Assembly: GCA_023078555.1 (NCBI GenBank)
Contig: CM041201.1
Location: forward strand, 1,867,713-1,931,712
Source: Ulva prolifera
Lineage: Eukaryota > Chlorophyta > Ulvophyceae > Ulvales > Ulvaceae
Direction of reading: 5' to 3'
Length of the DNA: 64,000 nucleotides
Shown here piece after piece: positions 1 through 64,000 of the stretch. The notes below the pieces were generated by a model that did no database searches, was not told where the DNA came from, and saw only the letters and a program-made list of their open reading frames with translations. How positions within the stretch are numbered: position 1 is the stretch's first letter; each line of letters begins with the position of its first letter. Both the position numbers and the translations under genes were made by a program.

Positions 1-351
1 GCGAGAACAGATAACAGCGGCCGCCTCGGCGAGCAAGACGGTGTGACAGGAGACCCATACACAGACCGCTTTGGGGGCGGCAGTGGGGCGGCGGAGATGC
101 CAGTGGCTGCAGATGCATGGGGCAGCGAGGGGAGGGCGCAGGAGTTGCAACAGTCAGAGGCGCGGGGGGCGCTACGGCGGACGCTGCGGCCGAAGCTCGA
201 CTTGAACTTCCGGGACGTGGACTGGCAGCAGGGTGCCGTGGAGGGGCGGGGGTGGGGTTACGGGGAGGCGGCAGGCCGGCGGGCGCTGCTGACACAAGCA
301 GAGCTCGAGAGCTTGCTGTCTGATACGACGGAATCCACCGACTCGCTGTAG
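1..351 (+). CDS. 3' end of an unknown protein, cut by the window edge
   Basis: One frame is open from the first base to a TAG at 349-351, giving about 116 C-terminal residues. An in-frame GTG at 43 is unlikely to be the real start, because the frame stays open to its left. The tail is rich in Gly, Ala, Arg and Glu. It has an aromatic patch (LDLNFRDVDWQQ, then GRGWGYGE) and ends in an acidic, serine-rich stretch (ELESLLSDTTESTDSL). Third positions are GC-rich, like the other coding exons in the window. No domain is recognised. A TGTAA motif lies about 260 bases downstream. The call rests on the open frame, composition and the poly(A)-like motif only; the function is unknown. Confidence 0.5.
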   Translation, partial: ARTDNSGRLGEQDGVTGDPYTDRFGGGSGAAEMPVAADAWGSEGRAQELQQSEARGALRRTLRPKLDLNFRDVDWQQGAVEGRGWGYGEAAGRRALLTQAELESLLSDTTESTDSL

Positions 352-1877
352 GCGGTGGGTGGGGCGGGGCGGGGTTGTGGTGACATGGATTCAGTAGCAG
401 TAACCCAGTACCAATGGTTTGGTGGCAAGGTGGCGTGCGGTGAGGCCATGGCGCATGTGCTTGCAGTGAGTTCTCTGGACTGGACGATGAGGCCATGTGA
501 GTTCACGTGCTGGCGCACTCCTGCTTGCCACCATGCATTCATGTGGTTTGTGTGATCAACCACGCTACGTCAAGTTCTGTAGTTTGTATGATCAATCATG
601 CCACTTCAAGTTCTGTAAACACAGCATTACGGACGTTCGCGAGATGTACCATGAGCAATGCTGTTGCACATGCCCACAGGCTTTTCCTGGGCTACACTGA
701 TTGGCACGATGCGTTGTAGAGGTATTCTGCACCGCAGAAGATGCAAGTTTCATAGCACCTTCAAGTGTCTTGAGAATTGATGGAATTGTGAGCAAGGCTG
801 TGATTCACACATGCATTGTAGAGTAGGTGTGGAAATAACGTCAGATGGTGGACCATGTCACTACTGATGTCGCCATTGATACCAAAGCAATCAGAGCTGC
901 GCCTATTGACACCTCTGCAATCCTCCACCATTGCGCCAACTCAGAAGTCTGCCCGTGTGCAGTGTTACAAGCGTGCCGCAGCTGGTGTCCAGAGTACCAT
1001 AGCCTAAGCTCTACCATGAGTCATGTCGTGGTCGACAGCAGCTGTAACTTGAAGCTAGATGTCTTCCATGCGTGGAGCCTCCTCGACAATGTCAGGCTCA
1101 TCATCAACCCTGCATAGCCACAACTATGCAAAAGAGTCCAATTTTAATTCCAATTTTGTGCTCCTAGCCTGTGTGGTCAGCGCAGTGTCAGCTGCCTAGA
1201 TGACCCAACAGCAGCAGGTCTGCCAGATAACATAGCCCACTGCCTGGCACCAAATGGACCGCATAGCCAGTCAGCCGGCCGTGCATGCTATCAAGCAGAC
1301 AGCGACATCGTCCGCAGGCAAGGGGCCCGACTGTACACTTCATTCATGCCAGCCAGCAGTCTCATGGCCAAGAGGCTGCAGCCCACATCTGAGCAGGTGC
1401 AGCCATGGAAACAGGCCACTGCAACATCCACCAGAAGCCTGGCCACTTAAGGACCCCGCAGCCTGGTCCAACTGTACTTGCAAGCACAGTGCCCAGCAGT
1501 GCACACTGCGCTTGCAACGAACGGTGGCATGTGGGTCCTGTTCTCCGAAGTTGTTGAGGACGGATATGGTTAAGTCATTTCAAAAGCACATGACTGCGCA
1601 CGGTCTCAAAGCGGCCGCAGGCGCCACAGCGGTACAGGGCACAAGCGTCGCCCCTCCATGTTGCCGGCACAAGGCATGCTGACAGCATGCAAGCCAATCT
1701 GCAGGCAGCACTGCCCAGCCACACAAGTGTCCACAAGGACCAGCAGTCTCCCGCCACGCCAACGTGCATCCAAACGCCCCAGCTTTTCGGACCTTCCAGT
1801 CGATTGAGCGCACCTGACGTGCAGCCACACTGCTGCTATAAATTTGAGAAGCGCGGCTGCTGAACGCCGGAGCAGAC
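352..1877. other. Spacer without a supported gene
   Basis: Apart from the TGTAA at 614, nothing here is supported. Short open frames on both strands have no coding-like third-position bias, no homologous-looking segment and no good splice sites. A direct duplication of roughly 30 bases sits at about 560-610 (two similar copies of a TATGATCAATCATGCCACTT-like segment). Confidence 0.4.
614..618 (+). terminator. Possible TGTAA polyadenylation signal of the left-edge gene
   Basis: TGTAA is the established poly(A) signal of chlorophyte algae. This copy lies 263 bases after the stop at 351, a usual 3' UTR length. A five-base motif also occurs by chance, so the call is tentative. Confidence 0.3.
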
Positions 1878-2273
1878 ATGCTCCATGACATGCTGCAGAG
1901 CACTGACAGGCGGGTGACGCACCCGGGGGAAGAGGCTGCGCCGACGCCGGAGCAGATTTTGACGGAGCGGGCGCGGGTCATGATGCGCGACATGGCCCGG
2001 CCCATGCCACGGTCGTTCGGGTCGAGCGCCTTCAGGGTGGCGGAGCGTGCGGCGCTGCCGGGCCGGGACATGCGGCTCAGCTGCGTCGCTAGCACCCGGT
2101 CGGGGGCCCCGCTCAGGGACCTACACAACAGCGCGTTCTATGTACGATTGGTTGGTGTTGCCCTGGTTGAGGCGATCTGTCCATGCATCACAGAGTCCAG
2201 GGGCCGGGATGCTGACCATACGTACGCGCACGTCACCAAACGAACCTTCGAACTGGAGGCTGGTCACACCTAG
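1878..2273 (+). CDS. Possible small protein or terminal exon, unknown function
   Basis: An open frame of 131 residues starts at an ATG at 1878. The stretch from about 1915 to 2125 has GC-rich third positions, unlike the surrounding spacer, and reads as a plausible basic/amphipathic segment (TPEQILTERARVMMRDMARP, then FRVAERAALPGRDMR). The last 45 residues look non-coding, so a donor near 2130-2145 could end the true exon. If the frame is real as drawn, its stop lies 21 bases from the end of the next gene on the opposite strand, a very tight convergent pair. The antisense frame is also open here, so the strand is not certain. No family is recognised. Confidence 0.28.
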   Translation: MLHDMLQSTDRRVTHPGEEAAPTPEQILTERARVMMRDMARPMPRSFGSSAFRVAERAALPGRDMRLSCVASTRSGAPLRDLHNSAFYVRLVGVALVEAICPCITESRGRDADHTYAHVTKRTFELEAGHT

Positions 2274-2294
2274 CCAGAGCGGTGGATCATCCGC

Positions 2295-3471
2295 TTAGAT
2301 CAGCACAGCCAGAGCACGACGTAACGAGCTTGATGGGGGCAAAGAAGAGGAGGCAGCGCACTTCGAGAGAGCGTGTTCCACGCCGGCGCCAGGCGCTGTC
2401 GACGGCCGCGCCTGCGAGTGCTGCCGCCGCAGCGTCGCCATGACGGTCTCGCGGTCAAAGTACTGGTCCGTGTACTGCGAGTCCGCGAGGTCGCCGTCCT
2501 TCTTGACCATGGGCGCACGGTACGACACGGCCCGCGCAAGGGAGCGCTGGCGGTAGTACGACATCTTGCGGCCCGAGGCCTCCTCGAGGTAGGTGCATGA
2601 GCCCGGGTCCGTGATGTTCATGCGTGCGATCGGGCTGTTTGCATTGCCGATGTTGGCATGGCTGCGCCAGTCCTCGGTGTCGGCCAGAAAAGCCTTCCGG
2701 CAGAACTCGTGCCGCGCTGCAAACATGGGCACCGTGTAGTGCCTGTTCAGCGCCTGTGCAGAGGTTGCTACGTTTGCATGTGTTCCTGGGCGCAATGTGG
2801 GATGCATGTGGAATGGCCGTCTGTGGCGGCGGGATGCCAGTGGGCCACTACAATATGTTCTGCACGCGGTACTTACGGCAGCTGTGCGCCTGGACTGATG
2901 TAAGGGCGGACTGCAGCAGTTGTCGATCAATGTGACGCACCAGGACGCTGTTCGAGCATCAAGGAATGATGCCGCAAATGGCCCACACTGCATCTAAAGA
3001 CATTGTCTGCACCGCAGTTTCAGTCGAGCATTCTTCACACCTGAAAGAGGCCTCGGGGCTCCACCATAGAGCTCACACGCTTTCAAGTAGGTGAACTGTG
3101 GATTGACTGTTGCGAACAGAGTGGCTGGGCTGTCCACGCGGCTAACTTGTCCCTCAAAGCCTGCATGCAAAACACGTATCGGACTTCGTTTGAATCGTAG
3201 TTTTGTGTTGAGTCCGCATCACTCCTGCAGCCCCGGAAGGACCATCATGCACCTCACAGACGCAGATAGGTGTATGTTTGATCTCTGCATAGCAACACAA
3301 AGCTTGACACGGTGACATAATCATACTCGATGAACGCTTCCGCATGCTGGATACCCGCAACACTGGTCTTCGACCAGGCAGCTCGACATCGCTCTGCCCT
3401 TGACCGTGCGCCTCGTCACAGAAAGTGATACTTCGCCGTGACGACCCTTCCATATACTTTGGCTCTGTCAT
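2295..3471 (-). CDS. Unknown conserved-looking protein, 241 residues, three exons
   Basis: Exons (5' to 3' on the minus strand) are 3471-3327, 3160-3039 and 2753-2295. All phases agree (145, 122 and 459 nt, 242 codons). Donors are GTATGA and GTGAAG; acceptors are ATGCAG and GCACAG. The start ATG at 3471 gives MTEPKYMEGSSRRSITFCDE. The middle exon has no internal ATG and reads VDSPATLFATVNPQFTYLKA. The last exon reads HYTVPMFAARHEFCRKAFLA, then DTEDWRSHANIGNANSPIAR, and ends in a Ser/Ala-rich tail. There is no signal peptide or membrane segment. The short Tyr/Arg/Asp-rich motifs recall small axonemal or microtubule-associated proteins, but I do not recognise a family, so that is only an impression. 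It lies in tandem with the strawberry-notch gene, about 0.8 kb downstream of it. Confidence 0.6.
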
Positions 3472-4269
3472 TGCTATGATCTGTGCCTGCTCTGGCTGTC
3501 AGAGCGCTGGCACGTCACTGCAGCTCGCTGGGAGCTGTAGACCACAGACGATGCTCTCGGGGACCTGCACGGCAACGGGATAGGCCATCGCGGTGTTGTT
3601 CCAATAAATATAATGAACTAGGACAGCTCCATCGAGGTATTGTGCGCTTGTGCAGTTTGCCTCTGGAGGTGGAGGCACACCCGGTTGTTACGCAACTCAC
3701 TTGCTCAGCCTCACTGTGCGAGCGCGACAATATTTTTTCTCCTGACAGCGATGCATTGCCACGAACACCTTATGTGCGAGTGGAGTACGTGTTGGAAATC
3801 AGCTCGTGGTCACGTGTGGACAGGCGCGCACTGCATGCATGTCTGGACTGCCAGCGACAACAGTTGGTGTGATGTAAACAAGGGGGAAATGGGAATGTGA
3901 CTACACACACACCGCGTAGATCATGTAGCCTAACACATTATCAGACATTGACACGTTGGGGCACATGCAGGGACACATCAGGAAAGCTATCTCATGGATC
4001 ACGCCATCAGACTCGGTTCTGTTACAGACTCGCATGTAATACACAGCCCATGACATTGTTCACGCACATGCAGTTTCGCCTTGTACTCTGTCACTGCATT
4101 GATAAAGTTTGGCGAGCACGACAAAGCAACTCTCGAACACCACAGGAGAGCCGTTGCACAATAGTCACCCCACCCTCCTACAGGCGAATGCGCCATATCC
4201 TCGAATCCCGCAATCTCTGTCCGCAGGCAGCGGACTAGATCACCATGACTGCATCTCCACAACCCGATC
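3472..4269. other. Spacer between two tandem minus-strand genes
   Basis: It holds the probable 3' UTR of the strawberry-notch gene (TGTAA on the minus strand at 4026-4022) and the promoter of the 241-residue gene. No further coding exon or repeat is visible. Confidence 0.4.
4022..4026 (-). terminator. Possible TGTAA polyadenylation signal of the strawberry-notch gene
   Basis: Read on the minus strand, TGTAA occurs about 245 bases after the proposed stop at 4270. The position suits a chlorophyte 3' UTR; the motif alone is weak evidence. Confidence 0.35.
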
Positions 4270-5258
4270 TCACACATATGGCACTGCCGAAATCAAGAAC
4301 AAGAAGAACAAGAAGCAAGAAGGATGGTCACGCGGTGCCACTGAGATCTGCAAACCCCCTCTGGACGCGATGGCCACGTAGTGCACATAATCAATCAGAG
4401 TTCCACTTGTGGAAGGCGCCTTCCCCGGAGCTTCACTTACCGGCAGCAGCAGCAGCAGCAGCAGCTAGGGCGGCCCTCTCCTTGCGCTTCTTCCGTCTCT
4501 CCAGAGACCGCTTCAGCTCCGCCTTTGACAACACCAGCCCTTTGAGGTCGTCTTCCTCACCATCGTCATCAGCAGCTGCCGTGGACATGTCATGTCTGCC
4601 AGCCAGTGGCTTGTTGGCCGTCGCCATGGGCTTTGCAGGGGGTGCGTTCCCCGGCAGGCCTGGGGGTTTCTCATCAGGTTGGGCAGCTGCAGCTGGGCCT
4701 GCTGCAGCGGACTTGCGTGCGGAAGGCAGCCCAGCCCACGCCATCGCCGCTGGGGTCGCAGCTGCGGGCTTGATGTCGAGCTTGGCCTCCTTGATGTCGA
4801 GCTTGGCCTCCTTGATGGCGATGTGCTTTGCATGCTGGCTGCCGTTGGTGCTCTGAGAGTTGCCGTTCTGCTCCTTGAGGGGCATCGGCTTGACCTCATC
4901 TGCATAGCTGCCCTCTTGTGAATGCCAATATGAGGTCGCCAGATGCAACTCATCCACTTAATGGCATGCACCTACTGAAAAATGAAGCATGGTCAGCATT
5001 CCACCGTCACCATGCAGCGTGCGCGCATTAAGTGGCTGTGTGCACTCGAACAAGACAATCCGAACAAACTCGATCACAACGACAAAAAGAGGCAAGCACG
5101 AGGATGCTTGCATGCGCTCCTCCCTCCTCACATGCCACAGAATATCACAATTCCACAGGTACTGCTGCGCTGCGATCACGCACGCCAAGTAACCACCCAC
5201 CACAGCCTGCGACCCCCGAGACCACAGCCACCGAAGCCCACCTGTCACAGCAGCCACA

Positions 5259-5323
<65 letters not shown>

Positions 5324-8300
5324 CAGCCTAGGAAAGCGGGAGCCAGAGCGGCGGGCCACAGACCTTTGAGGTCTTCGAGGTAGTCCTCGGCAGCAGCCGC
5401 CGGGGCGGCGGCCGCCGCGCTGAGCGCGCCGGCGCCCTCGACACGATAGCGCAGGTCGCGCTCGTGCGCCTTGAGGTTCTCGACCATCGTGATGCGGGCA
5501 CGGGGCCGGATCATCGTGCCGGTGATGCGCTGCCCATTGCCAAACGTCGTCGACACCATCTCGATCGCATCCCCCGCGTCCCGCCGCTTCCGTGTCCTGC
5601 ACGCGGCACGCCGGCGGTCAGCGGCGCGGTCGCTGCCGTGCCACCGAGCCCCGCATGGGCCCTGGTGACGAGGCGCACAACAGGCCCTAAGCCACGGGCC
5701 GGCATCCTCTCACGCACACATGCGCGAGAATGGTGGATTTGCTGTAACTAGGTTTGTAACTAGGTTTGTAACTAGGTTTGTCGGCCTCCGAGTGCCATGA
5801 CCAAACGTGGGCACTGCAGCCTGTAAATGAAACACGCAATGTATATCTGGTTGGAATGCCACGGGGCGGTGGCGGCAGCGCACTTCCCCTCGTCCTCCTC
5901 GTTGTCCTTGTCTGGGTCATCACACATGCACCTCTGCGAGACCTCGAGGATCGTGTCCCAGGCGTGCAGCAGCGAGCCGTGCAGCACGTCGACGCGCTGC
6001 TGCCGGCACAGGTAGCTACAGTGCCCCGCCTTCTCCAGGGCCAGGCAGGGCTTCTTGTGTTGGCACTGCGTCTCGGTGTACCTGCACAAAAGGCAGTGCC
6101 CCTCAGCCGCAGCTCGCGCGAGAGCAGCGCAGGAGAGCCCAGGAAGGCACGGGCGCGGCCGGGAGATGGTCCGGGGAAAGCACAGGTGCGTCAGAATCTC
6201 GCTACAGAGACAGCCTCTGAGCCCTCGGCTCCCACGTCACCGCGGCATGCAGTGCAAATGGGCACATGCGTCGGCATGGCACCTGAGAATCCAGAGCAGT
6301 GGTCCCCCATCACGCGGGGCAATCATGCATGAGCGCGCTCCGGCGCAATCACGTGCACGTCAACGGGCGGAGGAGAGGAGGGGAGAGGAGGAGGTGCGCA
6401 CTTGTACCAGAACTGCCACAGCTTCCGCGCCGCCGCCTCGTTCTTCTCGAGCTTCCAGTGGCTCCTGAACTGGTCCCAGTGCTGGTTCGCCGCGTTGCAC
6501 TGCCACGGCGCACGCTGCAGGATCCTCACCGTGCGGCCGTCGCCGGGGGTGCGGATGACGCCCGTCACGAGGGCGATCTTGTCGCGGCCCGTTTCGAGGG
6601 CGTTCTGCGGCCGCTTGCGCACGTAGAAGCCGACGCTGGCGAGCGGCAGGCGCGACCCGTACTTCTCGAGCTGCACCTTGTTCTCTTCGATCAACTGCAC
6701 CGCCTCCTCGTACGACAGCCCAACCTCGATGTTGAGTGTCGTCAACCGCATCTGCAACAGCACACCCGGTCTGTGATTCCTTCGCATGTGCATTTGATCC
6801 GGGGCTCGTTGACAGAGCCCCAGAGCCGCAGGTTGATGAAAAATACACCTAAAGCTCACATGATTCTAAATGCCCTTGAGGTAGAGGGACCCCCACGCTG
6901 CCAGGAAAGGACGTTTCTCTGCGACCACGTCCGCCCACATGGTATTGACCCAGGCGGCAGAGCTGACTGATGTGTCAGCGCACGCGTCCATTGAAGACCC
7001 TGTGTGATCAAGGGCCCATGTAGCCATACACAAGCCCAGGGCCGTGGCGTCGACACACTTCCGAGTGCTAATGTGAAATTGAGCACACGTGGCAAAGGCA
7101 GGTCCTCCCCCGCAGCTGGCTGCCGCGATGCCTGGCTGGCCTGAATTCGGGGGGCAGTGTTAGCGGTGCACACCTCGCCCTGGTTGGCTCGGGGGTGCCG
7201 CCAGATGACATCGCTCGAGCGCTCCGATACGCCCTTCTCGAGGAACACGACGCCCTTGTTGAAGGTGCCCTTCGCCTTGGCCGCCTCGATCTCGGTGTCC
7301 ACCAGCTGCTGGAAGTAACTGCACATGGTAACCGCGATCACATGACAGGCACGAAGATGACCGGGGCGCAGGCCCCCCTGCCGGCGCGACCTGCTGCAGC
7401 TTTCGCACGGGGCCGCCACACATTGAGGGACATACGGGAGGGGGTGCGCATGTCCCAACAGGTCATGCCATTGCACGGCAGGGCGCCGATACGTACTACA
7501 GGACACTCAACACAAAATGGGTTCAAGGGGGTAGGAGAGGCGCACTCAAACAGGATCGCCTGCTGCTCGAGGTTGATGCCGAGCATGCGGTTCATGAACA
7601 CCGTGAGCTTGCGTGTGTGCTTCGCCTTGTCCGAGTTGCTGTCGACCGCGTCCTTGTCGAGCACCCCCGCCTGCACGCACCACGTGCGCGCGCAGTTGTA
7701 GAACTGCAGCAGCGTTTCCGGGCAGCGGCCGAAACGCTGCCGGGGCAGCACGTCCGGGCAGTCCAGGTGCGCCGGGATACCCCGCAGCTTGATGCGCGGC
7801 ACGATCATGCCGCCTTCGCCCTCCTCGCCATGCGGCCGCTTGAAGCCCGTCAGCTCCCCGATGAACTGCCGCAGTGCTCTCGCGCCGTACTGGTTGTCGA
7901 TGTCGAATTCCTTCAGCGACTGCCCCGCGCCGAGGGCCTCGCGGTTGCCCTTGAGGATCGCGCCGAGGCTCTGCAGGCGCTTCGCGGCACTCGACGCGAA
8001 CCGGAACTCGCCCGCCGCGGGGGTCATCAGCATCTTGTACACCGGCGCGCTCGCCTGGTTGGAGCGGTGACTGCGCCCGAACTGCTGGATCGCCTTGTCA
8101 GCAGACCAGGGGAGCTCGAGGGTCAGGTGGATGCGGCGGGTCTGGTTCTCGCGCTTGAGGTCAGCCTGGAGGGAGATGCCCGTAGACGCGGCATCGCTGA
8201 TGATCGCGACGCGCTTCCCACCGTCCATGAACATGTTCCGCTCCTGCACCAGCGCATTGCGTTGCATCCCGCTGCCATCGCACAGCCAAACAGGGACCGC

Positions 8301-11300
8301 TCAGTGCCCAGATTTTAGTTTGGGGGCCTGGGAAGGAAGGGGAGTGTGAAGGGGAGTGTGAACAACTCGCACAGCCTCCATACATCCGCAACAGCCGTCC
8401 CGATTCACGCAGGCCCGGTAGCACACGTGGCTCCCCAAGAGACCAAAATGCATGGCTACATAGAATTGGGGCGCCTGCGGGAGCGCACGTGGATGTTGAG
8501 CTCCTGCTGCTTGACGCCGTCGTTCGCGCGCCTGACCGCCCGCCACTTCCCGTCCGCCTGGCACTCCATCATCTCCTTGCGCCCCGTCATCTCCGCGACG
8601 ACCTCCCGGCCGCCGCACAGGTGCACCAGGTGGTCGAGCGGGTTCGGCGGCAGCTCGAGGAGCTCGATGACGCCCTTGAGCACGTTCTTCACCATCATCG
8701 TGACCGGGTGCGGCGGCCGGATCTCGGTCTTGCCGTCGACCCGGAAGTCGTCGTAGTCGTACGCGTGCCGGGAGAGCACCATCTTCTGTTTCTTTGCCGT
8801 CATCGCCCACTGCTGCGACCTGCACGTACACTCCCCATGCATGTGTGCGACAGCAACACGCGCATGTGTGACCGCAACGTGCACAAGCACGCCACTAGCA
8901 ACAGCATGCTCGCACGGACAAGAAGGATCGGGGTTCAGTGGTCACGTGAGAGCATGACACATGCAAAACAGGTACAGCTCTAGGGCTCGGACCATTGCAT
9001 GGCAAAGTAGGAAATTATACTCAATGCATAGAGCAGGAGGAGGGCCAAAGCTAGCAAACAATCAGCAGGCACAAGCGCACCGGCCACCGCCGCCAAAGCC
9101 ACCACCGCCGCCATCGCTGTCCTCGGCATCCTCATCGTCCACGACAAACTCCTCCTCGTCCGAGGGCAGATCGGAGCCGGCATCGTCGTCGGAGGTGACG
9201 AATGACGCACCGCTGCGGGCGCTGCGCGCCGACCGCCCCGAGCGGCCGCTGGCGAGCGTCTGCCGGCTGACGCAGTCATCGTCGGCATCGTCCTCATCGT
9301 CCGATACCTGCCCACGGCGCTGCATGGCAAGAACTGCTCTTGCATTGAAACCACCATGGCATAATTCGACTCTGCTGTAAAGCCGGCATGCACATGACAT
9401 CAATGAGCGTTCAGGTTGTCCGGTAAGCGGCACGACTGAAATTCAGTACTTCATGTATCACATCTAGGTGTAAGGAACAGCACCATGTCACCCTTTGCTG
9501 TGCGCTCGCGCTTGCGCATGTCGGCCTTCACCATGGACAGCTTCTTCTCAGCTGCCTCCAGCTCCAGGCGGATGCGGCGCTTCTTCGTCACATACTCGAT
9601 TGAGTCCGGGTCGAGCATGTCGCCCTGCTGCGCCTCGGCCGCGACAGCCTGCTCGGCCGCCTCCCCACCCCCCGACACCGCAGCTGCAGCGGGCTCACCG
9701 GCCGCCGCAGCAGCGTCACCTGGGAACCCCTCGGCCACATCTGTACCCTTCTTCTTCTTCTTCTTCTTTTTCTTGTTTCCGAAGAGGGAGAACACTGCGG
9801 CCGCGCTCATGGCGGCGCCCTGCGTGGCGGCGATCTTGTCGAGCCGATTGTTGGCCGCTGCGGACACGACCGAGTTGCCACGGGCGAGCGCCGGCGCCTT
9901 GTCAGCAACAGCATCATCCTGCAAATTGCGGTGCGCAGTTGTGAGGTGACTGTCGCCATGATGAAACACCACAGCTGAATGCTGTACCCTCTTGAGACCC
10001 ATGCACACCCTCATGCATAAAGTATCAACGGGTGACGCACCTGAATCGTACTCACCATACACACGAGTATCTGCACATGAACCAGAGAAACAGCAAGATG
10101 TACATCTGGCAAAGTCTGGGTTGAACAAAAAAAAATTAACGAAAAGCATCTCTGCCACACGTCACGCACAGCGCACCTGCATCATGGCATCATCCGAATC
10201 GCCGACAGCGCCCCCCGCGTCCCCAGGGTTCGCGTCCGCCACCGCCTCCTCTTTACACTCTGCCGCCACACCCGCCGCCCCACACGCAGCGCCGTGGCCC
10301 CCGGACGTGTCCATGACAATCACATCGTCCTCCTCATCCTCGTCCGCATCCCCGACAACCACGGGCGCTGCCCCACGGGCACGCTCCGCCTCGGCGGACC
10401 CCCCAGGGCTGCCCCCACCGAGCAGGTCGGCGAGCACCTCCAGCTCCTCCTCCGGCGACACCTCCGCGGCGGCGACGGCGTCGGGTGTGAGGCCAGCGGC
10501 CTCGCACGCGGCGTGGTGCTCCTGCAGAATCTCGACCGCGGCGTCGCGCTGGCGCACCGTGTCGGCACACGCGCAGCAGAACCACAGCTGCTCCTCGTCA
10601 TCCGGCAGATCCTCCACCACCGGCGTGTGGCACGCCATGTGGGTGCCCTCCTGGCACCAGTCGCAGATGAGCAGCGTCTCCTCGTCCTCTGGGCTGTGGC
10701 ACACCTGCACAGCAGCGCCGCATCCAGCCTCCTCCTGCTGACCCAAACACTGCCGCATCGAGACCAAAGGGCGGAGCTTCGCACAAGCAACTCTGGGTTG
10801 ACCCCTGAACCTGCGACTTGGTGGCGTGCTCTCATGGACGTCAGGGCTACACACAAGGTACGGCGGAGGACCAGCCCGTCTCCAATCGAAGGCGTGCGTC
10901 GAACACCGCACATAATCAACAACTCGACGTCTGAGGCTCGCGTTTCTGGTCGAAGCAATTCTGGATCAAACAGAATGGATGCAGTGGCCATGGCCGCTGC
11001 AAGCCACGCGGTGCACACCTGGCACGCGATGTCAGCGAGGACGTCGTCTGGGAGCAAGGGATGCGGCTGCAGCGCGGCCAGGGCGGCGAGGTCCTGCACT
11101 TGCAGACGGTGGCGCTCGGCGGCAGCCGCGAGGTCGCGGCGCAGCCACACGACGGCCCGCGGACCGGTGCGCTGCCGCTTGATGCTACCGGTGGACGCCT
11201 CCGGGCCCAGCGAGCCGCAGCTCGCGGCGGGGGTGGTGGCCGCGGAGCCCGCACGGCTGAGGCTGCGGCTACGGCTGCGCCGCTTCTTCGAGCCGCGTGG

Positions 11301-14300
11301 CCACTGGAGCTGCGGGCCGTCTGAGTCGCTCCCCTCTGTGGTCACCTGTTGCAGTGTGCACATGTAACCACGCAGATCCATTTCAAGATCAGGCAACACC
11401 AGGGCCTTCATTGAGGCTTGAGGCCGCTCTAGCGCTGTGGACGACAGGCTTGCAGTGTGGGCAAGGATCAGAGTGCCCTCTTGCTAGAGCGGAGGAAGGC
11501 CCCAAACGGGAGCATCTACCGCCTGCGCTATGCGATGCAGCAGGTCCTCGACATACTGGCCGAATTCAAGAACATTCTACCACCCAGCACCATCTACACA
11601 GCGGAAATACGTACAGCAATGCAGCAGCAGCATCCTACACTGCCAAAGACCAGCACGGCAGCCAGCAAGCACATAGGTGCTAGGAAGACCAGCGCAGCAG
11701 GCAGCAAGCACAGAGGTGCTAGGAAGACCAGCACAGCAGCCAGCAAGCACATAGGTGCTAAGATTCGCACCGTCACCGGCTTCGGTGTCACCGGCTCGTG
11801 CTGCGGACCGTCCTCAGAGTCGTCCAGCACCATGCGGCCGCCGCGGCGCCCTTCCGCCGCCTCCTCGACATCCTCCTCCTCCTCCTCCTCCTCCTCTTCC
11901 TCATCGTCAGAGTCAGCCAGGCACTGCCTTGGGCGCGCGGCGCGTGTTGGGCGCGAGCGTCGGCGGGCCGGCGCAGCAGCTCCGCGCACCGCGCCGCAGT
12001 CTGAATCCTCAGGGTCAAAGTCGTCGTCCTCCTCAGCGTCCGTCTCAGCAGCGTCCTCTTCGTCTGCTTGATCTGCATCATGGCGCACGATCGTGACTTT
12101 GCCGTCAAAGCGCGCACCCGGAGACCGTGCATGAGCCACAGCCAATGAACGCACCACACGCAAGCGCCGCCAACAGCTCACGATTTCACCGCAGCTCCGC
12201 AGATCAGAGAGCAGTGTGATGCCGCCGCGAAAGAATTGAATGCTACGTTAGATGCCGGCAGCGCACCCAGGACAGAGTCCTCCAGGTCCCCCACGCTCAT
12301 TCCGGGCCCCTCCCGCCTGTGCTTCCCGGCACGGACGCGGCCGCTGTGCAAGGCGCCAAGCGTGCTGGCTGACGCCGCGCCGCGGCCCGCGCCTTCCGGC
12401 CACCGCACGCGGCTGTTGAGCTCACGGAGCTCTTTGCGCAGCTGCTCCACGGCGGCTTGCGCGGCTTGGACCTTGCCAGCGTAGACGCTCTGAATCTCGA
12501 GGCGCGCAAGCTCACGTGCAATCTCCTTGCGGCGCCGCAGCTCGCCCTTCACCTTGTTGTGCACGTCGATCAGCGCCGTCTCCATCTCGCCCTGGAGGGC
12601 AACGTACTGATCAAGAAGGCTCCTCGCCGCAGCCCACGACCGGCCCACCAAGTGTGACTTTCTCAGTGGCTATGGCAGGAAAACAAATTCTCGCAGTTCT
12701 GATAGGAGCACAGCGCATGTGAATGCTGAAAATGTAAGTATCAGCATCGTGGCCGCTTCCCAAATTGTCCAGGTTCTGCAAATGAGCAATCGGGCCGGGG
12801 CGGAAGCCAACAATAAAAAGCACACAGTGCCAGGGGTGCAGCAGCACTTCCTAGACATCTGGCAGTGATCCATGCACGCACCTGTGTCTGCATCCACTCG
12901 TCGGAGGAGAATGCGCCGTAGGTGTTCGTCGCGAGCGTGTGCAGCGCGCGGCCCTGCGGCTGCGTCTTATGCGCGTCCACGAAGTCCTTCATCAGCTTTG
13001 ACAGCGACAGGCACGCCAGCATGCTCGCCTCTGCGTCTTCGATCTCCTGCGCCAGAGCCCCCTCGTCCTCTGATGCCGAGTCGTCCTCCAGATCCGATGC
13101 GCCATCCCCGGCGGCAAGCTCCCCCCGCGCCCGCGCCGCACGCCGCTCCGCCTTCTCATCGCGGCGCTGCTGCCGCGCCGCCGCCTCCGCGGCGCGTCGC
13201 GCCGCGGCGCTGTCGGCCGCCTGTTTGCGCAGCCGCTCCGCGGCCTCGGCGGCGGTGCCGTCGGCGCAGAGGAATTGTGCAAACGCGGTGATGGCGGCGA
13301 CGACCTGCGTCTGCTCAGTCTGGATCTCGGTCGGCGACTTGTGGCCGGCGGGGGCGTCGGGCAGGAACTTCTTGAGGATGCGGGAGATCTGGGTCTTGGC
13401 CGCAGAGAATAGCTGATCTGCACAGCCACCACCTATCTCATCCAGGACGTTGTAGTGTGCTGATTGCAGGGAGTTGTGAAGGTCTTCGGACCACTGCATT
13501 GGGACGCACAGCAGCTTTGGTGCGCTTTACTGCACTTTGGGGCTGCCATCTAAAAAGCAGGAGGTAAAATCGCTAGATTTCGTTATGTGCGACCGGGCTG
13601 ATAACCCAACACTAGCCCACAGCACACACGCAACAGAGTGCCTCCGCCTCACGATCACACGCCTGTGCACACACTGGTCCACGACACAAGGCATGCTCAA
13701 ACTACAGTGCTACTCTGTGACAGAGAACGCCCGGTAACGCAGCGCCGATATCTCAGAAATGATAACGCCCCGGGGGCTGACGCCCAGTGGGTTTGAAACG
13801 CGGATGAGGGTCCGCAACATGACACGCCGTATTTCTCATTACAATTTTGCATGAGAGGGAAGCGTGGCGGATTCTGAGGAACTGGGCGATGTGTGTCACC
13901 GGTGTATGCTGTGAGCGTACAACCTGCTGCAGAGCCCCCGGGTCCCGGGTGTATCTAGATGATTCGCCAAACAACTCCACACAGCCAGCTCAACATTTCA
14001 TTTTGTTTTCACGCAGCGGTGGTGCAGCGACGCACCTGCGGAGCCGTGCGGATTCTTCTCGGCCTCCATGTTGGCCGCGCCCGTTGACTGCAGCCCCACG
14101 ACGACGCTGTAGCCACCCGCGATCGCGTCGCGTGCCTCCGCCGCGACCGCCGGCACCTTGGCCGCCACGAGCATGCTCTTGAAGAAACGCTGGTGGTCAC
14201 CCCAGAACGTCGTCGAGATGCGGTTCTTGCTCTTCGCAAACACGCCCTCCTTGTAGATGATCATGTCGAGCAGCTGCCAGAGCGCCGCGGCGCGTGCGTA

Positions 14301-17300
14301 CTGCACCTGGAACGTCGGCTGCAGGTTGATCATCCGCAGCTGGAACTCCGCGCCCTCATACGACAGCTGCCTGCACACACGCAGACGCCTCTGTCAGCCC
14401 AAGCGGCCTGGCATGAAAGCATGCACCCACACACGATCCGTTCCTCAAAACCCGGCATCTGCAACAGCATGCGGCCTGCGCAGTCGGCCCTTCAGCGGGT
14501 GGCTACATGCATGTATGCCATGCATGAAAACATGGCTGTACACACAAGGATTGCGCATGCCACACCCAAAGGCAACATCCCTGCCAATACGGCTATGCTT
14601 CTACGCATGCGTACGTACGTGATTCCAGTTCACATGCAGGCACATGCATGCAAGGGCCACGCACCGCGCGAGGTAGATGCCATTTGCCTTGAGGCTGCAC
14701 GAGAACAGCTCTGAGGCGCCGAGGCCAGCGTCCTTGAGGCGCGTGATGAGGTCGCCCATGTCCTGATGGCCAAACGTGCCGAGGCGCGTCATGTAGGCCA
14801 TGTTCTGCGGCTCCGAGATGCCGGTCGCGCTGCTGTACATCACGGCCGCATCGGGCACGCGCTCCTGGATGTACTCCACCGCGAAGCCTGTCTGCGTCGG
14901 CTGGCCCTGGTCGTTCAGCAGGTTCTTCGCCTTGTGGCACTCGTCCAGGATGATCAGGGGCCCGCTGTCGCTCTCATCTCCCTGCACATGTGGCTGTGAT
15001 GTGGGCATGCTAGTTCCCAATAGGGGCTGTGCTGCTGTGGAATTTTGTGATGGAATTTGCCTGTTATCAGTCAGGCACTGCAGAAAGCAGTAGCTGCAGC
15101 AACACTGGGCCCAGCAACGGGAGATACATGCAGGGAGGACACATGCCATGCTCAACGAAGCAGAGCCCGCGTCCGTCTGCGCAGCTGGACACGTTGCCGC
15201 GGTAGCAGCGAGTCAGATAGTGGCAACGGCCTGTGTCGAGCTCGAGAGCGATTTCCAGCGATCAGGCTGGGCTACCACCTCACTGCAATCTCAATGGCAG
15301 CGCGCACAGCTGCTACACAGATATGCTGTGGCGTGGGGGTGCTCTGCGCATCGGTACATGCGATCAAGGAATAGCGCTGCCAGGGACACAGAACCGGGCC
15401 TGCAAGGCACGGTCTGCTGGCAGAGGGACAGGCCAGATGATCTTTCAGTCCCGAGGAGCGTGCATCTGCAATGGTGCACACGCAGGCAGGCGTGAAGGCT
15501 GTGACGCCAAGCTGGGAACGTGCCAGGAGCCATTCTGCAATGACACGGAGGCGTGCACTCTTGGCATCAAACTTCTTCTTGAAAGCAAGCTTGACAACCT
15601 CGTTGTTGGTCAATGCGACACCATCCCGCATCGATGCCTCTTGCCTGGACGGTTAGCTGTGGATCATGGCAGCACAGGACGAAGGCTGTGTTCACGTCAA
15701 CAACTCAGCAGCAAGAAGGGAGCGCACAAGTCCCTGCGGCCCCTCTTTGACTTGATATCGCCCTGGAGCTTGGCACCAGCGATGAGCAGGGAGTATGTTG
15801 CAAACAGCACACCACCTTCAGGCATCTCTCGGCTCAGTGCAAAGCTGGTGGGAGGTGTCACGTTGCCCTTAGGCCACACATCGATGGTTGGATTGCGGGG
15901 GTTGCGAGGGCAGTCCCTTTTGCTTGGGATGTTGATGTTCATGTCTGCCATATCCCGCCTGGCATCCTCCCGCAGGTCATTGCAATGTGAGAGCCACAGG
16001 ATGCGGCGTGTGCCGCGGCCCCACATCTCTTTGATCGTAGCCGCAATCTGGCGGCCTTTGCCAACACCTGCCCCATCACCGAGGAAAAATCCAGCCCGAG
16101 AGCCATCCTCCAGGCGCTCCCCTGTGAAGCGCTGCATTGCGTAAGTCACAGTCTCCAATTGTGCATTGCTGATCACCTTGGTCTCCCAGTCTTTCTGCAT
16201 ACGGTATCAGGAACTTAGCCGGAGCAGCAGGCAACTCGGGTTGTGCTTGTCCTTGATGCAGTTAGGCCAGTGAATTAAGCATCCGAGAACAAGCGCGCCA
16301 CACCCGAAGACTTTTCATATCATACCAGACTTGCGGGGGAGAGATGGCGGCGAGAGACGCAGACTCGACAATGTGGTCGGGATGGGGGTAGCCGATGCTG
16401 ACTTGCTGCGGCCTGCGTGAGCGGCACCGGGTCAGGCGCCTTGTACGCGCGTAGCATGGTACACACGGGCAAACGGTCAAAAGAGAGAGAACAGAATATC
16501 GGAACGCACCTATACTGGGAGTATCTCTTATTTTCCAAGTCATGAGCTGGTCCCTGCACGCTTTGCAACATGTGTGATGAACGAGCACGCCGCTCTCCGC
16601 ACGTTCAAATCAATATTGCGTTGTTGACCAGGGGCGCATCCACCATGCACACAGCTCAAAGCGCTCAGGACCAGCTATACAGCACCACTGACTTGTCCCG
16701 TCGGCATTCAGAATGCACAGAGCCCGCTTCAGTACGCGTGTACAGACAATGGGATGCCGCATCAAGGCGCGCAACGCACATGTTCATCGGCGTCATTCAG
16801 AAAGACATTCCCCTCTTCATTCTCCTTCTTCTTCTTCTTCTCGGCTTCTTTCTTCTTCTTCTGTACGCATTCGGCCCGTCAGAACTCCGGACTGACAAAC
16901 ATTAAAGGGGACCACCGCATGGCTCTATTTAACTTGTGAAGTAGATACAGCCACAAATCCAGAATCAGTTTCACAGCTTCATTTCTTGACCGGCTGTGAC
17001 AGCTACGATATCCGGAGTTCCGGCGCTGGTCGTGAATCAGCTGTAACAACGGGCACTTCAATCGCGAAGCGCGCTAATACAGTAAGCTACATCAACGGAT
17101 GCATGTAGATTTCCACCATCGCCTAGAATGGTGCATGGAGCGCGTCATAATCAGGTTGAGCACAGAGCCAGCTACTTCCGCACCATACTGAGTACCTAAA
17201 CAAAAGCACAAATCAAGTGCAGGCAGCACCTTTGCCAGTTCAACCTGATGTTTATGCGCTTTCTGCATGTCCAGGTTGCGCTCTTGCTCTGCGCGATTTG

Positions 17301-17452
17301 CTTCCATCTCCAGCCATGCGGCCTGGAGATGCCGAGGCATCCCTGAATTCGAGTACAGCGATCAATTTAGGTACTTATCACAGCACTGTAGCTACATGAA
17401 GATTGCAGAAAGCGACGGACGTACCAGCCATGGCGCGCTGCGTTGCGTCCAT
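4270..17452 (-). CDS. Strawberry-notch / FORGETTER1-type helicase with PHD finger
   Basis: The model has 23 phase-consistent exons coding for about 2300 residues: 17452-17425, 17342-17230, 16553-16510, 16412-16304, 16194-15728, 15644-15506, 14981-14665, 14370-14013, 13493-12882, 12657-12267, 12072-11771, 11345-10905, 10704-10177, 9918-9484, 9319-9081, 8819-8489, 8243-7546, 7318-7174, 6751-6402, 6081-5932, 5596-5364, 4899-4441, 4283-4270. The family signature PHPDHIVESASL is near residue 75, Walker A GDGAGVGKGR at 137-146, DECH at 313-316, a PHD finger (CGVC, CDWC, HMAC, CCAC) near 1105-1155, and helicase lobe 2 with QFGRSHRSNQ near 1672. Plant FORGETTER1 has the same PHD-in-the-middle plan and works with chromatin remodelers in the nucleus. 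Several acidic and poly-Lys linkers are present. Uncertain points are the donors of exons 6, 8, 11 and 12, the 14-nt last exon, and whether more 5' exons exist. Confidence 0.9.
4776..4820 (-). repeat. In-frame 21-base tandem duplication in strawberry-notch exon 22
   Basis: Two adjacent copies encode KEAKLDI-KEAKLDI in a charged, disordered linker. The copies are nearly identical, so the duplication looks recent. It keeps the reading frame. Confidence 0.7.
5262..5322. repeat. (AC)n microsatellite, about 30 units
   Basis: An uninterrupted AC run lies in intron 21 of the strawberry-notch gene. On the coding strand it is a (GT)n run beginning about 41 bases after the 5' splice site at 5363. Confidence 0.95.
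5743..5779. repeat. 12-base tandem repeat, three copies
   Basis: Three head-to-tail copies of TTTGTAACTAGG lie in intron 20 of the strawberry-notch gene. The unit is not the plant/algal telomere repeat. Confidence 0.8.
11645..11762. repeat. 39-base tandem repeat, three copies, beside a splice donor
   Basis: Three units of about 39 bases, each beginning AAGACCAGC and ending TAGGTGCTAGG or a close variant, lie in the strawberry-notch intron directly downstream of exon 11 (donor near 11770). The unit length is a multiple of three. The reading frame of exon 11 stays open through all three copies and would encode a hydrophobic 13-residue repeat if the intron were kept. Confidence 0.85.
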
Positions 17453-17723
17453 CTCTATTTGCTTACACACAACGCTATACTATCGCACGGAGACAGAGAA
17501 TGATCAATTTGATGGCAATGACACACATGGAGAAGTTATCTTTTGAGCCATTTCTTAGGCTTGGCACAGCGAATTAGCTGCTACACGACACCTACAGCTA
17601 CGCCACGGTGCACAAGGCCCAAAGGCTGGAGAAATGTACTGACACGTTTCCGCTACAAGCTGCAGCACATGATAATGCTGTTATGCACTCTCTGTCTGCG
17701 ATGCTTGCCACAGCATACATTAC

Positions 17724-17789
17724 CCCGTTCTCTCCTTCCGCAGCACGCGGTCCCAACACGAATACGCGATCCCGCTCCCCGGCCTCAGC
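17724..17789 (-). CDS. Possible extra 5' exon of the strawberry-notch gene
   Basis: A 66-base stretch on the minus strand has an acceptor after a T-rich tract (TTTGTTCAG at 17798-17790), a GTAATG donor at 17723, and coding-like third positions (GERDRVFVLGPRAAEGENG). It is phase 0 on both sides. It could splice to an acceptor just before the ATG at 17452, which would move the true start further upstream. No initiator exon for it was found, so the ATG at 17452 is kept as the working start. Confidence 0.25.
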
Positions 17790-18145
17790 CTGAACAAACA
17801 CAAACCGGGCGCCACAATCAAAGCAGCTGCTTTCTTCTATTCGACTGGACGGAACACCTCAGGATCCGTGTCTGGGATTGGCCGACGCAGGAGCTCGTCA
17901 GAGCGAGGCACAACGGTCGAATGCTGCAAGCACGTTGCAAGCCATAAATGCAACACCACGGCACGAACAGCAAAGGCCGTTCACTGCAATTGATCATGTC
18001 AGCCCAACATAGCGAGGGGGATGGTTACGTGAGCACTTAGTGCACAGAGATTCAGATTCTGTGAGGTATCATGACCACTGGATGCACCTCTGCAGCCTGT
18101 TCACTTCCAGCCGCTTGCACCATCAACCAGAGACAAGATCAGCAC

Positions 18146-18150
18146 TTACA
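18146..18150 (-). terminator. Possible TGTAA polyadenylation signal of the mTERF-HA gene
   Basis: The minus-strand TGTAA lies about 190 bases beyond the stop at 18340, well placed for a green-algal 3' end. Chance occurrence cannot be excluded. Confidence 0.4.
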
Positions 18151-18339
18151 TCCGGAAACCACAGTGCTCACCGTAGAAACACAGTTCCAGCGCCACAACA
18201 GGCACACACACACACACACACAAGCGCCGCTACACGGCCATCTGCCACAAATATCCGCACCGCAGGTCACAGGCAAACAAATCCTGATCCCACACAGCCA
18301 GAAGACGGTAGACGCCACACTCAAAACACAGCCAAATCG

Positions 18340-21300
18340 CTACGGACGTGGCTCGGGAGAGGCCCCGGCGCCAGGCAGGTGCGGCATGATGCCAAGCGCC
18401 CACGCCTGCGCAACCTGTGCGGGAGGGAGCTGCTTCCGCAGTGCCCTCACGCTCTCTATCCACGTCGCCAGCCCCTCATCCGCGCCGAGGATCGGCACGT
18501 CTGCAGAGCCGTTGCGGCGGCGGTACCGGATCAGCTCCGCCACGCGCCGCCCCCACACGCCGCCGGCGAGCGCTGGCGGCACGCCGCTTGGCGGGCCACG
18601 CAGCTCGCACCACAGCTGCTGAAACTCTCGCCGAGCCCCGATCTCCGCGTTGCTGCCGGCAGCCCCGCCGCTATGCCGCTGCGCCACGCAATGCATGAGC
18701 TGCTGCAGCGCTGCGGCGCGCTCCGGTGGCTGCATTCCCAGCGCGCACAGCGCAAACTGCTGCTGTAGCCAGTCAGCCAGGACCGCGCAGCGGAACGCCG
18801 CGTCTTCCGCGCACCGCCGCGTCGCCCATGCATGCATGCGCGCGGTGGTCCCGGTCGCACCAGAGGCGACTTCCAGCACTGCCACATTCGATGCGGCGGC
18901 CGCGGCGCACGCGGTCGCAAGCACCTGAGCCTGCGACCGCATCGCCCGCGCCGCCTTGGCCACCGCCCCGAATGTGTCAGCCACCACATTCCCAGTGTCC
19001 CCATCTACAGAGCCCCCGTGCCTGCGTGCGGAGGCCAGATCAGAGCTAGACCTCCTGATCAGCTGCCCCGAAAATTGCTCCTCTGCATCTAATTCGCGGT
19101 CGGCGAGTGCCGGGCGCTCCTGGGAACGATCGCCGCCGTGAAACGCGGCGACGCTGTTCCGGTTCGCATCATGTCTAAACCCGGGAAGAGCCCGGCCTTC
19201 CTGACCGGGGTCGATCCCAGACCCGCCGTGGCCTCCGCCGGCCGACCCAGCCATCCAGCGGGCATCCCGGCCCCGCCGGCCCCCACGCCGACCGGGCCGC
19301 CGCACCTCCGCGGCCACACTCCAGCTCCAGCCGGAGGCAGCCGACCCGCCCAGGCCGACATGCGCCCTGCTGCCCTTCGCGCTGTCCCCGTATCCAAGCC
19401 CCTCACCCCACGCCTGTAGCCGTGTGGTGTCTGGGGCTGCGGCACTGTCGCCTTTGCGGCGCGGTGGGCTAGCCTCCGCGCCGGAGCCGCGAACCCCCCG
19501 AGTGCCGTCGGTGGACCCTGCATCCCCCTGCGGCGCTGCCTGGGCCCCCCACGTGGCGGCGACCTGGCCGTATCCAGACAGTGCCTCCATCGCCGCGTCA
19601 CGCTGCGACCGCGCCGCGGCCCCCACCACGTGCGTGACACTCATCTCCTCCTGCATCGCATGCATGCGCACGGCCGAACTCAGCGCACCCAGCAGCGCAG
19701 CCCCGCCCACGCCGCTCGCACCACTGAGCTCCACCGCACCGCCCCCCGCCTCCGTCGACTCCTCACGGACATCGTCAACGATTGTCACAACTGGCGCCGG
19801 GGGTTCCCCCCCAGCCACCTCGTCTACGGCACTCACAGAGTTGTCAGCCCCGACCGCATCTGCCACCCCAGCCAGAAGCGCTCGCCAGTCATCTCCCGGC
19901 GCAGCCACCACCTCCGGCGAAACCAGCCACCCGACCCCGGCCGCAACGAGGTACTCCGCATGCGGCTGAGTTAGCCGGCGCTCCTCCACGAGCCGGCGCT
20001 GAGTCAGCACCCACCGCCGCACGGCGCTGACGCGCGCACGCTCGACCGCCGCGTCGCCGTCCGCCGCGCTGCGTCCAACCGCTGTGAGGTATGGCACCGG
20101 CTCGAATGACGTGGCGGCGGACGTCGCGTGCGCGAGCCGGCGCCACTGCGTGGACGTGTACGGGTCCATGTCCACCCCTGCACATGGAGCCGTTCCTGTT
20201 GATACAAATGAGTACAGGGAGCCTGAGGTGCGACAAGTGCGAGCTGTACCGTCTACAATACGCACAAAGTTCTCTACGGACGTATAAGGTGTACCGTTGT
20301 GTGTTTTGATCGTATACCTGCTGTGCGCCTGTGTATGAGCCCAGACACACACGCAATCGCCCCGGACCACGGGGGGAGCATGCACAAAGCGGTCCGTGCT
20401 ACCACGCAGAGCTACAGCAGGCACTCCACAACAGGGCCCTGCAGGGTCCTGCTTTGCGTGTGCGCGTAGGTGCGGTTGCAGAAGCCCGTGGCGGTTCAGG
20501 CGCACCTGCAGCGTACAGCAGCCGCGTCCGCGCCGCCGACAGCCGCCCCTGGCGCCACAGCGCGCGCTGCCGCTGCAGCCACAGCCACTGCCGCCGCGGC
20601 AGCGGCACGCCGTCCAGCTGCTGCAGGCGCCGCGGCCCGAGGGCCGTGCCGGCGGCGCGGCCCCCCTCCCGGGCCTCCTCCTCTTCGCCCCTGCCTTCCT
20701 CCTCTGAGGAGGCGGCCACTGACGCCGCGGAGCTACTGCTGCGGGAGGGGGTCGAGCTCTTGAGGCGCTTGGATGGAGCTGACGACGCGGCCTCGGCGCG
20801 CACCGCGACATGCATGAGGCCGCCGAGCTCCTGTAGCCACTCCTGATCGTCCGCTCCCTCGTCTGTGTCATCAAACTGGAAGTTGATCGCCTGCATGAGG
20901 CGCTCGTGTCAGGCCATCCTGGCGTAGCAGCATGTCCCAGACCGTACATCCCTCACATACATGATCTTGGGATGTTGCTCCATGCGCACTTGCAAGTGGG
21001 ACAACCACACCAGCCTCCGTGGCGACACAGCCATCAAAGCCTGATGGTGCAGGCCGCACCCCACCCAGACTTCATCCCAACCCCAGGCAACAAACATCCG
21101 ACCCCACGGGTCCCAAAAATTTATTACCGCTCTTTACCGCTCTTTGCCGCTCCTAAAGTCTGGATTGGAGGGAGGCCGGTGGCTGCAACATACCTCGAGC
21201 CGTGCGGCCACGGCAGACGAGAGCGCGCCGCGGCGACGCAGGAAGCGCTGCTGCGCCACCCACGCCGCGAGCCGCCGCTGGTCGGGGGTGCCACGGGCGC

Positions 21301-22102
21301 CCCAGTCCATGAGCTGCCAGCGTGCGGGGTCGAGTGGGGCGTCTCCGCCGCTGCCGGCCGGGGCCGCCGCCGAGCACAGCAGCCACTCGAGCAGTGTGTC
21401 AAAGTGGGCCTCCCACGCCGCCTGCGGCACCTCCTCCTGCACAGAGCCGCTCGTTGTGGTGCGCGCTTGTGGACACGACCCGTCATTGCGCGCCACACAA
21501 GCCCGACAGGGCTTACGCGTCAGCAACATTTCAGGGCAGCGTCGCCATGCATGGTTGCCATGCATGTGCTGCATTGCACCAGTGCACATGTCACGCCGCA
21601 TGCCAGACGCGGGAACCTCGATGCTAGAGGCACGAAAACGACGGCGCTGCTGCCGCGTGGGTGGAGGCAGCGGGGGGCGGGGGGCGCACGTCACTGCCGA
21701 AGTCGAATTGGAAGTTGGTCAGCACGTCGACCTTCTCCTGCTCCAGGCGGCCCTCGGCGTGGAGGATGCGCAGGCGCGACACGAAGCGCGCGAGCGTGCG
21801 CCAGCGGCGGTCGCCCTCCGGCACGTTGCAGTGGCCGTGCAGGTGCGCAAAGGCGGCGAGGGAGGCGGCGTTGCGCCAGAAGCGGTCGTTCCCGCCAAAG
21901 GGCTTGCAGAGGAGGACCATTGGGAAGCGCTGGATGAGCGCGCCGACACCATCGGGGCTGCGGGGGATGCCGCACTGCAGGGAAAGGAAGCAGGTGAAGA
22001 CAAAATCGGGGAGGGGCGGTGGGGGGGGTGGGAGAAACGATGAAAATGAGATCTGGGCCATTCATAGCAGAGCATACTGCTAGGTGTTTTGACCAAGGAG
22101 GG

Positions 22103-22135
<33 letters not shown>

Positions 22136-23436
22136 AAAGGGGAGGGGTACTAGGGATGCATGGAATGAATGTGCAGGCGGGGCGAGCTGTGTGGTATGCC
22201 TCATGGCTGTGCTGACTGTCTGGCAGGTGCTTAGCTACACGAAGGGGTGTGTCCGGTGCACAGGCAGCTGTTGGTGGTCCTGTTGGTGGTCCAGGCAGCT
22301 GTTGGTGGTCCCATCACAGCCTGGTGCTGGCCTGACTCATGCACAGGCAATGCGCAAATCACGATCCGGTCAGTGCGCCGCAGACGGTCGCAGTGAACGA
22401 GGCTGCTAAATCTTACGAGCATGCCTCCGCAACTTTGCGAGTGCATGCTGGATGTTGCGCCAATGTTTGGTTTCAGCACCACTACAGTGCTGTGATGAGT
22501 TCTTGTTGTTGCTTTGGTGGCAGCCGGTCGCTCTTTGGCTTGATGTATTTGTTTTCTTTGCCATATAATGGCCAGATATGTGTAACTTGATAAACAAACT
22601 ACAGTGCTGTGACCTCTACGATGGATCGATTATTCATCTGGGGTGGACGTGAAATCACACAGTGGTCAGCAGCCTTGCGATCCCTCATATGACAGCACCT
22701 CGACATCAACACCAAGGAATCCTCACACCTGCTCCACGAGGAAATCGACGACCAGGGGCACATTGCTGAGGACCCTCCTCCTCCTGCGTTTATCGACGAG
22801 AGGCCTGCCACTCTTTGTGACACGCCACGCCACCAGGGAGGTCACAAGGTCATCTACAACCTCTTCATCAACACCTTCAGCAGCGATCAGCGCCTCGATG
22901 CTCCCTTCCTGCAGGGTGCAGACATCTGAGCCGGTGGTGTGTTGGACAGGTCACACTTGGGGCCCATCGCATGGGGGACCGACGCAGCTACATTACCAAG
23001 ATATGACACGAACACATTGACAAATGTCAGATATGTATTATTCTACTGGGTTTGTTTACTTCTCTGCACGCCTTACCTGCCATTCCTGCCTGGGCTTCTT
23101 CACCACGGCACGCTTCTCGACAGTGAGGTGCGGGATGATTTCCTCGCCCCACCCAGAGCCACGATTGTACAAGTTGAAGATGAGCTCCGTCGGTGCATGG
23201 TCCGGTACGTCATGTTTGCGCGGAGAGAGCTGCTCGCGCTTAGACGATTGCCACGGGGATTGCGAGGCTGGAACTACCGTCAGGACACCTTCAGATCTCT
23301 CTGCCGCAACAGGCACGACAATTAGATCATGCCGCCCTGTATGGCGACTGCACCCGGGGTGCTTCTGTGGCTGCGTCTGGAACGCTGCCCTCGTTGCTTT
23401 GAGCTGGCCGATCGCAATGGCTGTCTTGGCAGGCAT
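18340..23436 (-). CDS. mTERF-like region fused to about five helicase-associated (HA) domains
   Basis: Six exons, all phases consistent, encode 1096 residues: 23436-23077, 22908-22729, 21974-21690, 21436-21194, 20890-20506, 20177-18340. Donors include GTAAGG and GTATGT. Residues 1 to about 60 are basic and Ser-rich with few acids, like an organelle transit peptide. Residues 120-205 resemble mTERF helical repeats (RRRRVLSNVPLVVDFLVEQ, then GIPRSPDGVGALIQRFPMVL). HA domains follow near 209-272 (FAHLHGHCNVPEGD), 283-365, 373-490, 494-565 and 1029-1081 (GSADVPILGADEGLATWIES), with the usual Trp and G-x-L spacing. A long Gly/Ala/Ser linker separates the last two. mTERF proteins bind organelle nucleic acids; HA domains normally flank helicases, but no helicase motifs are visible here. 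I infer an organelle nucleic-acid-binding protein. It is divergent from the thioesterase gene. Confidence 0.8.
22104..22134. repeat. Poly-G tract of 31 bases
   Basis: An uninterrupted G run lies in intron 2 of the mTERF-HA gene (a C run on the transcribed strand). Its exact length may be a sequencing or assembly estimate. Confidence 0.9.
22262..22312. repeat. Short imperfect tandem repeat (CTGTTGGTGGTCC)
   Basis: Three copies of CTGTTGGTGGTCC, two of them preceded by CAGG or GGCAG, lie in the same intron of the mTERF-HA gene. No function is apparent. Confidence 0.75.
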
Positions 23437-24910
23437 AGACTTATATCAACGAAATAGGAGCTAGACATGTCATCGAGAAATTCGTCGGCATAGCAGACGT
23501 TCAGGCACGCAGTTGCAGAGCCTTCTTTGCTGCAGGACACAACAGTACAGACGCTGTCGTCGGAGGAGATCTAACACTCGCATGTGCGCTCTTCAGTTTT
23601 GCTCTGACAGCGTTGCCGCAGAGGAGGACTCGTGCAGGCTTGACGTCGTGGCTGGTGCGTCTTAAACAGCCAGAAGTAGATAGATGCGAAGATTTGCAGT
23701 GTTGGTGATATCACTCACGCCACCGGAAATGTATCTACGCGAACGACGATCGTACGTGGCACTGAAGCAGCCCGCAGAACCGCTGTCACAGCATATTATG
23801 GATTTGTACTCCAGAAGGTGTGGGTGGCACGTGGATCAGCCTTCACTATCATCTCGTCGTGCTCCAAGGCTTGTCACCCAGAGACGAGACACGTGTCCCA
23901 ACCCGCCCCCGAGATATCGCAACAAGAAACCTTGCTCTGCATCTGGGGTTGGACACGGTCGCAGGTTTACGAAAGTCAGATGACCACTACAACCGCCATT
24001 GCTGTGGGGCTCGGGGCGTTGCCAACAAGCAAGGGCGAGGGCATGCATCCGGCCGCATCAGTTCTAGTCTCATATGGGTGCTTCCAGGGCGTTGTATGGC
24101 AGCAGCTGCATGTGGACCTTGAGGCTGCCCTTGAGGCAGCCCTTGTGCGGATGAGCAGTGGCGTTGATGTCTCATACGCTACTAGTAGCGACCGGGCTTG
24201 CCCCCTCTGAGACCCATGCACAAGCTCGCAGAGACAGGCTCGGAATTCCAGAGCTCGAGCTCCTTGTAAGCTGTTGCAGTACCTGAACTGCAGATCCGCG
24301 CAGCGAATCGAAATCAGAATTGTGTCCGCTCGAAGAGGGCAGCCAAGATGGATCCTTGCCATGTCACAAAGTTTCATTGACGAGGCTGAATGGACGTGAG
24401 GCATTGCACGGCAGACCTCCCAACGCAGACTGCTAGACACAGCACTGCATTGGTCAAACCGGTTGAGGTCTTTCCAACGCTGCCCAGATCTGGGCAGCAT
24501 CAACTGCTGATTCACCACCAGGCTCCTGAAACGAACCTTCGGCGAGAGTACCACGTAGGTCCGTGGTGGGCATGCCATCGGCATCATCCAGTGGGTTCGT
24601 GCCTCAGCTGCTCAGGCAGCACATGACACCATCCATGACAATGGCGTCAGGTGTCGCGACAGGGCGTCTCTGCGATCATACGTATAAGCGGACGTGATGC
24701 GTGGACAAAGTTCAACGGTGATATTTGTTGCTGTTATTTTGCGGTACTGCGTTTCGTAATTTCTAGCTTCATGCCCCGCTGGGGAGCTTCGCAGTCCCGT
24801 TACCAGCTGTCTCCACAGCGCGCTGATGTCTTCACGCGTGGTGCAGGCTGCGCTCCAACAAGCGTCCCGCAGACGACAGCAAGGAACGTCTTTGGCATGC
24901 AGGCCACGAT
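23437..24910. promoter_or_regulatory. Shared divergent promoter region, mTERF-HA and thioesterase
   Basis: The 1.47 kb between two start codons on opposite strands must hold both promoters and 5' UTRs. The composition is more AT-rich than the flanking exons. Short open frames on both strands lack coding-like bias. No clear TATA box or repeat is seen. Confidence 0.4.
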
Positions 24911-27900
24911 ATGATGTTGATTCGGACGGGGACACGTGAGTGTGTCCGGCATATGCAGTGTTCACGGATTCGACTGAGGGCGCAGTTGCAGGTGCATGCG
25001 ACATCTGGCAAGCGTCACTGCAGCAACTTGAAGGTTTGAGCGCGAGTAACAGGTTGCTGAAATGCCCGCAGAACGCTGATCATGCGAAGTTTGCTAGCAC
25101 GGCTGGCGATGCAAGCGATTCCTCGCAGCAGCGCTTATTCTTTGGAGCTTACACTCCGGTCACCAAGGCACTATGGAAGAAGCGCCTTGAGTATCTTGGA
25201 GTTCCTAAAGGTGGCAGTTTGCCTCCGATTGTCGAAAAGGGTGCAGAGCCAATCTCGGTCACGTACCCATTCACAACGGACACCGAGTTCCTTGAAATGG
25301 TTCGTCCCCACGTCAACGCCTGACATAGGACCAAAAGTTGCTATCATGCACTACTGTAATTGTCCAAGGATGCAATGTCTTCGTCACGCAGCCAACTGCA
25401 CCATGCACTCCACGTCAGTGCATGTGATGACCGTGCTAGTGAGTGCATGGCACCATGCACCACCAACTCGTGTGTTGCAAGGACAAAGTGGAGGAGGCCG
25501 TCAGCACCTCCGGAACAATCACCAACTCGTGCGTCGTTCTTGCAGTACCGCAACCCATGGAACCGCATCCGGATCGGTCGAGTGCTGGAAGACCTGGACA
25601 GCCTGGCCGGAAACATTGCGTTTGCGCACACAGACGATGGCAACACAGACACGATACCACCGATGCTAGTCACAGCGGCTGTGGAACGCATCCAGATGTT
25701 CTACCCCGTGGACCTCGCACACGATGTCACTCTCTGTGCGAAATCCTCGTTCTATCGGCCAGCTTGCTCCTTGCCCCCCCTGTTCCTGCCATGCGGCAGA
25801 TCAGACATTCCCTGATCCGCGTGTGGCTGTCTTACTGACATGGCTCTATCTTACCTACATAGCTCATGCGCTGCCTGTCTCTTTGCGCCCATTCATGCAG
25901 AATACCAAACAAACAGACACCAAATGTCTCATGCACACGCTCACTCGCTCATGCATATATGCATCCATACAGACCCAATTCGGGATGATTTGACATCAGC
26001 ACAGCAAATGCAGCAGGACAAGTCGTGTACACCGGCTCCTCTTCCCTCGACATCCGCCTGACCCTCGGCCAGACCCACCGAGACGCTCCCAGCATCACCG
26101 CCCTCGTCACCTTTGTCGCCCGCGACCCGGCCACCGGCCGGGCCACCCGCGTCAACCCCCTCGTCCCCGCGACCGACCAGGAGCAGCGCTGGTTCGACGA
26201 ACGAAAAGAGATTGCGCAGCAGCGCAAGGCCGCGCGCGCCGCGGCCGCGGGCGCGGGTGGGGGACCCCCGGGGGGCTCCGCGCACGCGGCGACGCGGCGA
26301 GCGTGGGCGCAGCGGCTGCTCACGGAGGCGCGCGCCATGCGCACGATGCCGGGTGCGCTGCCGGCGCTGTTACGTGGAGTGCGAGCTACCATGCATGTAC
26401 ACCATGCTTGCCTCTCGGACCCACCAAACGACAAACACGCTTAGGAGGGCTTGGCGCGTCCTCTCGTGACCGGGCCAACCCTCGTTGCGTGAACACACGT
26501 GTACTCAGTAGCAGCGCCGGAGCCGCAGAGCTGTTAAAATACATTGCAAGTAGGACTGCTGACAGTTGCCAGGCCATGCGCCTGAGGCTGCCTCGCGATC
26601 GTCGCCCCAAACGCCGTGCTGTGCCTCGTTGGAGCCGGCCGGGGCAGGCATGCGGCATGCGGCTGGGATTTTCACACCCGCCGGCACATGCAGGGCTGGC
26701 TGCTGGCGACGCGCTGCTGATGGACAGCACGCGGCTGAGCAACACGCTGACGTGCCAGCCGCAGCAGCGCAACATGCATGGCCGCGTCTTTGGCGGCTTC
26801 CTGATGCGGCGCGCGTATGAGCTCGCGTTCGCAACCGTCCACACTTTTGCTGGCTCCCGGCCCCGCTTCCTCCAGGTTGACCGGGTGCGCATACGGCCAC
26901 GCTGCATGCGTTGCCGTGGTCATGCATGTGCGCGACAGCGACACGTCGATTCACCGTTTCTCGGGACGGGTGACCCGACACAACAGACTGTCAAGCTCTG
27001 CCTATCTCTTGAGATATGTGGTGTTGCTTCGCCGCGAAATCCCTGTCACATTTGCGCCGACTATGTGCCCTGCGACACAGCTTCAGGTCAACGGAGACCA
27101 AAACACAGGGATTTGCATGCATGCCGCGGATGCATCACAAGCTGTTCCTGTGATGACTGAGGCAGCCCGGTGCATTGTGGTCGGGCAGAGTCAAAAGATC
27201 AGCGCGCTTGGGCCTTCAACACTGGTCCCAAAATTCTGAGTTGTCGATGTCCCTGTGGATGTTGCTATATGAAGTAAAGTAAACGCCAGTTTACTGAGCC
27301 GTATCCTGAAAGGACATTGACAACTCCGCATTGACGGGACCGCATATGCCGTTGCTATGTAACCAAGCATACCTGCAAAGTACGTAAGGTCCATGAGGCG
27401 TGGCTGCAGGTGGACTTCAGGCTGCCGGTGGACATCGGGGACCTGCTCAGCTTCCGCAGCTGCGTCATGCACTCGCGCAACCTCCTCGACCACCCTGAGG
27501 GCGCCCGGGGGCAGATCTTCGTGCAGGTGCGGCAGCGCCCCTCCGCCGGCGCATGCATGCATACCGTCCACGATTTCAACAGGCTCAGTGGCCGTGAAGC
27601 ATCCTGTTTTGAGTATGTGCGCTGATGTTGCCACAGACGGTGTAATGCCAGAAAAGGCAATCATCCGCAGCGGCCTTGCTCCATCTTGCCGCACGCCCGG
27701 GGGGAGCGCCAAGAACAGTATGCATGAGCGTGGGCCGGTGCATAGCTGACCCCTGCTCCAGCAGAACACCCAGAGATGCTGCATGGCATCTCGATGGACC
27801 ACACCCGATCCGAAACACTGCATGGTATCTCGATCACCGACATGCTCAATCCGAGATGCTGCATGACTTTTGGACGAAACACTCTTTGATCCACAGACGG

Positions 27901-28366
27901 ACGGGGGCGTGCATGTGCGGCAGCACATCGCAGTGAGGGGCTGTGTGCAGGTTGAGGCGAGCGTGATCCGGCCCGAGCACGGCACAAGCGAGACAACCAA
28001 CACGTTCAGCTTCACGTGCGCCCCCCTCCCCCCCACATCTTCGCGCTGCGCTACAATGACAAACACGAGGAAGTAGGCAGCAGCTGCTTTCTGCTATCTC
28101 CCTCGCTGCTTCCTGGTGTTCGGAAAAGCAGCTAGATCGAGGGAGATAGCGATGAAACGCCTCATCACGTCGCGTCTCCAATGCCTGCCTCCGCGGCGCC
28201 CACCACCCATGATGCATGCAGCTTCGAGACGGATCTGGCGGCCGCGCCGGGCGACCCCGGCGGCCGCGGCCCCGCGGTGCGACCCCTGAAGCGCGTGCTG
28301 CCGGCCACGGAGCAGCAGGCGGCGGACATCGAGCGCTTCTGCCCCCGCCACTACGACATCGACTAG
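24911..28366 (+). CDS. Mitochondrial acyl-CoA thioesterase, ACOT9-like double hotdog
   Basis: Eight exons, phase-consistent, give 451 residues: 24911-24991, 25072-25299, 25546-25735, 26014-26352, 26694-26884, 27410-27526, 27951-28015, 28222-28366. The first exon is a classic mitochondrial presequence (MMLIRTGTRECVRHMQCSR), Arg-rich without acids. Hotdog 1 carries YRNPWNRIRIGRVLEDLD and TLSGQVVYTGSSSLDI. Hotdog 2 carries RNMHGRVFGGFLMRRAYEL, VDFRLPVDIGDLL and SETTNTFSFTFET. These blocks align in order with animal ACOT9 and its plant relatives, which hydrolyse acyl-CoA to free acid and CoA, probably in the mitochondrial matrix. Length is close to the family norm. Exon 2 could end at 25299 (GTTCGT) or at the nearby GTCAAC; both are in phase. 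The first intron is only 80 bases. Citrate synthase follows on the same strand. Confidence 0.9.
27229..27252 (-). repeat. Inverted arm next to a dispersed repeat copy
   Basis: GAGTTGTCGATGTCC here is the near-exact reverse complement of GGACATTGACAACTC inside the repeat copy about 60 bases to the right, so the two could fold into a stem. A similar arm followed by GCTATATAAA occurs at 62893-62930, and a weaker one at 31034-31066. Confidence 0.6.
27271..27351 (+). repeat. Dispersed short repeat, copy 1 (thioesterase intron 5)
   Basis: This roughly 80-base element shares the order TAAAGTAAA, then TTTACTGAGCCGTATCC, a 6-9 base variable gap, GGACATTGACAACTCCG, then ACGGGACC and CATATGCCG with three other places in the window. 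It has no coding capacity. Class is unknown (MITE- or SINE-like). Confidence 0.75.
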
Positions 28367-30096
28367 CCTGCCGCCCCGCCATCAGGCTTGACTCACAGTT
28401 ATCGCTGTCGATGTGCTCTGCCCAAAGGCGTGGGTGCATTGCTGTGCGGCGGTCCGCGTGCTCGATGTCGGTCCAAGATCAATTCGTCGTGTCCGGCGCG
28501 GCTTCCCTCCTGCCCTTCCCCCCCTTCCCCCTCATCCGCCTCTTCACCACCCGCCTATACCCACCTCTGACGTTCTCCGAAGTCTTCTGCCGTCATGTGC
28601 GAAGCGGTGAGAGCCTCGCTGCCAGCTGCCAGGCGTGCCTCGGGCCGCTCCCGGACAGGTGGCTATCTGCGCGCTGGGTACAGTGTCTGTACTACAGACA
28701 CAGCCCGCAGCACACAGCCGTGCCGCTGCGAGTGCGTCTCGGGGGTGGCTGCGCTGCGATCCTTCTGCTTCAGACGGCGTGCTGTATTCTGCTGGGGTCA
28801 CTTCTGCAATCGCCGCCAGCTTGTGCTGTGGCCTGTTGAGTGGACTGGTCAGCGCAGACGCGGTCGGCCAGAGGGCGCCACCGCCCTGCACAGCAGCCGG
28901 TGCTACCTGCATGCATGGGCTGGTATAACACCGATGTGTGTTCGCGCTGGCCATACGCGCCGGATCGGCGTGGCACTCTGCGTGGGTTGCCACACGTGCA
29001 CATGATCGGGGGGAGCCTGGTCAGCCTTCGATGGAGAGTGATTGCGCGGTGTCTGAGTCTGTCTGCATGCTGAGCAGCGATTCGCAGCCTGATTGCGCTT
29101 TCACATGGGCGAGACCGCCTGCAGGTGTTGCTTATGCATAGCCAGGCACGGACATGGCTGCGGGGCGCCGGGCTCGTGGAGCCGTGCGCGATCTGCAAGG
29201 AAAGGCATGCCAGTGCACTCTACCAGATGTGGAACGTGGTGGGACTATGTTGTGATCGACTTGTGAGGGGGTGCGACTGCAAGGCTGGTGTGTGGAGCCC
29301 GACGCAAGGTGTCGCGTGCGGGCTGCTTGTGGTGTCGTGAGTTGGGGTGCTGCGGTATCTGTTCGCTGACGTTGCTGGATGTACGCAGAACAGGCTTCTG
29401 AACAGTACTGCTGTCGATGTGCAGAGGTGGGTAGCAGCTGATCTGTGACTGTACAGCGCTTTTAGTGCGCATTTTGTTAAGTGGAGCTTGCGGATGCGGA
29501 AGAAGATTTGTAAGAGTATGAGTTTCACGGGAGAGAGGGAGCTGGTCAAGTGGGGTCAACTGTGTGCATACGCTGTTCGCATGTGTCGAGGGTAGATCGA
29601 TTTGGATCGATTTGGATGGGTCTCTTCACCTGAATTGTGGCTGTTGCTAGCTCATTGGTCCACTTAATGACCACCGAGTTCGTGTTGGGACTGAATTGCT
29701 TGGCTCCGGTGAGTTCTCATCGGTCTGTTGTTACTGCAAACCCATAATTCTCCGCAACTTAGGCCCACTTTGTAGCCTTAAGTTGCTTACGAGCATGCTT
29801 CCACCGTTGCAGACGTCCGGGGCAGCTTGAGCAGTGCCTGTTTCCCAAGACATTGGACATCGCTTGACGTTGGCGCTTGTGGCCACGATGCTATGTACGC
29901 CAGCGTCCGTTGCAATGCATTGCCGTAGGACTCAGCACTGTCTCCGCAGGAAGGAGGTGGTAGCAATAGTGACCACTAGCTGCGCTGCTCAAGATCCTCG
30001 CCTGACTTTGTGCCTGGAGGGTCCGGTGAAGCTTGCTGCTTGTGCTGCAATCCCTCCGAGCATATCCTGTCCGCCTGACTTTCGGCTGCTGCAGTC
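28367..30096. other. Spacer between thioesterase and citrate synthase genes
   Basis: No coding exon is supported. The only TGTAA on the plus strand is at 29509-29513, far from the thioesterase stop. A small direct repeat of GATCGATTTG occurs near 29596. The stretch just before 30097 should be the citrate synthase 5' UTR. Confidence 0.4.
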
Positions 30097-33000
30097 ATGT
30101 TGTGCGAATTGTTGCGGCAAAGCCGTCGTTCTATCAACCTTGTGCATCATGCTCGATTCTTCACATGCTCGGCGCCAGCGCGAGCCGAAGAGTTGAAGTC
30201 TGCGTTTGCTGAGGCTCTGCCCAGGGAGCAAGAGCGGATCAAGGCTCTGAAGAAAGAGCACGGAAATCACGAACTACACAGTGTGAATGTGAATATGGTT
30301 CTTGGAGGCATGCGTGGGATCACCGGTCTTCTCTACGAGACGTCGTTGCTGGACGCTGAGGAAGGAATTCGGTTCCGAGGATACACAATCCCAGAACTAC
30401 AAGTGCGACAACAGCTTCCCCTGAGCATAGCATGTCACACAAAGCATGTACATGTGTGTATGGGGGCATGGTGGCTGCCTCCTTTTCCGTAATTCAAACT
30501 CCATTCCCATGCAGAAGCTGCTGCCAACAGCAGAAGGCGGGACTCAGCCTCTCCCAGAAGGCCTCCTGTGGCTGCTTCTGACAGGCGAATTGCCCACTAA
30601 AGATCAAGTCAAGAACCTGTCTGTAGACTTGATGTCACGCAGCACCATCCCGTCTCACATCACAATGATGCTTCGCTCCTTGCCCCCAGGCACACATCCT
30701 ATGACACAGCTGTCGATGGGCATCATGGCCTTGCAGCCGGACTCCGTCTTTGCAAAGCAATATAGCGCAGGTATCGCTCTCTAACTCGTTCTTAGAAAAA
30801 CGCACATGCATCACCACTCCGAGTTGTTTTTTTCACACTTCCACCTGGCGTGTCGGCACGGACAGACTTTGGCATCATACAGCTCCTTGAGCCGGTAGCA
30901 GTTACGCCAGGTAATCAAAACCCCCCAGCAATACCTATATGCCGCTTTGCAGCATAGCCATTTCCTGCTCTGCTTCAGACGCAGTTGGTATTGTCGTGGG
31001 CTTGCTGTCGTCGGTCGCCCTGTTTAGAAGTTGTCAATCTCCCTATCGACATGGCTATGACATCATGCGTACATAGAATTGTTGAGGCTTCATCCCAGTC
31101 AAGCACACAGCGTCCCTTTAGGAAGTTATTTCAGTCTATTGTAGTGTGTGAGGCTGCATGCTTTTGCTGATCTTGTCAGCATCATGGTGCACATGGTGTT
31201 GCCAGAAGCAATCTAGCTGTCGTGCTAGCCAGGCCCAATCAAAGCACTGCGTTGCGTTACACCTGCTCATCCACTACATGCAATCGATGCCAAGCATGTC
31301 TATTCTATGTTCGTTCAGCATGCACAGCCATCGCAAACCGCATGTCCAGCCGTGTCATTTCTGTATGTCTGAATGCCCGCTGTTCTTGTTCAGCCATTTG
31401 GTTCCTGTCTGTCTGAATACCCGCTGTTCCTGGGTGTTCCCTGTGCGCCGCGGGGGCCAAAGTAGGAGAACATGGTTGCCCGCTCCCCCTGGATGCCCTT
31501 GTTGACGCTGCCGCCGAGCAGGCGGGAGATTCACATGCAGATCTGCACGCCGAGCTCGCGGTGGGGCACCTCAATCACCGCCTGCGGGCGCTTCAGGTCC
31601 TCTCCATACCTGCACACACCTGGGGCTATTTCTTGGAACAATGCACATGTCAGTCTGAGTGCCCGCTGTTCCGCCTCGTTCTGGTGCGAACGACAGAGCA
31701 GAAAATAGATACATATCCGACTACTCAAGCTGAGCCTTCCACAGTGCTAAGCACTGCTGTAGGGTGCATCGTGAGCAAACAGCAAAGCCAGATTCGCACA
31801 GGCTCTTCCACCCGAGGGCTGCACGCACCGCTGCAACATCTCGGCTGGCTCTAAACCTGCTCGAGCGTGCATTGCCATAGTCCCTGTGGTCATACAAGTG
31901 CAGGTTCGGCTCCGGCCGCTTATGTTTCTTGCAGCCACCAGCACGCCAGAGCATTACGCACGCCTGCTGCCTCCTATATGGCCACACCATGGTAAGCGCG
32001 CTGGACACACTGCAAGCTAGCTGCATCACACGTGCGGCGCATGCACTCCCTGTGCGCCCACCCCGCTCACCACCCCATACCCCCGCCATGCGCCGCGTCG
32101 TCTATCACCTGCCGTGCGCACACGCACACCCATAGCCCAGTGCTGTGGAGTCTCTCCATGACTCCGCCAGCCATGACATGAGAATCAACCGCCTCTCGTG
32201 GGGAGTAACCGAGCTGCTGTCGCGCCCGCTGCGAGCTCCCGCCGCTCGTGGCCGCCCCGTAACACGCGGCCGCCCCATATTCCAACGCTGCTTGCATGGC
32301 CCCTCCCCTCAATTCTTTATATATTCAATTCTCTATATTTTTTGGTGTGGTGAGTCGAGGCTGTGGTGAACGGGTGTGCGACGGCGTGCAGGCATCCACA
32401 AGAGCAAGTACTGGGAGCCGATCTTTGAGGACTCGCTGAACCTGCTCGGCAAGCTGCCCGGCCTCGCGGCCGCCATCTACCGCAACACGTACAAGGACCG
32501 CACGCTCATCGCCGCCGATGAGCGGTACGACTGGGCCGCGAACCTCGCGATCATGATGGGCCTCGACAAGCACGACACCCCTGCCCTCGACATGATGCGC
32601 ATGTACCAGACCATCCACGCCGGTGCGCCCCCGCCCCGCCCCCGCCCCAAGCCCGGCGGTGCCCTCCCCTTCCAGCTGACCCCCGTGTTCAGCAGCCGCA
32701 CTGCTTCGGTACCACGGCATGGGCGACCTCCCGCCGAGGGCGTATGTGCATATTCCCAGGCATTTTGTCATTGTGTTCTTGTACAGCGTGTCGGGCGCTG
32801 GGACGAGGCGGTGCCTGTGGGCCGTGGGCCGAGGCGACGCCTCGGGGAGGGCAGGGGGGCCGTGGTGTGGCAGCCGTCGCCAGATGCGTGTGGCGGCGCC
32901 GCGCTGTGCTGGGAGGGAGGGAGGGCAGGTGCCTTGCAGCAGTGCCTCCGCAGGCTGCCGCAGCACAGCAGCGGGTCGTGGCCGAGGTGACCTGCACTCG

Positions 33001-34667
33001 TACGTGCCCATGCACCGCGCCAGCGCCGAGAACCCGCACGGCACAGGACCCTGCGCATGCATGACAGCCAGCGTGTAGGCATGCATGCGCGTCCGTGCGT
33101 CCGCACGAGGCCAGGGACAGCGCTTCAACACCACGAATGAGCGGGCCCTCCCTCTGGTGGAGGTGCCGGCGCCGGATTAGCACACGTGGCGTTAGGCCCG
33201 TTGGGGCCCTCACCACGGGGCGGTGACAGCTGTGGCGGTGGTGCAGATCACGAGGGCGGCAACGTCTCGGCGCACACGGTGCACCTCGTCGGCTCCGCGC
33301 TCGCCGACCCCTACCTCTCCATGACCGCCGGCCTGAACGGCCTCGCCGGGCCCCTCCACGGCCTCGCCAACCAGGAGGTGCGCTGGCCCTCGTCCCGCAT
33401 ACCTGCGCTGCATGCATACTGCTTGCGGCGCCTCCAAGGTTATCATCTCCATGCATGCGCAATCTTTGGCTTTGGCGTCGTTTCAGCCGTCACGGGCGCC
33501 GGTCGGGTCTGTGCATGCACCGTACCTTCTGTGTGGTGGTGAATGTGCATGATCCCGCCGCTGAGCGCCGTGCCCTGCTCCGCCGTTGGACTGCCACAGC
33601 CGCGCTTGCAGTCCCAGGCCTGCAAGCGGCTGTTGAATCGTTTCTAAATCAAGTTGCAGCTGACGACACAGCTCGCACAACCGGAGGACTGCCAGAGGTC
33701 TGCCCCAGCTACGGCTGGTCGTTCTGGACCTGCGATGACGCAGCCGTGCGCACTGTGCAGGTGCTCAAGTGGCTGAGGGACGTGCAGTCGCAGCTCGGGG
33801 AGAACCCGTCGCGTGAGGCCCTCGAGAAGTTTGTGTGGAAGACGCTGAAGTCGGGCAAGGTCGTGCCGGGGTACGGCCACGCCGTGCTGCGCAAGACCGA
33901 CCCCCGCTACACCTGCCAGCGCGAGTTCGCCCTCGAGTGCGCCCCCACATGCTCTCCCACCCCTTCCGTGCGCCTTGAGGCACTGCGCGCCTCGTGTCCG
34001 GGGCCGCAGCCGTGCCACTCTGCAATCAGCTGCAGTGTCCCCGCTGTGGTCCGGCTGCACACGCTGGTGCCGCATCCGTGAGCTTGACAATGCGATGCTA
34101 AGCGGATTGCAGTCTGTGGCATGGCATCGGATGGATGTTACAACTGCAGCAGTCACCTGATAGACGTGACCGTGTCCGGCCAATGCCTGCTCCACACACA
34201 CCCCTCTGCCGAGATGCTCTCGCCAGTACCGAGCTCCGGCTCTCGCATGGCAGCATGTATCATTTTTCCATGTCGCACGGTCCCGCGACCACCACTGGAG
34301 GTGACAACGGCCGGTGGGGACAAGGCGGAGTGGATCCGGATTGTCTTCGCTGTGCTGCAGGCACCTGCCGAACGACCGCCTGTTCAAGCTCGTCGCGCTG
34401 CTCTACGACGTCGTGCCCGGCGTGCTCGAGCAGACGGGCAAGGTCAAGAACCCCTGGCCGAACGTCGACGCGCACTCCGGCGTCATCCTGCAGCACTACG
34501 GCATTTGCGAGGCCGACTTCTACACCGTCCTCTTCGGCGTCAGCCGCGCGATCGGCTGCCTGAGCCAGCTCGTGTGGAGCCGGGGCCTCGGCCTGCCGAT
34601 CGAGCGCCCGAAGAGCGTCACGATGGACGCGCTCGAGAGCCGCCTCAAGGCCGCGCAGGGCGGCTAG
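30097..34667 (+). CDS. Mitochondrial citrate synthase
   Basis: Six exons, all in phase, give 468 residues, the normal length for the eukaryotic enzyme: 30097-30402, 30515-30770, 32392-32622, 33247-33377, 33761-33936, 34361-34667. The N-terminus ([20 protein letters not shown]) is a typical mitochondrial presequence. The protein condenses oxaloacetate and acetyl-CoA to citrate in the matrix, the first step of the TCA cycle. The catalytic triad is intact: His302 in [13 protein letters not shown], His348 in [11 protein letters not shown] and Asp403 in [11 protein letters not shown]. Family blocks [31 protein letters not shown] and [12 protein letters not shown] (as ADHEGG) are present. Intron 2 is 1.6 kb and holds an unrelated coding-like tract on the other strand. 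The last residues, AAQGG, lack a peroxisomal SKL-type signal, and no N-terminal PTS2 is seen, so this is the mitochondrial form. Confidence 0.96.
31440..31640 (-). pseudogene. Coding-like fragment antisense in a citrate synthase intron
   Basis: On the minus strand one frame reads [19 protein letters not shown], then GVQICM, a TGA at about 31528, and without frame change [14 protein letters not shown] followed by [16 protein letters not shown]. Third positions are strongly GC-rich, unlike the surrounding intron, and an acceptor-like GTGTGTGCAG precedes the tract. The composition and protein-like character on both sides of the TGA suggest a displaced piece of a host gene, now broken, or an exon of an unseen nested gene. 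I do not recognise the family. The plus strand of the same stretch shows no comparable protein. Confidence 0.4.
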
Positions 34668-36609
34668 GGCTCCGCGGCGGCTGGGCTGAGGCCTCGTGTG
34701 CCCCGACACTCAGCCTTCATGTGGGGGAATGTGCATGCGGCCGACCGGGCAGATGTGCGTGCCTTGACGTCGAGTCTAGACATGCGCAACTCCAGCGGGG
34801 GGGGGGGGGGGGGGGCCTGCCGTGGTTGAGTCAGGGCTTGATGTTGATGGGGGTGCGGGGGAGACCATGGCGTGGACGCAGTGGGAGGGGGCTGGAGCTG
34901 ACGCAGAGAGGGGAAGGCAGAGCTTGTCATGGTCGCGTCGCTGAGAAGGCGATGCAGGTTTGGCGAGCGTGTGTCACGTTCACGTGCGCAGTGGCTTGCC
35001 AGTTGCTGCGTGGGTGCACATGGGCGTGCCAGGGCAGATGAGGTGTGTGGACAGAGTGGCATGGCTGCATCAGCAGTATGATGACATGTGGCTGGTGCAT
35101 CATGTAATCACATGTGTTCTCTGACATCACAGTGGCTGCGCGGGCGTGTTATGGAATTCCCGGTCACTGTGCATCTCTCACCAACAATTGTGTGCGTGTG
35201 TGTTGCCCTGGCGTTGCTACCAGCCTCTTCGACTGTGTCCTTGTATCACAACAGCAACTTTGTCCAGGGGGGCATGCAATGACTGCTGAAATTTCTGCCA
35301 AAAAGTGTACACCCAGTGACAACAACAGCATTACCTCATGTGTTCCCGACACTGCTCTGCACTTGCATGCTTGGACATTTCATGCGTTGTGGATAACATG
35401 ACGGACCGGTCTGCGAATATGCACTCGTTGCATGTGTATGCTCTTTCAACTGGATGCTACATGTGACCTCACGCCTCAGTCGATGTGGTCTACTGGAACG
35501 GATCACACTGGTGTACCTCGTTTACAAAGGTGGCTTTGTCCGTAGATTATAACAGACCTATTCCACATAATCAAGAACGTTGTTCACATGAGAAGACACG
35601 GACGGTGTGCCCTCTAGCTAGTGTCCCAATATGGACTGCTACAACATTCCATAACATTTCTCATAACAGGTGGAGTTGGAAGTAGTGGTGTAAGACCTGT
35701 CGCTCAACATTGCAGCCTACTGTTGATTGGCGGCTGGTCAAAACAGATATGTTGGGGAATGTAACCTTTATTCCTGGAAGAAAGTTGTCCCCGCATTGAT
35801 GATTACTGGCTAATGCAGGTCCACGATAGGCCATGTTCCCAGAATCAATCCAACAAGATGGTTGAATGTTACCAGCTGAGTTTTGGTTGCCGGAATCGTG
35901 TCAGTGTGACTATGCTACATTCATATGATTACACTGAGTTTGATTTCGCGCGCATGTGAGGCAGCGTAGCCGAGGCGGAAACACACAGGACGGCTGGACA
36001 TTTGTCGCAGTGGCAACGAATCCCTTGCCCAGTTCAGGGCACAGGATCATGAGGAGGAGATGGTCCTTAACATATCGGCAACATGTGTGACTATATACTG
36101 CAGTAGTCTCAGCATGTAATATTGATCTGTGTGACAGTGCTTGTTCATCCGGGCATCAACACACATATAAACACAGTACGTAGACACACTGTTGTGGAGT
36201 GGTGTGCCTACAACAAATATGCTAATTTATGATAATATTCAAGTATTGAACCTGGTGTATTGCAGAATACCCACTGTCACGCAGGTGTGTTCTCATCTTG
36301 GAGATGTGCTGCTTCTGAATATGTGGCTGGGTTTGGATATGTTGGGACACATGCCTGCTTGTACGTACAAGTGGTGTCAACTACATGCACACAGCAATAA
36401 GATTGCCACATACAGAGCTTGTGTCCAGGCCGTTCACAACGTTTTTCGGATCATGGTTAACATCCCTAAAAGTACACTCTCTGTTCCCCGTCCTGAAAAA
36501 TTGTGCCGCTGTGCACACATGCCAGCCATCCCCACCAACGCATAGGCCCCGTCAGCAGATGCTGTCGTCTGTCAAACGTTTCCTAGGACCAGGTACACTC
36601 GCTGCTGGT
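34668..36609. other. Convergent spacer between citrate synthase and chlP
   Basis: It contains a 21-base G run (34797-34817), a plus-strand TGTAA at 35103-35107 that could serve citrate synthase, and from about 35400 an AT-rich stretch without coding-like frames. Nothing else is recognised. Confidence 0.45.
34797..34817. repeat. Poly-G tract of about 21 bases
   Basis: An uninterrupted G run lies about 130 bases after the citrate synthase stop, inside the probable 3' UTR. Confidence 0.9.
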
Positions 36610-39401
36610 TTATACACTGACGCGCTCTGCATCAGGCTTGGAGCCGAAGGACATGTTCAAGCCCTTGCCCTGACGCAGCGCGTTGGAGCGCACGATGGAT
36701 CCCACAGTCTCGACCAGCAGCTTGACGTCGTCGAGAGGGTTGCCTGGCACGACAGTCTTGTACAGGTAAGAGTCGAACGTCATCTTCTGGACGTAGCCGG
36801 AGTCGCACATCTCCACGAATGCCTCGCGAGCGGGGTTGGAGCGGTAGAACACCTTCTGCAGGATGTCAAGCACCTTGTAAGTGGCCCAGTACTTGCGGTC
36901 CCACTTGTCCAAGTACTCCCTGAGTGCACCCTCACCAACCTGCAGCAGCGAGTCCAGACTTGGAACATACTTAAAAATGTTGCTGTACACAGGCTCGCAC
37001 AATGCATACGACACCACAGCAAACATAATGGTGTACTTGCACACTATTGAGCTTTCACAGGCTTGACTTCAGATATCTCTTTGAGATACAAACACAAAAT
37101 TCTCTGAAGCCATCACAGGTAGATCAGCTGTAGATGTTGTCTGGGAATCCGAACCATGACAGTCCCGTTCTGTGATTGCTTGACGATCGCCTCAGCTGCC
37201 ATGCGTCCAGACTTGGCAGCGAAGTAGATGCCCTCACCAGAGCACTTGGTCACGTAACCAGCAGCATCACCGACGAGCCCGACGCGGCCCTCCACACGCT
37301 TGGGGCGAGGGTGCTCGGGGATGGGGTGAGCCTCCACACGGATGATCTTGCCCTCACGTGTCTTGGCCTCTGACCGATCCCGGGTTGCCTACAAAATTGT
37401 TCACATCTACATCTGCAGTTCACTTAGGCACCTGGCCAGTAGCATGGCGCGTGAGGACCCGAAGAAGCATGGTGCAACAAATGATCCAGCACAACAGACC
37501 AGTGAGTGACGTCTTCAACAACATGATTTAGCCACAGCTGCACAGTCCATTGACCTCAGCAAATCCTCATACCTGCTGGTACTGCTTGATGGCGGTCTTG
37601 TTGACGACTGTGCCAGTGCCGACAGCAACGTGGTCGTACTTCGGGAACACCCAGCCATAGAAGTCTGGTGAGACATCGTCACCGACATACATCTCTGCGA
37701 GGTCCTTGTAGTACTCCATGTCCTCGTCGCAGATCTTGATGCGCTCTTGGAAAGCGATGGCGTAGTCGTAGTCGCCGGCGCCGATGTTCTTGGCGACCTT
37801 GCTGTTGGCGCCATCAGCACCGATGACCATGTCGACCTCCATGGTCTTGGCCTCACCCTTCTGCAGAAGGTGTCGACATACATAAGTTTAGAAGGAAGAT
37901 AGGGATCATGATGGCCCGGGAGCTTGACGACAACAGAAAAGAGTTTGACCTTCATCTGTCCTTGCTAATATGCACTCAGCGCTTCATCGTCACTGTACAC
38001 CATACAACTAGGCCACAAAGCAGTAAATGCAGCTACAACAGGGTCACATGCTGCAGTTACAATGCTTCTTGTCCCATGGTGAGCCCACCCGAAGCATTCA
38101 GGAAGGATGCCTTGGAACATCACAGCTGTCACAAAGCAGGCATGTGGGGTGATGGTCAGACGCAAGCCACAATGGCAAGTGTGGTGGCTTTGTGTTCTGG
38201 ATATCGTACCTTGGAACCATCATAGTCATTGTACTTGATGGTGATAGGGCCATCCGGGCCACCCTCTTGGTTCAGTCCCATGAACAGGCCGTTGATGGCT
38301 GTTGCACCCCTCTCGATGGCGCGCTTGCGCAGGTAATCATCGAAGACCTCGCGACGGCACATGCCGATGTACTCACGCTCAGATAGCGTCTTGCCGACAT
38401 CGACCTCGCGGTTGGAGGGTGAGATCATCTTCATCTTGGTAACCTTACGGTCAATGATCTCGGATGGCAGATCGAACTCCTCGATCATGCACAGAGGGAT
38501 GGCACCACCGCAAGGCTGCACAGCGGGAGATTCGTTTCAGTGCAGTTCCATACAGATTATGGTGATGAGATCGGGCATGGCGCAGTGAAATCAAGGCGTC
38601 GTATCCTGTGACCCGGAAAATGTCGCAGGGCGGAAATGCTTGATAGTCAACGTGTTATACATAACATTCTCAAGATAAAAGATCTGGCGAAGTTCGCAGC
38701 GCCGACGTGCTCAGTGGGGCACGTGTAGGCTAGATGTTCCGGTTGTATGCACCCTCGGCGACCAGGAGTCCACGTCGTGAAAACGACACGCGACATATCA
38801 GGCAAGAGAGACGACCGTAGTGAAATAATACACATCAGTAGGTTGACCTTGACACGTGTGAACGCGAGACTAGACCCTGTTCATGTTGCAAAGAGATAGT
38901 GCCGGCACTTCGTCATTCGCAACTCGGATCTGGATACAATGGCAGGCAGGACGCCAACAAAACATACAGTTATCAGCAATATAAGTGAATTTTGAGAGCT
39001 TGGCTTACATCGTGACAATTCAAGGCCGTGCGCAGTCGAGGGGCCCAAACGCAGCAGATGCTACAACCGGGGGACTGTCGCACCTTGCAGTTATCCATCT
39101 TGCGCTCGATGAATACGGTCTCAACGCCACCTTCTGAGAGGGTCTCAGCAGTGCATGCGCCCGCAGGCCCACCGCCGATGACTGCAACTCGCAGCTTGCG
39201 GTCGAGCTTCTGACCGTCACGGATGCCGGCCTGCACCTTCACAGCCTCGCCGCGCGCAGACGTAGCAGCACGCTGAGGTGCTGCAACATGCGCAGTCGAG
39301 AACGTCTTGCGGGCTGCAACACGGGCACCGCCAACTCGGGGTGCAGGGGCGCGGCCTGCAACAGTGCGCTGGGCGCAGGCGTTCATGGTTGTGCGGGCCA
39401 T
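36610..39401 (-). CDS. chlP: Geranylgeranyl diphosphate/chlorophyll reductase, chloroplast
   Basis: Five exons, phase-consistent, give 491 residues: 39401-39084, 38515-38210, 37860-37573, 37388-37155, 36939-36610. The start at 39401 gives a plastid transit peptide rich in Ala, Arg, Thr and Ser (MARTTMNACAQRTVAGRAPA) to about residue 55; an in-frame ATG at 39446 would add 15 atypical residues. The FAD-binding GGGPAG is at 76-81, PCGGAIPLCMIEEFDLP follows the first splice, and GDAAGYVTKCSGEGI is at 344-358. The family blocks DVSPDFYGWVFPK and REAFVEMCDSGYVQKMTFD are also intact. The enzyme uses NADPH to reduce three double bonds of the geranylgeranyl chain, supplying phytyl groups for chlorophyll and tocopherol. 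Donors include GTACGA and GTATGA. Length and order match plant and cyanobacterial ChlP throughout. Confidence 0.96.
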
Positions 39402-41542
39402 GTTGTCTGTTTTCTCAACTGTATCGGAGAGGAATATGAAGGGCAACTATTACACTACTACTCTGGCACGTGTATTTACAGCGTCGGATGCAGGTACGAT
39501 GCGCTCAGACGGCAGGAGATTGCGCAACATGAGAATCTGGTCGACATAAGGGGAGTTAGATACGGGCCACGACGTGGCCCGCCACCGGCTCCTGACCCAA
39601 TGCGCATTGGAATGACCCGCCCAAGACAGAAAGGCACGAACAATCTACTATGGGTGTAAACGGCAGCACATTGCTGCTTCACTCAGCCTTTGATGCGTAC
39701 TCTCTCTGCGTCATGTTCTGCCTGTGAAAAGGCTTTTCGCACCGGCTAACGCGATCTGGACCATCACGCTTGTGTTGCCAGTGTCAATGCAGGAAGAACT
39801 GGTGGCAGATACAGAACCATCAGAATAGTATGCTGCAAGGTCAGGCGTGCAAACTGGGCTGGTGCGCTGGACGTGCGGCGTTGTCGGCTCAGCGTTTGAT
39901 GGAGCCAGAGCATCCCGCGATACTGGCCCACTGATCTGCCAACGCTCAGTGGCTAAACCCAGCATCAATACTTTGACTGAATTCGGGTACACGTGCTTGC
40001 CTGCGATCCTCAGAACATGGCTTACAAGCGTTCCTCAATCTCATGCAAATGCTATCAGACAGGCATCGACACAAATGGCATGTTTTGTGGAGCCGTCACA
40101 ACGCAGTACTTACCCCTTTGAATGTATAGGGAAGAAAAAATTCCAGCACATCGCTGATGATGCACTGTGATGCCTGTGGCTGGAGTGTGCAGCAGCTTGA
40201 TGCTCCGAAGCTCGAGATGTCTATAGCTAAAAGCTGAAAAAGCCCATGTGACACCGTGCATGTACCTTCTATACACCTGAATTGTCACGCCCAGTTGCAC
40301 CTAGCCAGTTGGCCATCTCGTATTGAAGGATGTTGCATGAGCGGCGGACCTCTTGCTAGCCCCTCTCTCCATTCTGCACGTGTATTTATGTGTAAAGCCA
40401 TGCCCAATGCATGTCCCGATACATAGCCCTACCCATAGGGACATTGTCAACTCCTGTGACCGAAGCAGGCATCTAGGCTACTTACTGCATATGCAGGGGC
40501 ATGATGTCATCATCCACCCCATTGAAGCATCTCAGTGCACTGCAGATGCCTGCTGCAGACACTGGGTAACATTATCACCCTTTCCTCCTTCGAGGTGCAC
40601 ATCAAATGCAGGTGACCCAGATTGGGCCGCATACAGCTTCACTAACATGTGATCGAGCTTACAAATCAGTTGTCTGGCATGGCCAAATCAACCAGGCCAT
40701 CACCCACTTCCTGCAATCGAAAACAGCATTGCACCCATCTGACTCGAGTCTTCAGCCAGGCGACCAGAAAAACCAAAGCTTAGGGACCGCCTAGACACCA
40801 CATGCTAGCTTCCATCTTATCTGACATACCATCTGTGGCCTGGGCTGCAAACATTGACCTGCAGCATCTGCCAGATGCGGCATCACACGCGCACGCACCT
40901 CACCACCGAGATCCGCGATCCTTCACACAAACAACTACTACATTTCCATCTATGCCTAAACCTTCTGCAACAATAAGAATATCAATATTGCGTGAAACAT
41001 GTGCAACGCCACTGCGTCTGTTCTATGGCGCCACAGGGCGAGCCCCGGGGACTGCGCCCAGCCTGTCGTGACACCGCTGGAGTAACTAGCTCACACGTCA
41101 TCGCTATCCCTGGCTTTTGTGAAGCGGCCAAGCGCTGCAGGACACACCGCGGCGTGGTGCAGGTACAGGTGGTTGCGCACGTCCAGAACATACAACCGTG
41201 CTGTCCCCGGCCGGGCTGATACCTCCCCAGACTCACTGCATGCAGCCACAGCGCCGCAGCCGGCCCTGCAGATGCCCCCACGATCCCCCGGGGAGCGCGC
41301 CCGGTGACACTGCCACGGCGCGGCGCCACCTGTCACCTTGAGGCATGGCGTCCGCCCAGCGCACCTCCAGCCACCTTGCGGCCGCCCTTGCTCTCACCAG
41401 ACAGCACGTGGCCACAGCACCCGTACCGGCTGAACACGCCAGCCAGCGCCCCTTCTGCCCAGCAACACCCTCTGTCTGCTGCGGTGCACGAGACACGCGC
41501 GCCGCGCGGCCCCTGCATCGCCGGTGCACTCTGGCGAAAGCG
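39402..41542. other. Spacer between chlP and the mitochondrial carrier gene
   Basis: This should hold the chlP promoter and the carrier's 3' UTR. Composition is near balanced, with no coding-like frame. A fragment resembling the dispersed repeat (GGACATTGTCAACTCCTG) lies at 40439-40456, too short to call a copy. Confidence 0.4.
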
Positions 41543-44500
41543 TCACGCGCCGCACTTGGCGGCCGCGGGCGGCAGGCACCGCACCTCCTGCTGCGCGGCG
41601 CGCAACTCGAGCGCCTCCTCGGCGCGCGTGTACTGCGCCCGCACGAGCTCGTACGTGCCAAAGGACACGATGGCCATCGGCACGACGCGGAGGGAGGTGG
41701 CGCCGAGGCCGCGGAACAGCGCGCCCACGCCACCCTCCGCAAGCACGCCCCGGAGGGCCTCAGTTGGGCTCACCGCAGTCAGCGACACCTGCAGCACATG
41801 CGCACCGAGCTGAAGCATGCATGCGTGCGAGGTGCCTCATCAAGTGTGTGTGAAAAATGCACGTGGCCAGGGTTGGAGGAGTCCTGATGCGCTATCGTGG
41901 CGCACGGCCGGTGACTGGTGCTGGGAGTGAATGAGGAAGTCGTGTCGATATTTCGCAAACATGCATGCACAGGATTTGCGGCTGTCAACAAGCGCCCGTT
42001 CCCGTCATCAATATATCAGCCAAATTGGATTGATTTTCACCGCAGGGATCCTGCACCGGTGGCCGGGCATTCGGGCTGCGGCTGTTGCACCAACACGGGC
42101 GGGGACTGGACCTGCATTCGGCGCGAGACGGTCTCGAGGGGGTAGGCGACGACCTGACCGGTGAAGGCGGCGGCGACGCCGGCGGCGAGGCTCGGCAGCA
42201 CGCCGGCCTCGGCGCCGCCGCTGTACGTGACGTAGGCGCGCTTGAGCAGGTCGAACAGGCCGTACGTGATGGCCGCCTCCGGCAGGATCGCCGCAACGCT
42301 CGGCAGCACCCCCCTGCAGTGAAGCGCGGCCGTTGCTGCGTGTGCCTGTGGCGTGGCCATGGTGCGTATGTCTTGCAGGGGGGCTGAAAGGCAGGTGGCG
42401 ATGCATGCGATTTGCGGCGCACCTGGGCGGGTGCAGTACCGCATGCTGCCGGAAGGGGCGTGAGGGTGCGTTGCGAGTGCGGCAGGCCGGCATGAGCCTA
42501 TCAGCACATTGCGGATGCAGACCTGGGTGTTTCGGCTAGCACGCATGAGCCATCACCACGGCCCCATCGCCAGACATATCACAGCCGGCCCGGCGATGCC
42601 GCCAGCGTGCCCATGCATGTAACTGAATGCTGCACATGCAGGAGTACATCAGCGGCGTGCAGGCTTGCGAGGGGGGCGGGCACACCTGTAGAGCGCCGCT
42701 GCCCCCTCCTGTCGCACGATCACGCGGAACGTGTGGCCCATGCCCTGATACACCCCCGCCACGTCCGCCGACAGCCGCGTCCTCACGACCTCCAGCGGAT
42801 AGAGCACCGTGCTCGACACGGCGCCCGCAAGCCCCGCCGCCATCAGCGTTTCGAGCGTGCCGAGTTCCTTCGCGCTGCGAGGCCGAGGCGCAGCCGCGGC
42901 GGCGCCGCCGGCGCCCGCAGACGCGCCGCCGCGCAGGCCCCCCCGCGGCGCGCCCACGCCGCCGACGGAGCGCGCGCTGATCGCGTCTTTGAGGGCATCG
43001 AAGGCGAAGAAGTCAAGAGCCTTCTGCGGAGCGGAGCGGGCGACGTTGGCGCCGTTACCACGGAACAGAGCGCGCCAGCCCTGCACTCATGCACGCCCCT
43101 TGCAGCTGGGCGAACAGGCCCTCCAGAACGTGCATTTGCTGCCGTGCCCCGCCTGGTCCACGAACATCTGGGCTACGAACATCTGGTCTACGAACATCTG
43201 GGCGAACGGGCCCTCCAGAACGTGCATTTGCTGCCGTGCCCCGCCTGGCCCCCTGAGCAGCTTCAAGCATGCAGCAGACCTCGTCTGCAGTGGTGTCATC
43301 TCGGCCAAGATATCAGGGCGCCAGTGCTCCAGAACGACAGCTGCTGCAGCCTGGTCATGCCGCAGCTGTTGCATTGGAAGCCACAAGCCACAGCCCTGCT
43401 GCCCCTGAACCAATCCACTGCACAGCCTCACATTCACTGCAGACAATGCACCAAGCGCCCCCAGGCGTACGCACTACACACGGTGGAGGCGCGCCTTCTT
43501 CTGCATGATGCGGACGCCGGCCGCCCACAGCTGCCTGGCGCCGAGCCGGCTGCTGCGGCCTCCGGCGACCGCCGCCGCTGGCAGGTGTGGCGTGAGGGAG
43601 CCGGTCATCGCCATGATGCGCAGCGTCTCCAGCGGAGCCGTGACGGTGCGGGACGTCGCGCCGGCGAGGCCGCCGGCCACGAGGTGGCCCCAGGGGCTCG
43701 CGTTGGCCTTGCGCTGAGGGTCTGGGTACGACACCGGCACGCCGACGTCGCAGCAGGAGGGGTGGCTCGCCCGCACCCAGTAGTCGACGAGCATCTTGTC
43801 CTGCACGCCACTGCAGGCTCACCGTGTGGCCCCGCTTTGATGCAGCACACACCGGGCCATGGCCATCGTGAGGTCCCAGCATCAGCAAGCGCGGGTTTTT
43901 TTCCTGGCCTGGCGCTGCTCTCGTGAGCTATCGTCAGGCAGCGGATGTGCTTCCAAAATGCCACGACACGAGAATCACAGCTGCAGGTCTGCAGTTCAAC
44001 AGCTCCAGCAGCTGATGGAAATGCAGCCCAAACAGCGGGACCGGCACCGGCTGCGGAGCCTCTGCACGCCGCTGCGTTCATGTTGGGGCTGGAGGAAGTG
44101 CTCACGGCCTTATGTAGTTCAAAAAATTTCATAACTATGTTCAACTGACGATTGCTCGATTTTGTTCCTGTCTGAGCGCCAGCAAGTGGGACCGGCGCAC
44201 CTGCGGGAGGAGGAGGAAGAACTTGCGGAAGGCGCAGAAGTCGATCGAGTCGGACGCGCCTATGAACGCCGGCGCGGCTGCGGCAGTGCACTCGGCGGAG
44301 GGGCGGTAGGAGCAGCGGCTGTTGGGGCAGATCACCCTCAAATGAGCCAGCCCAGCCACCATCTCTGCCTTCGTGAGCTTGCCGTCTCGGTCTGCACCAC
44401 GTCCCGGCCAGTTGGCTGGGGCCTGATGATGCAGCCACAGGTACATATGAGCCATGCTCACAGAACATAAGCAGGGGGTAGGAGCAGGCTAGGAGAGTGT

Positions 44501-45816
44501 AGTGGTGAGATGGCAACGAAATGTTTTGTTGAGTGTTCTTGTAAATGAGGCAAGCCTATGGACTGTGGCATGGTCAGGTTTTCGGTGGACGTGTGTGTGT
44601 GGCACCACACGCACATGTCCTGCATGGAGGCAAAGTCACTGCGAGAGGCTGTGGGCTGTGGCATGCTTATATATGGTACAACTGTACAGGTGTGGGTCCG
44701 AGACACATTCCTGGTACCAGCACCAAGACAGAGCAATGGCCAGAATTAACATGTCATTTGGTGGATGCATGCATGCATGTATGAGGATGTCCCTGTATCC
44801 ACTGCTTGCTCATTGTGGACCAAAGCGATCAAAGTGGGTTATTCCCTGATCACATGGAAACTCAAATGCTGTGGCAACTCAAAGCACAATGCGCCAGCCG
44901 CAATCATTCTGTTTGTCGGAATGATTGTGGCCTGCAGCTGCTCATGAACTCTTCATGATTGAGCATACTGTAGTCACAGCCGCTTCTACACCTTTGTCAC
45001 CTGTTCAATGCAGCAGCGGAGGTAGACGAGTATTGAAGGATGGCGATGGGCTTCGTGTGTGGGATTCTGGTGTTGCTCCATGCCCAAATTCGCTGTAAAT
45101 GAGCATCACATGAAGGAAGCTTAGCCTGAGGCTAGTAGGAAGAAAGCGACATACTTGCATCGAGCTTATCGAATATACGTTTCAGAGCTGTCTCTCTTGC
45201 GGTGACATATCTGTGGAACACCTCATAAGGGACTGCAGCGGATGCTGGTTCTCCAAACCTGGAGTAAGACGAGAGGTTTGCAAAGAATGGCTTCACGTAA
45301 TCGACTGGCAAGCCGTTGGCTTGGGCAAAGCTCTTCACATCTGACTCGGTCATGATCTCCCGGCCAGCGCTGATGTGGTTGAAAAGGCGCTTCGTGCATT
45401 CTGCTTGCCTGCAAGCAACCCTCGACACCTCGTCAGAGCGACATAACGTTGGCAGGATATGCAGTGACGAAGCTGTTGCCGATGTACATTGTACGAGGTA
45501 CATGTCTTTGTGTGGACGGCTAGAGTTCAAACGATCATGCAGGACGTCCACACATGGAGTGATGCATGATTGAGAGTGCGCATTCATGCGTGACGCGATT
45601 GACCGTAGATGCGAGCACACACCTATAGCGTTCATGATCTGAACTCTCAGATATAGATGCGAGTGAGATTGCCCCCGGCTCAGGCCGTTTTCGCCCCTCC
45701 AATTGAAAGCGAGGCAACGCAACATCCCGAGACCAGGTCGCCGATGGACGTAAACGAGCCCAGGATCGGGATCCAAGAGGAGCGCCTTCTAAGGTATCAA
45801 AGTGTATAGCAGTCAT
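41543..45816 (-). CDS. Ca2+-regulated mitochondrial carrier, ATP-Mg/Pi (APC/SCaMC) type
   Basis: Seven exons in phase give about 607 residues: 45816-45623, 45408-45155, 44391-44201, 43800-43480, 43080-42686, 42313-42091, 41788-41543. The N-terminal half is an EF-hand region; one canonical loop, DANRDGKLTKAE, is formed across the exon 2/3 junction, and the others look degenerate. Three carrier repeats follow, each with a P-x-E signature: PLETLRI, PLEVVRTR and PLETVSRR (Ser in place of the last basic residue). LFRGNGANVARSAP and YRGVLPSVAAILPEAA are typical matrix-side motifs. A Gly/Ala-rich insert lies between repeats 1 and 2. Relatives exchange adenine nucleotides for phosphate across the inner membrane when Ca2+ rises. 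Uncertain points are the start (45843 is also possible) and the donors of exons 4 and 6. Confidence 0.88.
43108..43248. repeat. 49-base direct repeat flanking a 14-base triplet, carrier intron
   Basis: A 49-base unit (GGGCGAACAGGCCCTCCAGA onward) occurs at 43108-43156 and again, with one or two differences, at 43200-43248. Between them CTACGAACATCTGG-like units occur three times. The block is in the intron between exons 4 and 5 of the carrier gene and is not coding. Confidence 0.85.
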
Positions 45817-45843
45817 CACATGGCAGCCAAAGCCACCACACAC

Positions 45844-47745
45844 TTACAGCGAGCGGCACTGGAGCTGACGTTATTTCTTGCACCTGTTTCACATGTACCA
45901 ACACAGCAGATGGAACGACATCATAGGTCACTGGACGTGTGGTGTGACCAATCAATGCGAAAGACCTGTGAGGTATCTGCGGCTGCTGCATTCTTATGGT
46001 CGTTGACGGAGTGCTTTGCACTCACGCCACCACAGCGGACGGGTCTATGAGGTGCATTAGCAGATGCTGCTGCGAACTGCGCAATAAATCACCTTCCCAT
46101 GTGGCATGGTCTCATCTTGCTAGCAAATGCCCGTTGGATTTGGTCGATCAAATGTGCGCAGTCGTTTCGCATGTACGGCAGATTGGGAGTCTCTCCATGT
46201 CGCTTCTTGTTTAGCCGTTGATCTCTGCACCATACATTATCTGTGATCGCATGTTGTTCCCCAGAAGGTCAAGTTCACGTTAAGAATACTACTCTGCTGT
46301 GTTACTGTCGCGCACGTCTTGACAGCCAACGTCAGTCTGGAGTGCTGGACCCTGCAGACTATCGGCATACGTGGTCCCGTAAATTCGGAGTTGTCAATGT
46401 CCTCTTCAGGATACGGCTCAGTACATTCAGATATACTTTAGCTAACAAACGGATTGCCAAGCAGAAATCTGGTGTCCAGGCTTCGAGTCTGCGCAGAGAG
46501 CTTGATGAACAAAGGGCTCAGACCGCAGGGGCACAGCGGAGTTTTGCAGTAAATGTCTCGGAGCAGTACTCCTCTCGGGCTTCCTGCTATTTCCTAGTTG
46601 CTGTAGCTATGCTATCATTTGAGCACGCCACTCTATGCCACTTCAACAAGCCAGTCCTTCGTGAACCCCCTCCAGGATGCTGTCTTCAAGGCTGTCTTGT
46701 TGCATATCCCATATGCATGGTCTGCATCCAAAGAACATATACACAGTGTTGAGCATAGCACCCCGGGCCACTGTCAGCCATGCCTGCCGGTCTTGTTCAA
46801 GGAACTGCCGATGCGTCGTGTTCGCGACCTCGGCGGACAGTGTTCATTAGCGCGTTTGGTGTTGGTTGCTTGACTCAGGTAGTCGTCTGATGAGGCCCTT
46901 CGGCAAGCCCGAAACATGTTATGCCGGTCCGTGATGTTCATGTAATACAGCATCAACCAGTGAACTTTCTACCTCAGTTCGTACATTAGCGCGTGTGCCT
47001 GGTGGAGGTGCAATAGGAACGAGGCATCCAGCACTGTTGACCTCCACTGTGAACCGTTGTGACCCATGTTGACCGCGCTGAACAGAGCACGGACAGCGGA
47101 GACAGTGTGCTGTCACCTCAAGCAGCCTTGCGTGGGCTTGGGGCCTGAGCATGCCCTGCACAGTCTCGCGTCTCGCTCGCTGGAAGCTGGCTGTGCAGTG
47201 GTGTGTTCTTGGTTCGCATGTTGTGTGTTTTATAAGGACCACCTCGGAGAGGCAGGCAGCACCGCAGGTACCGCGGTATATGCAACCCATTACAGCAGCG
47301 CTGCGCTCAAAACATAGATACATCTGAAGTCAAAGTAGCCACTCCACAGCCAAGCAGCAATGCGCTGCTTGCCACTATCACAAGGTGCTTTCATGGATGC
47401 GTATATTCAGGAAACTCCCATTGGTGCGTGTGAGATACACCCCTGCAATAACGGACACAATGTTATGGCTTTTCTAGGTCTATCTGGGTGAAATGACATG
47501 CACCATCCTCCGGTGCCCTGCCCCCGTAACCCTGTCGCAGCTGTGAGGCGACGCGCTCCGTCACGGCTTCATCTTATTTTAATCAGCTGACAGCTCATGT
47601 CGACATCCGACCACGACTCTTGCATGCACTCTTTGACATTAGATGACGTGTACGCGAATCATTACGCCTTGAATCCCGCAACCTTCCCGCATGCCCGTCG
47701 GCAATTGTTAATTCGGCTCAATCCTCAGCAAAGAAGCAAGCGAGG
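45844..47745. other. Spacer upstream of the carrier gene
   Basis: It includes a minus-strand copy of the dispersed repeat (46363-46446). A 169-residue open frame at 46243-46752 runs through that repeat and is not supported as a gene. Nothing else is seen. Confidence 0.4.
46363..46446 (-). repeat. Dispersed short repeat, copy 2 (intergenic)
   Basis: Read on the minus strand, the copy contains TACTGAGCCGTATCCTG, GGACATTGACAACTCCG and ACGGGACCACGTATGCCG in the same order and spacing as the other copies. It is the only copy here in reverse orientation and the only one clearly outside a gene. Confidence 0.75.
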
Positions 47746-48240
47746 ATGATGCTGTGTGACCCGATTTTCAACACTTGTACCTTTTCAGATTTGACTGAGC
47801 GTTCAGTGAGAGATGCAGACCTTTTCGCGGACAGGGACTCGATGTCCAGATGGAAGGAAGCCCGTAGGCTGAGTAGCTCCACGGATGAGGGACCGTCTAG
47901 ACCCTCGAAGACGGATGGGTCAATTTATGTTGACAAACGTGGCCAGCCTGTGGGTGTCAAGCTTGCCGAAAACTGCCTGATCTGCGGCGGTTCTCGATAC
48001 GCTGTGTACTCATCGAGGCTCCCCGGACGGCAAGCTGCCCACGCGTGTGTCCCTTATGCGATGAATTTACGATATACTTGTCTCAAGGCAGGACTCATTG
48101 AGCATCGGGGCCACAGGACGGAACTCGCCGAGGTCAGTTCCCAAGTGCTCACAAGCCTCTCGTTTCTGCTGTGGACCACCCCCAACACTCTGTATGTGGC
48201 TGCAGTAGCAGACATCAAGGCTGCCAAAGCTTGGCAATGA
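47746..48240 (+). CDS. Possible 164-residue unknown protein
   Basis: A single open frame runs from two adjacent ATGs (47746, 47749) to TGA. The middle reads as plausible protein (DGSIYVDKRGQPVGVKLAEN, then CLICGGSRYAVYSSRLPGRQ). C-x2-C and later Cys residues might bind metal, but no family is recognised. The end is hydrophobic (VLTSLSFLLWTTPNTLYVAA). Codon third positions are not as GC-rich as in neighbouring genes, which weakens the call. It could be a first exon, a lowly expressed gene, or chance. It lies just 86 bases before the start of the Ser/Pro-rich gene on the same strand. Confidence 0.35.
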   Translation: MMLCDPIFNTCTFSDLTERSVRDADLFADRDSMSRWKEARRLSSSTDEGPSRPSKTDGSIYVDKRGQPVGVKLAENCLICGGSRYAVYSSRLPGRQAAHACVPYAMNLRYTCLKAGLIEHRGHRTELAEVSSQVLTSLSFLLWTTPNTLYVAAVADIKAAKAWQ

Positions 48241-48326
48241 CTGGTATGGCTGCTAGAGCCCTCGGAGCAACGGAATCCTTCTGGTCAGCTGTCCATCCTC
48301 ATGGTACACCACCATGCTAATCGAAG

Positions 48327-51300
48327 ATGGCCGATCCAGAGCCATCACCCGCAGGCACCAGAGCCAGCACAGCAGCGTCCACAATGCAGTCTCCGCTTCT
48401 CGACCGCTTCCTCGACGCCGCTCGACCCGAGCTCAACCTCCATCCCGACACATACCTCTCCGAGTGCTCCCGAGACGACTCCCGCACACCCCCCCGCAAT
48501 CCCACCTCCCCAGTACTCTGCCCGACCCCCTCACCCCCACCCCGCGCCTCCAGCCCGCCACCATCCCCAGGCCCCTACCTCTCAAACGCCTCTCTCGCGG
48601 TCTCACAGTCCGGCATCTTTGCCCGCCGCGCTTACGCCGTCACTGCGTCACCCTCCGCAACGTATCGCACCGGAGACTCGTCCAGTCCGCACCCGCCCGC
48701 CTCCCCCGCGCCCTCCGTGCCACTCGGAAACGCCCACGCCTCCCCGGGCCGGCTGCCGCGCCCCACACAGCTCTACCCCGGTCGGGCTCTCGGCCTGCGC
48801 CCGGCGTACCACGCTCCGGCGCCGCCGCCGGGCCGCGTGGCAGGCGACTCCGCCACCTCCAGCTTCACCGGCTCCCCTGGGATGACCTGCGGCACCTCCG
48901 ACTGGACCCTCGAGGGCACGAGCCACCTCCCGCCGATCCCCGGCAGCGCCGGCGAGCAGCCGCCGCACAGCAGCCCGCTCAGCCTGTCGCCGCCCGCGTG
49001 GGCCGCGCAGACCGCAGCGGAGCCGCGGCCGCCGCGCGGTAAGTTCGCCGACGCGGCGGACGGCGCCGCCGGGCCGCCGGCGACGCCGCCGGGGCTGCAC
49101 CCCGTCCGGGAGACGGACTCGCTGCACCTTCGCCAGCAGGACAGCCACCACACGCTGGGCGGCAGCGGGAGCGGGGGGAGCCAGGAGGTGGGGGCAGCGG
49201 GGGCGCTTGGCGGGGACGACCTCGCGGCGACGGCGGTGTCATCGCTGCGGGCGCGCTTTGGCCGCAGCGCGGACGCGGCCGCGACGACCCCTCTTGGGAC
49301 TCCGGCGGCGGACGCGTCGACTAGCTCGTCTGGCGGTGGCGGGAGCCACGTCAGGTGTGCCTTGTTCCAGCGCTTTGCGACGTGCAGTGCATTGTGCGCC
49401 CCGGGGCGATCGTGGTGCTGTATTCGTGGTTTGTCTATGGGGGTATATCGTGGATTACTTATGAGGGTACCTGATGGTGGGCCAGGGGTGGTGCACGGTG
49501 CTTGATGAGCACAGCACATCTGTAGTCTGTCCGCGACAATGATTTTGATGCTCGAAATGGGCTCCCGCATGGCGTTCAGCCGATGGGACGCTAAGGCGAG
49601 CCCCCTGACGAGCTCGTCCCGCGCAGCAGGCGGGTGCCGCCTGCCGCGAGGGCTTGCTGCTATCGTGGTTTTGGCAAGCTGGTGGGTGTGTGTGGCGTGC
49701 ATTACCGAGTGCAGCAGCACTGTGCACCGCCCGACGCTCTCTCCGGCCGCTACGCGCTCTCTGTGAAGGCAAATCGAACGTGTCCGGTGCGTATTGAGTG
49801 CATCTGTAAGTCAGGAATCCGCGTTCCTGGGGGGAACACATCAGGTCATGCTGACATGGCCCACACTGCGGTCCGCCGCCTACCGATGCCTGCCTTGGTG
49901 AAGCCTCCACTCGTGAGCGGCACTCGTGAGTGATTGCAACGCATGCATCAGCGGTCGTTGAGTGGAAGGCATCCTGAGGGAGCCAGGCGCGCTGCAGCTG
50001 CATGCGGCTTGCTGTTGCTTTCTGCGCTGGGCTGCTGCAAGAGCAGCGGCTGCCGTGCAGAGGAGGCGAGGCGTGCAGCAGCACAGGCGTCATCTACTCC
50101 AGCATGTTTGTGGCGTAGGCGATTTGTTTCGTGGCGTTGTCGGCCCGGTGGCACTCTGCCCGCTGCCCAGGGAGCACCATGCTCTGCGTTGCCGTTGCCG
50201 CACCTTCGCCGTGCAGACCAAAGCATCTTGAGGCCGCGGGACTGTGCGGGACCTCTGTTGCTGAGGCTGAGGCCAACATGTTGCATGGTCCCTGACTGCT
50301 CGTCTTGCGTTGTTCTACTGTTGACGGTATAAGCTGCCTTAGCACAGGGTACCACTGTTCATCCGGAGCCGCCCATGTCCTCGCAGGATATGGCTAAGCA
50401 AGCGCAGATTTACTTTGCTTTAGTTTTGGACGTGGCAGAAGTGAAGTCGAGATAAAAAAATATGGGCGGTTTGATACCGCAGAACTCTGCACTCCGCACA
50501 CACTCCTTCGCCCACAAGCTAGCACACGGGTCTGCTGGCTGTGGCATGCATACGTCGAGTGTTCCAAGTCCAAAGACAGCAGGTCGCATGAGGTCAGGCA
50601 CAAAACACACACGCAGCACACCCTGATTGCGTGGGTAAAGCCAAGCAATTCTGAATTTACTGAGCCGTATCCGATTGGACATTGACAACTCCGAGTTCAC
50701 GGGAGCACATGGGCCGAATGGGTGTGCCGTTCCCCTCCCTGGTTGTTGCGTGGTGCTACCTGCCTCGCTACCTGCCTTGATGGCTTTGTCCTTGTAACAC
50801 ACCCAGGCCACCCAGGCCACATCCAGCACCCCAGGCAGAGTCCAGCACCGCCACCATGCATGTCAACTGAAATCTTGTATTGCATGCTTGAGGGGGTGAC
50901 AGTGTTGTCCTGCTGCCCTAGTATGGCTCACCTTATCCTCCCTGCTGTGGCAGTTTCATGTGTTCAGATGACCCGGTCCCCTTGTGATACCAGACCAGAA
51001 GCTTGAGCACGACCTGAAACTTGAGCCTGCATCCTGCCTCCTCATGCACAGATACACAGATGCAACCATCAATGCATGCAAGCCTCAGGTGTGTCACTCA
51101 GGGTGCAGGGGCCCGTCAGCAGGTGTAATTGTGTTGTCCCTTGCTGTGCTGTGCATGACAGCCCACGTCATCCAGCTGCTGCCAGCTGTGCATCTGGGGT
51201 GGCAGTGCAGTGCTGGGGCAACAACATGCACCCCTGACAATCCAGGCATGGCTTTTGGCAGGTGCACCACGGGGCGACAGGCTCGTCCTTGAAACAGCTA

Positions 51301-54300
51301 TGCCGGGGTGCTCGTCTGTGATACAAGGTGATGCAAGGTCAGAAATGCGGCATGTTTTCCTGGAGGTGGGGGGGGGCGGCGTTGGCTGTGGCTTTGGGCG
51401 TGGGGAGGGCGCGGTGTTCCTGGTTTTGTCATCGCGAGGCGTGGTGTAAAGTAAAGTAAGTCTGGATTTACTGAGCCGTATCCTATTGGACATTGACAAC
51501 TGCGACTTAACGGGACCACATACGCCGAGGTGTGTGTGAGGGCAGCGTGGTGTTCCTGCGTGCCTTGTGAGCTTGGTCAGTGCAACACGATCACCTGCAT
51601 GGGTGAGTAGGCTGTGAGTGGGTGTGGGGTCCTGGTTGTGGCCTGGGTGGGCTGCCTGCTCGTTCTTGTATGCTGCTACCCATGTGCCTCCTCGTATCTG
51701 TCCATGTATGCGTAACACAAACCTACCTGGATGCCAGAATCTTCCATGGCATGTGGGCCTGTCTTATTGATCCAGGCAGTCATGTGCCACACTTGCGACG
51801 TGTAGCTGGTACTACTTGTCCGTGTGCCTGGGTTGCTGTCCGGATGGTCGGCTAGACTGACGTTTGGTTTTTGCGTGGAGGCCTGTCATTGCTGTGCGTT
51901 GATTTCTTTAGTTGCTCTGCCATGCAATGGCCCGATATGTGCTAGTTTCCATGCAAATAGCGCACTGCTGCAAGGACAGGTGGCAGTGAAGGTCCCCTTA
52001 GGGCTCTGTGGAGGGCACTGTGGATGCCAGCCAGGCCCCTCTGCATGGAGTAAAACCTGCTCCGCCCCGCCATGGGCTCCTTAGACCTACACGAACATGT
52101 TCCGTGATGCTGTATCGTGCGCGTTCCCTATCTCTCACACCATCCTACACAACCGCCTCCTACACTGACTGGCCTTCGATCTCGTTGTGCAGTTCCGTCT
52201 CTGAGCCAGCCCTCCGTCGCCACGATGTCACCGTCCCGCCGCGGCCGGCCACCGTCTCCACATCGCCGGGAGATGCCCCCACCCCCGTCTCATCCGGGGC
52301 GTCCCCCACCGCCTCCCCGGCCGCCCCGAGCGACGCCGCCGTCCTGCCCACAGCTCCCGCGCACCCCCCTGCTGTGCCGCAGCTACCGCCACGATTGGGC
52401 GGCTGGAGGCGGCCGCCGGAGGGGGATGACGGTGCACACCCAGCACAGCCGCGGACACCCCTGAGCGCCCGCCTCATTGCCGCGCCCGCCGCGGACCCTC
52501 CCCGGCCTGCCACCGACCAGACCCCGGCATCACCTGTGTCCGGCCGTGCGGCACCGCCCATGCCGGACCCCTCTGTTGCAGCAGAGGAGGACGAGGAGGA
52601 GGTGTCTGTAACTCTCCCCTCTCCGCCGCACAGCTTCGCTGCGCCGCATGTGCTGTGCGCCCCCCCTGCCGCTGCCGGGCAGGTCCTCCCAGACACTGCA
52701 CAGGCGGCCGGGGCAGCCGCACCCTGGCGCCGCGAGGCGGCGCGCTCCGTCCCGGCCGCCGATGCCGATGCCGATGCCGATGCGACCACCCCACGCGCTA
52801 CGCCCCTGCAGACCCTGGCCGCCCCTGCGGCCCCCACTGGTCGGGTCCGCCCTGTGGCGTCGTCACCGCTCGCCACTGTCACCGCGCGGGGCTGCATCGC
52901 CGCCGTCTCCACTGCCTCTGGCTCATCACAAGACAGCGGCAGCAGCAGCCCTGCGGCGCAAAACAGCGGCCCCGCCACCAGCAACCCGGAATCTGGCAGC
53001 CACACAGGATCCGACGGCTCCGTGGACGCGGACGGCGGCGCGAATCCCCTCGACGCGCTCGCCAGCGTGACCCTGACCCCGGTGCTGCGGGCGCTGATAC
53101 AAGACGCCCCCGCGGAGGCCGGCGAGCCCGCCGCGGAACTGTCGCCGTTGCTGGCCCCCGCGGACAGCGACGTGCTGTCGGTCGTGCAGTTCCGCAGCAC
53201 GCCGCTGCGCGCGATCCCAGAGCACGAGCCCGTGACGCACGGCATCAGCAGCTCCTCATGGGCGACGTCGGACCTCGTCAGCGTCAGCTCGTCCGCCGCT
53301 TCGCAGAGCGGCTCTGACGGCGGCTCCCCGTCGCCGGTGCACCCGCTCTTTGGCTTGTACCACAGCACCTCCAACAGCGAGGAGGCGGCGGGGGCGGGTG
53401 ATGGCCGCGCAGCGCCGCCGTCCCGGCCCCGGGTCGAGCCGGGGCCGCACTCCCCGACCACCTCTCTGCCGCGCCGCCCCGAGGGCTCACAGCGTACGGT
53501 GGTTGCGGCGGATGAGGTCCGCGTGACGCCACCGGTGCTGCGGCGGGTGGCGCGGGTGCCGGACGCGTCGGCCGAATGGCACCCTGACGCATCACTGGCC
53601 GCCGCAGATGAGGCGGACGGAAGCCGCGTGACGCCGCCGGTGCTATTGGACACACGTGTCCCCAGTGGCTCGGTAGGTGTGCTCCACAGGTCCGCTTCTG
53701 CCACAGGATCTGCTGGTGGAGGTCGAGAGACGAATGTTGGGGCAACTGCGCCGCGGCAGCCCGTTGTGGAGTCGCAGTCGGAGGATTCTGCATGGATAAC
53801 TTCGCCGGCTCAGCCGCAACGTGCGGGCACGTCGCCGGCACAGCTGTCGCCGTCAGAAGAGTCCTCGGCCGGTCCGTCGCCGCCACATCGGCCGGCCGCC
53901 GAGATGTTTCTCGCGGATCTGTCGCTGACGCGTCTCGGCCTGGCGGAGCATTCCATGGCGGACCTGCTCCCGCCACAGCTGTCGCCGGCGGAGCAGCTGA
54001 TTGCCGACGTGCTGCCGCCGTGGCTCTCGTCGGCAGAGCTGCAGCAGCGGCAGCAGTCTCCGGCGGGGGAAGCATCGCCACCATGGCTCTCGTCGGCAGA
54101 GCTGCGGCAACGCCGGCATTCTCCAGACGCGCAGCTCGCAGTAACATCGCCGCCGTGGGAGCTCCGAGCCGAGCAGTCGATGGTGGCTCTGTCGTCACGC
54201 CCAGCGTCGGGAAGCGAGGCGATCGTGTCGGACCTATCGCTTGCAGGGCTATCTTCTGCTCTGCACTCACGGGCGCACCAGCCTGATGTGCATCTCTCCC

Positions 54301-56861
54301 GAGCAGCGGAGCCACAGGCCGCACCACATCTATCGCCAGCACGGGCTGCGCAAGCGCACCTGTCACCACGGCCGCTGTCGCCGCCGCGGCCTTCCATGCC
54401 GCAACAGTCGCCAGCGTCGCAGTCGCCCGCAGATCTGTCTCCCGCGCAGCAGGCAGCGGATCTGTTGGTGCCGCATGGGCATCCGCCACCGCCGTCGCCA
54501 CCGCAGCAGTCTCCAGCAGGGACGGCGGCAGCGCTGCCGCCAGCAGAACAGGCAATAGCGGCACAATCTCCAGACCAGCGGTTGCCAGTAGCGCAGCTGC
54601 CAGCAGCATATTCGCCAGCAGCACAGTCACCAGGCGTACAGTCGCCAGCACAGCACGCACCGGCAGGGCCCTCGCCACATAATCTGTCGTCGCCGCAGCG
54701 GCAGGCTGCACACTCACCACCGCCGCAGGTGCTTCCGCCTCCGCAAGCCCTCCTCCAGCCGCCTCCATCCGACCTGCCGCGGCCAGGGCTGCCACCCCCA
54801 CAGCAGAGCCTTGCAGAGCAGATGCCTGAAGCCATGCAGCACCTGCAGCCTCCAGCATCACTCCTCGCAGCCCAAGATATCTCCGCCGCTTGGCGCGCGC
54901 TACATCAGCAGCCCGCGCAACACCGGTCACCGCCACCGCCGCCCTCAGCGGAGCAGACGGCAGGCGTGCTCTCATCAGGTCAGGCGCGAGTGCTGCAGCA
55001 TTCTCCGCTGGAGGAGCTGCTATGGCCACCGGCGGCGTCGTCAACGGCACCATCACCTGCAAACGAGCTGCCGCTTGAGGCTGCGGAGCAGCAGCGGCGG
55101 TGCCGCTCCGCAGAGCAGTCACCGGCAGACGCTGTGGACTGGCAGCGGCAGTCGTCTGGCGAGGCAGCGCTAGTGGAGGCTGCAGACCGTGAACGGCCGT
55201 CCTCTGCAGAGGGGCAGTCCTATGCAGAGCAGACATCCCCGGAGGAGGGGCCGGCGCGTGAGGCGTTGGCCGCATCCATCGAGGCGATGCTGCAGCGCGT
55301 GCAGGGGCCCTGGAGCCTCACGGCGGACAGCCCCTGCATGCGCCCGGTGGAGGCCCCAGCCGGGTCAGGTCAGGGTGGATCGCCGTGGCACGGCAGTGCA
55401 GCAGACGTAGGGTGGGCGGCGGCGCCGTCCCCTGGCGCGACTGCCGGATCTGCCGGCAGCCCGGCGCTTCTTCCGACTGGCGAAGGCCACGGCGCGACGA
55501 CGGACGGCGGCACGAGCCCGTGGCTGATTACCGGAGGCTCGAGCCCGGGGAATTATGCGGGGTCTGCCCCGACGGAGGACCTGGATGACTACACGGGCAG
55601 CAGCGGGGGGCACAGCACGCCGCGGCGGCCGGAGGCCGGCGGCCCGCAGCTCAGCGCGGCGGACCTCGAGGGGATCGCGGAGCTGCGGGAGGCGCTCGTG
55701 GCGCACGGCGGCATTGTGTCCGGGGCCGCGGAGCGGCCCCAGTTCGGGCCGGGGCTTGCGCCACTCATGGCGCCGCCGCCGGCTGTGCCGCACTCTGGGC
55801 TCGGGGCACAGGCGAGCGATCCGGAGATCACGCCGGCGTCGCCGCGGCCGGCGCGGGGGGGCCGGGTGGCGTGCGGTGCGCCACTGGTGACTCGTTTAGT
55901 CGAGGCGCGAGAGAGCGGGCCCGGCGGCAGCGGCTCGGCGACGGAGGAGGGGGGGGAGTGGCCGATGCGGGTGCAGGAGAGCGTGTCGGCCGAGTCGGAC
56001 GTGCCGCCGCTGCCGCAGGTGGCGGCAGCCGCAGTGACACCGCAGCAGGACAGCCCCGCCGCACCCGCTGACACGGACGCGTCGGACGATCTGCCGTTCA
56101 TGCTGTGGGGCCCCGGCGGCCCTGGAGATCTGCCGCCGTCAATCGCCGTGGAGCTGACGCGCAGCGCGGAGAAGCCCCGCGCTGCGCCGCGTGACAGCCT
56201 CGCACTCGGCAAGGGCTTCCGCGGGGCCGCGTCCGCACTGGGGGCAGGCCGCGCGGCACACTCCCTCGACGCCCCGCCCTCTGATCGCTCCGATGGGTCC
56301 CACTGCACGGAGTACCTCGAGACGTGGGACGTTGCGATGACGTCGTACGATGTGGCGCTGAAGGCCCGCGCCGAGATGCTGGAGCGGCGGATGGAGGCCG
56401 GCGCCGCGGGGCGCCCCACCGCCGTCAGCGGCGGTGCCCCCACACCGCGGGTGTCTATCGGGGCGCCACCGCCGCTGCTGTCACACCGGATGGCCGGCGG
56501 CGCGGCGCGGCCCGCCGCGCGGACGGCGGCCGTGCGCAGCTTCGTGGACAAGCCCTGGGCCGACGGGAGTGGGCGCACCAGGCGTGCGCCAGGGAAAATG
56601 CCGCAGGAGGCGGTGCGGACGCCTGCGCCGAAGCGCAAGGCGAGCGGCGGCGAGCGGCACGTGTGGAGCGCCGACATGTCGGCGCGCAGCTGCTCGGTGG
56701 ACATCCCGGAGGTGTCGCCGCCGATGCCGTCGCGGCCGTCAGTGGATCCTGCGGAGCCGATGCGGCCCGTGCCTGTCGAGCGGCCCGGCAAGGTCGCGCG
56801 GATCAAGGCGAAGATGCAGCGTGGCCTGAGGGGGCTGCTCGGGCGGAAGAGCTTCGGGTGA
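48327..56861 (+). CDS. Giant Ser/Pro/Ala-rich unknown protein, 1898 residues
   Basis: Exon 1 is 48327-49354 and exon 2 is 52193-56861; the split codon joins in phase (AG + T). The donor is GTGTGC and the acceptor GTTGTGCAG. The intron is 2.84 kb. Most of the protein is low complexity, dominated by Ser, Pro, Ala, Gln and Glu. Residues around 890-1300 repeat SP/SPA motifs, including two copies of PPWLSSAELxQRxxSP, and a DADADADA run sits near residue 530. The last 23 residues are basic (KVARIKAKMQRGLRGLLGRK). No catalytic domain, signal peptide or membrane segment is seen. The many SP sites suggest a scaffold phosphorylated by proline-directed kinases, but this is inference. Coding is supported by an uninterrupted 4.7-kb frame and GC-rich third positions; long antisense frames are a by-product of that bias. 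Confidence 0.75.
50634..50716 (+). repeat. Dispersed short repeat, copy 3 (Ser/Pro-gene intron)
   Basis: It contains GTAAAGCCAAG, TTTACTGAGCCGTATCC, GGACATTGACAACTCCG and ACGGGAGCACATGGGCCG. It lies in the same intron and orientation as copy 4, about 0.8 kb upstream of it. Confidence 0.8.
51447..51528 (+). repeat. Dispersed short repeat, copy 4 (Ser/Pro-gene intron)
   Basis: It starts with a doubled TAAAGTAAAG, followed by TTTACTGAGCCGTATCC, GGACATTGACAACTGCG and ACGGGACCACATACGCCG. It is the best match to the majority sequence of the four copies at its right end. Confidence 0.8.
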
Positions 56862-58352
56862 CCTGGTGCGTTTGCCAGTGTGTCGGCCTGGTGCACATGC
56901 ATGGTGTGCATGCGTGGTCGCCCGGTCGGGAAGCCTTGTTTCTAGTCTTGAGCTTGGAAGGGAGATGTCTGAGTGTCGGCCCGTGTATGCTGTGGCTACA
57001 TGTGGCCGTTGCGGTGCGCTCGGCACCGAATGACACACAAACATGTGGGGGCATTACGGTGCTGGTGCGTGTCCCCGGCGGTGCCACCGGCCTCTCCGAC
57101 TCGATCCTTGCAAACACCCACACGTGTGGCGGCTCCGGCCACGTGCACGTGTGTCGCCCATTCTTGCAGACCGGACAGCCGCCGCTGGAATGACCCATGC
57201 TGTGTGACGCGCGCTGTGTGCTGCAGGGCCACAGGCGATGATGATGTACCCGGCGGCGCGCCCGATGCCACCGGCGGCTTTTGGCGGAACAATGACTGTG
57301 ACGATGCGTCGAAGCATGGGTATGCAAGCGTAATATGCATGTTATATGTATATATGTATATGAGCTGCAAGCAGGCGCCGCTGCAAGCTGCTATGTGCTG
57401 GGTTCTGTGTGCGTGTGATCCACAGATGTTGGGGAGGGGAAGTAGCAGTCGGCTGTAGGGGTGTTTTCGCAAAGCTCTCCTGGAAGTCGCGGCCTGACAT
57501 GATGTGGAGATGTTGGCGACAATTCGCACACCTGTGATTCCCCGTGTGAAAGTTTTCTGGTGTTGTGTCTTTGACCGTGCCTGGCTGCTGGGCGCATGGG
57601 TATGCATTGTAGGTGCTGGGTTTCCCAGGAGGGGGCGATGGCTGGTTTGGCGCGGAGTCGCGGCGAGTGTGCGGGTTGGGCTGGCGTGTGCCGCCGTGGT
57701 GGTGCATGGGCCGGTCGCGGACGGCCTGTCTGTGTTCTAGGGTCGAAATGGGAGGCAGACGCCCTGCTCTGCAAGGCGCTTACATGTGGCTGATGGCTCG
57801 TGTGTGTTTTGCGGTGGGTTCCCCCGTTTCCTAATGATGTTTGGCTGGCTGTAACGCTGTTGCTGCCGCCACATCAGCGCACCCGTTCGAGGGCACGCGC
57901 GTACATGCACGAGATCATGCGCTGAGAGAGCAGGGTGTGATGATGGATCTATGCCTCGCTTTCCCACGTCTGCACATTCTGAGCTGGCGTGCAGTGGTGC
58001 GTGGCAAGAGCAGAGGGCACCATGCAAACTGCAGCAACCTTCCGCGTGTGACACAAACGGCCTAGGCATCAATACTTGCACGTCTAGCAACGGGAGTCCC
58101 TCCTGCAGGTCAACATCACAGACCTACACTATGCCCCAGTGCCCCCTCCGCCTCCGGGCGTGGTGGATCATTTGCTTCATATCACATGCAAAGCGGATAC
58201 ATGCCGTCAGCTATCCTCCATCAATTAAACACCATCATACATACACATACCTTGAAGCCTACTACACAGAGAACCTTCGCCCCCCACCCCTGCCTCCTTC
58301 AATGCCCCACTGCCTTGAGGTTTGCTGCCCTGCACTGTCCACAGCAGCGACC

Positions 58353-58676
58353 ATGCTGCTGACACCTGCCTCGCAGCGCCGCCGCACCGCCCTGACGCAA
58401 TACCAGCGCCTCGCTGTTGTGCGCCGCTTCGCGATGCCCCACATCCCCTGCAGCTGCAGCTCCTCGGCTCAAGGGTCACGAAGAGCATTCGTCGTGAAAG
58501 CACAGCCCCGTGGCGAATGTCTCCGCCCCCCCTCCGCCCCCGTAACCCCCGCCTCTCCTTACACTCCCAGGCCGCGCAGACAGGGCAGCGGCTCCGCCGC
58601 GGCAGCTGCGGACCGGTCGACAGCGGCGGTCTACCCTGTTCTGCGCCACCCCTTGTCACCAGCAGCTGCCACGTAG
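58353..58676 (+). CDS. Possible 107-residue protein with transit-like N-terminus
   Basis: An ATG at 58353 in a reasonable context (GCGACCATGC) opens a frame to a TAG at 58674. The N-terminus is rich in Arg, Ser, Ala and Cys without acids (MLLTPASQRRRTALTQYQRL), then AQGSRRAFVVKAQPRG, like an organelle-targeting sequence. The second half is Pro/Ser/Ala low complexity. Third positions are GC-rich. The antisense frame is also open, and no family or splice partner is recognised, so this is a candidate only. Confidence 0.28.
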   Translation: MLLTPASQRRRTALTQYQRLAVVRRFAMPHIPCSCSSSAQGSRRAFVVKAQPRGECLRPPSAPVTPASPYTPRPRRQGSGSAAAAADRSTAAVYPVLRHPLSPAAAT

Positions 58677-59189
58677 GGCACCACCGCCGCAGCTCTGCAA
58701 AAGTGTGACTACAAGTGCCTGTGCAGTCAGGCCCCATCATCAGGGCACAGCACGCATCGTTCAGCGGATGACAATGCTCTTGGGTTGCCCGCACAGTTCG
58801 ACATTGCTTCATAGACGATCAACTACCTCTATGCGTGCTCCCCTCGCGGCCACACCATGCACCCACCTGCGACGAAGCAACTTGTCTCCCTCTCGCTTGC
58901 GCCAAACCCTGAACCGGGCGCACCCTACGCTCAGGACACAGCGCTTCAGACGTAGGCGTTGCTGCGCCGGATCTCCCCGTTCGCGGACGCAGCAAATGCC
59001 GAACGCGAGCATTGTGTGCCGGCCTTGAGGAGCGAAGCCAGCACCGAGCGGAGCACACACACGCGCTCTTCTTCCACACAAAAACATAGACAACAAACAC
59101 ACATGCACATATGCCACACGCGAAAGCACGGCCGCAGCACATGCACCTGCTCGCCGTGGTTGGTTGTTAAGCAAGGAGGCGATTCCTCA

Positions 59190-59358
59190 TCGCATTGTTT
59201 GACATGGCGCATCCGGGGTGCCCGCGCACGTCGCCGCGGCCGTGATGCCCCCCCCGGTGTGAGAACCTTGATCCTATATCTGCCGTACAGCTGCCAGTCC
59301 AGCTCAGCAAAGAAAACAGGGCGAACCGGCCCTTGGTCGCGTTCCTGGGCTACCGCGC
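59190..59358 (-). CDS. Possible last exon of the right-edge gene
   Basis: After an acceptor-like GCGTGTGCGCAG at 59359, the minus strand reads AVAQERDQGPVRPVFFAELD, then WQLYGRYRIKVLTPGG and a basic stretch, with coding-like codons. It starts with one extra base, which would match a phase-2 donor in the neighbouring long exon (a weak GTCGTC near 59505). If so, the stop at 59470 is not the real end of that gene. The 3' limit of the tract is unclear. Confidence 0.3.
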
Positions 59359-59469
59359 TGCGCACACGCATGCATGCATACAACCTGCGCCGTCTCCATT
59401 GTACGGTTTGCCATCGCAGAGGTCACAACTGAAGGCTTGAGCGGGTGTTCTGCCGCGGTGGCAGCACAA

Positions 59470-62400
59470 TCAGCTCGGGCCCGGGCCGGACGACGGCGGG
59501 GGGGGATCGCCCTGGGGCTCCCACACCGCCGCTGCAGCCGCCGCCAACGCCGCGCTACTGGGTATGGACATCTGCAGAGGCAGCGGCGGGGCCGGGCTGC
59601 CCGGGTGCAGGGGTGGCAGTGGCGGAAGCGGCGCCGCCGCATTTGGCGCCGTGGGCGTCCGCGCCGCCGCCGCATTTGGCGCCGTGGGCGTCCGCGCCGC
59701 CGCCGCCTGCCCGGCCGGTGGCGAGATGCCTTCCAGAAGGTTGACAGCGGTTCGCGGCTGCCGTGGCCACAGGTGCGTCTCGAGGCCACTGCTCATGGCG
59801 CTGTCTGGCGCGCCTGTTGCCGACAGCCGCCGCACAGAGGACCCACTCCGCTCGGACGCGCGTTTGTCAGGGTTCACGATTGCCTGAAGATCGATCGCAC
59901 GATTCTGCAACTCGCTGCCGCCGCCGGTGCCTGCCGGGCCGCCCGCCTGCGGGTCCACAGGCACGGCCCCCGCAGGCAGCCCTCCCGCCCCGGTCACGGT
60001 TGACACGCGGCTTGCGCTGACGCCCGGGAGCCCCGCGGGGAATGCGGCTTCGCTCAGGCCCCCAAGCCGGCCGGCGTCCCGCCCGCGCTGCAGCGCAGTC
60101 ACAAGTGACCGCAGCCGCGCGGGCGGCGGCTCAACGACCGGAGCGATTGTCAAGTCCGGCGCCTGCGCGGCACTGAACCCTGGGAGGTGGGAGAGGAGGT
60201 AGTGAGCAGCTGCGGTCGCTCCCTCGCGCGTCGTGAGATCGTGCTCCTGTGCGGGGCGGGGGGCTGCGGCGAAGGGGTCCACCGCGGGGCTCGACGCCGA
60301 CGGCCGCCGCTCCGGCGGAGCTGGGGCCGACCCGGCTTCGGACACCCGCACTGAGCGAACGGCGGCCGCGCCGCCTTCGCAGTGGCGCAGGCCGAGGAGC
60401 ACCGTGAGCTGCGGGATGCCGGCGGTCGACGCGTACGGCGGAAGCTTCCGGAAGATTTCGTCAAGGTTGTCCCGCGTCACCTGCTTCGTGCCCTCGTCGT
60501 TGCAGACGAGGCACGAGACGACAGACGTGCGGGTGGGGGGGTCCTCGGCGGGGTGGAGCGGCGGCAACGAGCCGCCGACAGAAACGCGCCGCCGCTGCGC
60601 CGCAAACACGATCGTCGGCAGGCGCAGCGGCAGCGAGAAGAGTTCGTGCAGGGAGACGAGGGGCAGGCCCTGTTCGCGGCGCGATATTGCGTCACGCGTC
60701 GCGAGCTCCAGCTCGACGACGAAAGCCTGCAGCTGCGGGGAAGGTGACTGCATGAGGCCCTGGAGGTTGAGGAGCGCCCAGCGTACGACGGGCACGAGCG
60801 GGTGCAGTTGTGCGTCGTGCCATGCACGGATCGGGTCGGGGATGTCCGCCGCCGCAGGGTAGGCCGGCTCCGGCTGCCCCGCGTTTGCGGCCTCCGCTGC
60901 GCGCTGGCTCCAGCTCAGCATCTCGTCCTCCGAGCAGCGAGCGGCGGCAACCGGGGCCGCCGCCGCCTCCGCGGCCGGCGACGCTGGCGGCGGGCTGCGT
61001 GGCAGCGACCCGCGCGCCGCCGCCGCGGCCCCCGCCTCATGTGCCGCCCTCGCCGCCGTCCAAAACCACTCCAGAGACGAACTATCCTGCGGCGACGCCG
61101 CGGCGGAGCGCAGCCGCGCGAGGGGTCCCTCCGGCTGGGCCCATCCTGCATGGCCCCCCGCCCGTGCGCCAGCATCCCTGGGCCCAAGTGGCGCCTGGGC
61201 TGAGCCATCGGCACCAAACGCGGTGTTGGACGGCAGGGCCTGCATGTGCGGCGCCTCCCGTGAGTCCAGCGCGGCTCGGAGCTCCGCTCGCTCCAGCGCA
61301 CGCGCCGAATCGCCGCCCCAGCTGAGAGTGCGCTGTGCATGCTGCGCGTCTTGCGCGTGCTGCACGGCAGCCGCCAGGCCCTCCGGAAACGGACTGCCGG
61401 AGAACACCTGCCCGGCCCATGAGTGGCCGTGGGGGAGCGCTGGCAGCCCCGGCGAAGCGGCGGCCGGGGATCCCGGCGCCGCGGCTCCACCAGATCCGCG
61501 GCGGGCAAGTGGCGAGGGGTCCGCGAAGAGGGGAAACGCGGTGCGAGGCGAGGCCGGGGCGGGCGTGGGGGTGTCTGTGGCGCGGGATGTCGGCACGTAG
61601 CGGGGATCGCGGAGGGGGCTCTCGGGGGGGTGCGGCCGCTTCGTGCCGCGGTGCCACTCCTGCAGCTGCCCGAGGGACGCCTGCACACATGCATGAGTAT
61701 GCTGTGTGCTGGGCTTAGAGGCATGCACTGGACGGCGCGCTCGGCACGCACTGCCTTTGCCTTCTGCAACACGCTGGATGGCCGCGAGTAGCCGGCAAGG
61801 GCACAGGGGCGCAGATGAAAAGTGCACTACTACTGTGCTACGCCTGTATTTCCGATGATAGCACAACACGCAGCGGGAGGTGCGGGGTCGGCACGCACTA
61901 GCGTCGCGTTGGTGTGCTGGTCCCGCAGCCGCACGTCTTCCAGAAGGTTTGCCATGCGTGGCGTCGCCGGGGATGCGTCCGTGCGGCCGGTATCGGACAG
62001 GAGCTCCTCCAGCCGCGCCCACAAGCCGCTCCGCGCGCCCCCACCCTGTTGCGCGTTCCACCCCTCCATCCCCACGCGCCGCTGCGACTCCCGCCAGCCG
62101 GCACCCCCCTCCTCGACCATGGCCCCCCTCGTCATGTCGTTCCCCACCAGCTCCTGTAGCGCAGCGCACAGCTGTGCGGACTCCGGCCGCGGCGGCGCCG
62201 CGGCGGCGGCCACACCCCCCAGCTGCTCCCAAACCGCCTCGATCCCGGTGCTCGCACGCCGCTGGTCGCTGAGCGTGGCCGCAGGGGCCGCGGACGACCA
62301 TCGCCGCGCCGCCGCGGCCGCGTCGCCCGCGGCGTGGCCGGCGACCGCCCCGCCCGGGAGGTCTGCGAGTACACTCACTGCGTCTGCCCCACCCGCCCGC

Positions 62401-64000
62401 ACGGCCGCCGCCGCCGCATCCACGACGTCTGGAGACCCGGCATCGGCCCGGGTGCGGAGGCTCGAGTCTGCGAGCGTCAGCCGTGCCCCCGCCCCCGCCG
62501 CGCTGGAGTCCATCCATGCATTCAACTCCTGCGCTTGGCGCGCCATCGCGGCGCTGACACTACCGCTCGCCGCGGCGGCGGACGCCCAGGGGGGCTCGAG
62601 CTGCAGGCTGCCGGGGATCGAGGCGGCCGGTAGGGTGTAGGGGTTTGATGCCGCGAGGTGGATGAGGGCCGCGCACACGTGGTCCTCGTGCTCCCGCAGC
62701 CGTCCGAGCGCCTTGCTGATCTGGCTGCCATGCGCGACGCAGATGGTCGGGAACACCAGGAGGGACACCACCAGGGCGCCAGTTTGCAGCTGCAGCCAGA
62801 AGAGGACGTACACCTGCGGCTCAGAGTGCCCCTGTCACCACATAGAGTCTGCGGCGGAATGTAGCTTGGACGCCTCTTCCGGCCCCGGACGTCGGAGTTG
62901 TCGACGTCCACATGAACGTGGCTATATAAATCACATCAATACATACATACCGGCAGGGCTGTGGTACAACCTCTTGTGCGGCCTAGCGCCATGAATGAGT
63001 GAGTGGGTTTGGGGTGGCTTCGGAGAACCGGCTCAATGCCCGGGCTCTGTCCTTTGTAAGCACATGCACTCATCTGTCACATGCGCTGGAGGACCATCAG
63101 CACATGAGGCACCTCATGAGCGATCGAATTTCAAATGAACTTAGGGTCTCGTGATCTTCTCGGTATGCTGCCGTTGAAGGCAGCACGCGTGCCTGTCCCT
63201 CCGTCGCTGACGCGGCGGCACCCGCACACGTGTTGAAGCAGGTGCATGACACGCATGCATGCGCACCATGGTGAGCCCCGAGGCCTGCTTGAACTGGAGG
63301 TGCTGGAAGTCGAAGATGTGGCGACTGCGGTAGGGTGCGTCGGGGTGCGGAGGGAGCGTGCGGACGCTGCAGCCCGGGGCGCCGCCCCCCCGGCCCACAA
63401 ACTGGTTCTCTGCCGCGGCGGTGCCGAGCTGTGGCGGCCGCCACCTCCGCACTGCAGCAACATCCCACACATCAGCGGCTGCCATCAAACGGCGAAGCAG
63501 CAGTGCGCATCATAGGGTCACATCGTTGTACAGATCTCAGACAGATTTGGGGGGGGGGGGGGGGGGGGGGGGGCTGAATCAGATCTGGGGCTGGATCTGG
63601 GGGTCAGGCTGCAGGATGAAATGCTGAATTGAAACAATTCTCAGGAGTTTCTTTCATTGTGGGTGTGGTGGGGGTGGCATGGGAGACAGGGCTGAGGGTT
63701 TCGGGACGTCAGGGCCACCTGCGCTCACAGCACCTGAGCTACCCACTGGTGGCCGTGGCTTGGGTGGCGTGAGTGTTCCTGTACGTTGTTGGCGGTGCTG
63801 CTTGCCTCCCCGCGTCTATCGTTGTAAGACACAGCACCTGGCATGCAACTGCCAGAGGTACAAGCCTCTACAAGTTCTTCACGGAGTGTTGTGTGAATTG
63901 TCCACAAGCAAATGACAGTGTTGTTTTGACGCTGCTTATATATTTACATCCAGAGGATTACGTATTTGACTACGCACCTGACTACCACAGTTGCCGGTGG
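59470..64000 (-). CDS. Unknown low-complexity membrane-anchored protein, 5' end outside window
   Basis: Three in-phase exons are clear: 63451-63267, 62813-61899 and 61680-59470 (donors GTGCGC and GTGCGT). A donor-like CAGGTGCGT at 63980-63972 suggests another exon running off the right edge, but its phase does not join directly, so a small exon may be missing. The conserved-looking part, DAPYRSRHIFDFQHLQFKQA, leads straight into a hydrophobic segment (YVLFWLQLQTGALVVSLLVF) and then ALGRLREHEDHVCAALIHLA. A second structured block is LHELFSLPLRLPTIVFAAQR, then SCLVCNDEGTKQVTRDNLDE. Between and after these are Ala/Pro/Ser/Gly linkers, with a 30-base in-frame duplication (AAARTPTAPN twice). I see at least one membrane segment and no enzyme motif. 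Large algal multi-spanning signalling proteins can look like this, but the family is not identified. Confidence 0.6.
59636..59705. repeat. 30-base in-frame tandem duplication
   Basis: Two adjacent identical units, GCCGCCGCATTTGGCGCCGT plus ten bases, encode the doubled AAARTPTAPN in the right-edge gene. Confidence 0.85.
62893..62930 (+). repeat. Half-copy related to the dispersed repeat
   Basis: GGAGTTGTCGACGTCC followed by GTGGCTATATAAATC resembles the inverted arm beside repeat copy 1 (GAGTTGTCGATGTCC ... GTTGCTATATGAA). It lies in the intron upstream of exon 62813-61899 of the right-edge gene. The TATATAAA would pass as a TATA box but is in a shared repeat. Confidence 0.5.
63452..63977. 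other. Probable intron of the right-edge gene with poly-G
   Basis: It holds a G run of about 25 bases (63549-63573). A small exon needed to fix the reading phase of the right-edge gene may lie here, but I could not identify it. Confidence 0.4.
63549..63573. repeat. Poly-G tract of about 25 bases
   Basis: The third long uninterrupted G run in the window; all three read as G on the plus strand. Confidence 0.9.

Follow-up and report, generated by a model that had tools for sequence, protein, structure and literature searches.

Exon structure and coding evidence

The window, a 64,000-nucleotide stretch of Ulva prolifera DNA, contains a gene on its minus strand between positions 23436 and 18340. 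The six-exon spliced model proposed in the first-pass annotation was rebuilt, and its GT-AG joins were all in phase (0, 0, 0, 0 and 1). The predicted spliced product comprises 1102 residues, or 1095 with an alternative acceptor located 21 bases further by eye. Exon 1 (23077..23436) encodes residues 1-120; a stop codon lies in frame shortly 5' of its ATG, the first Asp or Glu does not appear before residue 37, and the N-terminus is transit-peptide-like by composition only. It is joined by CAG/gtaagg...ctgcag/ (slashes mark the splice sites) to exon 2 (22729..22908, residues 121-180), which ends in VPLVVDFLVEQ and was modelled by AF2 as helices with a mean pLDDT of 59. Neither exon 1 nor exon 2 had a Pfam match. 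Across the join CAG/gtgtga...ctgcag/, exon 3 (21690..21974, residues 181-275) carries the remainder of an mTERF-like motif (CGIPRSPDGVGALIQRFPMVLL) and the first HA unit, HA1 (21890-21699). The bulk of HA2 is encoded by exon 4 (21194..21436; join GAC/gtgcgc...gtgcag/), and its end is found in exon 5 (20506..20890; join GAG/gtatgt...atgcag/), followed by an acidic/Ser-rich insert and by HA3, which is recognisable in its C-terminal part. Exon 6 (18340..20195; join CAG/gtgcgc...aacag/) encodes HA4 (20160-19924), a long low-complexity middle, a helix-rich-looking stretch (18942-18673) and HA5 (within 18630-18388), and ends in the stop codon.

The coding bias supported the model frame in exons 3-6 and was weaker in exons 1-2, with a GC3 of 0.67 in the latter versus 0.77-0.93 in the former. 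Exon 1 had a coding score of 0.005, which falls between the 95th percentile (-0.14) and the highest value (0.087) recorded for 106 overlapping open non-coding pieces. Exon 2 yielded weak scores of -0.021 and 0.15 in two coding analyses and was outscored in both by its plus-strand frame (0.298 and 0.32, respectively), which makes its strand ambiguous; the training set of the model giving 0.15 and 0.32 included the gene's own exons 3 and 4, and that of the other model did not. The weaker bias of exons 1-2 is consistent with an HA-only protein whose 5' end was modelled wrongly, its mRNA starting in or near exon 3, exons 1-2 being separate and the mTERF-like match being a chance likeness of a short helix pair. 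An ATG at 22061 could serve this reading, as it opens a frame (22061-21624) that runs into exon 3. However, between that ATG and the ctgcag acceptor the frame would read as a proline-rich peptide over the pyrimidine tract, and the six-exon model has every join in phase with ordinary splice signals. We regard such a protein as rather unlikely.

HA units of the protein and the absence of a motor match

The HA domain takes its name from helicases and is not known to have a settled function. The Pfam HA family (PF03457) matched the whole protein in four stretches with an E-value of 1.8e-24 and 86.2 bits against a curated cut-off of 28.4. When the units were tested singly, HA1 (E = 8.6e-10, 39.2 bits) and HA5 (E = 4.2e-7, 30.6 bits) exceeded the curated cut-off, HA2 was recognised below it (E = 2.8e-4), HA3 was matched over 22 residues, about half of the unit, with an E-value of 1.5, and HA4 had no Pfam match. 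When the units were scored against the HA region of a bacterial helicase, 0, 0, 1, 1 and 0 of 300 shuffles did as well as HA1 to HA5, in that order, and the z values against the bacterial repeats were 9.6, 3.7, 4.4 and 7.2 for HA2, HA3, HA4 and HA5. Multiple HA copies are thus present, three of the five being clear in Pfam, one partial and one without a match, and all five being recognised against the bacterial array. The earlier estimate of about five HA domains was a fair count, with three clear units, but the units are uneven. The AF2 model of exon 3 folded HA1 into three helices, with pLDDT block means of 84-91 over residues 31-90 and below 52 before them.

No Pfam family other than HA was found in the whole protein at E ≤ 10. 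The claim that the protein has no helicase motor was borne out, as ResIII, DEAD and Helicase_C gave no match at this threshold; the SF2 motor that an HA-type DExD/H helicase carries in the same protein was not found.

The mTERF-like motif and a second HA gene

The first-pass annotation described mTERF-like repeats ahead of the HA domains. Our results did not sustain the plural: a single scoring motif was found at residues ~174-203, so that the gene has at most one degenerate motif and no tandem array, and the only second match, in one profile, was an 11-residue stray at -2.8 bits. Neither the whole protein nor a 109-residue segment was matched by Pfam mTERF (PF02536) at E ≤ 10, which comes close to the outcome that the annotation itself had named as telling against it, namely HHpred finding no mTERF similarity in residues 120-205. 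A phmmer search of PDB with the exon 2-3 segment retrieved no mTERF protein and one unrelated match (E = 0.29). Three profiles were used for scoring, built on own-genome repeats, on own plus PDB repeats and on PDB repeats alone, and the motif was equalled or exceeded by 6, 22 and 131 of 5,000 shuffles, respectively. Pattern-preserving shuffles did so in 10, 11 and 111 of 5,000 cases for the three profiles (111 with PDB repeats alone); among the 11 control stretches of this test, the exon 6 stretch was taken in the wrong frame and the citrate-synthase stretch extended past the matched part. The own-genome profile consisted of seven repeats picked by eye at three loci, where one of four PF02536 matches exceeds the curated cut-off. 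A PDB search with one own-genome mTERF segment retrieved no mTERF protein, and one with the seven-repeat profile did find mTERF.

The behaviour of the motif across the exon join bears on the reading of an HA-only protein with a wrongly modelled 5' end. The low score obtained with PDB repeats alone (1.7 bits, which two of 68 control tiles equalled) favours that reading. Against it, the joined motif reached 6.2 bits with the own-plus-PDB profile versus -1.3 for the exon 2 part and 2.1 for the exon 3 part, and 2.3 bits versus -0.3 and 1.6 with the PDB-only profile. Among 214 phase-0 donors, the donor at 22728 gave the top joined motif in two of the three profiles by a small margin, and it ranked 29th with PDB repeats alone.

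The genome of 88.9 Mb yielded one other HA gene, L009 (genome G000, C6:8264324-8265508, minus strand; L009:5325-6509), a 395-codon frame with two HA domains. In this open frame, mTERF-like repeats lie about 100 codons ahead of the HA domains and score 19.8 bits against the profile of solved mTERF repeats alone, a value reached by none of 5,000 shuffles. Pfam called no mTERF in it, and no motor domain was found within the scanned 395 codons. The idea of an mTERF-plus-HA architecture therefore gains support from the second gene, although Pfam names no mTERF there either. Because one open frame of L009 holds both mTERF-like repeats and HA domains, Ulva prolifera probably has motor-less proteins of this combined kind, judging from sequence. 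The pairing may therefore be genuine, and a diverged representative of such proteins is the best reading of the window gene.

An own-genome search with 266 residues (exon 2 to early exon 5) returned four places in the window gene and one chance match (E = 1.98). Two further places, C3:362701 (E = 0.118) and C6:8281839 (E = 0.564), were rejected as HA genes, as no HA-like frame was seen by eye among their frames of at least 50 codons. In the same genome, 38 pieces matched chlorophyll a/b-binding genes, and one of them was closest to LHCI/LHCII proteins in PDB. No confirmed relative was found in viral contigs scanned with the exon 2-early exon 5 protein and with the L009 frame, or in prokaryotic genome contigs scanned with the former; because these collections are viral and prokaryotic, the results carry no information on algal distribution. 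In the available parts of the literature on mTERF, the HA domain, the chloroplast and Chlamydomonas, and novel domain combinations, no mTERF-HA fusion was found.

Two further explanations were considered. The protein could be a decayed HA helicase that lost an ancestral motor and whose remainder drifts without function. HA3 and HA4 are indeed degenerate, and the best of five plasmid matches, in a search with HA1 only, was a bacterial helicase with a motor. However, exons 3-6 retain open frames and coding bias, and L009, with helical repeats before its HA units, likewise showed no motor in its 395-codon frame; we consider such decay improbable. Still less probable, in our view, is a nuclear or cytosolic scaffold whose HA units contact proteins or chromatin and whose N-terminus does not serve as a transit peptide. 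It would agree with a targeting signal read from composition only and with the downstream same-strand neighbour, which shows matches to Strawberry-notch-type helicase and to PHD, although neighbourhood is weak evidence in a eukaryote. The mTERF-like repeats of L009 suggest an organelle instead, as the mTERF family is tied to organelles in the available parts of two papers (PMC6121570, PMC7909791).

Proposed role and comparison with known systems

Collectively, we favour, at a probability of roughly 45%, a green-lineage nuclear gene for a motor-less HA array of ~1,100 residues, preceded by one degenerate mTERF-like helical motif and acting as a passive organelle gene-expression factor. The array consists of five HA units, three of them clear and two degenerate, and is interrupted by a long low-complexity stretch. 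The N-terminal composition suggests that the precursor may be imported into the plastid or mitochondrion, where the HA array and the N-terminal helices could bind organellar nucleic acid. The protein would then serve as an RNA/DNA clamp or scaffold, not as an unwinding enzyme. More tentatively, the two genes might belong to a small green-algal family of organelle factors, encoded in the nucleus, that fuse mTERF-type helical repeats with HA arrays lacking a motor, HA being re-used as a nucleic-acid-binding module beside the repeats; the window gene would be a five-HA, mTERF-eroded member and L009 a two-HA, mTERF-clear member. The only two HA genes found in the genome, both with faint or clear mTERF-like repeats and no motor seen, would offer a direct route to the function of HA by itself, and such genes would bring one more module into the set of helical-repeat proteins on which gene expression in algal organelles depends.

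Among known structures, the PDB entry 2kta, a 'Putative helicase', was recovered by a profile built on seven HA units (E = 7.8e-8). It differs in being a single chain of 74 residues and was not among the eight Foldseek matches of the HA1 model in PDB at E ≤ 10, none of which reached E ≤ 0.001. The bacterial HA helicase WP_272443845.1 (Aneurinibacillus plasmid NZ_CP116888.1) also has tandem HA units, one of which is 33% identical to HA1 over 61 residues; it has ResIII, DEAD and Helicase_C matches and eight HA stretches, in contrast to the window protein with its lack of a motor match. With the mTERF family PF02536, including MTERF1/3/4 of PDB and Chlamydomonas MOC1, the window protein shares one candidate motif (VPLVVDFLVEQCGIPRSPDGVGALIQRFPMVLL) and differs in lacking tandem motifs and a Pfam match. 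The motif scored 4.6 bits as an 87-residue segment and 6.2 bits as a 50-residue core, compared with 4.8-28.8 bits for 17 held-out true mTERF repeats (17/17 above 4.6 and 16/17 above 6.2), scores that are flattering because some held-out repeats share residues with a neighbour kept in and the PDB repeats were picked for matching A1. L009 has two HA units instead of five, and its repeats reach 19.8 bits where the window motif reaches 1.7 with the PDB-only profile. Both genes combine HA units with a scanned frame free of a motor and with a P..LL helical sequence before the HA units.

Gene model and HA array of the window protein

The window gene was located on the minus strand (23436-18340) and was modelled as six joinable exons (exon 1, 23436-23077; exon 2, 22908-22729; exon 3, 21974-21690; exon 4, 21436-21194; exon 5, 20890-20506; exon 6, 20195-18340), with GT-AG at all junctions and phases 0, 0, 0, 0 and 1. 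The predicted product had 1102 residues, or 1095 with an alternative acceptor found by eye 21 bases further on, close to the 1096 residues of the model proposed by the first-pass annotation, which was thereby rebuilt. Using a codon-bias model trained on other exons of the window (886 codons), we observed that the modelled frame outscored the five other frames in exons 3-6. The coding scores of exons 1 and 2 were weak: relative to 106 overlapping open pieces of non-coding sequence, both lay above the 95th percentile and below the maximum. In exon 2, a plus-strand frame outscored the modelled minus-strand frame, and GC3 was 0.67 in exons 1-2 compared with 0.77-0.93 in exons 3-6. Confidence in the model is thus lower for its 5' part than for its 3' part. 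A run of about 35 G was observed in intron 2 (22100-22134), exactly between exons 2 and 3, and an assembly error there could affect the join of these exons.

Pfam analysis of the whole protein revealed four stretches of the helicase-associated (HA) domain (E=1.8e-24). HA was the sole family matched at E<=10, so that no helicase motor was seen; both the HA array and the lack of a motor proposed earlier were thus borne out. When the five units were analysed alone, HA1, HA2 and HA5 matched HA at E=8.6e-10, 2.8e-4 and 4.2e-7, respectively; HA3 reached E=1.5 over 22 residues, ranking below two other chance-level families, and HA4 gave no HA match. The predicted structure of exon 3, built together with four other HA pieces of the window, comprised three helices at residues 31-90 (block-mean pLDDT 84-91), with low confidence before residue 31. 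A Foldseek search of this HA1 model against the PDB returned no significant match. A seven-unit HA profile (five window units and two from the second HA gene described below) found 2kta in the PDB by sequence (E=7.8e-8).

Several other features were observed in the window. The same-strand neighbour (7338-15212, minus) matched two Strawberry-notch-type helicase families (PF13872, E=2e-32; PF13871, E=4e-69) in pieces. A frame lying between these pieces matched a PHD finger (PF00628, E=4.6e-6). A citrate synthase match (PF00285, E=6.5e-8) was found at 32370-32990 (plus), and two very long low-complexity open frames, 52002-56861 (plus, 1619 codons) and 59470-62559 (minus, 1029 codons), gave no Pfam match at E<=0.01.

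Candidate mTERF-like motif of the window protein

No mTERF match was returned by Pfam for the window protein. The 314-position Pfam profile could hardly be reached by a single 30-residue motif; therefore, we built motif profiles. Profile A1 consisted of seven repeats picked by eye from three PF02536 loci of the same genome (L010, L011 and L012), and it found in the PDB mTERF-domain protein 1 (3.6e-8), mTERF-domain protein 2 (2.7e-4) and termination factor 1 (1.7e-3), which we take to be MTERF3, MTERF4 and MTERF1. The ten PDB segments matched by A1 formed a PDB-only profile, and a third profile was the union with the own-genome repeats.

An 87-residue window segment scored 5.6 bits with the own-genome profile, 4.6 with the union and 1.7 with the PDB-only profile, and these scores were matched by 6, 22 and 131 of 5,000 shuffles, respectively (10, 11 and 111 of 5,000 when the hydrophobic pattern was kept). 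With wider segment limits, the counts were 9/5,000 (own-genome profile), 36/10,000 (union) and 282/10,000 (PDB-only). The motif score was reached by none of 307 open-frame pieces of the window with the union profile and by four with the PDB-only profile; among 68 control tiles, the numbers were zero (own), zero (union) and two (PDB-only). All 17 held-out true mTERF repeats scored 4.8-28.8 bits with the union profile (0 or 1 of 1,000 shuffles as good), values that are flattering, since some repeats share residues with a retained neighbour and the PDB repeats were chosen as A1 matches. The exon 2-exon 3 junction added mTERF score: with the union profile, the joined motif reached 6.2 bits, compared with -1.3 for the exon 2 part and 2.1 for the exon 3 part. 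Of 214 upstream phase-0 donors, donor 22728 came first with two profiles, by a narrow margin (5.7 vs 5.1; 4.7 vs 4.6); the PDB-only profile placed it 29th. In summary, the window protein showed one degenerate mTERF-like motif, suggestive but not established; the repeats, in the plural, that were originally described found no support.

A second HA gene and related loci

We searched the whole genome (88.9 Mb, 44 contigs; window at C6:1867713-1931712) with PF03457 and obtained at least four matches at E<=0.001, divided equally between the window gene and another gene (C6:8264351-8264740); relaxing to E<=10 added at least one further piece of the window gene and one doubtful place. The chlorophyll a/b-binding family gave 38 matching pieces in this genome, and the best one matched LHCI and LHCII solved structures among the best 60 listed of 98 distinct sequences at E<=1e-40. 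Such chains derive mostly from green algae and plants, which makes a green-lineage alga the likely source of the genome.

The sister gene, at locus L009:5325-6509 (C6:8264324-8265508, minus), carries mTERF-like repeats together with two HA domains (Pfam E=1.9e-26) within a single open frame of 395 codons. About 100 codons before the HA domains, it reads HLDVAQMLLREPRLLTADVQQVTRRLFQLRVKMPGQLDIARLLMQQPSLLLTDFEELQ. The 88-residue segment containing this sequence scored 19.8 bits with the PDB-only profile (0/5,000 plain and 0/5,000 pattern-preserving shuffles as good), 13.9 with the union (0/5,000 and 1/5,000) and 9.2 with the own-genome profile (2/5,000 and 19/5,000), and it outscored all 68 control tiles with each profile. 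In Pfam, the frame gave no mTERF match and a below-threshold ankyrin match (E=0.08). A plain PDB search with the segment placed MTERF3 (3m66, E=0.0098) fourth, after an artificial tandem-repeat protein represented by three sequences; the signal is therefore in part one that helical repeats share in general. Coding bias was low between the repeats and the HA domains, where an intron may lie. No motor was seen in the 395-codon frame or in the window protein, and a P..LL helical sequence preceded the HA domains in both HA genes found. Of the two, the L009 gene is the clearer example of an mTERF and HA fusion. It is adjoined by minus-strand frames (L009:7456-9373) that read methyltransferase-like (VVDFGCGEGSW, CEVVEHVHDPDAF) and may resemble HEN1.

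Similar repeats (LPxxD...MV..P.LV) were observed in a gene at L019:880-1698 (plus; C1:2261492-2261635 and around). They showed 44% identity to the L009 repeats over 52 residues (E=0.0855), and when two pieces were scored with the three profiles, five of the six results were equalled by 0-7 of 5,000 shuffles and the sixth by 2598 of 5,000. This gene matched no Pfam family at E<=0.01.

Putative role and comparison with helicases

HA domains are known from helicases, and motor-less HA arrays are probably common in algae. In the reading favoured here, the motor-less array of the window gene would serve an organelle as a scaffold that binds nucleic acid, and mTERF-like helices would form the N-terminus of the protein. 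Published work describes mTERF proteins as having motifs of about 30 residues and acting in organelle gene expression (PMC6121570, PMC7909791, PMC3981765, PMC10226603). From these family traits and from the HA domains of helicases, we infer that the window protein may be targeted to an organelle, bind nucleic acid and have such a role. No report of an mTERF and HA combination was found in searches of open-access papers. What is new here is this combination, and the L009 gene provides more of the support for it than the window gene does.

On a Streptomyces plasmid (L030:2574-4297 and 5960-6235), the annotation assigns a DEAD/DEAH box helicase family motor and its HA portion to separate, overlapping genes, and another short gene with HA alone lies close by; either one gene has been split here or a motor-less HA protein occurs naturally. 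When HA1-HA5 were compared with residues 601-1092 of an Aneurinibacillus helicase, the z scores were 17.5, 9.6, 3.7, 4.4 and 7.2, equalled by 0, 0, 1, 1 and 0 of 300 shuffles, respectively. That helicase showed ResIII, DEAD and Helicase_C matches together with eight HA stretches, whereas the window protein gave no motor match.
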